In this document: positions 1 through 64,000 of the stretch, piece after piece | Layout of the letters: the number at the start of each line of letters is the position of its first letter | Numbering within the stretch: position 1 is the first letter of the stretch | Assembly: GCF_030687895.1 (NCBI RefSeq) | Contig: NZ_CP117452.1 | Span: forward strand, 3,923,501 to 3,987,500 | Length of the DNA: 64,000 bases | Direction: 5' to 3' | DNA from: Pseudomonas sp. FP198 | Lineage (GTDB): Bacteria > Pseudomonadota > Gammaproteobacteria > Pseudomonadales > Pseudomonadaceae | The notes under the pieces: model-generated | Database searches by the model: none | What the model saw: the letters and a program-made list of their open reading frames with translations, nothing else | What the model was told of the DNA's origin: nothing | Translations under genes and position numbers: made by a program

Positions 1-1
1 G

Positions 2-595
2 GCAAAGGTCGCGGTGCTGGCCAGCCTGATCGGTTTTTTTCTCGGCAATGGCCTGATGGTGCTGATCGGCGCCTACGGAGCCATCGTCTACCAGCAGCCC
101 GATGTGGTCGAAGTCTTGCTGCTGCAAGGTTTCGCCATGGCGGCGATGGCGATGCTTCTGCTCAACATCTGGAGCACCCAGGACAACACGATCTACAACT
201 TTGCCGTGGCCGGCTGCAACCTGCTGCGCACCCGCCGACGCAAGACCGTCACACTGGCCGGCGCGGTGATCGGCACGCTGCTGGCGCTGCTGGGCATGTA
301 CGATTTGCTGGTGCCGTACCTGATCCTGCTCGGCACCGTGATCCCGCCGATTGGCGGGGTGATCATGGCCGACTTCTTCTTCCGCTGGCGTGGCCGCTAT
401 CCGCGCCTGGCCGCGGCGCAACTGCCGGCCTTCAACTGGCCCGGGCTGTGTGCCTACGGCGTCGGCACGGTGGCCGCCTTCAATTCACCATGGGTTGCGC
501 CGCTGGTAGGAATCGCCACCGGCGCGCTAACGTATGTGCTATTGATCGGCGTGATGGGTATTCGCACCGCTGACGCGCCCCTACAAGACCTATAA
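2..595 (+). CDS. codB: Cytosine permease, C-terminal part (cut by window edge)
   Basis: The frame is open from the first bases, so this is the end of a longer gene. About 197 residues are visible, with five or so hydrophobic segments and the GNG, IPPIGG and ADFF(F)RWRGRY stretches typical of the NCS1 nucleobase:cation symporter family. CodB imports cytosine across the inner membrane. The assignment rests on this family look and on codA starting 12 bases downstream on the same strand, the usual codBA order. GTG at 14 is an internal Val, not a start. The rest of the gene and its promoter lie outside the window. Confidence 0.85.
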   Translation, partial: AKVAVLASLIGFFLGNGLMVLIGAYGAIVYQQPDVVEVLLLQGFAMAAMAMLLLNIWSTQDNTIYNFAVAGCNLLRTRRRKTVTLAGAVIGTLLALLGMYDLLVPYLILLGTVIPPIGGVIMADFFFRWRGRYPRLAAAQLPAFNWPGLCAYGVGTVAAFNSPWVAPLVGIATGALTYVLLIGVMGIRTADAPLQDL

Positions 596-607
596 AGGAC
601 TCGCTTG

Positions 608-1855
608 ATGCACATCATCAACGCCCGCCTGCGCAACCGCGAAGGCTTGCATGAACTGCACCTGGAAAACGGCCTGATCGCCAGCATCGCCCGCCAGACC
701 GAGGCCCCCAGCCTGGGCCCCGAAGACCTCGACGCCGGCGGCAACCTGGTGGTGCCGCCCTTCGTCGAGCCGCACATTCACCTGGACGCCACCCTGACTG
801 CCGGCGAACCGCGCTGGAACATGAGCGGTACGCTGTTCGAAGGCATCGAGTGCTGGGGCGAACGCAAGGCCACCATCACCCACGAAGACACCAGGATCCG
901 CGCCAGGAAAACGCTCCAGGCCCTCGCCGCCCATGGCATCCAGCATGTGCGCACCCACGTCGACGTGACCGACCCGACGCTCACCGCGCTCAAGGCAATG
1001 CTGGAAGTGCGCGAGGAAAGCCGTCATCTGGTCGACATGCAGATCGTCGCGTTTCCCCAGGAGGGCATCGAGTCCTACCGCAGCGGTCGCGAACTGATGG
1101 AAGAAGCCATCCGCATGGGCGCCGACGTGGTAGGCGGCATTCCGCATTTCGAGTACACCCGCGACCAGGGCGTCAGCTCGGTGAAGTTCCTCATGGACCT
1201 GGCCGAGCGCACCGGTTGCCTGGTGGATGTGCACTGCGACGAAACCGACGACCCGCACTCGCGTTTTCTGGAAGTGCTCGCCGAAGAGGCCCGCAGCCGC
1301 GACATGGGCGCCCGGGTCACCGCCAGCCACACCACGGCCATGGGCTCCTACGACAACGCCTACTGCGCCAAGCTGTTCCGCCTGCTCGGGCACTCGGGCA
1401 TCAGCTTTGTATCGTGCCCCACCGAAAGCATTCACCTGCAAGGGCGCTTCGACAACTTCCCCAAACGCCGCGGCGTCACCCGGGTCAACGAATTGCTCGA
1501 AGCCGGGATGAACGTCTGCTTCGGCCAGGACTCGATCGTCGACCCATGGTATCCGTTGGGCAACGGCAACATCCTGCGCGTGCTCGAAGCCGGGCTGCAC
1601 ATCTGCCATATGCTCGGCTACCGCAACCTGCAAAGCGCTTTGGACCTGGTCACTGACAACAGCGCCAAGGCCATGGCCCTGGGCGAACGTTACGGACTGG
1701 AACCCGGACGCCCGGCGAACCTGCTGATCCTCTCGGCCGACAGCGACTACGAAGTGATCCGCAGCCAGGGCCTGCCGCTTTACTCGATTCGCAATGGTGA
1801 AGTGTTGATGAAGCGGCAGATGCCGGTGGTGGAGTTTGGGCCGCAACGGGGTTGA
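608..1855 (+). CDS. codA: Cytosine deaminase
   Basis: Amidohydrolase of 415 residues that converts cytosine to uracil and ammonia in the cytoplasm, co-transcribed with codB (12-base gap). Metal-site motifs are in order: EPHIHLD (His56, His58), HCDE near residue 205, TASHTTAM, and FGQDSIVDPW (Asp308). Length and motif order match E. coli CodA, including the LQGRFDNFPKRRG region. I chose ATG 608 rather than the preceding TTG. One difference from E. coli CodA is visible: the residue after the metal-binding Asp is Ser309, where E. coli has Asp314. The fit is strong; a closely related pterin or purine deaminase activity cannot be excluded from sequence alone. Confidence 0.92.
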   Translation: MHIINARLRNREGLHELHLENGLIASIARQTEAPSLGPEDLDAGGNLVVPPFVEPHIHLDATLTAGEPRWNMSGTLFEGIECWGERKATITHEDTRIRARKTLQALAAHGIQHVRTHVDVTDPTLTALKAMLEVREESRHLVDMQIVAFPQEGIESYRSGRELMEEAIRMGADVVGGIPHFEYTRDQGVSSVKFLMDLAERTGCLVDVHCDETDDPHSRFLEVLAEEARSRDMGARVTASHTTAMGSYDNAYCAKLFRLLGHSGISFVSCPTESIHLQGRFDNFPKRRGVTRVNELLEAGMNVCFGQDSIVDPWYPLGNGNILRVLEAGLHICHMLGYRNLQSALDLVTDNSAKAMALGERYGLEPGRPANLLILSADSDYEVIRSQGLPLYSIRNGEVLMKRQMPVVEFGPQRG

Positions 1856-1910
1856 TTCCTGCTCGCAATAGCAGCGGTTCGGTTACAGCAAGGTTGGACT
1901 TGCCACCGTC

Positions 1911-2008
1911 TTCGCGAGCAAGCTCGCTCCCACAGGGTTCTGTGCCGTACACAAATTTCGTGGCCGTAGCCGATCAAACTGTAAGAGCGAACTTGCTCGC
2001 GATGGCGG
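1911..2008. repeat. REP-type palindrome pair
   Basis: Two inverted copies of the GGGAGCGAGCTTGCTCGCGA-type REP unit (about 1911-1935 and 1981-2008, the second diverged) lie between codA and the next, convergent gene. Such pairs are common in fluorescent pseudomonads and can act as transcription punctuation. The remainder of 1856-2040 shows no gene. Confidence 0.75.
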
Positions 2009-2040
2009 AAATCGCCGCGCCGCACAACATCCGAAAGCCC

Positions 2041-3033
2041 CTACGGGACAAGCCGCGCCGTGCCAAACAGGCTGACCCGTACCAACTCACCCTCCCGCTC
2101 TTGCAACAGGATTGGCGCAGTCCCGCCGGGCATCATGACGCTCACCGTCCCGGCCTGCACCCAGCCCACCCGCCACGCGGCACACGCGACGGCGCTGGCG
2201 CTGGTGCCGGAGGACGCGGTTGGGCCTTCGCCCCGCTCGAACACCCGGGCGGCGATCTGTCCGTCGGCGGCGCGCCAGGCCCATTGCAGGTTGACCCCCG
2301 CTGGACAAGGAATCCCCGCCCCGCCAGGCGCTGCGTAGGCAATGCCGGTCAGGCTTTGCGACAGCGCCTCGGCGCGCATTTGCGCAAGACCTGGCAACGC
2401 CTCCACGTCATCCACCAGCGTTACGCAATGAGGATTGCCGATGCGTACGAATTGGCTGTTGCCCCACGCCGGGTTCAAGCCATGCAGCGCGGGCACCCGG
2501 CTTACCGCGCATTGGTTGAAGGTCACCGCTGCTACACCTTGAGCGCCCACGGCAGCGGGCCCGAACAGCGGTGTCCCCAGGTCCAGCCAGAAGCCTGGGA
2601 CGCCGCCCAACTCAGCGGCGCGAACCGATGTCCGCAGCGGTGAGATACCGTCGGGTTTGTCGTGGTGAACCTGCAGTACGCAATCGTCATCGCCCACCAG
2701 CAACCCTCGCTCTTGCAGCGCCAGGGAAAAAATCGTCAGGCCATTGCCGCTACGCTCGGCCAGCGTCCCGTCGGTATTGACGATCAGCAGGTCGAAGGGC
2801 GGCGTGTCCTGGAACGGGCCGACCAGCAGCCCATCACTGCGATGAGCCTTGGCATCCGGCGGCGCCTCCCCCGGCGCCCAGGCGCAGAAGGCCTGCACGG
2901 CGGCGCTGGCCCAGGATTGGCGTAACGAGGCCGCCTCGGCGGCGGACGACGGCAGGCCGATGCCCAGGGCACGCACCTGCTGCGGTGAAACGACTCCGTA
3001 GAGGTTGCCGCGTGCGTTGTAGAACTGCGTCAT
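2041..3033 (-). CDS. DapF-like epimerase-fold protein lacking both catalytic cysteines
   Basis: A 330-residue protein with the two-lobed layout of diaminopimelate epimerase (PLP-independent racemase fold). The first active-site loop reads NTDGTLAERSGNG (residues 86-98) and the second GEGPTASSGTSA (268-279). In true DapF each loop carries a catalytic Cys (CGNG and ACGTG); here both are Ser (95 and 275). The GNPH motif (199-202) that contacts substrate is kept. Standard Cys-thiol racemisation therefore looks unlikely, and a lyase/dehydratase role or a different substrate is possible by analogy with the proline racemase superfamily. It is longer than housekeeping DapF (about 275 residues). The gene stands alone, convergent with codA, with no clear Shine-Dalgarno. 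Confidence 0.65.
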   Translation of the reverse strand: MTQFYNARGNLYGVVSPQQVRALGIGLPSSAAEAASLRQSWASAAVQAFCAWAPGEAPPDAKAHRSDGLLVGPFQDTPPFDLLIVNTDGTLAERSGNGLTIFSLALQERGLLVGDDDCVLQVHHDKPDGISPLRTSVRAAELGGVPGFWLDLGTPLFGPAAVGAQGVAAVTFNQCAVSRVPALHGLNPAWGNSQFVRIGNPHCVTLVDDVEALPGLAQMRAEALSQSLTGIAYAAPGGAGIPCPAGVNLQWAWRAADGQIAARVFERGEGPTASSGTSASAVACAAWRVGWVQAGTVSVMMPGGTAPILLQEREGELVRVSLFGTARLVP

Positions 3034-3135
3034 GGAATCAAATCCGAAGCAAGCGAGAAGGCGTCGATACTCTAGACGCTGACGCTATAAAACACACTCA
3101 GGCAAGGTCTATCGTGTTTGTTCCATGCCCCCCAT

Positions 3136-4299
3136 TTAATCGGCCGGCGCCGGGCCCTCTTCCAAAGCCAGCCAGATCTGCCGATGAAAATGCTGCAGCG
3201 CCGGTTCATGACGGCCAAACGTGAGGTGCTCCTGAGCGCCCGAACGCAAGCCGCACTGGATACGCTTGCTGATTTCGAAATCTTCGCCGTCCACCGTTTC
3301 AAGCAAAAGCGCCATGTTTTTGTCCCAGTATTTACACTCGCGAGCCGATGTCGCGGCCTGCGGCGTATAAAGCGACACCTGTGCCATGCACCGCTCAGGA
3401 CGTTCCTGGTCGGGAAAGACCTGCCAGGTTTCCAGATGATCGCCCTGCCAGAGCAGGAGGGTATTGGGAAACAGCCAATAGATCACCAGCGAATGTTTGA
3501 GCAGATTCCATTGATCAACAGGTTCGTCGCGCATCTGCAGGATCGAGCGACGGGGCATGATCAAACGCCCGTGGCGACCGAATGCCTCGAACAGGCTGAG
3601 TGAAGGCAGGAAAATTGGCAGCACCGTTCTGCGATGCACGAACGGGAAATGCCAGTTCTCCAGGAACGTCTCTATGACCATCTTCCAGTTGAAGGATTTA
3701 TCGAGCTGGACTTGTCGATAAAGGGCGAAGTTCTCGAAATGGTAGCTGGCGATTTCCTCCGCCAGCGAGCCCATCGGGGCCACCGGCTCAAGCGCGGGTC
3801 CTGACATCGGAGTGGCCCAGATTAGCCCGTGCAGCTCGTGCGTGACCAGTCGCGTCAGGTTGCGCTCGGCACACGTCAGGCCTTGGAAATCCTCGGCGGG
3901 CCCCAGTGTTTTCAGGTGGCCAGCCAGATCGTAGACCCAACCGTGATAGGGACAAACCATCGAGCCCGCCAACGTCCCCCGATCCTCCAGAACACGCGCG
4001 CCGCGATGGCGGCAAACATTGATGAATGCACTGAGCCCGCCATCCGCAAGCCGGACGACAGCGATAGGCACGCCGCACCGATCATCGGTCAGGTAATCCC
4101 CAAAGCAGGGTAACTCGCTGGACAGGCCGACCATCATCGGAACAGCGCGAAAGAGCCGGGCCTGCTCGCGCGCAAGATGGGCCACGCACGTGTAGTGGGT
4201 CACCGGGTTGAGAGCAAATGACTCGGCTTGACTGGTTCCATTGCAGTCAATGAGGTTGAAGAGTTCCCGAGCCAGCCTGAGTTGAGTCTGACGATCCAC
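3136..4299 (-). CDS. Rieske non-haem iron oxygenase, alpha-subunit type
   Basis: 387 residues from a GTG start at 4299, chosen because AGGAGGCGAAG sits directly before it. An open frame extends to 4602 but would overlap the divergent transporter gene. The Rieske [2Fe-2S] ligands are exact: C96-x-H98 and C116-x2-H119. The mononuclear-iron region shows ENWHFPFVH near residue 210. These define ring-hydroxylating dioxygenase or quaternary-ammonium monooxygenase alpha subunits (RHO/GbcA-like superfamily). No reductase or ferredoxin gene is adjacent. Substrate unknown. Divergent from the MFS gene at 4538, with which it may share regulation. Confidence 0.8.
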   Translation of the reverse strand: MDRQTQLRLARELFNLIDCNGTSQAESFALNPVTHYTCVAHLAREQARLFRAVPMMVGLSSELPCFGDYLTDDRCGVPIAVVRLADGGLSAFINVCRHRGARVLEDRGTLAGSMVCPYHGWVYDLAGHLKTLGPAEDFQGLTCAERNLTRLVTHELHGLIWATPMSGPALEPVAPMGSLAEEIASYHFENFALYRQVQLDKSFNWKMVIETFLENWHFPFVHRRTVLPIFLPSLSLFEAFGRHGRLIMPRRSILQMRDEPVDQWNLLKHSLVIYWLFPNTLLLWQGDHLETWQVFPDQERPERCMAQVSLYTPQAATSARECKYWDKNMALLLETVDGEDFEISKRIQCGLRSGAQEHLTFGRHEPALQHFHRQIWLALEEGPAPAD

Positions 4300-4394
4300 C
4301 TTCGCCTCCTGCCCGCCCCTGAGCCCAAAGCCCACGGGTTTCAATGGTAAGAAAACCGTTGCGCATTGATAGGCACAAAGTAGCGAGCCGTAAA

Positions 4395-4410
4395 CTGTCA
4401 GGTTCGACAG
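4395..4410. promoter_or_regulatory. Inverted repeat in the divergent promoter region
   Basis: CTGTC-N6-GACAG lies inside the 238-base gap between the Rieske oxygenase gene (minus) and the MFS gene (plus). It is a plausible operator for a dimeric regulator, but no regulator gene is adjacent. Nothing else stands out in 4300-4537. Confidence 0.3.
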
Positions 4411-4537
4411 GTGCGAATGGAATCGACCGTATGCATGAAGAAGGTGTCGGCACCTTGGGGTCGCGGTGCGGTCAGTGGATATGCAAGCATAGGCCCCTGC
4501 CTGCATCACCGCACCGCACCAAAGCCAAGGACGTTTC

Positions 4538-5689
4538 ATGACTGCCATCACGCCCCCACCCACTTTTGTTCCCGGACGCCTGGAACAGATGTCCACCCGC
4601 ATCGCCTATCTCATTGCCGGAATCGGTATTGCCGCCTGGGCGCCGCTGGTGCCTTATGCCAAGGCGCGGGCGAACCTGGATGAAGGGACCCTCGGCTTGC
4701 TGCTGTTATGCCTTGGGGTCGGGTCGATTCTGGCGATGCCGATTTCCGGTGCGCTGGCGACGCGGTTCGGCTGCCGTCGGGTACTCAGTGGCGGCACGAT
4801 CCTGATCTGCCTGGCGCTGCCGCTGCTGGCGTCGATGAGTTCATTGCCCTGGTTAGTGGCGGCATTGTTCGTGTTTGGCGCCGGGCTCGGCACCGTCGAT
4901 TCGACCGTGAACCTGCAAGCGGTGATCGTCGAGCGCGCCAGCGGCAAGACCATGATGTCGGGTTTTCACGGCATGTTCAGCCTCGGCGGAATCATCGGCG
5001 CGGCCGGCGTGAGCGCCCTGCTCGGCCTCGGGCTTTCACCGCTGGCGGCAACCCTGGTGGTCAACGCGGTCCTGCTGGTGGCGTTGTTCAAGGCCGCACC
5101 GCACCTGTTGCCCTACGGCAGTGAAAGCTCGGGACCGGCGTTTGCCATTCCGCATGGCGTGGTGCTGTTCATCGGCATCCTGTGCTTTATCGTGTTCCTG
5201 GCCGAAGGCGCGGTACTGGACTGGAGCGCGGTGTTCCTGACCACCGAGCGCGCGGTGGATACCGCCTACGCCGGGTTGGGTTATGCCGCGTTTGCGCTGA
5301 CCATGACCGTCGGCCGGTTGACAGGCGATTCGGTGGTGCATCGCCTGGGTGCCAAGCGCGTGATCATCTACGGCGGCTCGATCGCGGCAGCGGGGTTCTT
5401 CCTGGCGACCCTCGCACCGATGTGGCAAGCGGCGCTGTTGGGGTATGCGCTGGTCGGCGCCGGGTGTTCGAACATCGTGCCAGTGCTGTACACCGCCGTC
5501 GGCAAACAGACCCTGATGCCCGAAGCCATCGCCGTGCCGGCCATCACCACGATCGGTTATGCCGGCATCCTCGCGGGGCCGGCACTGATCGGCTTTGTCG
5601 CCCATGGCAGCAGCCTGGCCATTGCGTTCGGATTGATTGCGCTGTCATTGGTGGCGGTGGCGGGCAGTGGGAAGGTGTTGAAGGTCTAA
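4538..5689 (+). CDS. MFS transporter (YbjJ-like)
   Basis: 383 residues, very hydrophobic, with about twelve membrane segments. After segment 2 there is a GALATRFGCRRV stretch corresponding to the MFS motif between helices 2 and 3, and DSTVNLQAV and GFHGMFSLGG in the first half, which recall the YbjJ/FucP-like MFS branch. Start ATG 4538 is preceded by AAGGACG. Substrate unknown. Divergent from the Rieske oxygenase, which hints at, but does not prove, export or import of a related compound. Confidence 0.75.
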   Translation: MTAITPPPTFVPGRLEQMSTRIAYLIAGIGIAAWAPLVPYAKARANLDEGTLGLLLLCLGVGSILAMPISGALATRFGCRRVLSGGTILICLALPLLASMSSLPWLVAALFVFGAGLGTVDSTVNLQAVIVERASGKTMMSGFHGMFSLGGIIGAAGVSALLGLGLSPLAATLVVNAVLLVALFKAAPHLLPYGSESSGPAFAIPHGVVLFIGILCFIVFLAEGAVLDWSAVFLTTERAVDTAYAGLGYAAFALTMTVGRLTGDSVVHRLGAKRVIIYGGSIAAAGFFLATLAPMWQAALLGYALVGAGCSNIVPVLYTAVGKQTLMPEAIAVPAITTIGYAGILAGPALIGFVAHGSSLAIAFGLIALSLVAVAGSGKVLKV

Positions 5690-5703
5690 GCCCTGCAGAT
5701 TCC

Positions 5704-5838
5704 CCGTGGCGAGGGAGCTTGCTCCCGCTCGGCTGCGAAGCAGTCGCAACCTGTCGGACGCGGAGTACCTGATGCTCCGCGTTCGACAGGTTTTGGGGCC
5801 GCTTCGCGACCCAGCGGGAGCAAGCTCCCTTGCCACGG
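5704..5838. repeat. Long inverted repeat of the GTGGCGAGGGAGC REP class
   Basis: The arms begin CCGTGGCGAGGGAGCTTGCTC and end in the reverse complement CAAGCTCCCTTGCCACGG. An inner pair GACGCGGAGTA/TGCTCCGCGTT adds further pairing. It fills the gap between the convergent MFS and fecA genes and probably acts as a bidirectional stop. Confidence 0.7.
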
Positions 5839-5886
5839 GAATGGATCTGAACGTTGGGACTGTGTTTCAGGCCACAGAAGACTGAA

Positions 5887-8325
5887 TCAAAACCCCACAC
5901 TCGCCTGCACGAAAAACGTACGCGGCGCGCCGACGTAGATACCCGAGTTGTTGTCGCTGGAACGCGTGTAGTACTGATGATCGAACAGGTTCTTCACCCC
6001 CGCGCCGAGTTTCAGGTTCGACAGCTGCGAGCCGAAATCATAGCCGCCCCGAACGTTCCAGAGCATATAGCCAGGCATGTCGCCGTACTGCCCATCGGCG
6101 GTGCCGTCGGTGATGTAGTTGTCGCCGAAGCTGCCATCGGGGTTCACGCTGTTGCCCGGTGAACGTTGCCCGGACTGGGCAAAACCATCGAGGTTGTAAG
6201 TCCAGCGATTGACTTCGTAGCGCAAGCCCACGGTAGCAATCTGGCGCGAATAGAACGGCAGGTCACGGCCCTTGAAGCTCGGGATGTCCCCTTCATAGGT
6301 GGCGCGGGTGTAGGTGAAACCGGCGCTGGCGGTCAGGCCATCGAGACGCGGGTCCAACGCGGCCATGTCGTAATGCACCGACGCTTCCAGCCCCTGATGC
6401 TTGGTGGCGCCCATGTTGGTCCAGCCCACATCGTTGCTGATGTATTGCAACTCGTCGTCGAAGTCGATGTAGAACAGCGTCACTTCCCCGCCCCACACGT
6501 CATCGTTGTAGCGCGTACCGATCTCGTAGGTCTTGGCCTTTTCCGGGCTCAGGCCATTGGCGGTGTTGTTGCCGTCGCCGCCCTGGCCGAGTTGAAAATA
6601 CTGCAGGCTGCCGAACGAGGTCTCGTAGTTGGCGAACAGCTTCCAGGCGTCGGACAGGTGGTACATCACGCTCAAGGCCGGCAACGGTTCGTTGCTGTCG
6701 ATGCTGCGGCGCTTTTCCTGCACCGGGCGGCCGGCGGTGTCGAGCACCGGGCGGTCGTGCCATTCGGTGCTGATGCTTTCGAAACGGATGCCCGGAGTGA
6801 TGGTCCACTTGCCCACGTCGATCTTGTCGTCGATGTAGACCGCATGGGCTTCGGTACCACCGGTCCGGTCCTGATAGACGTGACCGTCGGCCCCCGGACG
6901 CACCACCGGCTCGTTGTTGCGCAGCGCCAGGCGGCTGGCCTCCTCGTGCATGCCTTCCTTGAGGTAGCGATAACCGACGCTGGCCTCCTGGGTGGTCGGC
7001 CCCAGGTCGAACACATGGGACACCCGCGGCTCGATGCCAAAGGTGTAATAGCTACGCGGGTAGGACACCAGGTTACGCTGGTCCCGCGAGGCGATGGTGC
7101 TGCCGCGGAAGCTGTCGGAGTAATAGGTCAGCACTTCGGCCTGGGTGCGCTCGCCGATTTCGCGGATCCACTTGAACGACACGTCCTTGCGGCGGCCGCT
7201 GAAACTGTCCCAGTCGCGATCGGACTGGTACGGGTCGGCGTCGTACTGTGCCTGGGTCAGGCCGCCGGGCATGTCGGCCTCGGCGTCGTAGTAGTGAAAG
7301 TTCAGCGAGAAATCGTCGACGTCGGTCGGCGCCCAGTGGGTCTTGAGGATCACGTCGTCGATGTCGTTATCGTTGTTGCTCTTGCGATATCCGTTGCCGT
7401 TGACACCCGAATACAGCAGCGCCACGCCCAGCCCGTTATCGGCGGTACCGCCCAGGAACGCCGTGTCGATGTGCTTCCAGCCGCCGTGCTGGGAGGTCTC
7501 CAGGGTGCTGCCGATTTCCCCGGTGGCTTTTTCCGGGATGGCACGGGTCACGAAGTTGATCACGCCGCCGACGTTCTGCGGGCCGTAGCGCACCGAGCCG
7601 GCACCGCGTACCACGTCGATGCTGTCCAGGTTGCCCGATGAGATCGGCGCCATGGACAGTTGCGGCTGGCCGTACGGCGCGAAGGCCGCCGGTACGCCGT
7701 CGATCAATACCGTGGAGCGCGGCGACAGGCGCGAGGTCAGGCCACGCACGCCGACGTTCAGGGCGATGTCGCTGCCGCCGGTACCGTTGGCGTCTTGCAC
7801 CTGCACGCCCGGGACCCGCCGCAATACATCGCCAACGTTCATGGCACCCTGCTCGACCATCGCTTCGCGGCGGATCACCGTCCGCGCGCCGGCGTGGTTC
7901 TGCACCACTTCGGCATTGGCGTCGCCAAGCCAGTCGCCGACCACCTGGATCTCGGTGGCGCCCAGTTCCAGCGGGCCATCGGTAGACGCCGAAGGAGCCG
8001 GCAACACCGTCACCGAGCCCTGATCAATCTGGTATTGCAAACCGCTGCCCTCAAGCAATTGCCCCAGGGCCGCCTCGGGAGACAGGTTGCCCTGCACCGC
8101 CGGGGCTTGCTTGCCGGCCACCAGGTCCGGGCTGAAGAACACCTGCAATGAGGTCTGCTGGCCAAGCTGGCTCAGCGCCTGGCCCAGAGGTTGCGCCTGA
8201 ATGTGAATTGCGTTGGCGGTCTGGTCGGCAAAAGCCTCGGGCAACCCGGCGCTGACCGCCAGGGTCAGGGCCAGCGGTAGCCAACGGGTGGAGGTACGTT
8301 TGTTGTTCTTGGCGGAAGTTTTCAC
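5887..8325 (-). CDS. fecA: TonB-dependent siderophore receptor, ferric-citrate (FecA) type
   Basis: About 812 residues. Order: signal peptide ending near AFA, an STN signalling domain (about residues 40-105), a plug (about 140-250, with VGDVLRRVPGVQVQDANG and VRGAGSVRYGPQNVGGVINF), then a 22-strand barrel ending in the aromatic VQASVGF. The STN domain marks a receptor that signals to FecR. The plug sequence resembles the ferric-dicitrate receptor FecA more than pyoverdine receptors, and fecR-fecI upstream completes the usual cassette. Two starts are possible: TTG 8352 or GTG 8325. I prefer GTG 8325 because GGACAAGG lies just before it. The ligand assignment is by resemblance from memory. Confidence 0.8.
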   Translation of the reverse strand: MKTSAKNNKRTSTRWLPLALTLAVSAGLPEAFADQTANAIHIQAQPLGQALSQLGQQTSLQVFFSPDLVAGKQAPAVQGNLSPEAALGQLLEGSGLQYQIDQGSVTVLPAPSASTDGPLELGATEIQVVGDWLGDANAEVVQNHAGARTVIRREAMVEQGAMNVGDVLRRVPGVQVQDANGTGGSDIALNVGVRGLTSRLSPRSTVLIDGVPAAFAPYGQPQLSMAPISSGNLDSIDVVRGAGSVRYGPQNVGGVINFVTRAIPEKATGEIGSTLETSQHGGWKHIDTAFLGGTADNGLGVALLYSGVNGNGYRKSNNDNDIDDVILKTHWAPTDVDDFSLNFHYYDAEADMPGGLTQAQYDADPYQSDRDWDSFSGRRKDVSFKWIREIGERTQAEVLTYYSDSFRGSTIASRDQRNLVSYPRSYYTFGIEPRVSHVFDLGPTTQEASVGYRYLKEGMHEEASRLALRNNEPVVRPGADGHVYQDRTGGTEAHAVYIDDKIDVGKWTITPGIRFESISTEWHDRPVLDTAGRPVQEKRRSIDSNEPLPALSVMYHLSDAWKLFANYETSFGSLQYFQLGQGGDGNNTANGLSPEKAKTYEIGTRYNDDVWGGEVTLFYIDFDDELQYISNDVGWTNMGATKHQGLEASVHYDMAALDPRLDGLTASAGFTYTRATYEGDIPSFKGRDLPFYSRQIATVGLRYEVNRWTYNLDGFAQSGQRSPGNSVNPDGSFGDNYITDGTADGQYGDMPGYMLWNVRGGYDFGSQLSNLKLGAGVKNLFDHQYYTRSSDNNSGIYVGAPRTFFVQASVGF

Positions 8326-8423
8326 GTCGAACCTTGTCCTGTCGAATCGCAAGAATACGCGTCTGTTAATGCAAACCAGTTGCAGTTGGACAAGAAGACG
8401 AAGAACTCGAAAAAAACCTGAAT

Positions 8424-9437
8424 CTATTTCGCAATTATTTCCTGGCTGCCGTCGTCGAGTGTGCGCACGGCCACCGGCAGGATGTTCGGCAAGGCCTTGA
8501 GCAGCGCCTCGGGATTGTCCGAACGAAACACACTGGTCAAGCGCAGGTTGCCCACCGCGGCACTGGCGACCCGCAGGGGCTTGGCACGATAACGGGAAAC
8601 CTCCTCGGCGACTTCACTCAACGGCGCGTTGTTGAACACCAGCTTGCCATTGCGCCACGCGGTGAGTTCATCGGCGTTGATCGGGTACGGTGAGGCGACC
8701 TTGCCTTGAGCATCGATCCGGATACCCAGCCCGGCCGTGAGACTGATCGGGAAATCACGCCCCTGAACCTTGACGCTACCCTCCTCCACGGCCACCCGGG
8801 TGCTGCCGGCATCGCGGCGCACGTCGAAGCGCGTCCCGGTCACCGTCACCTGGCCGTTGCCCGCGTCAACGGTGAACGGGCGCTCGGCATCATGCTCGAC
8901 CCTGAACAGCGCCTCCCCCTCGACCAGCTCTACCCGACGTTGGCGATGTTCGAAGACAACGCGCACATGGCTGCGGCTGTTGAGGTCGATCAGCGAGCCA
9001 TCCGGCAGCGCGACATGCCGACGCTCACCGAGGGCGGTGGCGAATTCGCTGCGGTAATCGCTCGACGCACCCAGGCCGCTGAACAACCCCAGCCCGACCG
9101 CCACCGCCACCAATCCGGCGGCCACCGCATAGCGCAGCAAAGGCCTGCGTCTCGGGCGTCCGGCGGGCCGCTCGCACAGCGCTTGCAAGCGCTCCATGGA
9201 CAGCAGGTCCGTTGCGCTCCAGATCCCTTGCAGTAGTTGAATTTCATCGCGGTGGTTGGGGTGTTCGCCCAGCCAGGCCTCGAAGCGCTGACGCTCGTCG
9301 AGGCTCATGACCGGGTCCTGCAGACGCACGAACCATTGCGCCGCCTCGTCGCGAACCCTGCTCTGCCCGCAGGGGCAGTCACGGCTATCCATCATGGAAG
9401 GGTCCTGTGGCTCGGGTGGAAAAGGACGACCGCTCAT
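8424..9437 (-). CDS. fecR: FecR-type anti-sigma/sigma regulator
   Basis: 337 residues in the inner membrane. The cytoplasmic N-terminal part contains AAQWFVRLQDPVMSLDERQRFEAWL-type helices, then comes one membrane segment (about 105-122, AVAAGLVAVAVGLGLFSG). The periplasmic FecR domain (about 130-235) has GERRHVALPDGSLIDLNSRS and GTRFDVRRD, and the C-terminal part binds the receptor STN domain. Its start overlaps the fecI stop by four bases (ATGA), so translation is probably coupled. It relays receptor occupancy to the sigma factor. The contiguous downstream fecA supports the role. Confidence 0.9.
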   Translation of the reverse strand: MSGRPFPPEPQDPSMMDSRDCPCGQSRVRDEAAQWFVRLQDPVMSLDERQRFEAWLGEHPNHRDEIQLLQGIWSATDLLSMERLQALCERPAGRPRRRPLLRYAVAAGLVAVAVGLGLFSGLGASSDYRSEFATALGERRHVALPDGSLIDLNSRSHVRVVFEHRQRRVELVEGEALFRVEHDAERPFTVDAGNGQVTVTGTRFDVRRDAGSTRVAVEEGSVKVQGRDFPISLTAGLGIRIDAQGKVASPYPINADELTAWRNGKLVFNNAPLSEVAEEVSRYRAKPLRVASAAVGNLRLTSVFRSDNPEALLKALPNILPVAVRTLDDGSQEIIAK

Positions 9438-9934
9438 TGATCCGGTCCGTCGAGGCGATCACGCAAATGGCGCAGGGTGCGGATCATATACTTTTCCACC
9501 ATGTTTTTTGACAGGCCCAGGCGCTCGGCGATTTCCGCCTGGGTCAGGCCTTCGATCTTCTGCCAGACAAACACCGTGCGGCAATGGGCCGGCAGCTCGG
9601 CAAGCGCCCGTTCGATGGAGTCCGCCAGCTGGATCGCGTGCATGTAGTGCTCCGGGTCGCCCGCAAACGAATAACCAGGGTCAAGCGCCGCTTCCTCCAT
9701 GGCGCCCCGTCGATCTTCACGCCGATAGCCGTCCACTGCAATATTGCGTGCGGTCTGGTGCAAATAGGCCCGTGGCTGCTCGACCTGCGCCGAATCGGAC
9801 TCGAGCACGCGCACGAAGGTGTCATGGGCCAGGTCCTCGGCCTGATCGCGATTGCGCAGGCGGCGGGTCCAGGTGCCGATCAACTCTTCGTAATGCTCGA
9901 AAAAGCCGGGTCTGCGAGGCAGCTTGGGGATCAT
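9434..9934 (-). CDS. fecI: ECF sigma factor, FecI type
   Basis: 166 residues: sigma region 2 (about 10-75, with QAEDLAHDTFVRVLE) and region 4 (about 105-160, with GLTQAEIAERLGLSKNMVEKYM). I start at ATG 9934 (MIPKLP). The open frame reaches 10069, but that extension is encoded by the upstream REP element and Fur-box region. It should direct transcription of fecA on the FecR signal. A Fur-like box sits directly upstream, fitting iron control. Confidence 0.88.
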   Translation of the reverse strand: MIPKLPRRPGFFEHYEELIGTWTRRLRNRDQAEDLAHDTFVRVLESDSAQVEQPRAYLHQTARNIAVDGYRREDRRGAMEEAALDPGYSFAGDPEHYMHAIQLADSIERALAELPAHCRTVFVWQKIEGLTQAEIAERLGLSKNMVEKYMIRTLRHLRDRLDGPDQ

Positions 9935-9961
9935 CGCGGCGTGCTTGGGGGACGGGGCACG

Positions 9962-9980
9962 AATAGTAATCGTTCTTATT
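9962..9980 (-). promoter_or_regulatory. Fur-box-like operator upstream of fecI
   Basis: The minus strand reads AATAAGAACGATTACTATT, 12 of 19 matches to GATAATGATAATCATTATC by hand count. Its position about 30 bases before the chosen fecI start is right for iron-dependent repression. Confidence 0.55.
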
Positions 9981-10026
9981 AATAGGAAGCAAACGCCGTC
10001 CGACCACCTGGGTGCAAAAAGACAGC

Positions 10027-10110
10027 GTGGGAGCGAGCTTGCTCGCGATGGCGGTGTATCAGTCAACATTTATGTTGAAGGTCAGTCCGCTATCGCGAGC
10101 AAGCTCCCAC
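10027..10110. repeat. REP palindrome pair (REPIN-like)
   Basis: GTGGGAGCGAGCTTGCTCGCGA at 10027 is matched by its inverted copy ending at 10110, with a spacer of about 40 bases. It lies between the fecI promoter and the end of the next minus-strand gene. Confidence 0.8.
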
Positions 10111-10137
10111 AGGGTTCGACACTGCGTCTGGGGTTGC

Positions 10138-11313
10138 CTAGAACCGGCACACCGCCGCCGCCCCCGTATCGGTCGGCATGACATGCTCAGGCGGCACGAC
10201 GACGACTTCGCCGCCCTGCCGGGTCACGGCCAGGATCAATTCGTCCAGCACGTCAGGCGCCTGTTCATCGCCGGTCTCGTCAATGAGCAAGCGGCCCTTG
10301 TCCGCGTCGAGCTGGCCGGGCACCTGGCGCTCCGCCTCCACCAGCAACAGCGCAATGCGGCTTTCCCAGGCGGCCTTGGCTATCTCGGCGAGATTGTCCA
10401 GCGCCCGTCCCTGGCCGACCGCGACGCCATAACGATTGAGGCTGTCGACGACCCTATCCGAATGGCTGTGGGCCATGACCTTGGAGCACTGGACGCGTAA
10501 CTCCTCCACGCCCAACCTCGAAGGGTCCCCATCGATGCCCTGGGCCAACAACTGCGAGTTATGGCTGACCGCGCGAAACACCGCCTGGTTTTCCGGCAGC
10601 GCCACGAGGATCATCGGCAAGCCCGAGGGCTGCGAATGGTGTTCCAGGATAGCTTTGTCCACGGCGCGAAAAAACCGCTCGCGGTCGAGGTTGATTTCGT
10701 CCTGCTTACCGCCGCCGGCGGACTCATGCATCATCGGATCGCCGCGCTCGCTGCTGCGGCTGAAGCCGTTGGGAAAACCCTGCTGGTCACCTGAAGTCAG
10801 CTCATTGCCGAGCGCCTCGTTCTGGTTGCGCGGCACCTCGTCGGCCAGCTCGATCTTTTCCAGTTGTTGGGAGGAGCCCTCGTACAACCACACCTCGTTA
10901 CGAGTCAGGCACAGCACCTGATAACGTTCGGTCGACTGGACCAGACGCAACAATGGTTTCAGATAAGGGTGGCTATTGGCGAATGCGCATTGCGGCAGGC
11001 GCTGGTTCACCGCGATGACCTTGAAGTAGTCACGGGCGCCGAATACCGCGATGCCGTCCCGATTGGAGTTCCAGAACTCCTGATCGTCCACCAGTGCATG
11101 GAAAGGCTCAAGCAATGGCGCGCAATCGACGCCCGGATGCTGTTGTTCCAGTTGCGTCTGCAGCTCGCGCACCAGGTTCTTGTAGCGGATCGGGTCCTGG
11201 CTGCGTTCAGGGAATGTACGGTGGGTGGGCATATACAACGAAAGGCTCGGCTGTTCGTCGAACGCCAGAAGCTCGGCCAATACCTGCCGGCTGAAGGGTT
11301 GATGAGCGGTCAT
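10138..11313 (-). CDS. baeRF-family protein (bacterial archaeo-eukaryotic release-factor-like)
   Basis: 391 residues from ATG 11313, preceded by AAGGAGA. The N-terminal LSLYMPTHRT, the ARDYFKV...YLKPLLRL stretch and the central acidic, glycine-rich segment (about 170-210) resemble the baeRF3 group, a branch of the eRF1/pelota/RNase E-like superfamily proposed to act at the ribosome. No GGQ peptide-release motif is apparent. It lies 12 bases downstream of an HPF-type ribosome-binding protein and probably forms an operon with it, which supports a ribosome-associated role. Family placement is from memory of sequence features; function is inference. Confidence 0.6.
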   Translation of the reverse strand: MTAHQPFSRQVLAELLAFDEQPSLSLYMPTHRTFPERSQDPIRYKNLVRELQTQLEQQHPGVDCAPLLEPFHALVDDQEFWNSNRDGIAVFGARDYFKVIAVNQRLPQCAFANSHPYLKPLLRLVQSTERYQVLCLTRNEVWLYEGSSQQLEKIELADEVPRNQNEALGNELTSGDQQGFPNGFSRSSERGDPMMHESAGGGKQDEINLDRERFFRAVDKAILEHHSQPSGLPMILVALPENQAVFRAVSHNSQLLAQGIDGDPSRLGVEELRVQCSKVMAHSHSDRVVDSLNRYGVAVGQGRALDNLAEIAKAAWESRIALLLVEAERQVPGQLDADKGRLLIDETGDEQAPDVLDELILAVTRQGGEVVVVPPEHVMPTDTGAAAVCRF

Positions 11314-11325
11314 GATCGTCTCCTT

Positions 11326-11748
11326 TTATTCTTTGCCACGAGCCTCTTGGTTTGCGAGGAAGTCTTCCTCCAGCATGGCGTCCACCATTTCCGGTGGTGC
11401 TTCATCCACCGGGGCGGTCACGCGTCCCATGGATTCGACGGCGGGGTTGAGCTTGCCGACCTGATGATCGAGCGCATGCAGCATTTTCTCGGCGGCGCCC
11501 TCGACCGCCAGCTCCAGGCTTTCGGCCTTGTGGCTCACGGAAATGGCCGCAACGCCTTGCAGACGCGCCTCGATCTGGCAGCGTTTATCCGCGGCGCCAC
11601 CCTTCTGGGCGTTCTCGTCGCTGACGTGGATTTCAACCCGGGCCAACTGGTCTTCGAAACGCTGTAGCGCGTCCACCACCGTACTGCCGACCCACTCCTG
11701 CAATCGGACACTGCCTTCGATATGGTTGCTGTTGACTTGAACTTGCAT
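11326..11748 (-). CDS. Ribosome hibernation-promoting factor family protein (HPF/RaiA-like)
   Basis: 140 residues from ATG 11748 with GAGGAG nine bases before it; a longer open frame reading through from upstream is a shadow of the MFS gene. The N-terminal half (MQVQVNSNHIEGSVRL...RVEIHVSDEN) has the beta-alpha-beta layout of the S30AE/HPF fold, with ARLQG...VSHKAESLELAVEGAAEKM following. The C-terminal 40 residues are acidic and do not look like a long-HPF dimerisation domain. Likely binds the 30S subunit under stress. It heads a two-gene operon with the baeRF gene. Confidence 0.75.
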   Translation of the reverse strand: MQVQVNSNHIEGSVRLQEWVGSTVVDALQRFEDQLARVEIHVSDENAQKGGAADKRCQIEARLQGVAAISVSHKAESLELAVEGAAEKMLHALDHQVGKLNPAVESMGRVTAPVDEAPPEMVDAMLEEDFLANQEARGKE

Positions 11749-11766
11749 GATCGACTCCTCTGACAA

Positions 11767-11785
11767 AGGCGGCTTTGGGCCGCCT
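11767..11785 (-). terminator. Hairpin downstream of the MFS gene
   Basis: AGGCGGC-TTTGG-GCCGCCT (7-bp stem with a short loop) lies 29 bases past the stop of the minus-strand MFS gene and before the hpf-like gene. The trailing T tract is weak (TTTGTC), so termination may be partial. Confidence 0.5.
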
Positions 11786-11813
11786 ATTGTGGGTAGAAGA
11801 AAAGTGATCGGGC

Positions 11814-12971
11814 TTAGTTCCCGGCACGGGATGACTGGCGTTTGGCACGCAGCAACTGGCGCAGCGTCAAGCCCACCGCCAGCGTGCCGCAAAGGATCAA
11901 GGTCCAGCCCAGCGCCTGGAACCAGGCGGCGAGCATCAACGCACCGCCGATCAGCACGTAGTAGAACAGGCCGAACAGCGCGCCAGCGGTGCCCAGGCAA
12001 TCCTTGTAATGTACGAGCGCCGCACCCAGGACGTTGGGGATCGCCATGCCGAACGCCAGCACTACCAGCAACATCGGTGCGACAAAGGTGCCGCTGTCGA
12101 GCAGGCCTTGCACGCCCAAACCGCCCACCAGCAGGACAAGCGCCGCCAGAGCCGACAATTGATTGCCGTCGAATCCGCGTGCCAGCAGGCGCTTGTTGAG
12201 CCAGGCGCCCAAGCCTGAACCCAACGCCAGAACCACCCCACTGTAACCGAACATGGCGGGACTCAAGCCGAGTCGTTCGAACTGGAACGGTGCGAGGTTG
12301 TAGTAGCTGAACAGTGCAACGTTGAACGCAGCCACCAGCCATGCCGAACGCCAGATCGCCGGGTCCGCCAGCATGCGCCAGAGGGTTTTCAACAGCGGCG
12401 GTGGAGGCAGTCGGACCGGCAAGGTTTCGGGTAAGGCACACACGCACCACAGCAGCAGGGTCAACGACAGCAGCAGGAGTGCGCCGAGTACGCCTTGATA
12501 GCCCAAAAGCCCCACAAGGCCCGCGCCGCTGAACAGACCGATAGCCGGACTGGCCGCCAATGCGATGCCGATGATCGAGAAGACCTGGCCCAGTTCGGCG
12601 CCTTGGAAGCGGTCACGCAAAACCGTTTGGGTCACCACCGAACCGACTGCGGCGCCGAACGCGGCCAAGGCCTGAAAGGCCAGCAACGCGTCAAAGCTGG
12701 AGGCGTTCAAACCGAGCACGGTCGCAGCCCCGTACAACGCGAGGCCGGCCAGCATGACGGGCCGACGGCCGGCGCGATCGCAAAGGCGCCCCCATACAAC
12801 CACGCCGAGGGCGAACCCCAGGAAAAACACCGAAAGCGTCTGCGCCGCCATTTGGGCGCTGACGGCAAAGGCCTGACTGATGTCTGCCAATGCAGGGCTG
12901 TAAAGGGTCTGGGCGATCTGGGGAAACATGACCAGGGCGATCGCCAGATGAAGCAGAGGACGGGATGTCAT
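11814..12971 (-). CDS. MFS multidrug efflux transporter, Bcr/CflA type
   Basis: 385 residues with about twelve membrane segments. LYSPALADISQAF near residue 25 and the loop 2-3 motif GRLCDRAGRRPVML (about 61-74) are typical of the DHA1 Bcr/CflA drug exporters. The C-terminus is basic (RAKRQSSRAGN). Divergent from an AraC-type regulator across a 98-base gap, an arrangement in which the regulator often controls the pump. Substrate not predictable. Confidence 0.82.
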   Translation of the reverse strand: MTSRPLLHLAIALVMFPQIAQTLYSPALADISQAFAVSAQMAAQTLSVFFLGFALGVVVWGRLCDRAGRRPVMLAGLALYGAATVLGLNASSFDALLAFQALAAFGAAVGSVVTQTVLRDRFQGAELGQVFSIIGIALAASPAIGLFSGAGLVGLLGYQGVLGALLLLSLTLLLWCVCALPETLPVRLPPPPLLKTLWRMLADPAIWRSAWLVAAFNVALFSYYNLAPFQFERLGLSPAMFGYSGVVLALGSGLGAWLNKRLLARGFDGNQLSALAALVLLVGGLGVQGLLDSGTFVAPMLLVVLAFGMAIPNVLGAALVHYKDCLGTAGALFGLFYYVLIGGALMLAAWFQALGWTLILCGTLAVGLTLRQLLRAKRQSSRAGN

Positions 12972-13069
12972 GGAAAGTGCTCGCTGAAAGAATGGCGAGC
13001 AGTCTATAAACGCTATGGCTGTCGTATTATCCGAGGCCTGACAATAAATCGCTGAAATCGGACAAACTC

Positions 13070-13834
13070 ATGGCTTGGCTCGACGCTCACGCCCGCTTCG
13101 ACCCCGACCGCCATCACGCGCCGGTCGTTGGCGTCGCTGCAACGCTGGGTCATCACGATTCCGGCTTGCACGCCCACCGGCGTGGACAATTGCTGTTCAC
13201 CTTCCAGGGCTGCACGCGCATCACCCTGCAACGGCAGCTTTGCCTGCTGCCCCCCTCACGAGCGGCCTGGATTCCACCGGGCACGCCGCATCGCGCGGTG
13301 ATGCAACAGAGCGTGGAGTATCGATCGATCTACCTGACGCCGGCCCTGTGCGCCGATTTGCCTGCGCAAGTGCGCATCATCGAGGTTTCGCCACTGCTGC
13401 GCGCCGTACTTGAACCGATCGCCGATGCTGCGTTTGACAGCGACTGGACGCAAGGCCGCAACGCGCATCTGCTGGGCCTGTGCCTGGAGGAAATCCGCCA
13501 GGCGGCACCGCAACCGATGCTGCTGCCTCTACCTCAAGACAAGCGCCTGGCGCCGCTGCTCAGGACACTGGAACAATTGCCACCGGCGCTGGCTGTGCTG
13601 GAGCAGCAGATCGGCGCCAGTGGCCGGACCATCGGGCGGATCCTGCAACGCGAAACCGGCATGGGCTATCAGCAGTGGCGTCAGCAATGGCGTTTGATGC
13701 GCGCCATTGAGCTGCTCGCCACCGGTCGCAGCCTGAGCTATTGCGCTTTCGAACTGGGCTTTGCCAGCGACAGTGCCTTCATCGCTTTCTTCAAGCTCAT
13801 GACCGGACTCACGCCCAAGAACTACCTGAGGTGA
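13070..13834 (+). CDS. AraC-family regulator with N-terminal cupin
   Basis: 254 residues. The N-terminal part has a cupin-like sensor (HDSGLHAHRRGQLLFTF, then AAWIPPGTPHRAVM). The C-terminal third carries two helix-turn-helix units (SGRTIGRILQRETGMGYQQW and ALGFAS-like FELGFASDSAFIAFF) ending in TGLTPKNYLR, the AraC signature. Divergent from the MFS pump and a natural candidate for its regulator. The effector is unknown. Confidence 0.85.
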   Translation: MAWLDAHARFDPDRHHAPVVGVAATLGHHDSGLHAHRRGQLLFTFQGCTRITLQRQLCLLPPSRAAWIPPGTPHRAVMQQSVEYRSIYLTPALCADLPAQVRIIEVSPLLRAVLEPIADAAFDSDWTQGRNAHLLGLCLEEIRQAAPQPMLLPLPQDKRLAPLLRTLEQLPPALAVLEQQIGASGRTIGRILQRETGMGYQQWRQQWRLMRAIELLATGRSLSYCAFELGFASDSAFIAFFKLMTGLTPKNYLR

Positions 13835-13846
13835 GCAGGGCTTGAA

Positions 13847-14287
13847 TCAAGCCTCGGGCATTTTCCGGAAGCCCACCGCCAGCCGGTTCCAGCCGTTGAT
13901 GGTGTTGATCGCCACGGTCAGGTCGACCATCTCCTTGGGCGTGAAATGCTCGCTCAGCAGCGCGTAGTCCGCGTCCGGCGCATGGGTCTCGCTCAGGCGA
14001 GTCAGCGCTTCGGTCCAGGCTAGCGCGGCGCGTTCACGGCCGGTAAAGAATGGCGCTTCGCGCCAAGCGGTCACGGCATACAGGCGCCGCTCGGTCTCGC
14101 CGTCCTTGCGCGCATCGGCGGTGTGCATGTCGATGCAGAACGCGCAGCCGTTGATCTGCGAGGAACGCAGCTTGACCAGCTCCAGCAGGGACTTTTCCAG
14201 GCCCAGTTTCGACACCGTGTTTTCCAGCGTCAGCATGGCTTTGTAGGCGTCGGGGGAAGCGGTGTAGAAATCGATACGCGGTTGCAT
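13847..14287 (-). CDS. AhpD-family carboxymuconolactone decarboxylase-like protein
   Basis: 146 residues from ATG 14287 with CCAGGAG before it. The redox signature NGCAFCIDMH (C-x2-C-x3-H, about residues 52-61) identifies the AhpD/CMD peroxidase-like family, and the rest is all-helical (RERAALAWTEALTRL). Likely a small cytoplasmic alkylhydroperoxidase or thiol reductase. Its stop lies 12 bases from the convergent AraC gene stop. Confidence 0.85.
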   Translation of the reverse strand: MQPRIDFYTASPDAYKAMLTLENTVSKLGLEKSLLELVKLRSSQINGCAFCIDMHTADARKDGETERRLYAVTAWREAPFFTGRERAALAWTEALTRLSETHAPDADYALLSEHFTPKEMVDLTVAINTINGWNRLAVGFRKMPEA

Positions 14288-14420
14288 GGTGAACTCCTGG
14301 AACAATTGGGTGTGGCGCTAAGTTAGCCCTGCCCCGGCGCTGGACAAATAGCCAATTGTTGGGAAGTTCGGGTGGCCAATGGCGGCCAAAGCCTATCCTC
14401 TGGAAATGGATGCAGGCTTC

Positions 14421-14549
14421 GTGGCGAGGAGCTTGCTCCCGCTCGGCTGCGCAGCAGTCGTAAACCGGCTGACTCGGTTTACCTGCCCCACCGAGGTGTC
14501 TGGTTCTGGGGCCGCTGCGCAGCCCAGCGGGAGCAAGCTCCCTCGCCAC
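14421..14549. repeat. Long inverted repeat of the GTGGCGAGGAGC REP class
   Basis: The left arm (GTGGCGAGGAGCTTGCTCCC) and right arm (GGGAGCAAGCTCCCTCGCCAC) pair, with inner GCTGCGCAGCAGTCG/GCCGCTGCGCAGC sequences. It is the same element class as at 5704, 25509 and 38079. It fills the gap between the AhpD-family gene and the MscS gene; 14288-14420 otherwise shows nothing clear. Confidence 0.75.
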
Positions 14550-14555
14550 AGGTCT

Positions 14556-15998
14556 TCAGGCCCGGCTACGCAACCACTGCAGAAAACGCTTCTTGGCCAC
14601 CGGCTTGGGCACATCGCGAGTCAGGTTCTGGGCCAGGTGCATGCGCACGTCCAGCAGGTTCTTCATCGCGTCATTGATGTCGCGACGGGCTTCGAGACAG
14701 GGCTTGAGGTAGCTGTTCTCGATGCGATACAGGGTACAGAAAGTCTTGGCGGAGAAGTTCGCCAGTGCGGCTTGTTCGGCGACGATTCCGGCTTCGCCGA
14801 TGACTTCCCCCGGTCCCATGCGCCCGCCCTCCAGCGGCTGGCCGTTACGCATGAGCGTCACGCTGACCACCCCGGACTCGATGATGAACAGATGATCGCT
14901 GACCTCCCCGGCCGCCAGGATCACGTCGCCGGCGCGGAAGGTTTGCAGGGTCATGTTCTGGCTGAAGGTGTCTTTTTCATCCTGGCGCAGGGTCGAGAAA
15001 ATGTTCGAGCTCTCCAGCAATGCCCGGGGCCGCGACACCACCGGGGGAGCCGCGCTTTCACTGGTGGACAGCAGGCTCACGCCGGACGCCTGCAGATGCC
15101 GGAACGCCAGGTCGAACAACTGGTTGCGCACCCCGCGCTTCTGGGACATCGAGGCAACGAACCCACTGATCTCGTATTCCGCCCCGCCACTGCCGGTGCT
15201 TTTGAGCGCCACGCACGGCTCCGGGCTGGGCAGCAACGCACGACAGCCGACCATCGCCCGCTCCAGTGCGTCGATTACCGTTTGCGGCCGTGCGTGAGGG
15301 CTCACCTGGATGCTGATCGACAAGCCATGGACATCGCTGGGTCGGCTGAAATTGATGATCTTGGCTTTTGCCGCCAGCGAGTTGGGGATCACCGCCATGC
15401 TCCCTTGGGAGGTCTGCAGCCGTGTAGCCCGCCAATCGATGTCGGTGACCCGGCCTTCGGTGCCGTCGATGGAAATCCAGTCATCAACCTGATAGGGCTT
15501 GGTGGTATTGAGCACGATGCCGGAGAAAACGTCGCTGAGGGTGCTCTGCAACGCCAGGCCGACGATGATTGCCATCGCGCCGGACGTCGCCAGCACGCCT
15601 TTGACCGGCAGGTCGAGCACGTAAGCCAACGCGGCGATGACCGCGACCAGGAAAATCACCGCACCGAGCAGGTCCTGCAACAGCCGCCCGGTATGGCCGA
15701 CCCGTTGCATCATCACCGCACCGATCATCACCGTCAGGGTGCGCGCGGCGAACAACCACCAGCCAATCTGCAAGCCGGTCGCCGCCAGGTGCCGGGGCAC
15801 GTCGTCGACCCACTGGGCTTTCTCCATGGGATTGAGGCCTTCGTTGAACAGCAGCACGCTGAACAACGAAAAGATCAGCAGCCGTACACCGATTTTCCAG
15901 TAGGTCCGGTCGGCGCTGACCAGCCGCCACAACACCAGATCGAGCACAAGCAGTGCCAGGGCACACAGCAGCGGGTGGTCGGTGAACAGAGACAGCAT
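14556..15998 (-). CDS. MscS-type mechanosensitive channel with C-terminal cyclic-nucleotide-binding domain
   Basis: 480 residues; I start at ATG 15998 with GGAGCTGTCCCG before it (an upstream ATG at 16037 is possible). Four hydrophobic segments span residues 1-150. The pore helix GVLATSGAMAIIVGLALQSTLSDVFSGI (given as its start and end, about 140-167) and beta-domain GRVTDIDWRATRLQT are MscS hallmarks. From about 330 a CNMP-binding domain follows (FRAGDVILAAGEVSDHLF, then MGPGEVIGEAGI). It lies in the inner membrane. Gating may respond to a nucleotide as well as tension; the classical phosphate-binding Arg motif is not clearly seen. Confidence 0.82.
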   Translation of the reverse strand: MLSLFTDHPLLCALALLVLDLVLWRLVSADRTYWKIGVRLLIFSLFSVLLFNEGLNPMEKAQWVDDVPRHLAATGLQIGWWLFAARTLTVMIGAVMMQRVGHTGRLLQDLLGAVIFLVAVIAALAYVLDLPVKGVLATSGAMAIIVGLALQSTLSDVFSGIVLNTTKPYQVDDWISIDGTEGRVTDIDWRATRLQTSQGSMAVIPNSLAAKAKIINFSRPSDVHGLSISIQVSPHARPQTVIDALERAMVGCRALLPSPEPCVALKSTGSGGAEYEISGFVASMSQKRGVRNQLFDLAFRHLQASGVSLLSTSESAAPPVVSRPRALLESSNIFSTLRQDEKDTFSQNMTLQTFRAGDVILAAGEVSDHLFIIESGVVSVTLMRNGQPLEGGRMGPGEVIGEAGIVAEQAALANFSAKTFCTLYRIENSYLKPCLEARRDINDAMKNLLDVRMHLAQNLTRDVPKPVAKKRFLQWLRSRA

Positions 15999-16104
15999 CG
16001 GGACAGCTCCAGGAAGGCCATTGGCGAAGATTGGCACACAATGGACGCTCTGTAGAGATCACCGCACAGTGCAAACACAAAACCCAGGTACACCGCAGAC
16101 CCCA

Positions 16105-16195
16105 TGTGGGAGCGAGCCTGCTCGCGAAGGCGGCGGTCCATTCAACATTGATGCAAGCTGAACCAGCCCATTCGCGAGCAGCCTCGCTCCCACAG
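16105..16195. repeat. REP palindrome pair (REPIN-like)
   Basis: TGTGGGAGCGAGCCTGCTCGCGAA at 16105 faces an inverted copy ending GCTCCCACA at 16195, separated by about 45 bases. It lies between the MscS promoter and the pirin gene end. Confidence 0.8.
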
Positions 16196-16222
16196 GTGAG
16201 ATCTACAGGGCTATGCGACCAT

Positions 16223-17089
16223 TCAGCCGTCCATCCGGCCGAAGCGCCCGGAATGGAAATCCTCGAAAGCCTGGAGGATTTCCTGCTGGCTGTTCATCAC
16301 GAACGGGCCATGGCCGACGATGGGTTCATCGATGGGCTCGCCACTGAGCAGCAGGACCACCGCGTCATGGTCGGCTTGCAGGCTCAATTGGTCGCCGGCC
16401 CGTTCGAACAGGGCCAGTTGCCCTTGCTCGACGCGTTCACGGCCGTTGACCTGGACGGTGCCGCGCAGCACAACCAGTGCGCTGTTGTAACCGTCATGCA
16501 CGGCCACGGCCAGGTGCTTCCCGGCGTTCAGGCGGATGTCCCAGACATCGATCGGGGTAAAGGTTTTCGCAGGGCCTTGATGTCCTTCGAAGGATCCGGC
16601 AATCAGGCGCAAGCTACCAGCTCCGTCCTTCAGCGCGATCTGTGGGATGTCGCCCTTGAGAATTGTCTGGTAGCCGGCCGGCGCCATCTTGTCCTTGGCG
16701 GGTAAGTTGACCCACAGCTGGACCATTTCCATGAACCCGCCCTGCCGGGCGAAGGCTTCGGAGTGGAACTCTTCGTGAATGATGCCGGACGCAGCGGTCA
16801 TCCACTGCACGTCACCGGGGCCGATCTTGCCGCCGCTGCCAGTCGAATCGCGATGTTCCAGTTCGCCCTGGTAGACGATGGTCACGGTTTCGAAACCACG
16901 ATGAGGGTGCTGGCCTACGCCGCGTCGCTCGGTGGTCGGTGCAAATTCGCTGGGGGCCGCATGATCGAGCAGCAGGAAAGGGCTGACATGTTTACCCAGG
17001 TTGTCGTAGGAAAACAGCGTGCGAACCGGAAAGCCGTCGCCGACCCAATGAGGCCGCGGACTGGTATAGACGCCGGTGATGTTTTTCAT
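16223..17089 (-). CDS. Pirin-family protein
   Basis: 288 residues from ATG 17089 with GGAGACTC before it. A bicupin: HPHRGFETVTIVYQGELEHRDS and the following HEEF give the metal ligands of the N-terminal cupin (about residues 57-104). The second cupin (about 180-265) lacks obvious ligands, as usual for pirins. Bacterial pirins are cytoplasmic, and some have quercetin dioxygenase activity. Divergent from the LysR regulator, which probably controls it. Confidence 0.88.
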   Translation of the reverse strand: MKNITGVYTSPRPHWVGDGFPVRTLFSYDNLGKHVSPFLLLDHAAPSEFAPTTERRGVGQHPHRGFETVTIVYQGELEHRDSTGSGGKIGPGDVQWMTAASGIIHEEFHSEAFARQGGFMEMVQLWVNLPAKDKMAPAGYQTILKGDIPQIALKDGAGSLRLIAGSFEGHQGPAKTFTPIDVWDIRLNAGKHLAVAVHDGYNSALVVLRGTVQVNGRERVEQGQLALFERAGDQLSLQADHDAVVLLLSGEPIDEPIVGHGPFVMNSQQEILQAFEDFHSGRFGRMDG

Positions 17090-17197
17090 GCTGAGTCTCC
17101 AATCGGGTGTTGCCATTCGATGGAACAGCTTAAAACCGCACCCCTTGATGCGCTAGACTGCAAAAATCGGCCGCAGCGTTCCACCAGGAGAACGATC

Positions 17198-18103
17198 ATC
17201 GAAGACCTCAACACCCTGTATTACTTCACCCAAGTGGTCGAACACGGCGGCTTCGCCCCCGCTGGCCGGGCGCTGGACATGCCCAAGTCCAAGCTCAGCC
17301 GGCGTATCGCCCAGCTGGAGGAGCGCCTGGGCGTCAGGCTGATCCATCGCACCAGCCGGCATTGTTCGTTGACGGAAATCGGCCAGGCCTATTACCAGCG
17401 CTGCCTGGCCATGCGGGTCGAGGCTGAAAGTGCCGCCGAAGTGATCGAACGCAACCGCTCGGAACCCCAGGGGCTGGTGCGCATCAGTTGCCCGACGGCG
17501 CTGCTCAACAGCTGGGTCGGACCGATGCTGACCCGCTACATGGTCAAGTACCCGCGCGTGGAGCTGTTCATCGAGAGCACCAACCGCCGCGTCGACCTGC
17601 TCCACGAAGGGTTCGATATCGCGTTGCGGGTTCGTTTCCCCCCGCTGGAAAACACCGACATGGTCATGAAGGTGCTGAGCAACAGCACCCAGTGCCTGGT
17701 GGGGAGCCCGGTCTATCGTGAAGGCCTGTCGTCCCCCGCCTCGCCGGCGGACCTCAATGGCCTGCCCAGCGTCCACTGGGGGTCGGCGCAACGTGAATAC
17801 CAATGGGAGCTGTTCGGCCCGGACGGCACCCGCGCGCTGATCCGCCACGCACCGCGCATGGTCACCGACGACCTGCTGGCCTTGCGTCATGCGGTGCTGG
17901 CGGGCATCGGCATCGCTCACCTGCCCACGGTCGTGGTACGCGAAGACCTGGCCGCCGGACGCCTGGTGGAACTGGTGCCGGGCTGGACACCGAAATGCGG
18001 GATCGTCCATGCGATATTCGCCTCACGCCGTGGCTTGCTGCCCTCGGTGCGAACCCTGATCGACTTCCTCGCCGAGGAGTTCAGCCAGAGCGACATGGCC
18101 TAG
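17198..18103 (+). CDS. LysR-family transcriptional regulator (start codon unusual)
   Basis: About 301 residues. The N-terminal helix-turn-helix (EDLNTLYYFTQVVEHGGF, then ALDMPKSKLSRRIAQLEERL) is complete, followed by the substrate-binding domain to SDMA. The expected start is just before IEDLNTL, but the codons there are ATC (17195) and ATC (17198), placed 4 and 7 bases after a good AGGAG at 17186. The nearest in-frame ATG is 17120, which would add 26 residues not usual for the family. Either a rare ATC start, a G-to-C change at the start, or a sequence error. Divergent from pirin. Confidence 0.8.
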   Translation: MEDLNTLYYFTQVVEHGGFAPAGRALDMPKSKLSRRIAQLEERLGVRLIHRTSRHCSLTEIGQAYYQRCLAMRVEAESAAEVIERNRSEPQGLVRISCPTALLNSWVGPMLTRYMVKYPRVELFIESTNRRVDLLHEGFDIALRVRFPPLENTDMVMKVLSNSTQCLVGSPVYREGLSSPASPADLNGLPSVHWGSAQREYQWELFGPDGTRALIRHAPRMVTDDLLALRHAVLAGIGIAHLPTVVVREDLAAGRLVELVPGWTPKCGIVHAIFASRRGLLPSVRTLIDFLAEEFSQSDMA

Positions 18104-18133
18104 CGCATGCGGCAAGGCGCTCCCCACGGTGCC

Positions 18134-18748
18134 CTACAAGTGATTGCGCTTGGCGAAATCCGACAGGCCCACCAGGGTTTTCAAGCCAAGCTTTTCCAGC
18201 AGGCGGGTCTTGTAGGTGCTGACCGTCTTGGGGCTCAGGAACAAAGCTTCGGCGACGTCCTTGCCGCGCATGCCCATGGCCAGCATCCGCAGGATTGACA
18301 ACTCGCGGATCGAGAGACTCTCCAGCGCCTGCTGTTCGGTGCGCTGCTGGAAATCCAGGCGCACGGACATCTGTGGGAAATAGGAGTAACCGGACTTCAA
18401 TGCATGAATGGCCTTGGTCAATTCCTTCAGGTCGCTTTTCTTGGTGACAAACCCTCGGGCCCCCGCCGAGATACAGCGGTTGCAGAAATGCTGGGCATCC
18501 TGGGAGGTAAACACCAGCACCCCGCATGACGGGAACTCGGCCATGATCCAGCTCAACAGTTCAAGGCCGTCGAAACCGTTCATTACCAGGTCCAGGATCA
18601 CCAGGTCGGGTATGCCTTCCTTGATCAAGGCCCTGGCTTGCGCCACGCTGCTGGCATCGCGGACCTGCGCGGCCCCTTCATTCTGGCAAATGAGCCGCAA
18701 CGCTCCTCGAATGACAGGGTGGTCGTCCACGATCAACACGTCTTTCAC
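18134..18748 (-). CDS. NarL/BvgA-type response regulator
   Basis: 204 residues from GTG 18748 (CAGGGAG before it); an in-frame ATG lies ten codons earlier. Receiver domain: acidic pocket DD (VDDHP), phospho-Asp in LVILDLVM, Lys in FVTKKSD. A LuxR/FixJ helix-turn-helix follows at about 140-200 (LSIRELSILRMLAMG, then LFLSPKTVSTYKTRLLEKLG). It is most likely the DNA-binding output of the large hybrid kinase at 19460-23104, as in BvgAS/EvgAS. A perfect palindrome lies upstream. Confidence 0.88.
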   Translation of the reverse strand: MKDVLIVDDHPVIRGALRLICQNEGAAQVRDASSVAQARALIKEGIPDLVILDLVMNGFDGLELLSWIMAEFPSCGVLVFTSQDAQHFCNRCISAGARGFVTKKSDLKELTKAIHALKSGYSYFPQMSVRLDFQQRTEQQALESLSIRELSILRMLAMGMRGKDVAEALFLSPKTVSTYKTRLLEKLGLKTLVGLSDFAKRNHL

Positions 18749-18824
18749 GGCAGCTCCCTGGGTAATTACAAATGACATTGGTGCCAGACGGCATCGAACT
18801 CTTGCACAAGCGGTGGGCAGGATT

Positions 18825-18846
18825 CACCTGTCAGATCTGACAGGTG
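18825..18846. promoter_or_regulatory. Perfect 22-bp palindrome
   Basis: CACCTGTCA-GATC-TGACAGGTG is an exact palindrome about 77 bases before the response-regulator start and 37 bases past the stop of the receiver-like gene. No T-run follows on the minus strand, so an operator is more likely than a terminator. Confidence 0.5.
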
Positions 18847-18882
18847 CGACCAGCGGTCATTGGCCCGGCGACAGCCCTCTCG

Positions 18883-19296
18883 TCAAGAGCGCGCCCGCTC
18901 GCTGATACGCGCTCCCTCGGCACGAGCCATCAGGCAGGCCAGTGCAACAGGGTCGGGCAACGCGGCCTGGCTCAGTTGCACGTGAGACCGGCGCCCACCC
19001 ACCTGCCGCGACACGCCAGCCTGTGGCACGTTGTAGATCAACCCGTGAAGCACCTGGGGGTTGTCGACCAGGAAATCGGCTAACGCCACTCCGCCACTTG
19101 CCAGTCGGGCATTGGCGACGATCACGTCGAACGGCTCGCAGCCATACTCCACCAGCAGCAACAATTCCTCCATGTCGTTCACCGGCGCAATCCGGAAATA
19201 ACCCTGCTGGTTGAACAGGCGCTCAAGCTTCATTCGATGAAAATGCTCTGAATCGGCGATCATGATACGTAATGCTTTGTTCGGCATGACGGGCAT
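18883..19296 (-). CDS. Receiver-like protein without phospho-acceptor Asp
   Basis: 137 residues (ATG 19296; ATG 19287 also possible). LRIMIADSEHFHRMKLERLF at the start and FDVIVANARLASGG in the middle follow a CheY-like receiver pattern. At the place of the phosphorylated Asp there is Asn (VANARL against the neighbour's ILDLVM), and the acidic pocket is D-S-E rather than DD. No output domain is present. It lies between a BvgS-like kinase and a BvgA-like regulator, all on the minus strand, so it may modulate that phosphorelay without being phosphorylated. Function is inference. Confidence 0.6.
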   Translation of the reverse strand: MPVMPNKALRIMIADSEHFHRMKLERLFNQQGYFRIAPVNDMEELLLLVEYGCEPFDVIVANARLASGGVALADFLVDNPQVLHGLIYNVPQAGVSRQVGGRRSHVQLSQAALPDPVALACLMARAEGARISERARS

Positions 19297-19459
19297 CCAA
19301 TGGCAACGCGACGGGTACGGCGGCCCATGAACGTCAGGAGGCGTCAGGCTAGAGAAAGCCTCTCAAGGACGCTGTAGGAAAAATCTTAAAAAACCGGGTA
19401 AATGGCGCCCATGGCGCCTTCCTGCGGTCAATATTCCCTCATGTCGGTCAGCAACCACC

Positions 19460-22400
19460 TCAACCTGACCAGAGCGACGAAGCACGCAGCCGCCCGGTCA
19501 AATGTTCGAGCGCCTGCTGCAAGTCGCCCACCGCATCGGCCAACGACGACGCATCCCGGCCCCGGCAAGCGTCTTCCAGGGCATCGCACGCGCTAACCAG
19601 ACCTTGCGCCCTGACCATCCGCGCCCCGCCCTTGATCCGATGCGCCAGGTCGGCGAGTCCGGGCAGATCATGCCGGGCGGACAAGCGCAGCAACTGCGCG
19701 GCGTCTTCGGTATTGCAGGTGACCAGTTCGCTGATCAGGCTGTTCAGCGCCTCCGTATCGCCGCCGGTCAACTGCGCCAGGCCGTCCAGGTCAAAATCCT
19801 CCGCGGGCGCCTCGGCCTCCGTTCCAGGAAACCCTGCGACCGGTTCCGGAAAAACCTGCGCCAGACGCGCGCCGAGGGCTTCGAGCCCGATGGGCTTGAA
19901 CAGGCAATCGTTCATTCCCGCGTCGATGCAACGCTGCTTTTCTTCTGGCTGGGCATTCGCGGTGAACCCCAGTATCAATATCGGCGACAGGCCTCGCGCG
20001 CGCTCCTCTTCCCGAATGGCTCGGGTCAACGCGTAGCCATCCATCAGGGGCATGTTGCAGTCGCTAATGACCATGTCGAAGTGCCCGGCGCGCCACGCTT
20101 GCAGGCCTTCCACACCCTCCGCAGCCTCCTCCACGCGGTGGCCCAGGTAACTCAGTTGCTGGCACAGCAACAGGCGATTGGCCGGATAGTCATCGACCAC
20201 CAGGATAGACAGCGCCCGCATCGGCAACGGCGCCTCGCCCCCGGCAAGTGGAGCCTGGCGCAAGGCGTCGAGCAGCGGCAGATCCAGCCGGATCTCGACC
20301 TGCGTGCCCTCCCCCGGCAGGCTGCTCATCGTCAGGGTGCCGCCCATCATTTCGCACAAGGTCCGGCTGATGACCAACCCCAGCCCGGAGCCGCCGCGGG
20401 TCGACTCGCGGTTGTCGCCGACCTGGGTGAACGGCTGGAACAGCCGTTGCTGGTCTTCAAGGGAAATCCCGCTGCCGGTGTCCTCCACCCGCAAGCGAAC
20501 AGCGAGTCGCCGGTCTTCGCTGCCGGGGACGGCCTCGGCGATCAAGCGCACCAGGCCCTGATCGGTGAACTTGATCGCGTTGCTGAGCAGGTTCGACAGC
20601 ACCTGCTTGAAGTGCAACGGATCGATCAGCACGTCGCGGTCGAGTTCATCTTCCAGGGCCAGTTGCAGGCCCAGGTGTTTCTGCCGGGCCAGGCCTTCGA
20701 AAACCCGCGCCACCGACTCGACCAGCTCCCGCAGGTTGGCGCGCTCCGGCGCCAGCGACATCCGCCCGGATTCGATACGGGCAACATCGAGGATGTCGCC
20801 GATCAACGCCAGCAAGCCATGGGCGGCGCCCGAAGCGACCTCGATGGCCGCCCGATCGACAATGCCTTCTTCGGCCTTTTTCAGCGCCAGTTCGAGCATG
20901 CCGATCACCGCATTCATCGGCGTGCGGATCTCGTGGCTCATCGTCGCCAGGAAGGTGGTCTTGGCCCGGTTGGCGTCATCCGAACCGTCCTTGGCAATGC
21001 GCAATTGTTCGAGAAGGTGCTGGCGTTCACTGACGTCGATCCAGCCGCCGATCATGCCGCTGACCACGCCGTCGCTGCCGCGATACGGCAGCATCCATTG
21101 ATAGATGGTCAGCACCTCGCCGCTGGCCACAGTCAGGCGGCGGTCCTGGACCCGGGGCAAGCCCTGCTCCATGACCCGCAGGTAATCATTGTGGTAGAGC
21201 CGCGCTTCGACTGGATCCCCCGGCGCGCTTTCGAGCAGGGTCCTGCCGACAACGCTCTGCCGTTCGGCACCGAATACCTCCAGGTAGCCGCTGTTGCACA
21301 ACACCAGCCGTGCCTCGCGGTCACGGACATAGATCGGATGCGGCGTGCCGTCGATCAATACCCGCATGAATTCCAGTTGGTCGTTGAGGGCGACTTCGGC
21401 CTGCCGACGCTTGCGTATCAGCTGGCGCAGATAGCCGATCCAGCCCAGTGCCAGGAGCAACAGCAGTGCAGCGATGGCGAAGCCCTGAAGAACAGTGGCG
21501 CGATGGCGCAGCCAATAACTGTCTTCCACAACGATTTCCGTACGCCAGCGGTTGGTCAGTTCGTCCATTTCCTCAGGGGCAACGCTGAGCAGCGCCTTGT
21601 CCAGGATCGAATGCAGCTGCGGCGCGTCCCGGCGGGTACCCAGGGCGATCAGCGCCGGCTCGGTGCCGACGGTGCAGGTGATCTGCAGCGTGTCGCGGTA
21701 CTGACGGGAGATCATGTAGCTGGCACTGAGCAGCGGGCTGATCGCCGCGTCCACCGCGCCGGAAGCCACCATGGCCAAGGCATCGGCGGCGTTTTGCGCC
21801 GGCACCAGTTGCACCTCGGGAAACTGCTGCAGCAGGTAATCGCGCAGCACATTGCCGCGCACCAGCGCCAGGCGCTTGCCGGCCATCTGCTCCGGCGTGA
21901 CGGGGGCCTGGGCATCCAGGGCGGCCACGAGCACGTAGGGATTGCTCAAATAGGGTCGGGTGGAACTCAATTCATCGGCGTAGTCGGAACCCGGCGGGAA
22001 CGCCGCCACGACGTCGGCCTCGCCGGCCTTGACCTGCGCGATCAGATCCTCAAGCGACTCACCGTGGCGGATATCGAATTTCAGCCCGGTGCGCAGGCTG
22101 ATTTTCGCCAGCACATCGGCGCTGATGCCGCGAAAGTGCCCCTGCTGGTCAATGAACGTGAGCGGCATGAAATGATCATTGATCACCACCCTGATTCGCG
22201 GATGCGTGTCCAGCCAGCGTTGTTCGTTGACGCTGAAATGCAGCCGTTGGTGGCCGGGCATGCTTGCGCCACCGGCGCTCCAGCGACGCAGGATCGCCAT
22301 GCGCTCGGTGCCGGGGATGGCTTGCAAGGCGCTGTTGATGATCCGCAGCAGGCGCGTGTTGTCACGCCCCAGGGCAAACGCGAATGGCTGCACCTCCAAG

Positions 22401-23104
22401 CGTGAAAAATCGGCCAACTGGACGTTGTTCAGGTAGTTCTTGGTGATCAGGTAATGGGCACTGATCGAGTCCCCCAGATAGACGTCGGCCTGGCCGAAAG
22501 CCACCGCACCGATGGCACTCAGAGTCGACGGGTACAGCTGCAGCGAAGCCTTGGGGTAAAAAGCCTTGACCGCTTCAGGGGGCAGATAGTGATAAAGCAT
22601 CGCCACCCGCTTGCCCGCCAGGTCCGGCGCGAGCTTGCGATTGTCACCGGCACGGGTCACCAGGGTCGGCTGGTCATCGGCGTAGGCCTGGGACATCGCC
22701 AGTTCCGGGTCGCCAGCCTCGAAGCCATTGGCGCTGCCGAGCATGTCGATTTCACCGCCGCGCAGGGCCTGCAGCGCCTCGGCCCGTGACGGGTACCGGC
22801 GCACCTGCACTTCGACCTGCAACAACTGACCGAGCAACCCGGCGTAATCGGCGGTCAGGCCTTCGTATTCATGGCCATTGCCGGTGATACCGAACGGCGC
22901 ATAATCCGGCGCCGAGGCACCGAGCAGCAACGTGCCCTTGTCGCGCAGCCAGGCCCGGTCGGCTGCGTCCAGCGACACCGAATAACCGCTCACGGTGGAG
23001 CGCCCAAGCATCTGCAGCGACTCGGGCGCAGCGACGACCTGCGGTGCCATGCTCAATAAACCCAGCGACAACGCCGCCAGGCTCATGCGTGAAAACACAA
23101 TCAT
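19460..23104 (-). CDS. BvgS/EvgS-like unorthodox hybrid sensor kinase
   Basis: 1214 residues. Order: signal peptide (1-26), two periplasmic solute-binding (SBP_bac_3) domains (about 45-275 and 290-525), a membrane helix (about 535-558), a PAS domain (about 580-690), HisKA with FLATMSHEIRTPMNAVIGM (His about 725), HATPase with DTGSGISLEDQQRLF and GGSGLGLVISR, a receiver with VISDCNMPLMDG, and a C-terminal HPt with LAHRIKGGARM. The full four-step phosphorelay is intact. The periplasmic modules sense an unknown signal. Response regulator and receiver-like protein follow downstream on the same strand. Confidence 0.92.
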   Translation of the reverse strand: MIVFSRMSLAALSLGLLSMAPQVVAAPESLQMLGRSTVSGYSVSLDAADRAWLRDKGTLLLGASAPDYAPFGITGNGHEYEGLTADYAGLLGQLLQVEVQVRRYPSRAEALQALRGGEIDMLGSANGFEAGDPELAMSQAYADDQPTLVTRAGDNRKLAPDLAGKRVAMLYHYLPPEAVKAFYPKASLQLYPSTLSAIGAVAFGQADVYLGDSISAHYLITKNYLNNVQLADFSRLEVQPFAFALGRDNTRLLRIINSALQAIPGTERMAILRRWSAGGASMPGHQRLHFSVNEQRWLDTHPRIRVVINDHFMPLTFIDQQGHFRGISADVLAKISLRTGLKFDIRHGESLEDLIAQVKAGEADVVAAFPPGSDYADELSSTRPYLSNPYVLVAALDAQAPVTPEQMAGKRLALVRGNVLRDYLLQQFPEVQLVPAQNAADALAMVASGAVDAAISPLLSASYMISRQYRDTLQITCTVGTEPALIALGTRRDAPQLHSILDKALLSVAPEEMDELTNRWRTEIVVEDSYWLRHRATVLQGFAIAALLLLLALGWIGYLRQLIRKRRQAEVALNDQLEFMRVLIDGTPHPIYVRDREARLVLCNSGYLEVFGAERQSVVGRTLLESAPGDPVEARLYHNDYLRVMEQGLPRVQDRRLTVASGEVLTIYQWMLPYRGSDGVVSGMIGGWIDVSERQHLLEQLRIAKDGSDDANRAKTTFLATMSHEIRTPMNAVIGMLELALKKAEEGIVDRAAIEVASGAAHGLLALIGDILDVARIESGRMSLAPERANLRELVESVARVFEGLARQKHLGLQLALEDELDRDVLIDPLHFKQVLSNLLSNAIKFTDQGLVRLIAEAVPGSEDRRLAVRLRVEDTGSGISLEDQQRLFQPFTQVGDNRESTRGGSGLGLVISRTLCEMMGGTLTMSSLPGEGTQVEIRLDLPLLDALRQAPLAGGEAPLPMRALSILVVDDYPANRLLLCQQLSYLGHRVEEAAEGVEGLQAWRAGHFDMVISDCNMPLMDGYALTRAIREEERARGLSPILILGFTANAQPEEKQRCIDAGMNDCLFKPIGLEALGARLAQVFPEPVAGFPGTEAEAPAEDFDLDGLAQLTGGDTEALNSLISELVTCNTEDAAQLLRLSARHDLPGLADLAHRIKGGARMVRAQGLVSACDALEDACRGRDASSLADAVGDLQQALEHLTGRLRASSLWSG

Positions 23105-23306
23105 CGATTAAAGGGTTTCGCCTGGCCTTGGCAAAGTCGGCGCGGGAGCGCCACCGAACCTGGGTGAAAAATAAGGTTCTGCCTGCCAAAGCGAGGGAAC
23201 AGCGAACCGTCAGCGTGCCTGTCGAAAATACAGCAAGCGTGACTGGAGTGTAGGGAGTTTCTGAGGAATTTCCTGACGAGCTATCGTGAAATAACGTCGC
23301 TCAGGC

Positions 23307-23360
23307 GCAGGCGGCGATCCGTGGTATTGCGCTCAAGCGCAGCCCGGGATCGCCGCCTGC
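23307..23360 (-). terminator. Large hairpin downstream of pvdA
   Basis: GCAGGCGGCGATCC (23307-23320) pairs perfectly with GGATCGCCGCCTGC (23347-23360), with a 26-base loop, nine bases past the pvdA stop. Only a weak T-rich stretch follows on the minus strand. The rest of the 264-base gap 23105-23368 shows nothing else. Confidence 0.5.
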
Positions 23361-23368
23361 GGCAGACC

Positions 23369-24703
23369 TTATGCAGTGGCCCGCAATTGTTCCCGTACCG
23401 ATTGGCCCAAGCCGCGTTCCTTGCCGTGCTCATAGAGCGAGCCGGCGATTTCGTCGGCGCGCACCGGCAGGATCGACAGCAAGGTGTCGCTCAAACCATG
23501 ACTGGCCTGACAAAAGCCCTGCATATAGATGGCGGCCTTGCAGCGCTCATCGGTGATCAACTTGTAGTTGCGATCCACCTCGAAATCGCCGAGGTATTGC
23601 GCCAGCGGCTCCAGCAAGGTGCGGTGCATCTGGCGCTCGTAGCCGGTGGCGAGCACCACGGCGTCATAGCGCCGGTTTGTCAGCTCGCCGGTGGCGTTGT
23701 TGCGCATTGCCAACTCCACGCCATTCTCCGTGGCCGTGGCTTTCTCGATCGTGGTCAGCGTACGGAACGCATGGCGGGCGATGCCCGAGACTTTCTGGCG
23801 ATAGAAGATCCCGTAGATGCGTTCGATCAGGTCGATGTCGACCACCGAATAATTGGTGTTGTGGTACTCATTGACCAGCCGCTCGCGCTCGCTGTGGGGT
23901 TGCTGGAACACCAGGTCGGTGAACTCCGGCGAAAACACTTCGTTGACGAACGGGCTGTCGTCGGCCGGCTTGAGGGCCGAGCCGCGCAGGATCATGTCGA
24001 CCTGTGCCGATGGGAAGCTGTCGTTGAGGTCGATGAAGGCTTCGGCTGCGCTCTGGCCGCCGCCGATGATCGCGATTTTCATTGGCTGGCCGCTCACGCA
24101 CGGCTGGGTTGCCATGCGCTCCAGATACTGCGAGTGATGGAACACCCGCGCATCTTCCCTGAACCCCTTGAACGCCTCGGGAATGCGCGGCGTGCCGCCA
24201 GCGCTGACCACCACCGAACGCGTGGTGCGCACATACTCCTCACCCCGTCCGTTGCGGGAAATCACCCGCAGCGCTTCAACCTGCTGGTTGTGCAGCACCG
24301 GCTCGATGCGCAGCACCTCTTCGCCGTAGCGGCTCTGGCCGGCAAACTGCGCCGCCACCCAGCGCAGGTAGTCGTTGTACTCCATGCGACACGGATAGAA
24401 GGTGCCAAGGTTGATGAAATCCACCAGGCGGCCATGGTGCTTGAGGTAATTGACGAACGAGTACGGGCTGGTCGGGTTGCGCAGGGTCACCAGATCCTTG
24501 AGGAAGGAAATCTGCAATTCGCTCTGGGTCACCAATGTATTGCCGTGCCAGCGGTAGTCGGCCTGTTTGTCGAGGAACAACACATCCAGTTCGCCCTGGA
24601 CCGGGCCACGTTCCTGAAGCGCGATGGCCAGCGCCAGGTTCGAGGGGCCGAAGCCGATGCCGATCAGATCGTGAACGGTGGGCGCTGCAATTGCCTGAGT
24701 CAT
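23369..24703 (-). CDS. pvdA: L-ornithine N5-monooxygenase
   Basis: 444 residues. Cytoplasmic FAD- and NADPH-dependent enzyme that hydroxylates the ornithine side chain, first step toward the hydroxamate ligand of pyoverdine. FAD motif GIGFGPSNLALAIAL near residue 16, NADPH motif IIGGGQSAAEAF near 215, and the ATGYERQ motif near 355 are all present, and length equals that of PvdA in P. aeruginosa (about 443). A PvdS-type promoter box lies 95 bases upstream of the start. Confidence 0.96.
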   Translation of the reverse strand: MTQAIAAPTVHDLIGIGFGPSNLALAIALQERGPVQGELDVLFLDKQADYRWHGNTLVTQSELQISFLKDLVTLRNPTSPYSFVNYLKHHGRLVDFINLGTFYPCRMEYNDYLRWVAAQFAGQSRYGEEVLRIEPVLHNQQVEALRVISRNGRGEEYVRTTRSVVVSAGGTPRIPEAFKGFREDARVFHHSQYLERMATQPCVSGQPMKIAIIGGGQSAAEAFIDLNDSFPSAQVDMILRGSALKPADDSPFVNEVFSPEFTDLVFQQPHSERERLVNEYHNTNYSVVDIDLIERIYGIFYRQKVSGIARHAFRTLTTIEKATATENGVELAMRNNATGELTNRRYDAVVLATGYERQMHRTLLEPLAQYLGDFEVDRNYKLITDERCKAAIYMQGFCQASHGLSDTLLSILPVRADEIAGSLYEHGKERGLGQSVREQLRATA

Positions 24704-24797
24704 GTCCAGTGTCCTCTGGAGAAGCCCCTCAACAGGGCGCGAAAGCCTGGGTGACTTGAGCGGCCCACACTAGGCCGTCAGTCGTCTGTTGAGAGGA

Positions 24798-24821
24798 ACG
24801 AGGACAATGAAGGAAAATTTA
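24798..24821 (-). promoter_or_regulatory. PvdS-dependent promoter (IS box) for pvdA
   Basis: On the minus strand TAAAT-N16-CGT is exact (on the plus strand ACG at 24798 and ATTTA at 24817). This is the iron-starvation box recognised by the sigma factor PvdS. Confidence 0.8.
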
Positions 24822-24845
24822 CCACCGAGAATCAGCGAGGGTGAA

Positions 24846-25328
24846 TCAGGACGCGTCCCACTGCCGTACGCGAATACGACAATGCTTCATGGCATTGACG
24901 ATGTGTTTCTCCACCAGCGCCCTGGAAATGCCCAGGCGCCCGGCGATCTGCGAGTGGGAAAGGCCTTCGAGCTTGCGCAGCAGGAAACTCTCGCGGCACA
25001 GCGGCGGCAACTCGGCCAGGGCCCGTTGCAGCATGTCCAGGCGCTGGCCGTGGTCCAGGCTGGTATGGGGCGATGGGGTGAAGAACCGTTCTTCGCTGTC
25101 GAGCACATCGAGGGATTCGACCTGGCGCAGGGTGTTGCGCCGATGCCCGTCGATCACCAGGTTCAGCGCGGTGCGATAAAGGAACGCCCGGGGCTGCTCG
25201 ATGGGGGTATCGCTGGCGCGCTCCAGCACCCGCACATAGGCGTCATGCACCACATCTTCGGCCGCCTGGCGGTTGCCTAGCCTGGCGTTGAGGAAACACA
25301 CCAGTTCGCGATAGTAGTTTTCCAACAT
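24846..25328 (-). CDS. fpvI: ECF sigma factor, FpvI type
   Basis: 160 residues from ATG 25328 (GGGGAG before it). Region 2 has NRQAAEDVVHDAYVRVLER and region 4 has LEGLSHSQIAGRLGISRALVEKHI, the FecI-like group. Its place between pvdA and pvdRT-opmQ is that of FpvI, which transcribes the receptor gene fpvA when ferripyoverdine is bound. In P. aeruginosa the anti-sigma gene fpvR lies next to fpvI; here none is present beside it or elsewhere in the window. A Fur-like AT-rich site lies upstream. Confidence 0.82.
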   Translation of the reverse strand: MLENYYRELVCFLNARLGNRQAAEDVVHDAYVRVLERASDTPIEQPRAFLYRTALNLVIDGHRRNTLRQVESLDVLDSEERFFTPSPHTSLDHGQRLDMLQRALAELPPLCRESFLLRKLEGLSHSQIAGRLGISRALVEKHIVNAMKHCRIRVRQWDAS

Positions 25329-25421
25329 GACTCCCCGTGCGCAGCGACTGCGACAGCTATCCCTGTGCCACTAGGCATGCCTGAAAAAGGCATGGCAGGA
25401 TAGTGGCAGGCTCAATAGCGT

Positions 25422-25446
25422 AATTTATAGTAATTCTCATATAGAT
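25422..25446 (-). promoter_or_regulatory. Possible Fur box upstream of the fpvI-like gene
   Basis: The minus strand reads ATATGAGAATTACTATAAAT within an AT-rich block that contrasts with the GC-rich surroundings. It resembles overlapping GATAAT hexamers. A small hairpin (CATGCC-TGAAAAA-GGCATG, 25376-25394) sits between it and the gene. Confidence 0.4.
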
Positions 25447-25508
25447 TTAAAGCGTTGGTTTGTATCAAGGCCGAATCGTTCAGTTCCAGTGGCGCAAGGT
25501 GTTGCTTT

Positions 25509-25641
25509 CGTGGCGAGGGGATTTATCCCCGCTGGGCTGCGAAGCAGCCCCAAACCAGCTCACTCAAAACATCTGACAGACCGAGGTGCAAATTAAGAGG
25601 ACTGCTTCGCAGTCCAGCGGGGATAAATCCCCTCGCCACAG
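25509..25641. repeat. Long inverted repeat of the GTGGCGAGGGGATTTATCCCC class
   Basis: GTGGCGAGGGGATTTATCCCC and its inverted copy GGGGATAAATCCCCTCGCCAC enclose a second pair, GGGCTGCGAAGCAGCCCC and GACTGCTTCGCAGTCC. It separates the divergent fpvI-like and pvdR promoters. Confidence 0.75.
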
Positions 25642-25704
25642 ATAAATCCCCTCACCTGCTATCGGGTGGGTGTTGTTTCAACTGTTACGCAGTATTTCCC
25701 CCGC

Positions 25705-25728
25705 TAAATTCCCGCCCGGAACACTCGT
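25705..25728 (+). promoter_or_regulatory. PvdS-dependent promoter (IS box) for pvdRT-opmQ
   Basis: TAAAT-N16-CGT, exact, ending 66 bases before the pvdR ATG. Confidence 0.8.
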
Positions 25729-25794
25729 TTACCAGAACAGCCCCCGTCCCTGCTGCTCTTGCGACGGACCCGATATCACCGGCCGGAACCCTGC

Positions 25795-26943
25795 ATGAAA
25801 CGTCCCCGCCTCACCCGCCCCGCCTGGCTCCTGACTTTCGCCCTGCTACCGGCCGTGGCCTTCGCCGCGTGGCAAGCGGTTACGCCGGACCACGGCCCCG
25901 TCGCCACCGCAGCCGTCACCCGTGGCGATATCGAAAATAGCGTCACTGCCCTCGGCACATTGCAACCGCGGCGTTATGTAGATGTCGGCGCCCAGGCCTC
26001 CGGGCAGATCCAGAAGATCCATGTCGAGGCCGGCGACGAGGTTCGCGAAGGCCAGTTGCTGGTGGAAATCGACCCGTCCACGCAGAAAGCCCGGCTCGAC
26101 GCCGGACGTTTTTCCATCGAAAACCTCAAGGCACAACTCCAGGAACAACGCGCCCAGCACAACCTGGCGCAACAGAAATTCCGCCGTCAACAACAGCTCA
26201 AGGCCGGCGGAGCTACTCGCGAAGAGGATGTGCAGACGGCGCAGGCCGAGGTACGGGCGACCCAGGCGCGCATCGACATGTTCCAGGCGCAGATCCGCCA
26301 GGCCCAGGCCAATCTGCGCAGCGACGAGGCCGAATTGGGCTATACCCGGATCTACGCGCCGATGAACGGCACCGTGGTTGCCGTCGGCGCCCGGGAAGGC
26401 CAGACCCTCAACGCCCAGCAGCAAACCCCGCTGATCCTGCGCATCGCCCGGCTGTCACCGATGACGGTCTGGGCCGAAGTCTCGGAAGCCGACATTGGCC
26501 ACGTCAAGCCGGGCATGACCGCTTACTTCACCACCTTGGCCGGCGGTAACCGGCGCTGGAGCAGCACCGTGCGACAGATCCTGCCGGTGCCGCCGCGTCC
26601 GCTGGAAGCCAGCCAGGGCGGCAGCCCCTCCGGTGGCCGCAGCGGCAGCGAACGGGTGGTGCTCTACACCGTTCTGCTGGACGTGGACAACGCCGACCGC
26701 GCCCTGATGACCGACATGACCGCCCAGGTATTTTTCGTCGCGGCCCAGGCCAAGGACGTGTTGACCGTGCCCATCGCCGCGTTGCAGGACGCAAGCCAGG
26801 TGCGGGTGCTGGCCGACAATGGCGACATCCAGCCAAGGACCGTTCGCACCGGCGTCAGCGACCGCTTGCGCACGCAGATCCTCGACGGCCTGAGCGAAGG
26901 CGATCGCGTGCTGATCGGCCCGGCCAGCGGCAGCGGAGGCTGA
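25795..26943 (+). CDS. pvdR: Periplasmic adaptor of the PvdRT-OpmQ efflux pump
   Basis: 382 residues from ATG 25795. N-terminal membrane anchor (LLTFALLPAVAFAAW), then the membrane-fusion-protein layout: lipoyl halves (VGAQASGQIQKIHVEAGDEV and TRIYAPMNGTVVAVGAREGQ) flanking a coiled-coil hairpin rich in Gln/Ala (about 95-185), then beta-barrel and membrane-proximal domains. MacA-like adaptor that links PvdT to OpmQ and secretes newly made and recycled pyoverdine. First gene of a tight three-gene operon under an IS box. Confidence 0.93.
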   Translation: MKRPRLTRPAWLLTFALLPAVAFAAWQAVTPDHGPVATAAVTRGDIENSVTALGTLQPRRYVDVGAQASGQIQKIHVEAGDEVREGQLLVEIDPSTQKARLDAGRFSIENLKAQLQEQRAQHNLAQQKFRRQQQLKAGGATREEDVQTAQAEVRATQARIDMFQAQIRQAQANLRSDEAELGYTRIYAPMNGTVVAVGAREGQTLNAQQQTPLILRIARLSPMTVWAEVSEADIGHVKPGMTAYFTTLAGGNRRWSSTVRQILPVPPRPLEASQGGSPSGGRSGSERVVLYTVLLDVDNADRALMTDMTAQVFFVAAQAKDVLTVPIAALQDASQVRVLADNGDIQPRTVRTGVSDRLRTQILDGLSEGDRVLIGPASGSGG

Positions 26944-28914
26944 ATGAGTACGCCCCTGATCGAACTGCGGGACATTCGCAAGGCCTACGGCGGTGGCGAC
27001 AGCCCACGGGTGGAAGTGCTGCGGGGTATCGACCTGTCGATTCACGCTGGGGAATTTTTGGCGATCGTCGGGGCGTCCGGCTCCGGCAAATCGACGCTGA
27101 TGAACATCCTCGGCTGCCTCGACCGTCCCACCAGCGGCGAGTACCGCTTTGCCGGTGAGAACGTCGCCCGACTGGGCAGCGACGAACTGGCCTGGCTGCG
27201 CCGGGAGGCGTTCGGGTTCGTGTTCCAGGGCTATCACCTGATCCCGTCCGGCACGGCCCAGGAAAACGTCGAGATGCCGGCCATCTATGCCGGCACCTCG
27301 GCCGCCGAGCGTCATGCCCGGGCCAGCGCCCTGCTCGAACGCCTGGGCCTGGCGAGCCGCACCGGCAATCGTCCCCACCAGCTGTCCGGCGGGCAGCAAC
27401 AGCGAGTGTCGATTGCCCGGGCCTTGATGAACGGCGGCCACATTATCCTCGCCGACGAACCCACCGGCGCCCTCGACAGCCAGAGCGGCATCGAAGTCAT
27501 GGCGCTGCTCGACGAACTGGCGAGCCAGGGCCACGTGGTGATCCTGATCACCCACGACCGCGAGGTGGCGGCCCGGGCCAAACGCATCATTGAAATCCGC
27601 GACGGGCTGATCATCAGCGACAGCGCCACCACTGCAGCCATCGCACCACAAGCCAACCCCAAGGCGTTGCAGGCGGTGGATCTGCGCCAGCGCCTGAGCG
27701 CCGGCAGCGAGCACAACGGCGCCTGGAAAGGCGAACTGGTGGACGCCGTCCAGGCCGCTTGGCGAGTGATGTGGATCAACCGTTTTCGCACCGCCCTGAC
27801 CTTGCTCGGCATCGTCATCGGCGTGGCCTCGGTGGTGGTAATGCTGGCGGTGGGCGAAGGCAGCAAGCGCCAGGTCATGGCCCAGATGGGCGCCTTCGGC
27901 TCCAACATCATCTACCTCAACGGCATCGCGCCCAACCCGCGCGCCGCCAAGGGCATCATCAGCGAACAGGACATTGCCGCCCTCGCCGCCCTGCCCGAAG
28001 TGCAACGCATCATGCCGGTCAATGGCAACAACGCCAACGTGCGTTTCGGCAACCTCGACCACACCAGCTATGTGGGCGGCAACGACACCAGTTTCCCGAC
28101 CATCTTCAACTGGCCGGTGGCCCAGGGCAGCTATTTCAGTGACGCCGATGAGCGCAGCGCGGCGGCCGTGGCGGTGATCGGCCACAAGGTCCGGCAGAAG
28201 CTGCTCAAGGACGTCGCCGATCCCATCGGCCGCTACATCCTGATCGAAAACGTGCCGTTCCAGGTGGTCGGCGTACTTGCCGAAAAAGGCGCCAGCTCGG
28301 GGGATTCGGACGCCGACAATCGCATCGCCGTGCCCTACTCCGCCGCCAGCGTGCGTCTGTTCGGCAGCCGTCATCCTGAATACGTGGTGATCGCCGCTCG
28401 CGACGCGGCCAAGGTCAAGGAGGCCGAGCAGGCCGTTTCCCGTACCTTGCTGCGACTGCACAACGGCAAGCAGGATTTCGAGCTGACCAACAACGCCGCT
28501 ATGATCCAGGCCGAGGCCCGCACCCAAGGCACGCTGTCGCTGATGCTCGGGGCCATTGCGGCAATCTCGTTGCTGGTGGGCGGCATCGGCGTGATGAACA
28601 TCATGCTCATGACAGTGCGCGAGCGGACCCGGGAAATCGGCATCCGCATGGCCACCGGTGCCCGCCAGCGCGACATCCTGCGCCAGTTCCTGACCGAAGC
28701 GGTGATGCTCTCGGTAGTCGGTGGATTGGCCGGCATCGGCCTGGCCCTGCTGGTGGGCGGCGCGTTGCTGCTGGGCAGAATCGCCGTGGCGTTCGAATGG
28801 CTGGCGGTGTTCGGCGCCTTCGGTTGCGCGCTGGTCACCGGCGTCGTCTTCGGTTTCATGCCGGCCCGCAAGGCCGCTCGCCTCGACCCGGTCGCGGCCC
28901 TTACCAGTGAATGA
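26944..28914 (+). CDS. pvdT: ABC-type permease/ATPase of the PvdRT-OpmQ pump
   Basis: 656 residues, MacB architecture. The N-terminal ATPase has Walker [10 protein letters not shown], signature LSGGQQQR, Walker [12 protein letters not shown] and H-loop THD. Next come a first membrane helix near 290 ([19 protein letters not shown]), a large periplasmic domain (about 310-530), and three C-terminal helices with [12 protein letters not shown] in the coupling region. Starts directly after the pvdR stop (TGAATG). Acts as a dimer in the inner membrane. Confidence 0.95.
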
Positions 28915-28924
28915 ACCCTTCCCT

Positions 28925-30319
28925 ATGAAAGCGCACCTGACCCTCCTGGCCGCCAGCCTGCTGCTGGCGGCCTGCGGCACTCCCCTGCCGGCACCCGACA
29001 GCGGCATCGAGCCGCCGCAAGCCTGGCAAACTGCCGATACGCCCGATGCGCGTGTCGATAACCAACAATGGTGGAAGCAGTTCGGTAGCCGGCAACTTGA
29101 TCGTTTGATCGAACAGGCGCGCCAAGGCAGCTTCGACCTCGCGGCCGCCATGGCCCGTGTTCGCCAGGCCCAGGCCAGCGCGGTGATCGCCGGCGCACCG
29201 CTGCTGCCGGAAATCAGCGCCGGGCTCAACGGCAATCGCCAGGAGCTGCTGCGGGGCAAGGGCTACAGCCAGTTGGACGTGGATCGGAACAACCGCACCA
29301 TCGACTACTACGATGCCCACCTCAGCGCCAGTTATGAAGTGGATTTCTGGGGCGGCAAGCGGGCGGCGCGGGACAGTGCGCTGAGCGCGTTATCGGCCAG
29401 CCGGTTCGACCGGGCGACCGTGGAGCTGACCTTGCTCAGCGCTGTCGCCAACAGCTACACCCAGGCCTTGTCGCTGCGCGAACAACAGCGCATCGCCGAA
29501 CTGAACCTGGCCAACGCGCAAAACGTCCTCGACCTGGTGCAGACCCGCTACGACGCCGGCAGCGCCACGGCGCTGGAACTGTCCCAGCAAAAAAGCCTGG
29601 TGGCGACACAGCGGCGCCGATTGCCCCAAGTGCAACAACAGGCGCGGGAGGCGTTGATCACCCTGGCGGCGTTGCTGGGCCAGCCGGTGCAATCGCTCAA
29701 GCTCGACGATGAAACCTTCGATGCTTTGCACTGGCCCGCCATCAATGCCGGCGTGCCCAGTGACCTGCTGCGCCGTCGCCCCGACATCGCCGCCGCCGAA
29801 GCACGCCTCGCCGCCGCCCAGGCCGACATCGGCGTGGCCCGCGCCGCCCTGCTGCCCTCGGTCACCCTGGGCCTGAGCCTGGCCACCGGCGCCGACATCG
29901 CCGACCAGCTGTTGCGCAACAACGTCTACAACCTCAGCGCCGGCCTGGCCGCGCCAATCTTCAACAACGGTCGCCTGCGGGCCGAACGAGACAGGGCCAC
30001 CGCGCGCCAGGAAGAACTGCTGGAAACCTACCGTGCCGCGATCGTCAACGGTTTTGCCGACGTCGAGAAAGCCCTGAACGGCATTCAGGGCCTGGACCAG
30101 CAGCGACAATGGCAGAGCGAAGAACTGCACCAGGCGCAGACCGCTTTCGACATCGCCCAGAGCCGCTACCAGGCCGGCGCCGAAGACTTGCTCACCGTAC
30201 TCGAAACCCAACGCACGCTGTACGCCGCCCAGGACATGAACGTGCAGTTGCGCCTGGCACGAGTGCAGGCAAGCGTGGCGTTGTACAAGGCGCTGGGTGG
30301 GGGTTGGCGGGTGATGTAA
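28925..30319 (+). CDS. opmQ: Outer-membrane efflux lipoprotein of the PvdRT-OpmQ pump
   Basis: 464 residues; start ATG 28925, ten bases after the pvdT stop. Lipobox LLLAACG (Cys about 19) marks a lipoprotein. Two OEP repeats follow (SYEVDFWGGKRAARDSA near 140 and AAEARLAAAQADIGVARAAL near 300), typical of TolC/OprM-family outer-membrane channels. Forms the exit duct for pyoverdine with PvdR and PvdT. Confidence 0.93.
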   Translation: MKAHLTLLAASLLLAACGTPLPAPDSGIEPPQAWQTADTPDARVDNQQWWKQFGSRQLDRLIEQARQGSFDLAAAMARVRQAQASAVIAGAPLLPEISAGLNGNRQELLRGKGYSQLDVDRNNRTIDYYDAHLSASYEVDFWGGKRAARDSALSALSASRFDRATVELTLLSAVANSYTQALSLREQQRIAELNLANAQNVLDLVQTRYDAGSATALELSQQKSLVATQRRRLPQVQQQAREALITLAALLGQPVQSLKLDDETFDALHWPAINAGVPSDLLRRRPDIAAAEARLAAAQADIGVARAALLPSVTLGLSLATGADIADQLLRNNVYNLSAGLAAPIFNNGRLRAERDRATARQEELLETYRAAIVNGFADVEKALNGIQGLDQQRQWQSEELHQAQTAFDIAQSRYQAGAEDLLTVLETQRTLYAAQDMNVQLRLARVQASVALYKALGGGWRVM

Positions 30320-30369
30320 GTAAAGCCAAGTGAGATCGAGAGCTCCGGGCCAGCTATCCTGCCAGCAAC

Positions 30370-31331
30370 TTAAAGAGTCCGAATTAACGCCTCGGCGTGC
30401 TCACGAAACACAGCAAAAGCCTCATCGAAGCTTGGGCGGACAGAGCCAAAAATCAACGGCATCAGCCTCGTCTCATACTGGCCACGAATCAGCGCGTCCG
30501 AGTTTATTTGATCCAAGGCGCCCTGCATGACTTTCCCTGGGTCGGCGGCGAACGGAGGAAACTGCCGCCCAAATTCGATGGCATCGAACCGGACCAGCTT
30601 TTTGAAACCGTTGGCGGCTCGTTCGCCGACAGTAGGATCGCCAGCGCTTATGCAATAGACATCATAGATATGACGCACCAATGTATCGTCCCATGGTTGG
30701 ATCATGGCCCCGCCTTGATGTTGGGCATAACGTCGAAGAAACGAAATGACTTTTCCGCAAGCGTTTCTTCAACCGCTACACAGGGAATGGTCCCCAAGTA
30801 GCCAGGCCTTGCGGCGAGTCTATCCACGAGGTGTTCCAACGGTCGCCTAGTCACTTCAAATTGGGGAGTTCGTGCGGTCAGTTCGAGGCTCAGATAAGGC
30901 CGTAGACTGGCATCGTGGGGATATCGCGGAGCATATTGCCAACGACTGGAGAAGTATCGGTTTTCATTGCGGGCAATACGCGCGTCCATGATTTCTTCGA
31001 AGCCAAGCTTAGCGAGGACTTGGCAGACCTCAGCCTTCAGTTGGCTGAGGTGCCGCTTCTGAGCCGAAGCACTGAACGTGTTCGACTCATCCCATACGAT
31101 CTTCAAGTCCAGATCTTCTGACATGCGCTCGATCAATCGATAAGCCTTGGACAGGCTCGTCCCACCACAAAACACTAGTCGAATGCCTGGGAACCGTATT
31201 TCCATCAGGCGCTGCAAGGCATCTGTTACGTGGATGTCTTTTTCCAGGATGCTGGCGGTTAGAAAGCCGACGTCAACCTCAGCCAGTACCGCGTCAATTA
31301 ACTCGACCTGCTCAGGCGTGATGGTTTTCAT
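30370..31331 (-). pseudogene. AbiEii/AbiGii-type nucleotidyltransferase toxin, frameshifted
   Basis: The 5' part (start ATG 31331) encodes MKTITPEQVELIDA..., the nucleotidyltransferase motif CGGTSLSKAYRL followed by SEDLDLKI, and VAVEETLAEK, then runs off frame and stops at 30702. The 3' part continues in another frame with SFLRR-YAQ and MIQPWDDTLVRHIYDVYCI through to 30370. Adding one base near 30750 (AAG-TC to AAG-GTC) restores a single protein of about 319 residues, typical of the family. The toxin arm of an AbiE-type system, which modifies targets by nucleotide transfer. Frameshift may be real inactivation or a sequence error. Confidence 0.75.
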
Positions 31332-31719
31332 AGACTACGTAACGCCCACCGAAGCCGAGCTTGCGATTAATACGGCGTAAGCCTGTGTCAAAAACAATGC
31401 CGGCGGGTAGCTGCAGACTGTCGCTGGCATTGTATTCACGCAATGCGCGCCCTGCCGTGATCTTCACGCCAAGCTTTTGCAGAGCCAGAGGCGCTAGAAC
31501 TTCAAGCGGGCGTATGGGAATCGGCTTGCCGGTGAGGACGCTGGTTTTAGCTTTTGCAAAAACACCAATGCCAAGTCTGACCAATACACCGCTAGCTACC
31601 AGATGACGCAATGCTCGGGATACTTGCGCGGAGCTGCCGAACTTGGAAAATTCAGAGCGCAGAAATACATCGTCCTTTCGCAAGGCGATTGATCTCCTGA
31701 TACGCTCTTCGATAACCAT
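31312..31719 (-). CDS. AbiEi-type antitoxin (DUF6088-like)
   Basis: 135 residues from ATG 31719 (TTG 31731 also in frame). An N-terminal winged-helix (DVFLRSEFSKFGSSAQVSRAL, then LVASGVLVRLGIGVFAKA) is followed by a domain with TAGRALREYNASDSLQLPAG, as in AbiEi-like antitoxins. It overlaps the start of the toxin gene by about 20 bases, the normal antitoxin-then-toxin order. It probably binds its own promoter in the AT-rich sequence 31740-31800. Confidence 0.75.
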   Translation of the reverse strand: MVIEERIRRSIALRKDDVFLRSEFSKFGSSAQVSRALRHLVASGVLVRLGIGVFAKAKTSVLTGKPIPIRPLEVLAPLALQKLGVKITAGRALREYNASDSLQLPAGIVFDTGLRRINRKLGFGGRYVVYENHHA

Positions 31720-31995
31720 GCTTCGCCTCAAATAGCACCTAGGTAAAAAAACAACATAAGCGTCTGTTTTATATTGGTTTTTTAATACGAACTGTGCTCA
31801 TGCACGCTCAGTATAGATCAGCATGAGGAGTACAGGCCAATTCATTCGGCTCTGGTTCTGTTTAACCGGCCATGTAAGACGTCCGAGCGAGGCTACGTTG
31901 CCTTGCGTCATTGCCCACAACTACGCCAGAATCCGCCGGCTTGTGCGCCTGCCACTCTGTCGATAACTTGTACCTCGTCACTGCCCATCAGTGAT

Positions 31996-32141
31996 CGGGT
32001 CTGCAAGCCCGGCGAAATACCAGGCGCATAGCCACAAGCCAATCGACATATCCGTGTCGCTCAATGGCGGCTGTGTGCGGGAGACCTTCGGGTCTGCCGG
32101 GTTCCTGGTTTCCCGGTCTTGCAGACCCGCGCATAGCTGCC
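31996..32141 (+). ncRNA. Structured leader RNA candidate upstream of the DUF6124-type gene
   Basis: GGCGGCUGUGUGC (32066-32078) can pair along all 13 positions, G-U included, with GCGCAUAGCUGCC (32129-32141). Inside this stem lie two hairpins: AGACC-UUCG-GGUCU (32082-32095) and CCGGG...CCCGG (32097-32116), giving a three-way junction. In addition CGGGTCTGCAAGCCCGG (31996-32012) is the inverted copy, with one mismatch, of 32113-32129, a pairing that excludes the second hairpin and the end of the long stem. The element ends about 58 bases before the start codon. Similar leaders before DUF6124/DUF3077 genes are familiar in Pseudomonas from memory; function unknown. 31732-31995 shows only AT-rich promoter-like sequence and no gene. 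Confidence 0.55.
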
Positions 32142-32199
32142 ACCCATCATCTGCAAGTGATGTTCTGGCAGCGCCTTGTTCATAACCAGGAGCTGCACA

Positions 32200-32448
32200 A
32201 TGTTCAAAGCCACCCCCAATCCCCCCGAAGAATCCCCCAGCCCGTTATTCACCGTCGCACCAGACGCCGACATCGAATGCCTGCTCGCCAACCTCAGCGA
32301 AACCCTCGCCTCGGCGAATGCGATGGCCAGCGACCTTGCCTTCGCCCTGGAAGGCTCGCGACGGCATTTGGCGTTGGGGATCCAGCAGATGATCGAGCTC
32401 GGTGAGCTGCTGGCAAACCGCGCCCTGGACATCGCCGCACCGCGCTAG
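32200..32448 (+). CDS. Small DUF6124 (DUF3077)-type protein
   Basis: 82 residues from ATG 32200 with AGGAG eight bases before it. The opening MFKATPNPPE and the C-terminal part (LLANLSETLASANAMASDLA, then LEGSRRHLALGIQQMIELGELLANRALD) are the hallmarks of this Pseudomonas-restricted family. The middle segment usual in longer members seems to be missing. No membrane segment, no known motif, function unknown. Preceded by an elaborate structured leader. Confidence 0.7.
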   Translation: MFKATPNPPEESPSPLFTVAPDADIECLLANLSETLASANAMASDLAFALEGSRRHLALGIQQMIELGELLANRALDIAAPR

Positions 32449-32468
32449 CCACCTCAAGCCACGTGAAA

Positions 32469-32524
32469 CCCGTGGCGAGGGAGCAAGCTCCCTCGCCACA
32501 AAAAGCACAAGCTCCCTCGCCACA
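32469..32524. repeat. GTGGCGAGGGAGC palindrome with a duplicated half
   Basis: CCGTGGCGAGGGAGCAAGCTCCCTCGCCAC is a compact palindrome followed by a second CAAGCTCCCTCGCCACAAAA. It lies between the convergent DUF6124-type and pvdP genes and may serve as a shared terminator. Confidence 0.7.
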
Positions 32525-32550
32525 AAAGCAGGTGTCGCGCGAAGGAACAG

Positions 32551-34167
32551 TCAAACCGGCTTGGACTTCAGATTACGCGCGTACCACGGCCGTTGCGGCA
32601 CGCGGCGCAACAGTCTGGAGAGTTTGTCGTCATCACTGCCAAAGGTGATGCGCAGCGCCAGTTTCATGGTTTCCGGGTCCATTTCCACCGAGCGGCCGAC
32701 CTGCAGCCCCGGCGTGGTGCTGCAACCATGGGTGTCCGGGCCCAGCCAGGGGTCGGCGATTTCCACCCAGCGGCCCGGGGCGAACCAGGGCACGCCGTTG
32801 ACTTGCAGCCGGCTGACTTCGCCCGGATGGAAACGCTCGTGGGCGCGGAACCAGTCTTCGAGGCGATCGTCGATCCAGCCGTGGAAGGCCCAGAACACCG
32901 GGCTCACGTGAGACGAAAACGGATCGCCGAGGAAATCGTTCTCCGGTTCGAACCAGCGCAGGGCGAAGTCCGCCTGATCACGGGCGAACGGCACCGGATG
33001 GCCGTTGGACGGGTCCCTGGGCACCGAGGCCCAGCGCATGTGCAGCCAGTCATGCAGGCCCAGTTCCACCTCGGAACCAAACTGGCCCAAGGTCAGCTTC
33101 GACAGGTAGCGCGGGTCGCGATAGCGCGACTCCCAGACCTGGAAATTGCTGTGGTAGGTCTCGGCGGTCTTGATGTCGCTGACCCATTGCGCGTACTGCT
33201 CGTCGCCACGGGCCAGCCAGGTCGGCGGCAGCGCCGTGCCGTCGACGTTATCGAAATACCGGGCAAAGCCCAGGCGATCGCGTTCCAGCTCCGGTTGCGG
33301 CAAGGGGAAACGCGGCCACGACGGTAACAGTTGGAACGAACGCGCCGTGCCGAGCATGTGCCGATGCATGAAAAAGAAATCCACCCCCGAGCCGTTGCGA
33401 TCCTTGCGCGGCCCACGGGCGTCACGCTCGTTGTCTCGCGGCCCGGGCTGCCAGCCCAGGCCGCGCAGGGCGTTGCGTTTGTCTTCGTCGAGGGTGTGCC
33501 ATTTGTCCCGCGAGGCGTGCCAGAGCTGGTGAAACAGGCGGTGCTCGGGCGAGACCAGCCAGGCCAAGAACTTCGGGCTCAGCGGTATGCGCTCCCTGGC
33601 TTCGGGAAAGCGCTGCTTGACGGCGATGAACTGGCTGTCGAGTTCCGGCTCGGCCAGCGGTCGGTCCAGGCGCAACACCCGGCCACTGAGGGTGGCGGTG
33701 CCGGCATTGCCGAAACCGGCCCAGACTTCGTCCAGGGTCATGATGAACTCGTAGTCCGGCGCGGCATGTTCGCTGCCGATCAGTCGCCAACTCAACTGCT
33801 TCGGGTCGCTGCCGGCCAGGTCGCCCAAGACCCGATAACGCGGTTCGTCCCCGGCACGCAGGCGTTCGGCGGTGTCCAGGCAACCCACCAGGCCGCGGCC
33901 TTTGTGGGCGATGTCGAGAAACACTTGCAGGTCGTCGCCGGGCAAACCGTCGAGACCGGCATCGCGACCGGTGAAACGGATCGTCCAGATACCCCGCAGC
34001 GTGTTGGCCCGGCGCTGGCCCGCCACATCCGCCACATCGAACGAGGCCTCGCCGGGGGTGATGGTGGGGTCCGGCCGGGTCAGTTCACGGTGCCCGTAAT
34101 ACACCGCAGGCACGGCGGCACCGGTCAGCGCCAGGCCTGCCATGAACCATCGTCGAGAAATCGTCAT
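32551..34167 (-). CDS. pvdP: Pyoverdine chromophore tyrosinase
   Basis: 538 residues; start ATG 34167 (MTISRRWFMAGLALTGAA) chosen because it gives a twin-arginine signal peptide. Periplasmic copper enzyme that completes the dihydroxyquinoline chromophore by oxidising the D-Tyr-derived part of ferribactin/dihydropyoverdine. Copper-ligand histidine regions are visible: FMHRHMLGTARSF, LHDWLHMRW and VFWAFHGWIDDRLEDWF. Length and Tat signal match PvdP of P. aeruginosa. An IS box lies 46 bases upstream, divergent from pvdMNO. Confidence 0.93.
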   Translation of the reverse strand: MTISRRWFMAGLALTGAAVPAVYYGHRELTRPDPTITPGEASFDVADVAGQRRANTLRGIWTIRFTGRDAGLDGLPGDDLQVFLDIAHKGRGLVGCLDTAERLRAGDEPRYRVLGDLAGSDPKQLSWRLIGSEHAAPDYEFIMTLDEVWAGFGNAGTATLSGRVLRLDRPLAEPELDSQFIAVKQRFPEARERIPLSPKFLAWLVSPEHRLFHQLWHASRDKWHTLDEDKRNALRGLGWQPGPRDNERDARGPRKDRNGSGVDFFFMHRHMLGTARSFQLLPSWPRFPLPQPELERDRLGFARYFDNVDGTALPPTWLARGDEQYAQWVSDIKTAETYHSNFQVWESRYRDPRYLSKLTLGQFGSEVELGLHDWLHMRWASVPRDPSNGHPVPFARDQADFALRWFEPENDFLGDPFSSHVSPVFWAFHGWIDDRLEDWFRAHERFHPGEVSRLQVNGVPWFAPGRWVEIADPWLGPDTHGCSTTPGLQVGRSVEMDPETMKLALRITFGSDDDKLSRLLRRVPQRPWYARNLKSKPV

Positions 34168-34212
34168 TGCCTTACCTGTGTTCGCCCTCGCACGGGCTTT
34201 ATCCAAGCTAGG

Positions 34213-34236
34213 ACGATGGCTGGGCGGACAAATTTA
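34213..34236 (-). promoter_or_regulatory. PvdS-dependent promoter (IS box) for pvdP
   Basis: Minus-strand TAAAT-N16-CGT, exact (plus strand ACG at 34213, ATTTA at 34232). Confidence 0.8.
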
Positions 34237-34253
34237 TAGCGAGTTGCAAGGGC

Positions 34254-34391
34254 CTCATCGCGAGCAAGCTCGCTCCCACAATGGATCTTGGTACATTCGG
34301 ATGGGTTGGTTTCGAGGCCGCCTTCGCGAGCAGGCTCGCTCCCACCGGTGGATTGCATTCCAATGTGGGAGCGAGCCTGCTCGCGAAGAGG
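34254..34391. repeat. Cluster of three REP units
   Basis: Three copies of the GGGAGCGAG(C)TTGCTCGCGA palindrome (about 34256-34280, 34321-34346 and 34362-34388), two in one orientation and the last inverted. They sit exactly between the divergent pvdP and pvdM promoter boxes. Confidence 0.75.
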
Positions 34392-34405
34392 CCCTCGAGG
34401 GCGCC

Positions 34406-34429
34406 TAAATTTCCCCGCCGACCACTCGT
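34406..34429 (+). promoter_or_regulatory. PvdS-dependent promoter (IS box) for pvdMNO
   Basis: TAAAT-N16-CGT, exact, 63 bases before the pvdM ATG. Confidence 0.8.
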
Positions 34430-34492
34430 TCCCCCCAGATAGCAAAGGCCCCCGCGCCTGTCCTTCCAAGGCGAACCAGACTGAGATCGGCA

Positions 34493-35863
34493 ATGACCAC
34501 ACCACGTTCGAAAAAGGCTCTTTTCACCGGCGTATCCCTGGCCCTGGCGCTGGTCGTCGGTGGTGGGCTCGCGGCCTGGGACCATTGGTGGCGGGACAAT
34601 CCCGGCTACCCGGTCAAGGTGATGAAAGAAGCCCGGGAGTTGCACGAGCGCCTGTTGTCCTTCGACAGCCACATCACCGTGCCGCTGGATTTCGGCACCG
34701 CCGGCAATGAGGCGGACAAGGACGGCAACGGCCAGTTCGACCTGGTGAAAGCCAATCGCGGTCACCTCTCCGGCGCCGCGCTGACCATATTCGGCTGGCC
34801 CGAACTGTGGAACGGCCCCAACGCGCCGCACAAGCCCACCGCCGGCTTCGTCGAGGAAGCGCGCAACCAACAGGAAGTGCGCTACAAGATCATCACCGGC
34901 ATAGTCCGGGATTTCCCCAACCAGGTTGCCATCGCCTATACCCCCGACGACTTCCGTCGCCTGCACGGCGAAGGCAAGTTCGCGATTTTCATCAGCATGC
35001 TCAACGCCTATCCCCTCGGCCACGACCTGAGCCTGCTGGACCTGTGGACGGCGCGGGGCATGCGCATGTTCGGCTTCAGCTACATCGGCAACAACGACTG
35101 GGCCGATTCTTCGCGACCGCTGCCGTTCTTCAACGATTCGCCCGACGCCCTTGGCGGCCTCTCGGACATTGGCAAGCAAGCAGTGAAACGCCTGAACGAC
35201 CTGGGCGTGATCATTGACGTATCGCAAATGTCGACCCTGGCCCTGGAGCAAGTCGCACAACTGAGCCGCACTCCATTGGTAGCTTCTCACTCGGCGCCAC
35301 GGGCCATGGTGGACATCCCGCGCAACCTCAGCGACAAGGAAATGCAGCTGATCAAGGCCAGCGGCGGCGTGGTGCAGATTGTCGGTTTCTCCCAGTACCT
35401 TCGACCGCTGACGCAAAAGACCCAGGACAAACTCAACGACCTGCGCGAGCGCTTCGACCTGCCGCCACTGCCCAACCTGGCGATGGCGCTGATGCCCGGC
35501 GATCCGATCATCGCCGCGTGGCCGGAACAGCGATTCGGCGAATACGCCGGCCAGCTCTACGCCATTCTCGAAGAAGAACCCAAGGCCAGCCTCAAGGACC
35601 TGGGCGACGCCATCGACTACGCCGTGCGCAAGATCGGTATCGACCACGTCGGCATCAGCTCGGACTTCAACGAAGGCGGCGGCGTAAAGGGTTGGGAAGA
35701 CGTCGGCGACATCCGCAACGTGACCGCCGAACTGCTGACGCGCGGTTACTCCGAAGCCGACATCGCCAAACTCTGGGGCGGCAACTTCCTGCGCGTCTGG
35801 GACCAGGTGCAGAAAGCCGCCCAGCCCGCGATTGCCGCGACGCAGAAGGCGGCCGAGCGATGA
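34493..35863 (+). CDS. pvdM: Periplasmic dipeptidase-like pyoverdine maturation protein
   Basis: 456 residues. N-terminal membrane anchor or signal (ALFTGVSLALALVVGGGLAAW), then a renal-dipeptidase-like TIM barrel: FDSHITVPLDF, ASHSAPRAMVDIPRNLSD and VGISSDFNEGGGV. The canonical HxD metal motif is changed to DSHITV, as part of a PvdM-type sequence. PvdM is required for periplasmic maturation of pyoverdine (oxidation of ferribactin together with PvdP). First gene of pvdMNO under its own IS box; stop overlaps the pvdN start. Confidence 0.92.
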   Translation: MTTPRSKKALFTGVSLALALVVGGGLAAWDHWWRDNPGYPVKVMKEARELHERLLSFDSHITVPLDFGTAGNEADKDGNGQFDLVKANRGHLSGAALTIFGWPELWNGPNAPHKPTAGFVEEARNQQEVRYKIITGIVRDFPNQVAIAYTPDDFRRLHGEGKFAIFISMLNAYPLGHDLSLLDLWTARGMRMFGFSYIGNNDWADSSRPLPFFNDSPDALGGLSDIGKQAVKRLNDLGVIIDVSQMSTLALEQVAQLSRTPLVASHSAPRAMVDIPRNLSDKEMQLIKASGGVVQIVGFSQYLRPLTQKTQDKLNDLRERFDLPPLPNLAMALMPGDPIIAAWPEQRFGEYAGQLYAILEEEPKASLKDLGDAIDYAVRKIGIDHVGISSDFNEGGGVKGWEDVGDIRNVTAELLTRGYSEADIAKLWGGNFLRVWDQVQKAAQPAIAATQKAAER

Positions 35864-37140
35864 ACGAGCGCCGTACCTTTCTCAAGCAAGCCGGGATCCT
35901 GACTGCCGGCCTGCCGTTTGCCGCCAGCCTGCCGTCCCTCGCCGCTGCCGATCCATTGCCGCCGCTGCCCCGGGACAAATGGGTGCAACTGCGCTCGTTG
36001 TTCAACCAGGACCCGGACTACCTGCACTTCTCCAATTTCCTCATCACCACTCACCCGCGTCCGGTGCGCGAGGCCATCGAACGCCACCGCGCCGCCCTCG
36101 ATAAAAACCCGGGATTGTTGATGGACTGGGACCTGGGCGTCACCGAAGAGCGCGAGGAAAACGTGCGGACCTGGGCCGGGCGCTACCTGCAAGCGACACC
36201 GAAACAGATCGCCCTGACCGGCAGCACCACCGAAGGCCTGGCGATGATCTATGGCGGCGTCCATGTACGGCCCGACCAGGAAATCCTCACCACCGCCCAT
36301 GAACACTATGCCACCCACACCATCCTCGACTTGCGCAAGCAACGGGACGGCACCCGGGTGCGCAAGATCAAGCTGTTCGAAAACGCCCGCGACGCCAGCG
36401 AGGCGCAAATCCTCGCGGCCATCGACCGCAACATCCGCCCCGAGACCCGCGTACTGGGCATGACCTGGGTGCACTCGGGCAGCGGCGTGAAGCTGCCGAT
36501 CGGCAAGATCGGCGCCCTGGTGGACAAGCACAACCAGGGCCGCGGCGATGAGCAGCGGATCGTTTATGTGGTGGACGGCGTGCACGGTTTCGGTGTCGAG
36601 GACCTGAATTTCCCGCAGATGAATTGCGACTTCTTCATCGCCGGCACCCACAAATGGATGTTCGGCCCGCGGGGCACCGGTGTGGTGTGCAGCCGCTGGG
36701 AAGAGGTCAGGTACGTCACGCCGATCATCCCGACCTTCTCCGAGGCGACGGCGTTTTCCACCACCATGACCCCGGGCGGTTACCACGCCTTCGAGCATCG
36801 CTGGGCGGCGGACGAGGCCTTCAAGCTGCATCTGCAACTGGGCAAGGCCGAGGTGCAGGCGCGCATTCACGCGCTCAACAGCTACCTGAAGAAACACCTG
36901 CTGGCGCTGCCGCAGATCGAGCTGGTCACGCCGCTGAGCCCGGAGCTGTCGGCCGGCTTCACCTTCTTCCGGGTCAAGAATCGCAAAAGCGATGAGATCG
37001 CTGCCTACCTGATGCAAAACCGCGTCATCGCCGACGCCGTGCACCGCGATGCCGGGCCGGTGATCCGCACCGCGCCGGGGCTGCTCAACACCGAAGTCGA
37101 AATCGACCGTTTCATGGCGCTGTTGAGCAAAACACTCTGA
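35860..37140 (+). CDS. pvdN: PLP-dependent periplasmic transaminase-like enzyme
   Basis: 426 residues. Start ATG 35860 overlaps the pvdM stop (ATGA), and a longer open frame from 35518 is a shadow. Twin-arginine signal (NERRTFLKQAGILTAGLPF). Class V aminotransferase fold with the PLP lysine in GTHKWMFGPRGTG and VVDGVHGFG ahead of it. PvdN converts the chromophore's glutamate side chain to succinamide in the periplasm. Tat export of a PLP enzyme is characteristic. Confidence 0.94.
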   Translation: MNERRTFLKQAGILTAGLPFAASLPSLAAADPLPPLPRDKWVQLRSLFNQDPDYLHFSNFLITTHPRPVREAIERHRAALDKNPGLLMDWDLGVTEEREENVRTWAGRYLQATPKQIALTGSTTEGLAMIYGGVHVRPDQEILTTAHEHYATHTILDLRKQRDGTRVRKIKLFENARDASEAQILAAIDRNIRPETRVLGMTWVHSGSGVKLPIGKIGALVDKHNQGRGDEQRIVYVVDGVHGFGVEDLNFPQMNCDFFIAGTHKWMFGPRGTGVVCSRWEEVRYVTPIIPTFSEATAFSTTMTPGGYHAFEHRWAADEAFKLHLQLGKAEVQARIHALNSYLKKHLLALPQIELVTPLSPELSAGFTFFRVKNRKSDEIAAYLMQNRVIADAVHRDAGPVIRTAPGLLNTEVEIDRFMALLSKTL

Positions 37141-37160
37141 TGACTGATCGAGAGCAATCG

Positions 37161-38036
37161 ATGAACCGATTTTTACTGAAGACGCTTCCGGCATTGGCCC
37201 TCACAGCCCTGCTACCCTCCAATGCCCAGGCCTCGCAACCGGGCCAGGTATTTCGCGACTGCAAGGACTGCCCGGAAATGGTCGTGCTGCCCACCGGCAC
37301 CTTCCAGATGGGCACGCCGGACAACGAGGTCGGCCGCGAGCCCGACGAAGGCCCGATGCACCCGGTGAAGTTCGACAAGCCGGTGGCAATCAGCCGCTTC
37401 CAGGTGCTCAAAGGCGAGTGGTTCGCCTACCTGCGCGACAGCGGCTACGTGATGCCTGACGGCGACAAGCGCCCCGGCCGCGCGTGCCAGGCCGGCGTCC
37501 CGGATTACCAGGGCAGCGATCCGCGCAAGCAATACACCGACCGGCACCCGGCGGTGTGCATGGATTTCGCCGAGGCCAGCGCCTACGTGGCGTGGCTGTC
37601 GAAAAAAACCGGCAAGCCGTATCGGTTGGTCAGCGAGTCCCTGCGCGAATACGCAGCGCGCGGCGGCAGCGATGGCCCGTTTCCCTTCCCGTTCGATGAA
37701 GGCAAGGACTACAGCATCGCCCAGCACGCCAATACCTACGGCGCCGCCGATGGCTACAACTTCACCGCGCCGGCCGGCAGCTTCGCGCCCAATGCCTTCG
37801 GCGTGTACGACATGCACGGCAACGTCTACGAATGGACCGCCGATTGCTTCAACGAAAACTACCTCAATGCTCCAGACGACGGCAGCGCCGCACTGACGGG
37901 CAACTGCAAAGTGCGGCGCATCCGTGGCAACGACTGGGGCGAAGCACCGGTGTTCTCCCGTTCGGGCAACCGCAACGCGGTGTTTTCCGATGCCCGCGGC
38001 GATTGGCTGGGGTTCCGGGTCGCCCGGGATATGTAA
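37161..38036 (+). CDS. pvdO: Formylglycine-generating-enzyme-like pyoverdine maturation protein
   Basis: 291 residues from ATG 37161 (GAG before it; ATG 37140, overlapping the pvdN stop as TGATG, is the alternative). Sec signal (LALTALLPSNAQA), then an FGE-sulfatase fold: MVVLPTGTFQMG, CMDFAEASAYVAWLSKKTGKPYRL-type segment, and GNVYEWTADCFNE. PvdO oxidises dihydropyoverdine to the mature chromophore. Last gene of the pvdMNO operon. A REP-class repeat follows. Confidence 0.93.
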   Translation: MNRFLLKTLPALALTALLPSNAQASQPGQVFRDCKDCPEMVVLPTGTFQMGTPDNEVGREPDEGPMHPVKFDKPVAISRFQVLKGEWFAYLRDSGYVMPDGDKRPGRACQAGVPDYQGSDPRKQYTDRHPAVCMDFAEASAYVAWLSKKTGKPYRLVSESLREYAARGGSDGPFPFPFDEGKDYSIAQHANTYGAADGYNFTAPAGSFAPNAFGVYDMHGNVYEWTADCFNENYLNAPDDGSAALTGNCKVRRIRGNDWGEAPVFSRSGNRNAVFSDARGDWLGFRVARDM

Positions 38037-38078
38037 ATCAACCTGCCCACCCAAATACCTCTTTGGACATGGTGGCTC

Positions 38079-38224
38079 TGTGGCGAGGGGATTTATCCCC
38101 GCTGGGTCGCGAAGCGGCCCCAAGCAGGCAACACCGATCAGCAAGAGATAACGCGGCGATTCCATTGGGGCTGCTTTGCAGCCCAGCGGGGCGGTGCGAC
38201 GTTTCGCTAAATCCCCTCGCCACA
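38079..38224. repeat. Long inverted repeat of the GTGGCGAGGGGATTTATCCCC class, interrupted
   Basis: CTGTGGCGAGGGGATTTATCCCC at the left; the right arm AAATCCCCTCGCCACA is split by an insertion of about 19 bases (GGTGCGACGTTTCG). Inner arms CGCGAAGCGGCCCC and GGGGCTGCTTTGCAGCCC. It lies between pvdO and the pvdE promoter. Confidence 0.65.
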
Positions 38225-38249
38225 ATATGTGTGTCAGGTGATTCCTCGT

Positions 38250-38273
38250 TAAATCCCCTTCCCCGCCAATCGT
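38250..38273 (+). promoter_or_regulatory. PvdS-dependent promoter (IS box) for pvdE
   Basis: TAAAT-N16-CGT, exact, 102 bases before the pvdE ATG. It may also serve the NRPS gene that follows pvdE on the same strand. Confidence 0.8.
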
Positions 38274-38375
38274 TCCATAGGTGGGCGCGCCCCAACCGGC
38301 GTGCCGCCGTCCTCCAGCCCATGCGGTGAATGCCCCCGATGGCCTTCGCCCTTTTTATCTAGCAGGGAAACCTCC

Positions 38376-40034
38376 ATGAGCCAACCACAACGCGGGGTGA
38401 TCGCTGAATTGTTCATCCTGCTCAAACCCTTCCGGCTGATTGTCGTAGGCTCCATCCTCTTGGGCATGCTCGGTGGCCTGAGCATCACCGCCCTGCTGGC
38501 AACCATCAACGACGCGCTGAACACCGATGCCGGCCCCTCGCCTCGAATGCTCGGCACCTTCGCCGGGCTTTGCGCGGCGGCGCTGCTGACCTCGATCCTG
38601 TCGGACATCGGCACCAACCATGTCGGCCAGAACATCATCGCCAGCCTGCGCAAATCCCTCGGTCAGAAAGTCTTGCTGGCACCGATCGAACAGATCGAGC
38701 GTTTTCGCAGTCATCGGCTCATCCCGATACTGACCCACGACGTCAACATGGTCAGCAACTTCGCTTTTTCCTTTGCGCCATTGGCGATTGCCTTCACCGT
38801 CACCCTCGGCTGCCTGGCCTACCTGGCCTACCTGTCATTGCCGATGTTTGCGCTGCTGCTGGTGGCACTGGTGATCGGCACGGTCATTCAGTACGTGGCG
38901 CGAGCCCGTGGCATTCGCGGTTTCGAAGCGGCCCGCGAGGCTGAAGACGCCCTGCAAAAGCACTACAGCGCGATCGCCGCCGGCGCCAAGGAATTGCGCA
39001 TCCATCGGCCTCGTCGCCAACGCATGTTCAGCCAGCGCATCGAAGCCACCGCCGAGCAGATCTGCGCTACCAACATCCGCTCGGTCAACACCTTCGTGGT
39101 CGCCAAGACCTTCGGCTCGATGCTGTTCTTCGTGGTCATCGGCCTGGTGCTAGCCCTGCAATCGCTGTGGCTGGGCATCGACAAGGCGGTGCTCAGCGGT
39201 TTCGTGCTGGTGCTGTTGTACATGAAAGGGCCTCTTGAATACCTGGTGATGACCTTACCGGTGATCAGCCGCGCCAACATTGCGTTCAAGCGCATCGCGG
39301 AGTTGGCCGAGCAGTTTTCCTCGCCGGAGCCGCACCTGCTGCTCAACGATAAGAGCGTGCCCAAGCCGACGATCCAGCAGCTTGAATTGCGTGACGTGCA
39401 CTACGCCTTCCCGGCGGTCGACGGCAGCCAGGCCTTCGCCTTGGGACCGGTCAACCTGTCCATCGCCCAGGGCGAGATCGTATTCATCGTCGGCGAGAAC
39501 GGCGGGGGCAAGACCACGCTGATCAAATTGCTGCTGGGCCTCTATGCGCCCCAAGGCGGCGAGATTGTCCTCGATGGCAAGCCGGTGCTGGCTGCGCAGC
39601 GTGACGATTATCGCCAGTTGTTCACGACGATTTTTGCCGACTACTACCTGTTCGATGAACTGGTGCAAGGCGACCAGCAAGTGCCGGGGACCGCCAATCG
39701 CTACCTGGAGCGCCTGGAGATTGCCCACAAGGTCAGCATTCGCGACGGCGCTTTCAGCACCACCGATCTCTCCACCGGCCAGCGCAAGCGCCTGGCCCTG
39801 CTCAACGCCTGGCTGGAAGAACGCCCGGTGCTGGTCTTCGACGAATGGGCCGCCGACCAGGACCCGGTGTTCCGGCGGGTCTTCTACACCGAGCTGCTGC
39901 CGGAGCTGAAGGCCCTGGGCAAGACCATCATCGTCATTTCCCACGACGACCGTTACTTCGACATCGCCGATCAGCTGGTGCGGATGCAGGCCGGTCAGGT
40001 CGTCACTGAAAAGGTCCCGGCAGCCTTCGCCTGA
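38376..40034 (+). CDS. pvdE: ABC transporter exporting the pyoverdine precursor
   Basis: 552 residues; start ATG 38376 (AGGGAAACC before it) rather than upstream open frame. Membrane domain with six helices (residues 1-320) and a fused ATPase: Walker A VGENGGGKTT, signature LSTGQRKRLALL, Walker B VLVFDEWAADQD. SyrD/cyclic-peptide exporter type. It moves the acylated ferribactin precursor to the periplasm, where PvdM/N/O/P act. Here it is followed after 37 bases by an NRPS gene on the same strand. Confidence 0.95.
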   Translation: MSQPQRGVIAELFILLKPFRLIVVGSILLGMLGGLSITALLATINDALNTDAGPSPRMLGTFAGLCAAALLTSILSDIGTNHVGQNIIASLRKSLGQKVLLAPIEQIERFRSHRLIPILTHDVNMVSNFAFSFAPLAIAFTVTLGCLAYLAYLSLPMFALLLVALVIGTVIQYVARARGIRGFEAAREAEDALQKHYSAIAAGAKELRIHRPRRQRMFSQRIEATAEQICATNIRSVNTFVVAKTFGSMLFFVVIGLVLALQSLWLGIDKAVLSGFVLVLLYMKGPLEYLVMTLPVISRANIAFKRIAELAEQFSSPEPHLLLNDKSVPKPTIQQLELRDVHYAFPAVDGSQAFALGPVNLSIAQGEIVFIVGENGGGKTTLIKLLLGLYAPQGGEIVLDGKPVLAAQRDDYRQLFTTIFADYYLFDELVQGDQQVPGTANRYLERLEIAHKVSIRDGAFSTTDLSTGQRKRLALLNAWLEERPVLVFDEWAADQDPVFRRVFYTELLPELKALGKTIIVISHDDRYFDIADQLVRMQAGQVVTEKVPAAFA

Positions 40035-40071
40035 GCCTGCCCGACGCAATGCTGTCTACCGCGAGAACACC

Positions 40072-43000
40072 ATGAACGAATTGCTAGATGATGATCTGCT
40101 GGCGCTGCTGCTCGATGAGGCCGCCGACGATCTGCACGCGCGGTCCCACCGCAGCCGGCTGGACCGCGCGCCCTTGTCTTTCGCCCAGCAACGCTTGTGG
40201 CTGGAACAACAGCGCGACCCGACCCGGTCGGCCTACAACCTGCCACGTGCCCTGCGCCTGACGGGCGAGCTGAATGCCGATGCCCTGGAGCAAGCGCTGA
40301 ATCAGGTCATCGACCGGCACGACATCCTCCGTACCGCATTCATCGAAATCGACGGCGCCGCCACCCAGGTGGTTGAGCGCAACGCCTGCCTGGTCCTGCA
40401 TCGCGAAGACCTCGCCGGGCTCGACCAGCCGACGCTTTCGCAGCGCATCGAGCAACACGCCCGGCAACCGTTCGATCTCACCCAGGCGCCGCTGATGCGG
40501 GCCACCCTGCTCAGGCTGAGCCCTGCGGAACATGTGCTGTTGCTGAATATGCATCACATCGTGTCCGATGCCTGGTCCAACACGATCCTCATGCAGGACA
40601 TGACCCAGGCCTATGCCCAGGGCTTGCTGGGCGATCCGTCACCGCTGCCGCCGTTGCCCCTGCAATACGCCGACTACGCGACGTGGCAACGCGGCGAGTA
40701 CTTGCAGAGCCTGGCCTGCCAGCGCGGTGGCGAATACTGGAGCGAGTACCTGGGCCACGACCTGCCCACACTGGAACTGCCACAGGACTTTGCGCGCAAT
40801 GCGAGCCAGACACACATGGCCGGACGTGTGCAGGTGGCGCTGGCCCCGGCGATGGTCCAGGCGCTCGAGACGTTCTGCCAACGCCAGGGGCTGACGCCGT
40901 TCGTGGTAGCGCTGGGTGCCTGGCAATTGCTGCTGGCCCGCTACAGCCGCCAGAACGACTTCACCGTCGGCGTTCCCAATGCCAACCGCAACAACCATGA
41001 AAGCCAGGACCTGGTAGGTTTTTTTGTCAGTAGCCAGGTGTACCGGGCGCGGATCGACTCGACCCGCAGCGCGCTGGATTTTCTCCGCGATCTGCGCGCG
41101 CAATCCCTCGCCGCGCTGGAGCATGCCGATTACCCGCTGGAGTTGATCCTCGATCAATTGGGCGCCAACCCGCTGTTTCAGGTGCTGTTCAACTGGCGCA
41201 CCGGATCACAGGCCGCGTCGCTGCCGAGTCCGGATCAATTCATGCTGGAGTTTCTCGACACCGGCGAAAACCAGGCCAAGTTCGACGTGTCGCTGGATGT
41301 CGACTATTCACCACAGCTGACCGTGGCGACCTTCGAATACAGCCGTGACCTGTACCGCACACAAACCATCGAGCGCATGGTCGGGCATTGGCAGAACCTG
41401 CTGCGCGGCCTGATCGAAATGCCCGGATGCGCCCTCGGCGAGCTACCGTTGTTGAGCGCCGATGAACAGCGGCTGACCCTGAACGACTGGAATCGCCGGC
41501 CGACCCGGTTGCGCCAGGAAGAGTGCCTGCACCAGGTGATCGAAACCCACGCCGCCAACACCGCAGAGGCGATAGCCCTGACATTCGAAGGGCAGCACAT
41601 AAGCTATGCCGAGCTCAATCGACACGCCAACCAATTGGCCCATCGTTTGATCGGACAAGGCGTCGGGCCCGACGTACTGGTCGGCATCGCCGTCGAACGC
41701 ACGCCACGGATGATCATCGGCCTGCTGGCGATTCTCAAGGCCGGCGGCGCCTACGTGCCACTGGACCCGGCCTACCCGGACGATCGCCTGGCCTACATGA
41801 TCGAGGACAGCGGCGTCAGGCAGATCCTCACCGAGGCCCACCTGCTTGATTCGCTGGCGCTGCCCGTCGGCGTCGACTGCCTGTTACTGGATCCGGTCGA
41901 TGCCGTCAGCACCTACCCCGAACACAATCCGCACGTGCCGATGGATCCGGACAACCTGGCCTACGTGATCTACACCTCCGGCTCCACCGGCAAACCCAAA
42001 GGCGCACTGCTCGCCCACCACAACGTCAGTCGATTGTTCCAGGCCACCGACCATTGGTTCGGTTTCGGCCAGCAGGACGTGTGGTGCCTGTTTCACTCCT
42101 ACGCTTTCGACTTTTCCGTGTGGGAGATCTTCGGTGCCCTGCTGCACGGCGGTCGACTGGTCATCGTGCCCCACGCCGTGAGCCGTTCGCCCGAGGATTT
42201 CTACGCCCTCCTCTGCCAGGAAAAGGTCACGGTGCTCAACCAGACCCCATCGGCATTCAAGTCATTGCTGCAGGTGGCCTGCGACCCTCAACAGACGCTC
42301 ATCCACCGGTTGCGACAAGTGATTTTCGGCGGTGAAGCGATTGATGTGCAGAGCCTGCGCCCCTGGTTCGAACGTTTCGGCGACCGGACACCACAATTGA
42401 TCAACATGTACGGCATCACCGAAACCACGGTACATGTCACCTGGCGGCCGCTGTCGTTGCAGGATTTGCATGGCGAGGCCGCCAGCCCCATCGGCGAGCC
42501 CATCGTCGATCTGTCCTGGTATTTGCTCGATGCGCACCTGAACCCGGTGGCCAAGGGTTGCATCGGCGAGCTGTACGTCGGTCGCGCGGGCCTGGCCCGT
42601 GGTTACCACCAGCGCGCCGACCTGTCCGCCAGCCGTTTCATTCCGGACCCGTTCGACCCACTGCCGGGCGGACGCCTGTACCGCACCGGCGACCTGGCCC
42701 GCTACCTCAGCGACGGCAGCATCGAATACGTCGGACGCCTCGATCATCAGGTCAAGATCCGCGGCTTCCGCATCGAGTTGGGCGAGATCCAGGCCCGCCT
42801 GCAAATGCTCTCGGCGGTCCGCGATTGCGTGGTGTTGACCCATGAAGGCCCGGGCGGCCTGCAATTGATCGCCTACGTCATCCCGACGCAACCGGCCTCG
42901 GCCGGGTTGCGCGAAGACCTGCTGACTGCGCTGAAAACGCAGATGCCGGACTACATGGTGCCCAGCCATCTGTTATTCATCGATCACCTGCCGCTCAATG

Positions 43001-44199
43001 CCAACGGCAAGCTCGATCGCAAGGCCTTGCCGGAACCGGACGCCGACCTCCGGCATTCGACCTACGTGGCGCCCCGCACGCAGTTGGAACAGGCCCTGGT
43101 GCAACTCTGGCAACAGTCGCTGAAGGTCGAGCGCGTGGGCATCAGCGACAGTTTCTTCGAGCTGGGTGGGCATTCGATCCTGGCGATCGAGCTCATCGCC
43201 AACCTCAAGGCACGCCTGAACCACACGGTGCGCCTGCAAGAACTGCTGGCCAACCCGAGCATCGCCGAACTGGCCCGATTCATTTCGCAAAAACACCGCG
43301 AGCAGACGCAGTGCCTCGTCGCCCTGAACAACGCGCCCGCCAGCGCACCGCAGCTGTTCTGCCTGCACCCCAGCGGGGGCATCGTCTTCTGCTACCAGCC
43401 ACTGGCGCGCAAACTGCAAAATCGCGCGCGCACCTTCGGCGTCATGCACCGCGGCTTCAGCGAACCCCATGCGGGCCCCGAGGCCTGGCACCAGATGATT
43501 GCCGACTACAGCCAGGAAATCGTCGCGGCTCAGCCAGAGGGTCCGTATTACCTGATGGGATGGTCCCTGGGCGGGGCGATTGCGCTGGACATCGCGGCAA
43601 CCCTGGAAAGCCAGGGTCATACGGTGGGTTTCCTGGGGCTGGTGGACAGCACGATTCCCGAGCACCTGTATCCCGCGACGTTGCCGCGTCATCGAGAACG
43701 GCTTGCGGAGGAAAAAACCGACCCGGCCTCGCAGGATCTGCATGAGGCAATCGAGTATTTCGACCTGCTGTTCCCTGCTCTTACGGAACGCACCGCGGCC
43801 TTTCGACGGGAACACCCTGACAGCTCGGTCAAGGCCTTCCATGAGTGGGCTGCCGGGCAGATCGAGCCTGAGCGAGGCGACTTGCTGTCGGTCGTGCAGA
43901 GCGTCAAGGAAGAGGTCATGAATGCCCAGGCGTTTTCGGTGCATGACCGGTTGCTGGAGGCCTTTGAAGGGTTCACTTTCAAGCCGGTACGGGTACGTCC
44001 CAGCTGCTGGTGGACCGAGGCGGAGAAAACACCGCAAGAGCTGGCGTTTTGCGAGGCGTTGGTCAGAGAACATAGCTTGACTGGCGAGTTGCAGTGTTCA
44101 GTGCATTCTCCGTTGCGTCATCGGGGCATGATCTTTGATGACGGGTTGCTTGATTCGTTGGTTGAGGTGTTACTGACGAGCGTGGCGCAAGGGAAATAA
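40072..44199 (+). CDS. pvdD: Terminal pyoverdine NRPS module C-A(Thr)-T-TE
   Basis: 1375 residues. Condensation domain with HHIVSDAWS near 160 (Gly of HHxxxDG is Ala). Adenylation domain with IYTSGSTGKPKG near 635; my ten-residue specificity reading is DFWNIGMVHK, the standard threonine code. Carrier GGHSIL near 1030 and thioesterase with GWSLGG near 1163. The thioesterase makes this the last module, releasing or cyclising the peptide through Thr. Function equals PvdD, but the gene lies downstream of pvdE on the opposite strand to the other NRPS genes. The N-terminal acidic segment (NELLDDDLLALLLDE) probably docks with the upstream NRPS. Confidence 0.9.
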   Translation: MNELLDDDLLALLLDEAADDLHARSHRSRLDRAPLSFAQQRLWLEQQRDPTRSAYNLPRALRLTGELNADALEQALNQVIDRHDILRTAFIEIDGAATQVVERNACLVLHREDLAGLDQPTLSQRIEQHARQPFDLTQAPLMRATLLRLSPAEHVLLLNMHHIVSDAWSNTILMQDMTQAYAQGLLGDPSPLPPLPLQYADYATWQRGEYLQSLACQRGGEYWSEYLGHDLPTLELPQDFARNASQTHMAGRVQVALAPAMVQALETFCQRQGLTPFVVALGAWQLLLARYSRQNDFTVGVPNANRNNHESQDLVGFFVSSQVYRARIDSTRSALDFLRDLRAQSLAALEHADYPLELILDQLGANPLFQVLFNWRTGSQAASLPSPDQFMLEFLDTGENQAKFDVSLDVDYSPQLTVATFEYSRDLYRTQTIERMVGHWQNLLRGLIEMPGCALGELPLLSADEQRLTLNDWNRRPTRLRQEECLHQVIETHAANTAEAIALTFEGQHISYAELNRHANQLAHRLIGQGVGPDVLVGIAVERTPRMIIGLLAILKAGGAYVPLDPAYPDDRLAYMIEDSGVRQILTEAHLLDSLALPVGVDCLLLDPVDAVSTYPEHNPHVPMDPDNLAYVIYTSGSTGKPKGALLAHHNVSRLFQATDHWFGFGQQDVWCLFHSYAFDFSVWEIFGALLHGGRLVIVPHAVSRSPEDFYALLCQEKVTVLNQTPSAFKSLLQVACDPQQTLIHRLRQVIFGGEAIDVQSLRPWFERFGDRTPQLINMYGITETTVHVTWRPLSLQDLHGEAASPIGEPIVDLSWYLLDAHLNPVAKGCIGELYVGRAGLARGYHQRADLSASRFIPDPFDPLPGGRLYRTGDLARYLSDGSIEYVGRLDHQVKIRGFRIELGEIQARLQMLSAVRDCVVLTHEGPGGLQLIAYVIPTQPASAGLREDLLTALKTQMPDYMVPSHLLFIDHLPLNANGKLDRKALPEPDADLRHSTYVAPRTQLEQALVQLWQQSLKVERVGISDSFFELGGHSILAIELIANLKARLNHTVRLQELLANPSIAELARFISQKHREQTQCLVALNNAPASAPQLFCLHPSGGIVFCYQPLARKLQNRARTFGVMHRGFSEPHAGPEAWHQMIADYSQEIVAAQPEGPYYLMGWSLGGAIALDIAATLESQGHTVGFLGLVDSTIPEHLYPATLPRHRERLAEEKTDPASQDLHEAIEYFDLLFPALTERTAAFRREHPDSSVKAFHEWAAGQIEPERGDLLSVVQSVKEEVMNAQAFSVHDRLLEAFEGFTFKPVRVRPSCWWTEAEKTPQELAFCEALVREHSLTGELQCSVHSPLRHRGMIFDDGLLDSLVEVLLTSVAQGK

Positions 44200-44275
44200 C
44201 TCGGCAGTTTAAGTGACGTGTCCAGCCCACATGGGTTATGTGGTGTCGCTGGGTTTTATATTCACTGAAGATCCA

Positions 44276-44421
44276 CTGTGGGAGCGAGCCTGCTCGCGAA
44301 GGCGGTGGGTCATCTTGCATCGACGGCAAATGTGCCCAGGCCTCCAATTCCACAAGCAAATAGCCGTTGTCCCGAGGAAAAGACAACCCCGTGGCGAGGG
44401 AGCTTGCTCCCGCGCCACGGG
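44276..44421. repeat. REP unit plus a second-class palindrome
   Basis: TGTGGGAGCGAGCCTGCTCGCGAA at 44276 is a single REP unit. CCGTGGCGAGGGAGCTTGCTCCCGCGCCACGG at about 44390-44421 is a complete palindrome of the other class. Both lie between convergent pvdD and fpvA; 44200-44275 shows nothing else. Confidence 0.7.
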
Positions 44422-44450
44422 GTTTGCGTTTCCAGCGAAATTGACCCTAT

Positions 44451-44484
44451 AAAAAACCGACCCGCACAAGGCGGGTCGGTTTTC
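44451..44484. terminator. Bidirectional rho-independent terminator
   Basis: AAAAAACCGACCCGC-ACAAG-GCGGGTCGGTTTTC: a 9-bp GC stem flanked by A and T runs on both sides, between the convergent pvdD and fpvA genes, 15 bases past the fpvA stop. Confidence 0.85.
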
Positions 44485-44499
44485 TATTGCCGTAGAAAA

Positions 44500-46968
44500 T
44501 CAGAACTGCGGCGTGTACTTCACGGTAAACATCAGATTCCTCGGATCACCGAAGTTGTTGTTACCGTTGATCTGGTTGTAAGCCGGCGTGATATACGTCT
44601 TGTCAAACAGGTTGTTGGCATTGACCGCCAACCCGATCTCCGGCGTCAACTGATAGCCGACACGGGCATTCCAAACGGTATAACCCGGTACGTCATAGTT
44701 GAGGTCGAAGACCTGCGTATGGCTTTGAGTGGTGAAGCCCAGGCCGGCACTGGCACGGTTCCAGTCGCCAGTGAACTGGTAGTTGCCCCACACCCGCAAC
44801 ATGTGTTTCGGCGTCCAGGTACTGAAGACACTGCCTTCGTTATCCGGATCTTCCAGGTATTTGGTGGTGTTGTAGGTATAGCCCGCGAACAGCTGCAGAT
44901 TGTCGATCACCTCACCGCTGATCTCGGCCTCGATGCCCTGGCTGCGCACCTTGCCCGAGGCTGTCGAGCAACCGAAGCCACCACACCCCGAACCGCCGTC
45001 ATTGACCGCACGGTTTTCATGGTCGTAGCGGAAGACAGCCAGGGAAGTATTGACCCGACCGTCCATCAATTCACCTTTAAGACCCACTTCATAGTTGGTG
45101 CCAATGACGGGCTTGAGCACGGAGCCGTTGGCATCAACGTTGGTCTGCGGCTGGAACACGTCGGTGTAACTGGCGTACACCGCCCACTCACGAGTCAAAT
45201 CGTAGACGATACCGGCGTATGGCGTGACCTCCCCCGTCTCACTTCCAGTGCTCGGCGCGTTGGGGGTAATACCGGTTGCCCGTTCGGTTTTCGATTTGTA
45301 GCTGAAGTCATACCAGCTGACCCGGGAGCCCAGGATCAGCGTCAAGTCGTCCACCGGCTTGACGCGCCAGGTGCCGTATACGCCTTTCTGGCGGATGTCG
45401 TACTTGCTCAGTGTGCCCATGCCACCCGGGCTGTTGATCAGGCCCTCATAGCTGATGTCCGGACGGTTGTTGTCGAGGTCGAAGATATTGTCGGTGCTGC
45501 TGTTGAAGGTCCGGGCGTATTTGTCGTCCGTCTCCAGCTGGGAGTAGTTGCCGCCGAGCATGACCTCCTGCTCCATCGACAGGGCTTCGAACTTGCCCAC
45601 CAGGTTCATGTCCAGGCCCACCTTGGTGGACTGGAAGTCGGTGACGAAGTCGGCATATTGCACGCGGCTGCCATCCGGTAGCAGGCCACCGGGGCTTTGC
45701 GTGCGCTGGTTTTTCGCCTGGTTGTCTTCGGTCATCTGCACGGCACCGACCTTGAACGCCCAATCCTCGTTGAAGCGATGCTCCAGGTCGGCGTACAGCG
45801 TGGTGACGTCGATATCGGAACGGTTCCAGCGCGCGCCGGTGTAGGTCGAGCGCGACACGTCCGGCATCGAGCCATCGGCGTAGCGTGGCAAGCCGCGGAT
45901 GTTGCCGCGCGACTCGCCGTTGGATTGGCTGGCCGCGAAGCCCAGGGTGGTGTCTTCGCTCAGGTCGATGTCCAGCGAGCCATACAGCGAGTGGGTCTTG
46001 TTCCAGGCATGATCGACGAAGGAATTGCTCTGGTCTTCGTCGGCGACGATACGGCCGCGGATGTTGCCGGCCTCGTTCAGCGGGCCGCCGGCGTCCAGTT
46101 GCAGGCCGTAGTGATCCCAGGAGCCGGCCTTGCCGGTCAGGGTCACGGTCGGGGCGCTCTGGCCACGCTTGCGCACCAGGTTGACGGCGCCGCCGGGGCT
46201 GCCGGTGCCTTGCAGCAGGCCGGACGCGCCACGGAGGATTTCCAGGCGGTCGAAGAAGATCAGGTCCTGGGTCGCCCAGTTGCCCAGCGAGTAGGTGTTA
46301 CGCGGGATCGGCACACCGTCGTACTGCCAGTCGTCGATCTGGAAACCGCGCGACGACAGGATCATGCCCTGGCCGACGCCCTGCAGGCCGACGACGCCGG
46401 TGGTCTGGTTGACGGCGTCCTTGAGGCTGACCAGGTTCTGGTCATCCATCTGCTTGCGCGTCATCACCGTGATCGACTGCGGAATCTCCTTCAGGGTATG
46501 AGTGCCCTTGCCGATGGTCACGGCATTACTGGTGTACGAGTTGCTGCCTTCAGTGGTGGCCTCCGGCTGCTGCGCGTTGATGGTGGTCGCGCCCAGCTCC
46601 AGGCCTGCGCCGGAGCCCTTTACCAGCATCAGGGTATTGCCCTCGAGGCTGTGGCGCACGCCGGTGCCCTTGAGCAATTCGGCGATGGCCGCTTGCGGGC
46701 TCATCTTGCCGCTGACGCGATTGCTTTTCAGGCCGGCCAGTTCGTCGGCGTTATAGATCACTTGTTGGTTGGTCTGCTCGCCGAACGCTTGCAATGCCTG
46801 CGGCAGCGGTTGCGCAGGGATGTTGATGCTGACGTTTTCAGCCATCACCTGGGCGCTCAACGGCAACACGCAGACCAGACCCAGGCCCGTCAACACCCGG
46901 CGCGAACGCAGGCCGCGGGACATGACCAATGCCTTGAACAGCGGTTTCAACTCATGAATTGCCGACAT
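44500..46968 (-). CDS. fpvA: Ferripyoverdine TonB-dependent receptor
   Basis: 822 residues; start ATG 46968 with GAGAG before it. Signal peptide ends near VMA. STN domain (about 45-115) interacts with the FpvR anti-sigma factor. TonB box region and plug (about 150-280; LKEIPQSITVMTRKQM, RGFQIDDWQYDGVPIPRNTYS), then barrel to the C-terminal MFTVKYTPQF. Plug sequence and its place inside the pvd cluster identify FpvA. A barrel loop has DGGSGCGGFGCS, possibly a disulphide. No exact TAAAT-N16-CGT box was found upstream in 46969-47160, which fits control by FpvI instead. The selectivity should match the local pyoverdine peptide. Confidence 0.92.
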   Translation of the reverse strand: MSAIHELKPLFKALVMSRGLRSRRVLTGLGLVCVLPLSAQVMAENVSINIPAQPLPQALQAFGEQTNQQVIYNADELAGLKSNRVSGKMSPQAAIAELLKGTGVRHSLEGNTLMLVKGSGAGLELGATTINAQQPEATTEGSNSYTSNAVTIGKGTHTLKEIPQSITVMTRKQMDDQNLVSLKDAVNQTTGVVGLQGVGQGMILSSRGFQIDDWQYDGVPIPRNTYSLGNWATQDLIFFDRLEILRGASGLLQGTGSPGGAVNLVRKRGQSAPTVTLTGKAGSWDHYGLQLDAGGPLNEAGNIRGRIVADEDQSNSFVDHAWNKTHSLYGSLDIDLSEDTTLGFAASQSNGESRGNIRGLPRYADGSMPDVSRSTYTGARWNRSDIDVTTLYADLEHRFNEDWAFKVGAVQMTEDNQAKNQRTQSPGGLLPDGSRVQYADFVTDFQSTKVGLDMNLVGKFEALSMEQEVMLGGNYSQLETDDKYARTFNSSTDNIFDLDNNRPDISYEGLINSPGGMGTLSKYDIRQKGVYGTWRVKPVDDLTLILGSRVSWYDFSYKSKTERATGITPNAPSTGSETGEVTPYAGIVYDLTREWAVYASYTDVFQPQTNVDANGSVLKPVIGTNYEVGLKGELMDGRVNTSLAVFRYDHENRAVNDGGSGCGGFGCSTASGKVRSQGIEAEISGEVIDNLQLFAGYTYNTTKYLEDPDNEGSVFSTWTPKHMLRVWGNYQFTGDWNRASAGLGFTTQSHTQVFDLNYDVPGYTVWNARVGYQLTPEIGLAVNANNLFDKTYITPAYNQINGNNNFGDPRNLMFTVKYTPQF

Positions 46969-47262
46969 CGTGCTCTCTATTATTGGTAGAAGTGAAAAGT
47001 CCATGGGGGCCGAAGGGCCTGCCGCTCGCCAGCACGGTGTACCGCTGACCGACCCCTCCCCGGGTACGGTCATCCGGCTGGACGACAGCTAAATTTTTCC
47101 TGGACACAACCGGCGCCTGGGCAGCCCTGCCCGGGCCGATTTGCCCGCATACCTTAGTAAGACGCAGCACCTGGGAAAAACCGGAATGAGTTTATTTATC
47201 ATTCGCGCAAAAACTCAAAAAAAAGCCGATGCGAAGGGCACCGGCCTCTTGTTGATTGAAGC

Positions 47263-47293
47263 GATCGTTCCTACGCGGAGCGTGGGAACGATC
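47263..47293 (-). terminator. Hairpin downstream of the Asp-module NRPS
   Basis: GATCGTTCC...GGAACGATC (9-bp perfect stem with a GC-rich loop CTACGCGGAGCGTG that can pair further), seven bases past the NRPS stop. No T tract follows. The same GTTCC-ACGC-GGAACG palindrome is scattered in Pseudomonas genomes, so it may be a repeat unit. Confidence 0.5.
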
Positions 47294-47299
47294 TCCCTT

Positions 47300-50200
47300 T
47301 CAGCGGCCTTGCGCAGCCTTGGCGGCTTGCAGCTGTTGAGCCTGTTCGGTCAGCCGGGCCTTTTCCTCGGGGCTCAGCGCTTCCATGCGCAAACGCACCT
47401 GAGCGATTTTTTCCAGTTGCCCCGGACTGCCTTCCACGGCTCGCAAGGCCATGGCCAGGGACGCCACGGTCGGATGATCGAAGACCAGCCCAGGATGGAT
47501 GTCGCACTGCAACAACTTGCGAATGCCGGCCACCAACTTGATCACCAGCAGCGAATGGCCGCCGGCGGCGAAGAAGTCGCGCTCGATGCCCAATCGTTCA
47601 AGCCCAAGCAATTGCGCCATGCGCGCGGCCAGCAGTTGCTCCAGCGCATCGCGGGGCGCGGCATCCTCCTCATCGCTGATCGCGACCGCCAACTGCTGCA
47701 ACGCCTTGCGATCGATCTTGCCGTTGGCCAGCCGTGGGAAACGTTCGATCAGTTGCAGCTGCTGCGGCACCATCACGCCGGGCAGGCGCGCGCTCAGTTC
47801 GACGCGCGCGGCGTCGAGCACGCCCGAAGACAGGCCTTGCCGAGGCACGACAAATGCCAACAAGCCCTGTTCGCCGGGCAATACCAGCGCTTCGGCCACC
47901 TGCGGTACACGTAGTAGCTCGGCCTCGATCTCCGCCAGTTCGATGCGGAACCCGCGCACCTTGACCTGTTGATCGCGGCGACCGTGCAACTGGATCCCGC
48001 CGTCCGCGCGATAACGCGCCAGGTCGCCGGTGCGGTACAGGCGCTGCGCCGGGTCGAACGGGCTCGGGATGAACGTCTGCTCGTCCGCCTCGGCATTCAC
48101 ATAGCCCCGGCACAACTGCGCGCCCCCCAGGTACACCTCGCCCAGCACACCCACCGGCGCCAGGCGCCTGTCAGCGTCCAGCACATAGACCTGGTTATTG
48201 CCCAGCACCTGGGTCAGGGCCGAACAATCATCGGCAGCGCCGTCCAGCGCCAACCGATGGATCATCACTCCGACCGTGGCTTCGGTCGGCCCATAGTGGT
48301 TGAACACCCGGCAATCGCCGCGCAACCGGGCGATACGCTCGACCAGCGTCGGCGCAATCGGCTCGCCGCCGAGCACCAGCAGCTGCGGCAGCATCGCCTG
48401 CTCACTGTCGAGCAACGCCGCGAGGTGCGACGGCACGATTTTCAGGCAGTCGATCTGCTGTTCTCGCAGGAACCCGGCAAAGAGCGCGCCGTCCTGCATC
48501 TGTTCATCACTGGCCACATGCAAGGTCGCGCCATTGAACAACGCGCCGAACAGCGCCGTATTGCCCAGGTCCGCCGCCACGGTGGAGCTCAAAGCGACGT
48601 GTTTGCACTGGCTCAGCCCCAATGCCTGACTGGCCTGGGCGGTGTAGTTGAGCAATTGCCGATGCTCGATCACCACACCCTTGGGCACGCCGGTGGAACC
48701 TGAGGTAAACAACACATAGGCGATGTCATTGCCCTTGGTCGTGAGGGCCGGCAACGGCGTGTTTGAAGCACGATCAAGCTCGGCGATTGCCAGCGCCTTG
48801 AACGGCTGCGCCTGCCAGGCCGGCAAATGCGTTGCATCGGTGAGCAACACAGCGGCGCCGGCCTGCTCCAGCATCAACGCTTGACGGGCCTGGGGCCACT
48901 GGATATCCAGCGGCAGATACGCCGCGCCGATGCGCCAGCTTGCCAGCATCGCGATCACCAGTTCTGCCGAGCGCGGCAAGGCCAGGGCGATAATCGACCC
49001 TTCGCCCAGGCCTTGATCCATAAGGCCCTGTGCGATGCGCTCGACCTGATCTTTCAACTGACCGTAGCTCAGCGATTGACCCGCGTCGCTCAGGGCGATG
49101 GCGTCCGGCGTTTGCAGCGCCAGCTCGGCGATGCGCTGCGGCAGGTAACGGTTATCCACCAATGCCTGCATCGCCGGGTTGATCGCCCGCAAACGCTGCT
49201 CCTCGGGGTCACCGAGCAAGTTGAGCTGCGCCAGTGGCGTATGCGCAGCCGCGAGGATCGAGGCCAGCAGCACCTCGTATTGTTCGAGCACGTTGCGGAC
49301 CGCGGCTTGCGAATAACCCGAGCGGGCGTAGCAGAGGTCGACCGCAACCAGTTGTTGGGTGTCGTCCAGTTGAATCTGCAGCAGCAGTTCGAACGCATCC
49401 CGCCCAGGCAAGGGCTCCGTCGCCCACGTCAGGCCAGCGCTGCTGCGGACAGGATTCGCCGGGGCAATCGCGAAGCCATAGGCCGGATACGCCACCTCCG
49501 ACGCCAGTTCCGGCGTCCAGTATTCCTGCCAGGTGCGATGGGTTTCGAGACGCGTCGCCAGCTCCGCCAGCCACTCGCTGAACGGCGCGTCGGCGGGCAA
49601 TGGAACGCAAAGCGGCAGGTTCTTTTCGAACACGCCGAAGGCATTGGCAAAGTAGTCATAGTCGCCACGGCTGTCGTGGCGCACGCCGACCAGCGCCTGC
49701 TCAAGGCCACCCAGGCGTCCCAGCAACACCCACCATGCGCCTTGCAGCAACGTCGCCAGCGGTTGGCCGAGCTGCTCGGCCAACCGTCGCAAGGCGTCGC
49801 GTCGGGCCGGCTCGACGATCAGCGAAATCTGCGCATCGGCGGTTCCACCGCCAGCACGACGCGCAGCCAGCCACGGCGTGTCGATCGCCGTCTGCAGGCC
49901 GTGCAAATGCTGCTGCCAGTAATTTCTTGCAGTGCCGGCATCTTCATCCAGCACCACTTCGCTGCGCCACTCCAGGTACTGGGCAAACTCGCCGGGCGCT
50001 TCTTCCTCCGCCGCATCGCCGGCGTAAGCCTGCCGTAGCTGTTCAAGCAGCAGGCTCATCGACGGCGCATCCGCGCTGTGGCGGGCGACGCCCAGCAGCA
50101 ATTGCCATTGCCGCGACGCCAGGCGATAAAGCACAGCCTGGGCACTGGCCGATTCGCCGAGCACAAAAGCCCGGCCGAGCGTCTCGCTGATCTGCGCCCG

Positions 50201-50506
50201 GACTTCCTCGGCCGGTTGTTCGCTGGCCTGTATCGTCAGTGGGAAGCGTCCCGCATGGGCCACCTGACGCAAACCGTGGAAACCGCCGACCTTGGTCAGT
50301 CGCGCGAGCAACATCGGCTGCTGTGCCACCAGCGTGTCGAAGGCGACCTGCAATCGCTGCGGGTCGAGATCACCGTCGATGACCACGCTCAGCCAACGCA
50401 AGGCCTCGCCACAGGTCACCGTGCCCGACAGTTGCTCAAGTGCCCGTTGCTGCTCGGGCGTCAGGGCGAAACCCGCTTCCTGCGTGTCCATCGTCACCTC
50501 GTTCAT
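47300..50506 (-). CDS. NRPS: degenerate C (interface-like)-A(Asp)-T
   Basis: 1068 residues. The N-terminal 440 residues have condensation-domain size and order, but the HHxxxDG motif is replaced by ARHSADAPS (about residue 140), so catalysis is unlikely. This fits the non-catalytic interface domains that recruit aspartyl beta-hydroxylases in siderophore NRPSs. Adenylation domain with FTSGSTGVPKG near 600; my specificity reading is DLTKVGHVGK, the aspartate code. Carrier GGHSLLV near 983, then a charged helical tail. The start overlaps the upstream NRPS stop (ATGA). With the hydroxylase fused to the upstream protein it should load beta-hydroxy-Asp, an iron ligand. Confidence 0.85.
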   Translation of the reverse strand: MNEVTMDTQEAGFALTPEQQRALEQLSGTVTCGEALRWLSVVIDGDLDPQRLQVAFDTLVAQQPMLLARLTKVGGFHGLRQVAHAGRFPLTIQASEQPAEEVRAQISETLGRAFVLGESASAQAVLYRLASRQWQLLLGVARHSADAPSMSLLLEQLRQAYAGDAAEEEAPGEFAQYLEWRSEVVLDEDAGTARNYWQQHLHGLQTAIDTPWLAARRAGGGTADAQISLIVEPARRDALRRLAEQLGQPLATLLQGAWWVLLGRLGGLEQALVGVRHDSRGDYDYFANAFGVFEKNLPLCVPLPADAPFSEWLAELATRLETHRTWQEYWTPELASEVAYPAYGFAIAPANPVRSSAGLTWATEPLPGRDAFELLLQIQLDDTQQLVAVDLCYARSGYSQAAVRNVLEQYEVLLASILAAAHTPLAQLNLLGDPEEQRLRAINPAMQALVDNRYLPQRIAELALQTPDAIALSDAGQSLSYGQLKDQVERIAQGLMDQGLGEGSIIALALPRSAELVIAMLASWRIGAAYLPLDIQWPQARQALMLEQAGAAVLLTDATHLPAWQAQPFKALAIAELDRASNTPLPALTTKGNDIAYVLFTSGSTGVPKGVVIEHRQLLNYTAQASQALGLSQCKHVALSSTVAADLGNTALFGALFNGATLHVASDEQMQDGALFAGFLREQQIDCLKIVPSHLAALLDSEQAMLPQLLVLGGEPIAPTLVERIARLRGDCRVFNHYGPTEATVGVMIHRLALDGAADDCSALTQVLGNNQVYVLDADRRLAPVGVLGEVYLGGAQLCRGYVNAEADEQTFIPSPFDPAQRLYRTGDLARYRADGGIQLHGRRDQQVKVRGFRIELAEIEAELLRVPQVAEALVLPGEQGLLAFVVPRQGLSSGVLDAARVELSARLPGVMVPQQLQLIERFPRLANGKIDRKALQQLAVAISDEEDAAPRDALEQLLAARMAQLLGLERLGIERDFFAAGGHSLLVIKLVAGIRKLLQCDIHPGLVFDHPTVASLAMALRAVEGSPGQLEKIAQVRLRMEALSPEEKARLTEQAQQLQAAKAAQGR

Positions 50507-53500
50507 GCTCCGCTTTCCTCGGTATTGAATGCGCCACGGACCGATCGCCCGGCGCCCGCTGGACGCTCCAGGCTGGCGTGGTCGTACATATCGCCCATGG
50601 CGACGACGATCTTGCGCGGTCCCTCGTACGGGTCGCGGGCGTGGGCCACGAGCATGTTGTCCAACAGGATCACGTCACCTTTGTGCCAGTCGAAACGCAC
50701 CGCGCAGGCTTCGTACAACTCACCGATACGCGCCATCACCTCGTCTTCGATCGGTGTGCCGTCGCCGTAGTACACGTGCCGGGGCATCCGCTCCAGGCCG
50801 TACATCGACAACAGGTCCTGGCGCACGTCCGGCTCCAGCCAATGGATGTGGTGCAGCTGCACCTGGTTGAAGAAGGATTTTTCCCCGGTGATCGGGTGCG
50901 TGATGACCGCCGGCCCCGGCGTGCGGGTCTGCAGCTCATCGTTATCGAGCCAGCGCCACTGGATGCCGCCGGCCCGGCAGCGGGCCTCCACTTCAAGGCG
51001 ATCCTCGGTCTTGAAGAAGTGCTGCCACGACACGTCGAGTTTGTCGGTGAAGGTACGCACGTACAGCAAGCCCTTGTCTTCGAACTTTTCGCGAAGGTCC
51101 GCCGGCAGCTTTTCGTACATCAGGCGGCAGTCCACTACCGGGGTCGCGCCGCCCACGGGTGCGGCCTGCTCGCAATAGAACATCTGCTTGCGCGGCCAGC
51201 GGTCCTGGTGGGAGCTCTCGTTGTGGAACAGGATCATCTTGCGTTCCGGGTACGGCGTGGAACGGTAGGTGTTCTTGCCGCCTTCCTTCTTCGGCAGGTC
51301 GCCGTACTGGCCGTACAGCCCCGGCTGGATGGCTTCGGCGAACGCTTCGAAGCCCTGGATACCGTCCAGTTCGAAGCCACGGAAAAGGATGCCGGCGTGC
51401 TCGGCCAGCTTCTGCTCGATCAATGGCCGGTTCTGGCGGATCCACTCGATGACGTCCAGGTGCGGCTCGCCGGGCTCCAGCATCAGCGGGAAACGCTGGG
51501 GCGCCGCCACCAGCGATTCGCGCACCAACGCCGGACGTGGCCGCGCGGCCGGGGTCGCCGAACGCTTGAGAAACTTGCCCAGTTTGTCGGCCTTGGGCCC
51601 CGGGACGTTGGCAGGCGTGGCGGCTGTCGCCACGTTGTCGACTGGCATGCTGATAGCTCCCAATTGAATGTCCTGATCAGCGACGATCTGTTCCAACAGG
51701 GCCGTCCAGGCCCGGATCAGGTACTGGATGCGCTCTTGTCCGAACAAGCTTGTGGCGAATTGCCAATTACCGCGCAACTGCCCTTCTTCTTCGTCAACGA
51801 ACAATGCCATGTCGAATTTAGAATGGTTCTGCAGCGCCGGCAGGAACTCGACGCTCAAGCCGGCCATGGAACGCGTGCGCACCGGCACGTTGTTCATCAC
51901 GAACAGCACCTGCAACAACGGGTTCATGCCCTTGTGCCGCGGCACGCCCGCGGCCTCGACGATCTGGTCGAACGGCAGGTCCTGATGCTCCAGCGCACCG
52001 AGCAGGTGATCCTGGGTCTGTGCCAGGAACCGGCTGAAGGCCACATCGGCGGCAAAGCGCGAACGCAACGGCAGGACGTTGACGAAGAAACCGATCAGGC
52101 GCTCCAGCTCGGGTTGTTCGCGTCCGGCCACGTCAGCGCCAACGACAAGATCCTGCGCGTCGCAGAGGCGATGCAACAACACCTGGAACGACGCCAGCAA
52201 CGTGCTGTACAGCGTGACGCCGGCCGCGCTCGACACCCGGCGCAACGCCGCGCTCAGCCCGGCAGGCAGCTCGAACTGCAGCGCATCGCCCGCATAGGAG
52301 GCCGTCTGGCCGCGCGGATTATCCAAAGGCAAATCAAGACGCCCGTGGTAACCGTCGAGCCGCTGCTTCCAATAATCGCCCTGGCGCGCCAGCACGCCCT
52401 GGTCTTCCAGCGCCTGCTGCCACAAGGCGAAGTCGTGGTACTGGACCTCCAGCGGCGCCAGCGGCATGGGCTCGCCGCGCAGGGACGCTCCGTAGATCTG
52501 CACCAATTCATTGATCAACAGCCCCATCGACCAGCCATCGGAAATGATGTGGTGCATGGCGTACAACAACACGTGCTCGGTCGGCCCCAGGCGCAGGATC
52601 CGCCCGCGCAGCAGTGGCGCCTGCTCCAGGTCAATCGGCGTACTGGCGTTGTCCAGGATCGCCTGGGCCACTTGTTCCTGCCGGGCACCGGGCGACAACT
52701 CGGACAGATCGACCAGCGGGAAATCCAGCCGGACCTCGTCGGCAATCAGCGCCAGCGGATCGCCTTCGTCATCCTGGACATACGCGGTGCGCAGCACGGC
52801 GTGACGGCGTGTCACTTCGGCGAAGCTGCTCATCAGCCGCTCGACCGACAACTCGCCGCACAACCGCAGCGCCATGGGCATGCCATAGGCGGAGGTGCCG
52901 CCAGCCAACTGCTCGGCGATCCACAACCGCCGCTGCACCAGCGACAGCGGTGCCGATTGCCGTGGCCCATGGGCCTTGAGTCGGACCTGGCTGGAATCGC
53001 CGGCCCGCTCCGCGCCGTCGCCGGTCTCGCTCATCAGCGCGGCCAGTGCCTTGAGTTGCGGATGGTCGAACAGGTCGCGCAGGCTCAGCGGATAACGCGT
53101 CAGCTTGCGCAGCCGGGAGACGGCCTGCGTCGCCAGCAAGGAGTGACCGCCGCGCTCGAAGAAATGGTCGTTGCGCCCGACCTGTTGCACTTCCAGCACT
53201 TCTTGCCAGATGCCGGCGATCCGGTGCTCCAGCTCGTTGGCCGGCGCCTCGTAACCGCCCTGCGATGATCCGGTTTCGATGCTCGGCAAGGCCTTGCGGT
53301 CGAGCTTGCCGTTGGGGGTCAGTGGCAGGTGATCGAGGAACAGCCAGTGGGCCGGGATCATGTAGTCCGGCAGGTGTGCCTTGATCTGGTCGCGCAGCGT
53401 TTTAGCGTCCTGCTGCAGCGCCGGGGCAACCACATAAGCCACCAACTGCTGGCCGCCCGGCCCTTCCTGGGCCAGCACGGCGACGTCGTTTACCTCGGCT

Positions 53501-54546
53501 TGCTGCAACAGCCGCGCCTCGATTTCCCCCATCTCGATGCGGAAGCCGCGGATCTTCACCTGATGGTCGAGTCGGCCTTGGTACTCGAGCACGCTATCGG
53601 CGCGATAGCGGCACAGGTCGCCGGTGCGATACAGGCGTTCGCCGGTGGTCGAGAACGGGTTCGGCACGTATTTTTCGGCGGTCATCGCCGCACGCCCGAG
53701 GTAACCCCGGGTGATGCCCGCGCCGCTCAGGTACAGCTCCGCCGAGACGCCTTGCGGCACCGCTTGCAGGTTGGCGTCCAGCAGGTAGCTGGCGGTGTGC
53801 TTGAGCGGGCGGCCGATGTTCGCCGTACCGCCGGCGGTGCGGCGGGTCCAGGTGGAATAGGTGGTGTCTTCCGAGGGGCCATACAGGTCATAAACATGCT
53901 CAACCCCACCGACCTGTGCACCCACCACCTGTGGGAGCGAGCTTGCTCGCGATGGCGTCCTGGCAGTTAGCCCCTCATCGACTGACCCACCGCTATCGCG
54001 AGCAAGCTCGCTCCCACAGGTGATAGGTGTCGGGTAGAGGGCATCCACCAGACTCTGCTTCAGCGGCTCACCGGCCAGGTTGATGATGCGCACGCTGTGC
54101 GGGATCTCGCCGCTGCGCTGCAACGCGGCGATCGCCGAAGGCACGCTGTTGATCAGGCGCACCTGGTCGCGGGCCGGCAGGTGCGGCAGTTCCAGGGCGT
54201 TGCGGGCGATGATCAGCGAGCCGCCGTTGGCGAGGGTGACAAACAGCTCCCATACCGACAGGTCGAAGCACACCGAGGTGGAAGCGAGTACGCCCTGGAT
54301 GTCGTCGCGGCTGTAGACGGTTCTGGACCAGTCGATCAGCGCCAGGACGTTTCGGTGGGCGATGGCCACGCCCTTGGGCTTGCCGGTGGAACCGGAGGTG
54401 TAGATGACGTAGGCGAGGTTGTCTGGGGTGACGCCTGTAACGGGCGCACTCAGTAGATAACGTGAAAGGTCGAGCTGATCGAGCATCAACACTTGCGTCT
54501 CGGCCGGAACCGTCAGCGTCTGCGCCACCGCCTGCTCGGTCAGCAC
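50503..54546 (-). CDS. NRPS fragment: A(Ala)-T-C plus C-terminal TauD/SyrP-type hydroxylase
   Basis: 3' part of the NRPS that begins beyond 64000; separated from the preceding coding segment by a frameshift near 54548. Adenylation domain from IYTSGSTGKPKG onward; specificity reading DLWNNALTYK, closest to alanine codes I remember. It contains a REP-derived insertion of about 37 residues just before VYDLYGPSEDTT. Carrier GGHSLLA near 468; complete condensation domain with MHHIISDGWS near 670; then, from about 990, a TauD/clavaminate-synthase-like dioxygenase (metal site FHNE and VAHARDPYEGPRK) that should beta-hydroxylate carrier-bound Asp. The stop overlaps the next NRPS start. Confidence 0.82.
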   Translation of the reverse strand: MLTEQAVAQTLTVPAETQVLMLDQLDLSRYLLSAPVTGVTPDNLAYVIYTSGSTGKPKGVAIAHRNVLALIDWSRTVYSRDDIQGVLASTSVCFDLSVWELFVTLANGGSLIIARNALELPHLPARDQVRLINSVPSAIAALQRSGEIPHSVRIINLAGEPLKQSLVDALYPTPITCGSELARDSGGSVDEGLTARTPSRASSLPQVVGAQVGGVEHVYDLYGPSEDTTYSTWTRRTAGGTANIGRPLKHTASYLLDANLQAVPQGVSAELYLSGAGITRGYLGRAAMTAEKYVPNPFSTTGERLYRTGDLCRYRADSVLEYQGRLDHQVKIRGFRIEMGEIEARLLQQAEVNDVAVLAQEGPGGQQLVAYVVAPALQQDAKTLRDQIKAHLPDYMIPAHWLFLDHLPLTPNGKLDRKALPSIETGSSQGGYEAPANELEHRIAGIWQEVLEVQQVGRNDHFFERGGHSLLATQAVSRLRKLTRYPLSLRDLFDHPQLKALAALMSETGDGAERAGDSSQVRLKAHGPRQSAPLSLVQRRLWIAEQLAGGTSAYGMPMALRLCGELSVERLMSSFAEVTRRHAVLRTAYVQDDEGDPLALIADEVRLDFPLVDLSELSPGARQEQVAQAILDNASTPIDLEQAPLLRGRILRLGPTEHVLLYAMHHIISDGWSMGLLINELVQIYGASLRGEPMPLAPLEVQYHDFALWQQALEDQGVLARQGDYWKQRLDGYHGRLDLPLDNPRGQTASYAGDALQFELPAGLSAALRRVSSAAGVTLYSTLLASFQVLLHRLCDAQDLVVGADVAGREQPELERLIGFFVNVLPLRSRFAADVAFSRFLAQTQDHLLGALEHQDLPFDQIVEAAGVPRHKGMNPLLQVLFVMNNVPVRTRSMAGLSVEFLPALQNHSKFDMALFVDEEEGQLRGNWQFATSLFGQERIQYLIRAWTALLEQIVADQDIQLGAISMPVDNVATAATPANVPGPKADKLGKFLKRSATPAARPRPALVRESLVAAPQRFPLMLEPGEPHLDVIEWIRQNRPLIEQKLAEHAGILFRGFELDGIQGFEAFAEAIQPGLYGQYGDLPKKEGGKNTYRSTPYPERKMILFHNESSHQDRWPRKQMFYCEQAAPVGGATPVVDCRLMYEKLPADLREKFEDKGLLYVRTFTDKLDVSWQHFFKTEDRLEVEARCRAGGIQWRWLDNDELQTRTPGPAVITHPITGEKSFFNQVQLHHIHWLEPDVRQDLLSMYGLERMPRHVYYGDGTPIEDEVMARIGELYEACAVRFDWHKGDVILLDNMLVAHARDPYEGPRKIVVAMGDMYDHASLERPAGAGRSVRGAFNTEESGA
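53926..54022. repeat. REP palindrome pair inside an NRPS adenylation domain
   Basis: Perfect terminal arms CACCTGTGGGAGCGAGC...GCTCGCTCCCACAGGTG enclosing a spacer of about 40 bases. The coding frame of the NRPS passes through it without a stop, adding roughly 37 residues (ITCGSELARDSGG ... SRASSLPQVV). Confidence 0.9.
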
Positions 54547-55112
54547 ACCCGTGCGCGACTGTCCTCAAGCATGTAGGCCATGCGTTCGGCCGGGTAATCC
54601 GGGTCCAGCGGCACGTACGTGCCGCCGGCCTTGAGCACCGCCAGCAAGGCGATCAGCAATCGCTCGGAACGCGGCATCGCCACGCCCACCCGCACTTCCG
54701 GGCCGACGCCCAGTTCGATGAGCTTGTGGGCCAGGCGATTGGCCCGGCCGTCGAGTTCGCTGTAGCTCAGGCGCGTGTTGGCGAAGGTGACCGCCAATGC
54801 GTCAGGAGTAGATTGCGCTTGGCGGGCGATCAGTTGGTGGATGCACAGGTCTTGTTCGAACGGCGCATCGACCGGGTTCCAGTCATGGGTCAAACGTTGA
54901 TGCTCATCGAATTCCAGCATCGACAGTTCACCCAGGCAGCGCTCGCCATTGGCGCTCATCTGCCCAAGCAACTGCGCCAGATGCGCCGCCAGCCGCTCAA
55001 CCGTAGCGGCCGAGAAGCTCGCCCGCTGATAACTCATGTGCAGCGACAACTGCCGCTCCAACCCCACCAGCAGCGTCAACGGATAGTTGGTCTGCTCCTG
55101 AGTCACGGCGAG
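54540..55112 (-). pseudogene. NRPS middle segment, end of C and start of A, out of frame on both sides
   Basis: This segment reads VTQEQTNYPLTLLVGLERQL (end of a condensation domain) through LTHDWNPVDAPFEQ and LSYSELDGRANRLAHKL to YMLEDSRARV (first part of an adenylation domain). It continues the protein of the larger upstream frame and precedes that of the downstream frame, but sits in a third frame. Restoring one base near 55109 and one near 54548 (CGG-GTG-.TG-CTG to RVLLTE) would fuse all three into one gene. The open frame extends upstream to 55460 only as a shadow. Confidence 0.8.
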
Positions 55113-58100
55113 CCAAAGCGCAAACCGTCCGGCGCGCCCTGCTCCAACGTCTGGGCGATCGGATAGTTCTCGAACACCAGCAGGCTGTCGAACAGCGCGT
55201 CGCCGCCCTGCCCGGCCCAGCGCTGGATGTCGAGCAACGCGGTGTGCTCGAACTCGCGCAGGGCCAGGTTCTGCGCCTGCACCGCTTGCAGCCAACTGTC
55301 CAGGGATTGCTCGGCCCGAGGGCTGGCGATCACTGGCAAGGTGTTGATGAACAGACCGATCTGCTGCTCGATGCCGGGCAAATCCGCCGGACGCCCGGCC
55401 ACGGTCGCGCCGAAGGCTACCGTTTCTCGACCGGTGTAGCGCTGCAACAGCAGCAGCCACGCCGCTTGCACCAGCGTGTTGACGGTGACTTTCGAGGCGC
55501 GTGCGAAGGCTTCCAGGCGGCGGGTCAGCGCTTCATTCAGAAGCTGCATATGATCGCCGTAGCCGGCGCCCGTGTCGGCCGGTTTGGCCACCGCATCGGC
55601 CAGTCGTGTTGGCGCGTCCAGCTGCTGCAGCGCCGGTTTCCAGAACGCTTCGCTGGCCGCCGCGTCCTGGCGTTGCAGCCAGGCGATGTAGTCGCGGTAG
55701 CGGCTGCCGGACACGGCGACGGATTGACCGCTGTAGCGTTGCAACACTTCGCCGAGGAGCTGCGAGTTGCTCCAGCCGTCCATGAGGATGTGATGGCAGG
55801 TGTAGATCAAGTGATAACGTTCGTCCGCCACGCGCACCACCACCAACCGCAACAACGGCGCCGCATCCAGGGCAAATCCTTGCTCGCGCTGGGCCGTTGC
55901 GAGGGCGTTCAGGTGCTCAGGCAGGTCAGCCTGCGTACGTGCGTCATGCAGCTGCAACGCGACCTCCACGCGCTTGTGCACCACCTGCAATGCACGCTTG
56001 AAATCACCCTCCCAGACAAAACCGCTGCGCAGCACGTCGTGGGCGTCGGTCGCCGCTTGCCAGGCCTGGCGGAAGCGCTCGACGTCCAGCCCTTCGACAT
56101 CCACGCGCATCTGGTTGATGTAGTGGCCGGCCTGCTGCTCGTACAACGTGTGGAACAGCATGCCCTGCTGCATCGGCGACAGCGGATAGATGTCCTCCAC
56201 GTCGCGCGCCACCAGCGGCAAGGCGTCCAACTGTTGCTGTTGCAATCCGGCCAGGGCGAAGTCCGACGGCGTGAACCCGTGGTGCCGCGGCTCGCAACAG
56301 TGGTCGATCAGCGTCTGCAATTCCCCGGCGTAATCCTCGGCCAGCGCCTGGATCGTCGCTTCGTCGAACATCTGCGAGCTGAACGTCCAGTCGATGCTCA
56401 ACTCGCCGGCATAGACGCTGCCGTTGAGCGTCAGCCAGTTGTCCAGCGGCGCCAACGGACTCTGCGCCGCGCCCGCCGATTCGCTGGCCGGGACAAACAG
56501 GCCGTCGGCGTCGTCGGCAAAGCCGCTGTCGAACTGGCCCAGGTAGTTGAAGGTGATGCGCGGCACGGGCAGCGCCGCGAGGGTGCGCCGCGTCGGTTCA
56601 TCGCCCAGGTAACGCAACACGCCGAAGCCGAGCCCTTTGTCTGGGATCGCCCGCAGTTGCTCCTTGATCGCCTTGATCGAACCTTCGGTGGTGGCCGTCG
56701 GGGTCAGGCGCACCGGGAACAGGCTGGTGAACCAACCGACGCTGCGGCTCAGGTCCACATCCTCGAACAGCGCCTCACGGCCATGGCCCTCCAATTGAAT
56801 CAAGGTCGAGGCCTGGGAAGTCCAACGGCCAATCACCCGCGCCAGCGCGGTCAACAGCAGGTCGTTGACCTGGGTGCGATAAGCCGCCGGCGCTTGCTGC
56901 AACAGGCGTCGGGTCTGGTCCTTGTCCAGTCGCGTCTGGACCTGGGTCGCGTGGCACCTGCGCACATCGCCCTCTGGACGGTCGCAAGGCAAGTCCTGAC
57001 CGGCGCCTTGCAGTTGCTCTTGCCAATACTTCAGCTGGGACTGCAACGTCGCGCTGCCTGCATGAGCCTGCAACCGCTGCGCCCAGGTCTGCGCAGCAGT
57101 GGTCTTGGCTGGTAACGCTGGCGTCTGGCCGGCCTGCAATTGCTCGTACGCCTGTTGCAGGTCCTCCAGCAGAACACGCCAGGACACGCCGTCCACCACC
57201 AGGTGATGGATCACCAGCAACAGTCGCTGGCTGCCGTCGGCCAGGCTCGCCAGCACCCCGCGCAGCAGCGTGCCTTCTTGCAGGTCGAGGCTGCGTTGGG
57301 CTTGTTCGGCCAAGCGTTCAAGGGCCGGCGCATCGGCCACCTCGGCGGTCCACAACAGCGGCGAGCGCTGCCAGAACGTACGCTGTTCGGCCAGGGTATT
57401 GTGGCGCGCGGTCCAGGTGCCTGCCTCGCAGACGAAGGCCAGGCGCAACGCATCGTGATGCTCGACCAGGGCCTGCAACGCCTGCTCCAGATGCGCGGCA
57501 TCCACGGCGCGCAAGCTTTTGAGCAACACCGACTGGTTCCAATGATGAGGCTCGGCCATGGCTTGTTCGAAAAACAACTGCTGGAACGGCAGCAATACCG
57601 TCTGCCCGACCACCGGGCCCTGATCGATGACCGGCCCGTTGTCTCCGGTCGTTGCCACCCCGGCGAGGCCCTGGATGGTCTGGTGCAGGAACAGGTCCTT
57701 GGGACTGAAATGAATCCCGGCCTGACGGGCGCGACTCACCACCTGGATGGAAATGATCGAATCGCCGCCCAGCTCGAAGAAATTGTCGGTCCGCCCTACG
57801 CGTTCGCGCCCGAGCACGCTTTGCCAGATCGCGGCCAAAGTGTTTTCCACGACGGTGACCGGGGCACTGTAGCTCTTCGGGCTGGCGCTCGGATCGGCCT
57901 TCGGCAGAGCCTTGCGCTCAAGCTTGCCGTTGGGGCTGACCGGCATTTTTTCCAGCCACACCCAGTGTTGCGGCACCATGTAGTCGGGCAAGGACTGGCT
58001 CAGATGTTCCCTGAGGCGCACTTGCAGCGCCTGGCGAACGGCGTCATCGGCGGCCAGCAGCTCGGCGCGCGCCGGCACCACGTAGGCCACCAGCAACGTG

Positions 58101-61100
58101 CCGTCCTGGGCCAGGACCACGGTTTCGCGTACCGCCTCGTGTTCGGCCAGACGCGCTTCGATTTCGCCCAACTCGATGCGCAGGCCACGGATTTTCACCT
58201 GATGGTCCATTCGCCCGGCGTATTCGATCACGCCATCGGCCCGATAACGTGCCAGGTCGCCGGTGCGATACAAGCGCTGGCCAGCGCCGAACGGCGCGGT
58301 GACGAACCGTTCGGCGGTCAACGCCGCGCGCCGATGGTAACCGCGCGCCAGCCCTTCGCCCGCCAGGTACAGCTCGCCGATCACCCCGACCGGTACCGGC
58401 GACAGCTCATCGTCGAGAATGTAGGTGCCAAGGTTGGCGATCGGCTGTCCGATCGGCACGCTGTCGCGGCCCTCCTCGACGCAGGTCCAGTGGGTCACGT
58501 CGATGGCCGCCTCGGTCGGGCCGTAGAGGTTGTACAGACTGGCATCCGGCAGTTTGGCGAACACCTGCTGCTGGGCATCCACCGGCAGCGCTTCACCACT
58601 GCAGACGATCCGCTTGAGGCTGGTGCATTCGGCGACCCGCGGGTCCTGCACGAACGCCTGGAGCATCGACGGTACGAAGTGCAGCGTGGTGATGCGCTGC
58701 GCGGTGATCAGCTCGATCAGTTGCGCCGGGTCGCGATGGGCCCCCGGCGCAGCCACCACCAGCGTCGAGCCGGTCAGCAGCGGCCAGAAGAATTCCCACA
58801 CCGACACGTCGAAACTGAACGGCGTTTTTTGCAACACACTGTCAGTCGCATCGAGGCCATAGGCCTGCTGCATCCAGCACAAGCGGTTGACCAGGGCGCA
58901 ATGGCGATTGCCCGCGCCCTTGGGCTTGCCGGTGGAACCGGAGGTGTAGATGACATAGGCCAGGTTTTCGCCGTGAACCTTGACGTCGGGATTCTCCTCA
59001 CGACTGGCATGCGACTCCTCAGCGGGCAGGTCCAGTAGCAGACTGCGCAGTCCTTGCGGGATCGGCAAGGCATCAAGCAGGTGTTGCTGGGTCAGCAGCA
59101 AACCGATGCCGCTGTCTTCGAACATATAGGCCAGGCGATCCTGCGGGTACTCAGGGTCCAACGGCACGTAGGCGCCGCCGGCCTTGAGGATCGCCAACAG
59201 CCCGAGCACCATCTCCACCGAACGTTCCACGGCGATGCCCACCAGCACATCGGGGCCGACGCCCAGGTCGATCAAGCGATGGGCCAGACGGTTGGCCCGG
59301 GCGTTGAGCTCACGGTAGCTCAGGCGCTGCTCGCCGAAGACCAGCGCAGGCGCATCCGGGGTCCGGCGTATCTGTTCCTCGATCAGCGCCTGGACGCTGC
59401 GCTCAAGCGGGTATTGCCGCGCCGTGGCGTTCCAGTCGATGAGCATGTGCCGACGCTCGTCCTCGTCCAGCAGCGACCATTGCGCCACCGGGCGGTGCAG
59501 GTCCTGCACCAGGCTGCGCAACAGGTTGAGCCAATGCCCGGCCATGCGTTCGATGGTCGCCGGCTCGAACAGGTCGGTGGCGTAGGTCAGGGCAGCGTGC
59601 AGGCCCTGGGGACTTTCGACGGTGTCCAGGCTCAGGTCGAATTGCGCGGTGCGCTGCGTCCAGCCTACGGGTTCGACGTCGAGCCCCGGCAAGGCCTTGG
59701 CAAACACCGAGGCGGTTTCGTTGCGGTGGTTGAACATCGCCTGGAACAGCGGGCTGTGGCTCAGGTTGCGCTGCGGCTGCAGGGCATCCACCAGTTGCTC
59801 GAAGGGCAGGTCCTGATGCATCTGCGCGGCCATGGCCGTCTGTTTGAGCTGTTGCAGCAAAGCGGCGCCGGTCAGGTCGCCGGGGAATTCGCTGCGCAGG
59901 ACCTGGGTGTTGACGAAGAACCCGATCAAGCGCTCGGTTTCCAGCCGTTGGCGGTTGGCGATCGGCACGCCGACGCGGATGTCGGCCTGGCCGCTGTAGC
60001 GATGCAGCAATGCCTGGAACGAGCCGAGCAACAGCACGAACAGCGTGACGTTTTCTTGCCGGGCCAAGGCCTTGAGGTCATCGCTCAAGGCGCGATCCAG
60101 CACGATCGGCAGGCGTGCGCCGCGCAGGCTTTGTTGCGCTGGGCGCGGGTGGTCGGTGGGCAGCTCCAGCAGCGGCTGTTCGCCGCCCAGTTGCGTCGAC
60201 CAATAGGCCAGTTGGCGGTCCCGCTCACCGGCCGCCATCCATTGCCGCTGCCAGACCGCGTAGTCGGCATATTGCACCGCCAAGGGCGGCAGCTGTGCCG
60301 GTTGACCTTGGACGAAAGCCGAGTACAGGCTCATCAGGTCATCGACCATCACCTGCAACGACCAGCCGTCGGAGACGATGTGATGCAGCGTCAGCACCAG
60401 CAGGTGATCTTCCTCGGCCACTTCCAACAGCGCCACGCGCAGCAGCGCGTCATTCAGCAGATCGAACGGGCGTTGCGTCTGCTGCCCGAGGAAGGCCTGG
60501 ATATCGCGCCCTTCCAGACGCTGCTCGGTGTAGTCGACTTCGCCCTGCTCACAAATGACCTGGCAGGTGCGTCCATCCTCTTCCACGAATGCGGTGCGCA
60601 AGCTTTCGTGGCGCTGGACCAGTGCGGCAAAGCTCTTGCGCAGCGCGTCCTTGTCCAATGCGCCGCGCATGCGCAACGCGGTCGGTATGTTGTAGGCGGC
60701 GCCGTCGGGGTCCATTTTCCAGAGGAACCACTGGCGCTCCTGGGCAAAGGACAACGGCAACGGCGCGTCGCGAGGCGCCGGCGTCATGGCCGGGGCCTGT
60801 TCGCCTGTCGTGGTATCGAAGGCGGCGACGAACGCCTGCAACGTGCTGTGTTCGAACAGGCTGCGCAGCGGCACTTCGATGCCGAGCACCCGACGGACCC
60901 GCGAGACCACCTGGGTCACCAGCAGCGAATGCCCGCCCAGTTCGAAGAAATTGTCTTCCAGCCCCACGCGTTCAAGCTTGAGCACGTCCTGCCAGATTGC
61001 CGCGACCTGTTGCTCGACCTCACTGCGCGGCGCCACGTAGGCCTGCTGCAAATCGCTGGCTTCAGGCGCTGGCAAAGCCTTGCGATCGATCTTGCCGTTG

Positions 61101-64000
61101 GGCGTCAGCGGCAGTTGCGCCAGGAACAACAGGTGCGCCGGCACCATGTATTCCGGCAACTGCGCCTTGAGGGCCGCCTTGAGTGCGGTGCGCAACGGCG
61201 CGTCCGGCGCCGGCACTGCGCCGCTGGCGGGCACCACATAAGCCACCAATTGCGCGCCGGTCGGGCCTTCGTGGGCCACCACCACGGTTTCGCGCACGCG
61301 GTCCTGGGCCAGCAGCGCGGCTTCGATTTCCCCCAGCTCGATACGCAGGCCGCGGATCTTCACCTGATGGTCGATCCGGCCGAGGTACTCGACCACGCCT
61401 TCGGCGCGATAACGGCACAGGTCGCCGGTGCGGTACAGGCGCTCGCCCGTGGCGGAAAACGGGTCCGGCACGAAGCGTTCGGCGGTCAGCGCCGGACGCT
61501 GGAAATAACCACGGGCCAGGCCGGCGCCACCGATCAGCAGCTCCCCCGGCGCACCGGGCGGATTGAGGCTCAGGTCGCTGCCGACGATGTACAGCGCGGT
61601 GTTGTCCAGCGGTTTACCGAGGAACGGACGGTCGCGCTCCGGGCTCAGCGGATGCAGCGCCGACCAGATGGTGGTTTCGGTCGGGCCGTAGAGGTTCCAG
61701 ACGTTCGGCGAAAGCGCCAGCAAGCGCTGCGCCAGTTCCAGCGGCAACGCTTCGCCGCCGCAGAGGAAGGTCCGCCCGGCCAGCAGCGAAGCCTGCTCGT
61801 GATCGAGCAACATGCGCCAGCTCGACGGCGTGGCTTGCAGCACGCTGACAGCGTGTCGTTCGATCAGCGCCAGCACCGCTTGCGGGTCCTGGTGCACGTT
61901 CTGGCCGGTCAGCACCACGCTGGCCCCGGCCGACAGAGGTCCGTAGATTTCCAGGCCGAAAATATCGAAAGAGAACGTCGTCAATGACAGCATGCGGTCG
62001 CCGGGCACGAGACCCGGCTCGGCGATCATGCTGTGGATGAAATTGCTCAGGGCGCCATGGCGCACCATCACGCCCTTGGGCTTGCCGGTGGAACCGGAGG
62101 TGTAGATGACGTAGGCCAGGTGTTCGCCAGTCAGCGGCACCACCGGGCAGGTTTGCGGGGCTGCTTGCAGGGCGGCGTCCGGCTGGTCCAGCAACAGCGT
62201 CTGAAGACTTGGCGGGATCGGTAAGCGAGCCTGCAAACGGGCCTGGGTCAGCAGCAGTCCGATGCCGCTGTCCTCGATCATGTAGGCCAGGCGATCCTCG
62301 GGGTACGCCGGATCCAGCGGCACATAGGCGGCGCCGGCCTTGAGGATCGCCAGCAGGCCGACAATCATCTCGACGCTGCGCTCCACCGCGATGCCCACCA
62401 ATTGGCCGGGCATCACGCCCAGGTCGATCAGGCGATGGGCCAGTTGGTTGGCGCGCGCGTCCAGTTGTGCGTAGCTCAGGGCCTGGTCGTCGATGGTCAG
62501 CGCCAGCGCCTCGGGGTTGCGGCGCACCTGTTCGGCAATGTGCTGGTGCACGCAAACGGCTTCGTCAGTGTGGTCGGCCACCCGCAGCCATTGCTGCTGC
62601 GTGAGTTGCTGTTGCGCCGAGTCGAGCAGCGGCAGTTCGCCAATACGCTGGCGTGGCGCATCGACGATGCCGTGCAGCAGGTTCTGCCAGTGCCCGGCCA
62701 GGCGCTCGATGGTCGGCGCGTCGAACAGGTCGGTGGCGTAGGTCAGTTCCGCAGCGATGCCCTGCGCGGTCTCATAGGTGCCCAGGGTCAAGTCGAACTG
62801 GGCGGTACGCCCTTCCCATACCAGGTCCTCGACCTGCAGTTGCGGCAGGTGCATCTGCCGGCTTCGAGTGGCGTCGGCGTTCTGGTGGTTGAACATGACC
62901 TGGAAGATCGGGCTGTGGCTGAGGCTACGCTCAGGTTGCAGGGCCTCGATCAATTGCTCGAATGGCAAGTCCTGATGGGCCTGGGCCGCCATGGCCGACT
63001 GCTTGACCTGGGCGAGCAACTGATCAAACGGCAGTTGCCCCTCAACGTCGGCACTGAGTACCTGGGTGTTGACGAAAAAGCCGATCAGCCCTTCGGTCTC
63101 GACCCGGTTGCGGTTGGCCGTCGGCACGCCCACGCGGATCTGCGGTTGCCCGCTGTAGCGGTGCAGGAGCGCCTGGAACGAGGCCAGTAGGACCATGAAC
63201 AGACTGGCGCCTTCACGCTGGGCCAGTTGCTTGAGCGCGGTGGCCAGTTCCGCGCCCAGGGTCAAATCCAGGCGCGCGCCACGAAAGCTCTGCACCGGCG
63301 GGCGCGGATGATCAAACGGCAGTTCAAGCACCGGTTGTTCGTCACCGAGGGTCTGGACCCAATAGGCCAATTGACGCTCACGCTCGCCGGCCTCCAGCCA
63401 GTGCCGTTGCCAGATCGCATAATCAGCGTATTGCACCGGCAGATCCGGCAAGGCCAGCGGCTGGCCGCCGATGTCGGCGGCGTAGTGCCGGACCAGCTCA
63501 TCCACCAGCACCTGCATCGACCAGCCATCGGCAATGATGTGGTGCTGGATGAGCACCAGCACATGGTCGTCTTCGGCAACTTTCAACAGCGAAACCCGCA
63601 GCAACGGCCCTTGGCGCAGATCGAACGGACGCGCGGTTTCACCTTCGACGCAGGCCTTGATACGTTCGTCCTGGCTGGCCGGCGAACCGGCGGGCAGCGC
63701 CTCGACCGCGATGCTCAAGGGCATATGTTGATGAATGATTTGCTCGGTTTGCTCGCCGTGCTCGGCGAACGTGGTGCGCAAGCTTTCGTGGCGCTCGACC
63801 ACGGCATTGAAGCTGCGCTCCAGCGCCGGCACGTCCAGTTGCCCTTTGAGGCGCAGGGCGCTGGGGATGTGGTAAGCCGAGCTGTGGCGGTCCATCTGCC
63901 AGAGAAACCACTGGCGCTCCTGGGCGTAGGACAGCGGCAGATGTTCAAACCCGGAACGCACCTCGGGGATCGGCAGGTTGGCCGGCGAGACGCCCTCTTC
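55103..64000 (-). CDS. Pyoverdine NRPS, C-A(Gly)-T-C-A(Ser)-T-E-C, open at window edge
   Basis: About 2965 residues visible; the frame is open to 64000, so the 5' end lies outside. Residue numbers count from 63961. C domain HHIIADGWS near 145; A1 (motif near 625) reads DILQLGLIWK, glycine; carrier GGHSLL near 1010; C HHIVSDGWS near 1195; A2 (near 1680) reads DVWHVSLIDK, serine; carrier GGDSII near 2067; epimerisation domain with HHLVVDGVSWR near 2255, EGHGRE near 2390, RSVGWFTSLFPV and FNYLG, so D-Ser; then a D-specific-position C domain with HHILMDGWS near 2725. It stops at 55103 because of an apparent one-base loss inside the C domain. PvdI/PvdJ-type, in the same gene as the two following segments. 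Confidence 0.88.
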   Translation of the reverse strand, partial: EEGVSPANLPIPEVRSGFEHLPLSYAQERQWFLWQMDRHSSAYHIPSALRLKGQLDVPALERSFNAVVERHESLRTTFAEHGEQTEQIIHQHMPLSIAVEALPAGSPASQDERIKACVEGETARPFDLRQGPLLRVSLLKVAEDDHVLVLIQHHIIADGWSMQVLVDELVRHYAADIGGQPLALPDLPVQYADYAIWQRHWLEAGERERQLAYWVQTLGDEQPVLELPFDHPRPPVQSFRGARLDLTLGAELATALKQLAQREGASLFMVLLASFQALLHRYSGQPQIRVGVPTANRNRVETEGLIGFFVNTQVLSADVEGQLPFDQLLAQVKQSAMAAQAHQDLPFEQLIEALQPERSLSHSPIFQVMFNHQNADATRSRQMHLPQLQVEDLVWEGRTAQFDLTLGTYETAQGIAAELTYATDLFDAPTIERLAGHWQNLLHGIVDAPRQRIGELPLLDSAQQQLTQQQWLRVADHTDEAVCVHQHIAEQVRRNPEALALTIDDQALSYAQLDARANQLAHRLIDLGVMPGQLVGIAVERSVEMIVGLLAILKAGAAYVPLDPAYPEDRLAYMIEDSGIGLLLTQARLQARLPIPPSLQTLLLDQPDAALQAAPQTCPVVPLTGEHLAYVIYTSGSTGKPKGVMVRHGALSNFIHSMIAEPGLVPGDRMLSLTTFSFDIFGLEIYGPLSAGASVVLTGQNVHQDPQAVLALIERHAVSVLQATPSSWRMLLDHEQASLLAGRTFLCGGEALPLELAQRLLALSPNVWNLYGPTETTIWSALHPLSPERDRPFLGKPLDNTALYIVGSDLSLNPPGAPGELLIGGAGLARGYFQRPALTAERFVPDPFSATGERLYRTGDLCRYRAEGVVEYLGRIDHQVKIRGLRIELGEIEAALLAQDRVRETVVVAHEGPTGAQLVAYVVPASGAVPAPDAPLRTALKAALKAQLPEYMVPAHLLFLAQLPLTPNGKIDRKALPAPEASDLQQAYVAPRSEVEQQVAAIWQDVLKLERVGLEDNFFELGGHSLLVTQVVSRVRRVLGIEVPLRSLFEHSTLQAFVAAFDTTTGEQAPAMTPAPRDAPLPLSFAQERQWFLWKMDPDGAAYNIPTALRMRGALDKDALRKSFAALVQRHESLRTAFVEEDGRTCQVICEQGEVDYTEQRLEGRDIQAFLGQQTQRPFDLLNDALLRVALLEVAEEDHLLVLTLHHIVSDGWSLQVMVDDLMSLYSAFVQGQPAQLPPLAVQYADYAVWQRQWMAAGERDRQLAYWSTQLGGEQPLLELPTDHPRPAQQSLRGARLPIVLDRALSDDLKALARQENVTLFVLLLGSFQALLHRYSGQADIRVGVPIANRQRLETERLIGFFVNTQVLRSEFPGDLTGAALLQQLKQTAMAAQMHQDLPFEQLVDALQPQRNLSHSPLFQAMFNHRNETASVFAKALPGLDVEPVGWTQRTAQFDLSLDTVESPQGLHAALTYATDLFEPATIERMAGHWLNLLRSLVQDLHRPVAQWSLLDEDERRHMLIDWNATARQYPLERSVQALIEEQIRRTPDAPALVFGEQRLSYRELNARANRLAHRLIDLGVGPDVLVGIAVERSVEMVLGLLAILKAGGAYVPLDPEYPQDRLAYMFEDSGIGLLLTQQHLLDALPIPQGLRSLLLDLPAEESHASREENPDVKVHGENLAYVIYTSGSTGKPKGAGNRHCALVNRLCWMQQAYGLDATDSVLQKTPFSFDVSVWEFFWPLLTGSTLVVAAPGAHRDPAQLIELITAQRITTLHFVPSMLQAFVQDPRVAECTSLKRIVCSGEALPVDAQQQVFAKLPDASLYNLYGPTEAAIDVTHWTCVEEGRDSVPIGQPIANLGTYILDDELSPVPVGVIGELYLAGEGLARGYHRRAALTAERFVTAPFGAGQRLYRTGDLARYRADGVIEYAGRMDHQVKIRGLRIELGEIEARLAEHEAVRETVVLAQDGTLLVAYVVPARAELLAADDAVRQALQVRLREHLSQSLPDYMVPQHWVWLEKMPVSPNGKLERKALPKADPSASPKSYSAPVTVVENTLAAIWQSVLGRERVGRTDNFFELGGDSIISIQVVSRARQAGIHFSPKDLFLHQTIQGLAGVATTGDNGPVIDQGPVVGQTVLLPFQQLFFEQAMAEPHHWNQSVLLKSLRAVDAAHLEQALQALVEHHDALRLAFVCEAGTWTARHNTLAEQRTFWQRSPLLWTAEVADAPALERLAEQAQRSLDLQEGTLLRGVLASLADGSQRLLLVIHHLVVDGVSWRVLLEDLQQAYEQLQAGQTPALPAKTTAAQTWAQRLQAHAGSATLQSQLKYWQEQLQGAGQDLPCDRPEGDVRRCHATQVQTRLDKDQTRRLLQQAPAAYRTQVNDLLLTALARVIGRWTSQASTLIQLEGHGREALFEDVDLSRSVGWFTSLFPVRLTPTATTEGSIKAIKEQLRAIPDKGLGFGVLRYLGDEPTRRTLAALPVPRITFNYLGQFDSGFADDADGLFVPASESAGAAQSPLAPLDNWLTLNGSVYAGELSIDWTFSSQMFDEATIQALAEDYAGELQTLIDHCCEPRHHGFTPSDFALAGLQQQQLDALPLVARDVEDIYPLSPMQQGMLFHTLYEQQAGHYINQMRVDVEGLDVERFRQAWQAATDAHDVLRSGFVWEGDFKRALQVVHKRVEVALQLHDARTQADLPEHLNALATAQREQGFALDAAPLLRLVVVRVADERYHLIYTCHHILMDGWSNSQLLGEVLQRYSGQSVAVSGSRYRDYIAWLQRQDAAASEAFWKPALQQLDAPTRLADAVAKPADTGAGYGDHMQLLNEALTRRLEAFARASKVTVNTLVQAAWLLLLQRYTGRETVAFGATVAGRPADLPGIEQQIGLFINTLPVIASPRAEQSLDSWLQAVQAQNLALREFEHTALLDIQRWAGQGGDALFDSLLVFENYPIAQTLEQGAPDGLRFGSP

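Follow-up and report, generated by a model that had tools for sequence, protein, structure and literature searches.

How a complete REP pair (REPIN) comes to lie in frame within a gene for an NRPS, and whether the enzyme tolerates it, is the question raised by a locus in the 64-kb stretch of DNA analyzed here (hereafter, the window). The element occupies part of one A domain in a pyoverdine synthetase, in the interval from the AGEPL helix to YGPSE (Table 1), and its REP arms, 22-mers of sequence GTGGGAGCGAGCTTGCTCGCGA, lie on opposite strands at 53931-53952 (+) and 53996-54017 (-). The original prediction that it is a REP pair with inverted ends like those of the pairs at 10027 and 16105 was confirmed, as the arms match the arm at 10027 exactly and the arm at 16106 with one mismatch. 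A total of 11 REP-arm matches (three mismatches or fewer) were found in the window, while 0.00 were expected in shuffles, and a chance origin of these matches was therefore rejected. Three features of a REPIN were found: two inverted REPs surround a short spacer (inverted repeat at 53919-54029, with arms of 39 nt and a complementarity of 92%), the unit has a typical length (87 nt, the other REPINs found in the genome being 86-88 nt), and the arm is highly repeated in its own genome (G000), with 531 exact matches to the 22-mer on both strands. The mostly extragenic position of REPINs, which is a habit of most members and no strict criterion, is broken by an element inside an NRPS coding sequence. 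The coding strand of 53908-54033 is predicted to fold as RNA with an energy of -90.1 kcal/mol (z of -9.5 against shuffles).

As had also been proposed for an element in the middle of a coding sequence, the minus-strand NRPS frame stays open throughout. The 42 codons (53908-54033) that are read between AGEPLKQSLVDALY and GVEHVYDLYGPSE include the full REP pair. The distance from AGEP to YGPSE is 69 residues in the window copy versus 30 in homologs, and the estimate of about 37 added residues was corrected to a net gain of 39.

The ORF that carries the element is only a fragment of the synthetase, and two changes of frame, at about 54.5 and 55.1 kb, lie within 1.2 kb of the element. We took the cluster to be that of pyoverdine because PvdP scores above its curated cut-off and the PvdO match falls just below its own. 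The A domain with the element is probably of the alanine type; its pocket residues, read by hand, presumably specify this amino acid, in agreement with the first assignment. Three REP arms are also clustered in the pyoverdine region, at window positions 34258-34386.

Table 1 Positions of the element, the synthetase reading frames, and the neighboring pyoverdine genes in the window
Feature	Position	Strand	Remarks
REPIN (REP pair) in A-domain coding sequence	53926..54022	-	Arms exact to the genome REP arm; inverted repeat
42 added codons: REPIN and short non-homologous flanks	53908..54033	-	Compared with 95 empty-site homologs of 30 residues
ORF with the element: part of A domain, then T, C, and C-terminal TauD-type domain; pyoverdine synthetase	50503..54546	-	
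Second reading frame, same synthetase: end of C domain, start of A domain	54540..55460	-	
Third frame, same synthetase: upstream modules, extending past the window end	55103..64000	-	
Block identical to the neighboring synthetase gene except for two one-base gaps	53284..55722	-	2.44 kb; putative conversion tract
PvdP, pyoverdine tyrosinase	32551..34206	-	NF051454, 1054.8 bits (cut-off 625)
PvdO-like, dihydropyoverdine dehydrogenase	37140..38036	+	496.6 bits, slightly below the cut-off of 500
TonB-dependent siderophore receptor, downstream of the synthetases	44500..47073	-	

The original prediction implied a rare survivor in one strain. This was refuted, as REP-derived inserts occupy the same site in no fewer than 12 of the 398 genomes of the genus (15 A-domain copies) and, among the 546 proteins of the protein database that match the region, REP-encoded residues are present at the site in 32 of the 120 listed. 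A strain-specific insertion was thus rejected, and the segment is instead old, shared, and hypervariable. The alternative that would have refuted the prediction, an ancient, diverged protein loop, held only in part: the segment looks ancient, yet it is still a near-perfect REPIN.

The counts rest on two queries of the 398 genomes. A 91-residue query from upstream of the insert gave strong matches (E <= 1e-42) in 103 genomes, and a 76-residue query across the insert gave full-span open matches in 10 and a partial match in an eleventh, G290, its other matches being mostly ordinary REPs. The 12 carriers are a lower bound, as 27 weaker places of the upstream query were left out and G281 was missed by the query across the insert. 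We read 110 A-domain copies from genus genomes and two from P. frederiksbergensis SI8; three fetched copies had no motif match, one of which was 30 residues long by eye and two of which were excluded from the counts. The 95 genus copies other than the 15 with inserts have exactly 30 residues each, and both SI8 copies have 29. Two insert copies were found in G000, G153, and G290, and one in each of G267, G298, G205, G268, G210, G341, G035, G125, and G281. Named carriers are P. brassicacearum subsp. neoaurantiaca CDVBN10, Pseudomonas sp. RGM2987, and P. tehranensis (taken as G153, G298, and G035, respectively). A search of 194 genomes of relatives (E <= 1e-13) returned G000 and G035 alone. The source names of the listed proteins include P. 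brassicacearum, P. alvandae, P. ogarae, P. thivervalensis, P. hefeiensis, and P. citrulli, several of which we take to be members of the P. corrugata group.

Within this genome, the NRPS element seems to be an exception. No clear second coding REPIN was found among 49 other sampled G000 REPINs, judged by ORF length and position (one by eye, and five with Pfam), the comparison covering REPINs away from the termini of long frames in a genome with several hundred more REP arms. Two Y1_Tnp (RAYT-like) genes, either of which may act on the element, are present, L273 (G000:C1:4203583) and L274 (G000:C1:4614554); three REPINs in L243 lie some 3-5 kb from the former. Elsewhere in the genus, a REP-like in-frame match lies within 937-residue open frames (G062:C1:1591435-1591539 and G373:C1:42361-42465) and is possibly another coding REPIN.

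We then considered whether the shared site reflects one old insertion or several. In a tree of 458 flanking bases, the insert being excluded, the 15 insert copies and four empty copies (G112, G160, and the two of SI8) form a single clade with a support of 100/99, and the presence of the insert requires three changes versus a shuffled mean of 14.3. The inner order of this clade is poorly settled, and the empty copies of G112 and G160 fall inside it. Four genomes have two copies in the clade, and in each of them the two are sisters in the tree, as conversion predicts. The spacer core of the G000 insert scores 0.85-0.88 against the G153a insert (opposite orientation) and 0.85 against the G290 insert (opposite orientation and another arm type), versus 0.74 against the best of the 49 sampled REPINs of its own genome. 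The insert was closer to the NRPS insert of another genome than to any of the 49 G000 REPINs in 10 of the 11 full-REPIN carriers, with the pool being a similarity-picked sample of G000 and own pools being compared for G205 and G290 alone. The exception is G298 (0.71 to other NRPS inserts versus 0.74 to a genomic REPIN); G125, in which the spacer is lost, falls outside this comparison. A recent REPIN copy with a donor in its own genome was unsupported in G000, where the best of the 49 sampled copies reaches 88%, and in G290 (84%), while in G205 one genomic copy reaches 91% and would allow an own-genome source there.

The main rival is recurrent independent insertion, in which the loop would be a target site for RAYT-driven REPINs in either direction and selection would retain those in frame. 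Arm types, junctions, flank lengths, and orientations do differ among species, and arm type partly tracks the REP pool of the host, which would fit repeated insertion too. AAAGC arms are found in the inserts of G035, G125, G290, and G281, whose genomes hold 87-344 such arms, and GGGC arms in the insert of G205 alone, with 585 in its genome. The correspondence is partial, as the G298 insert has CC-type arms (176 in the genome) despite 910 GGGC arms, the G268 insert is of another type with 473 GGGC arms in the genome, and the G267 insert is not of the AAAGC type with 150 such arms in the genome. The nested or partial REPs inside the inserts of G035, G125, G290, and G281 suggest at least one further entry of REP sequence into the site, and the 91% genomic copy in G205 and the two Y1-transposase genes of this genome point the same way. 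Against this, the spacer cores are common across species and closer to each other than to the sampled G000 REPINs in nearly all carriers compared, and the carriers are confined to one A-domain clade, the other 95 genus copies reading without an insert. Recurrent insertion is thus a rather unlikely account of the site as a whole, although we keep it as the main rival, and we conclude that a single old insertion, later inverted in place, is the probable origin of the inserts, as the flanks and spacers suggest.

The inserts are found in both orientations at the site. Watson-Crick pairing holds for 257 of the 270 arm pairs of ten distinct 87-nt inserts; every change at arm pairs 9 and 22 is present on both arms, and at pair 12 two inserts are altered on both arms and three on a single arm. 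It should be noted that pairs 12 and 22 vary among genomic REPINs as well, so these changes could also be drawn from the REP pool. Hairpins were confirmed in the inserts of G290 and G035. In L113 (G153:C51), an in-frame tandem duplication of the REPIN and its AGEPL flank follows AGEPL (G153a), both units being inverted relative to the sister gene. SI8 lies inside the G000/G153 subclade without an insert, and its junction bears CCCACAG, the end of a REP, a state compatible with loss of the insert leaving a footprint; P0064 and P0079 likewise look like deletion remnants. Template switching between inverted repeats is described as homogenizing arms and inverting spacers in yeast coding DNA (Abraham and Hazkani-Covo 2021, PMC8604942), and the paired arm changes and spacer inversion seen here match that published signature. 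The system covered in the available part of that paper involves yeast and short repeats, whereas a full REPIN in an enzyme domain is concerned here. We infer that template switching was the likely agent.

The original prediction left two outcomes for the surviving REP pair, a tolerated insertion or a gene that no longer works, and the copy in the window bears on both. A 191-bp region around the element has a second copy, 100% identical, 11,133 bp away in the neighboring synthetase gene, just beyond the window. The 2.44-kb block around it has sharp edges and zero substitutions, and outside of it the identity of the two genes falls to about 60-75% or less. To judge from this comparison, the block is a tract of recent gene conversion or A-domain replacement. 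Relative to the twin gene, one-base gaps near 54.5 and 55.1 kb throw the window copy out of frame. Because these two gaps are the sole differences across 2.44 kb of repeat, we favor an assembly error in the repeat as the explanation of the two apparent frameshifts; otherwise, they would represent real decay. Should they be real, the window synthetase could be a decaying pseudogene and the element a passenger of relaxed selection. The proximity of both frameshifts to the element and the several proteins on chromosome-size contigs that terminate inside the insert speak for this reading, which we nonetheless consider improbable: the twin gene, whose element is identical, reads as an open frame of 4,160 residues, 12 of the 32 listed insert-bearing proteins share the TauD domain of the window gene and have open frames (4,520-4,572 residues), and differences of this kind in a repeat are expected of an assembly error.

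Tolerance fared better. Synthetase frames with the insert are open in the genomes counted above, the 32 listed proteins bear REP-encoded residues at the site as well, and a structure model of the RGM2987 insert copy (39 sequences) has a pLDDT of 86.7, with values below 50 for the insert residues; a first model (14 sequences, mean pLDDT 50.8) was too poor and was discarded. The insert is thus predicted to be a disordered loop in an otherwise normal A-domain fold, at what appears to be a surface loop, and the enzymes bearing inserts presumably work. The tolerated half of the prediction therefore stood, its one-strain rarity did not, and the dead-gene half received mixed support: the window copy has its two frameshifts in a repeat where the assembly is unreliable, while broken alleles do exist at the same site elsewhere. 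Indeed, six listed protein clusters from chromosome-size contigs end within the insert and one leaves the frame just after it. The notion that the insert is always in frame was rejected on account of such proteins (P0163 and similar), and, judging from these alleles, the insert is not invariably harmless. Of note, a C7 run at the insert junction in G281 (left junction of L160) could slip. A fluorescent pyoverdine producer is on record in the P. corrugata subgroup, P. bijieensis XL17 (PMC8878242, available part).

How does this element compare with known systems? The REPINs of Pseudomonas (Bertels and Rainey 2011, PMC3116915) are alike in having two inverted REPs, a unit of about 87 nt, a hairpin, and hundreds of exact arm copies. 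In the portion of that paper available to us, only 14 of 1,067 copies of the most frequent 16-mers in strain SBW25 overlap genes; in contrast to the SBW25 REPINs, the present element is intragenic and found at the same site in several species. Intragenic REPs as such are established for the GTAG/CGTC type, in which whole REPs or dimers lie in frame in annotated genes, with a REP at about the same site of recB in two Xanthomonas species (Di Nocera et al. 2013, PMC3733652). The available text of that study names no NRPS, and the present case differs from it in involving numerous species and inserts in either orientation, along with nesting, inversion, remnants of deletion, and gene conversion. 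Rickettsia palindromic elements (RPE), as described in parts of the same paper, are also palindromes translated as extra protein segments, but they occupy many genes per genome, whereas one site in one enzyme family is concerned here, with no clear second coding case among the 49 other REPINs sampled in this genome. A-domain recombination is established for pyoverdine NRPSs: A domains are replaced inside one synthetase or across different ones, and the breakpoints have a hotspot that begins near the A5 motif (Calcott et al. 2020, PMC7486941; PMC11366639). Our case resembles such A-domain substitution in the exchange of an A-domain block between synthetases; the available parts of those papers are without mention of REPs, whereas the block exchanged here contains one. 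Interrupted A domains (5wmm type) have a folded catalytic domain inserted, and membership in this class was rejected, as the insert consists of 42 codons, is predicted to be disordered in its RGM2987 counterpart, and holds no catalytic domain. Our literature search, from which most subscription journals fall outside coverage, found no earlier description of a REPIN within the A domain of an NRPS. Intragenic REPs being already known, a REPIN shared at one NRPS A-domain site is a new variation on that theme.

Taken together, these observations lead us to a history that we hold with reasonable, though not full, confidence: one ancient REPIN insertion that was inherited, template-switched, nested, duplicated, deleted, and gene-converted, with in-frame versions being tolerated. 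In some ancestral member of the Pseudomonas fluorescens complex, one REPIN would have entered the loop that joins the AGEPL helix to the A5 strand (YGPSE), a single origin that we infer from the flanks and spacers. In-frame versions would have been tolerated because stop codons are scarce in two of the three frames of this REPIN family, whichever way it is read, and because the site is apparently a surface loop. Template switching between the inverted arms would then keep the arms matched and flip the spacer, REP sequences would nest within the insert, and tandem duplication and occasional deletion would follow. Gene conversion between sister synthetase genes would carry the whole A domain, element included.

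A bolder suggestion, for which we hold out little expectation, is that the REPIN acts as a self-renewing generator of variation, in which template switching, inversion, nesting, and slippage vary the loop by the substrate pocket, and in which a poly-C junction may switch the synthetase on and off. If true, this would be a contingency-like locus for a public-good siderophore, with switching in populations. More broadly, the site looks like a natural time series of a mobile palindrome caught in a protein, with inversion, arm correction, nesting, duplication, loss, and conversion. How REPINs remain palindromic where spread is hard thus becomes testable with existing genomes, as does the extent to which NRPS A domains tolerate insertions in the segment from the pocket to motif A5, a point of relevance to NRPS engineering.
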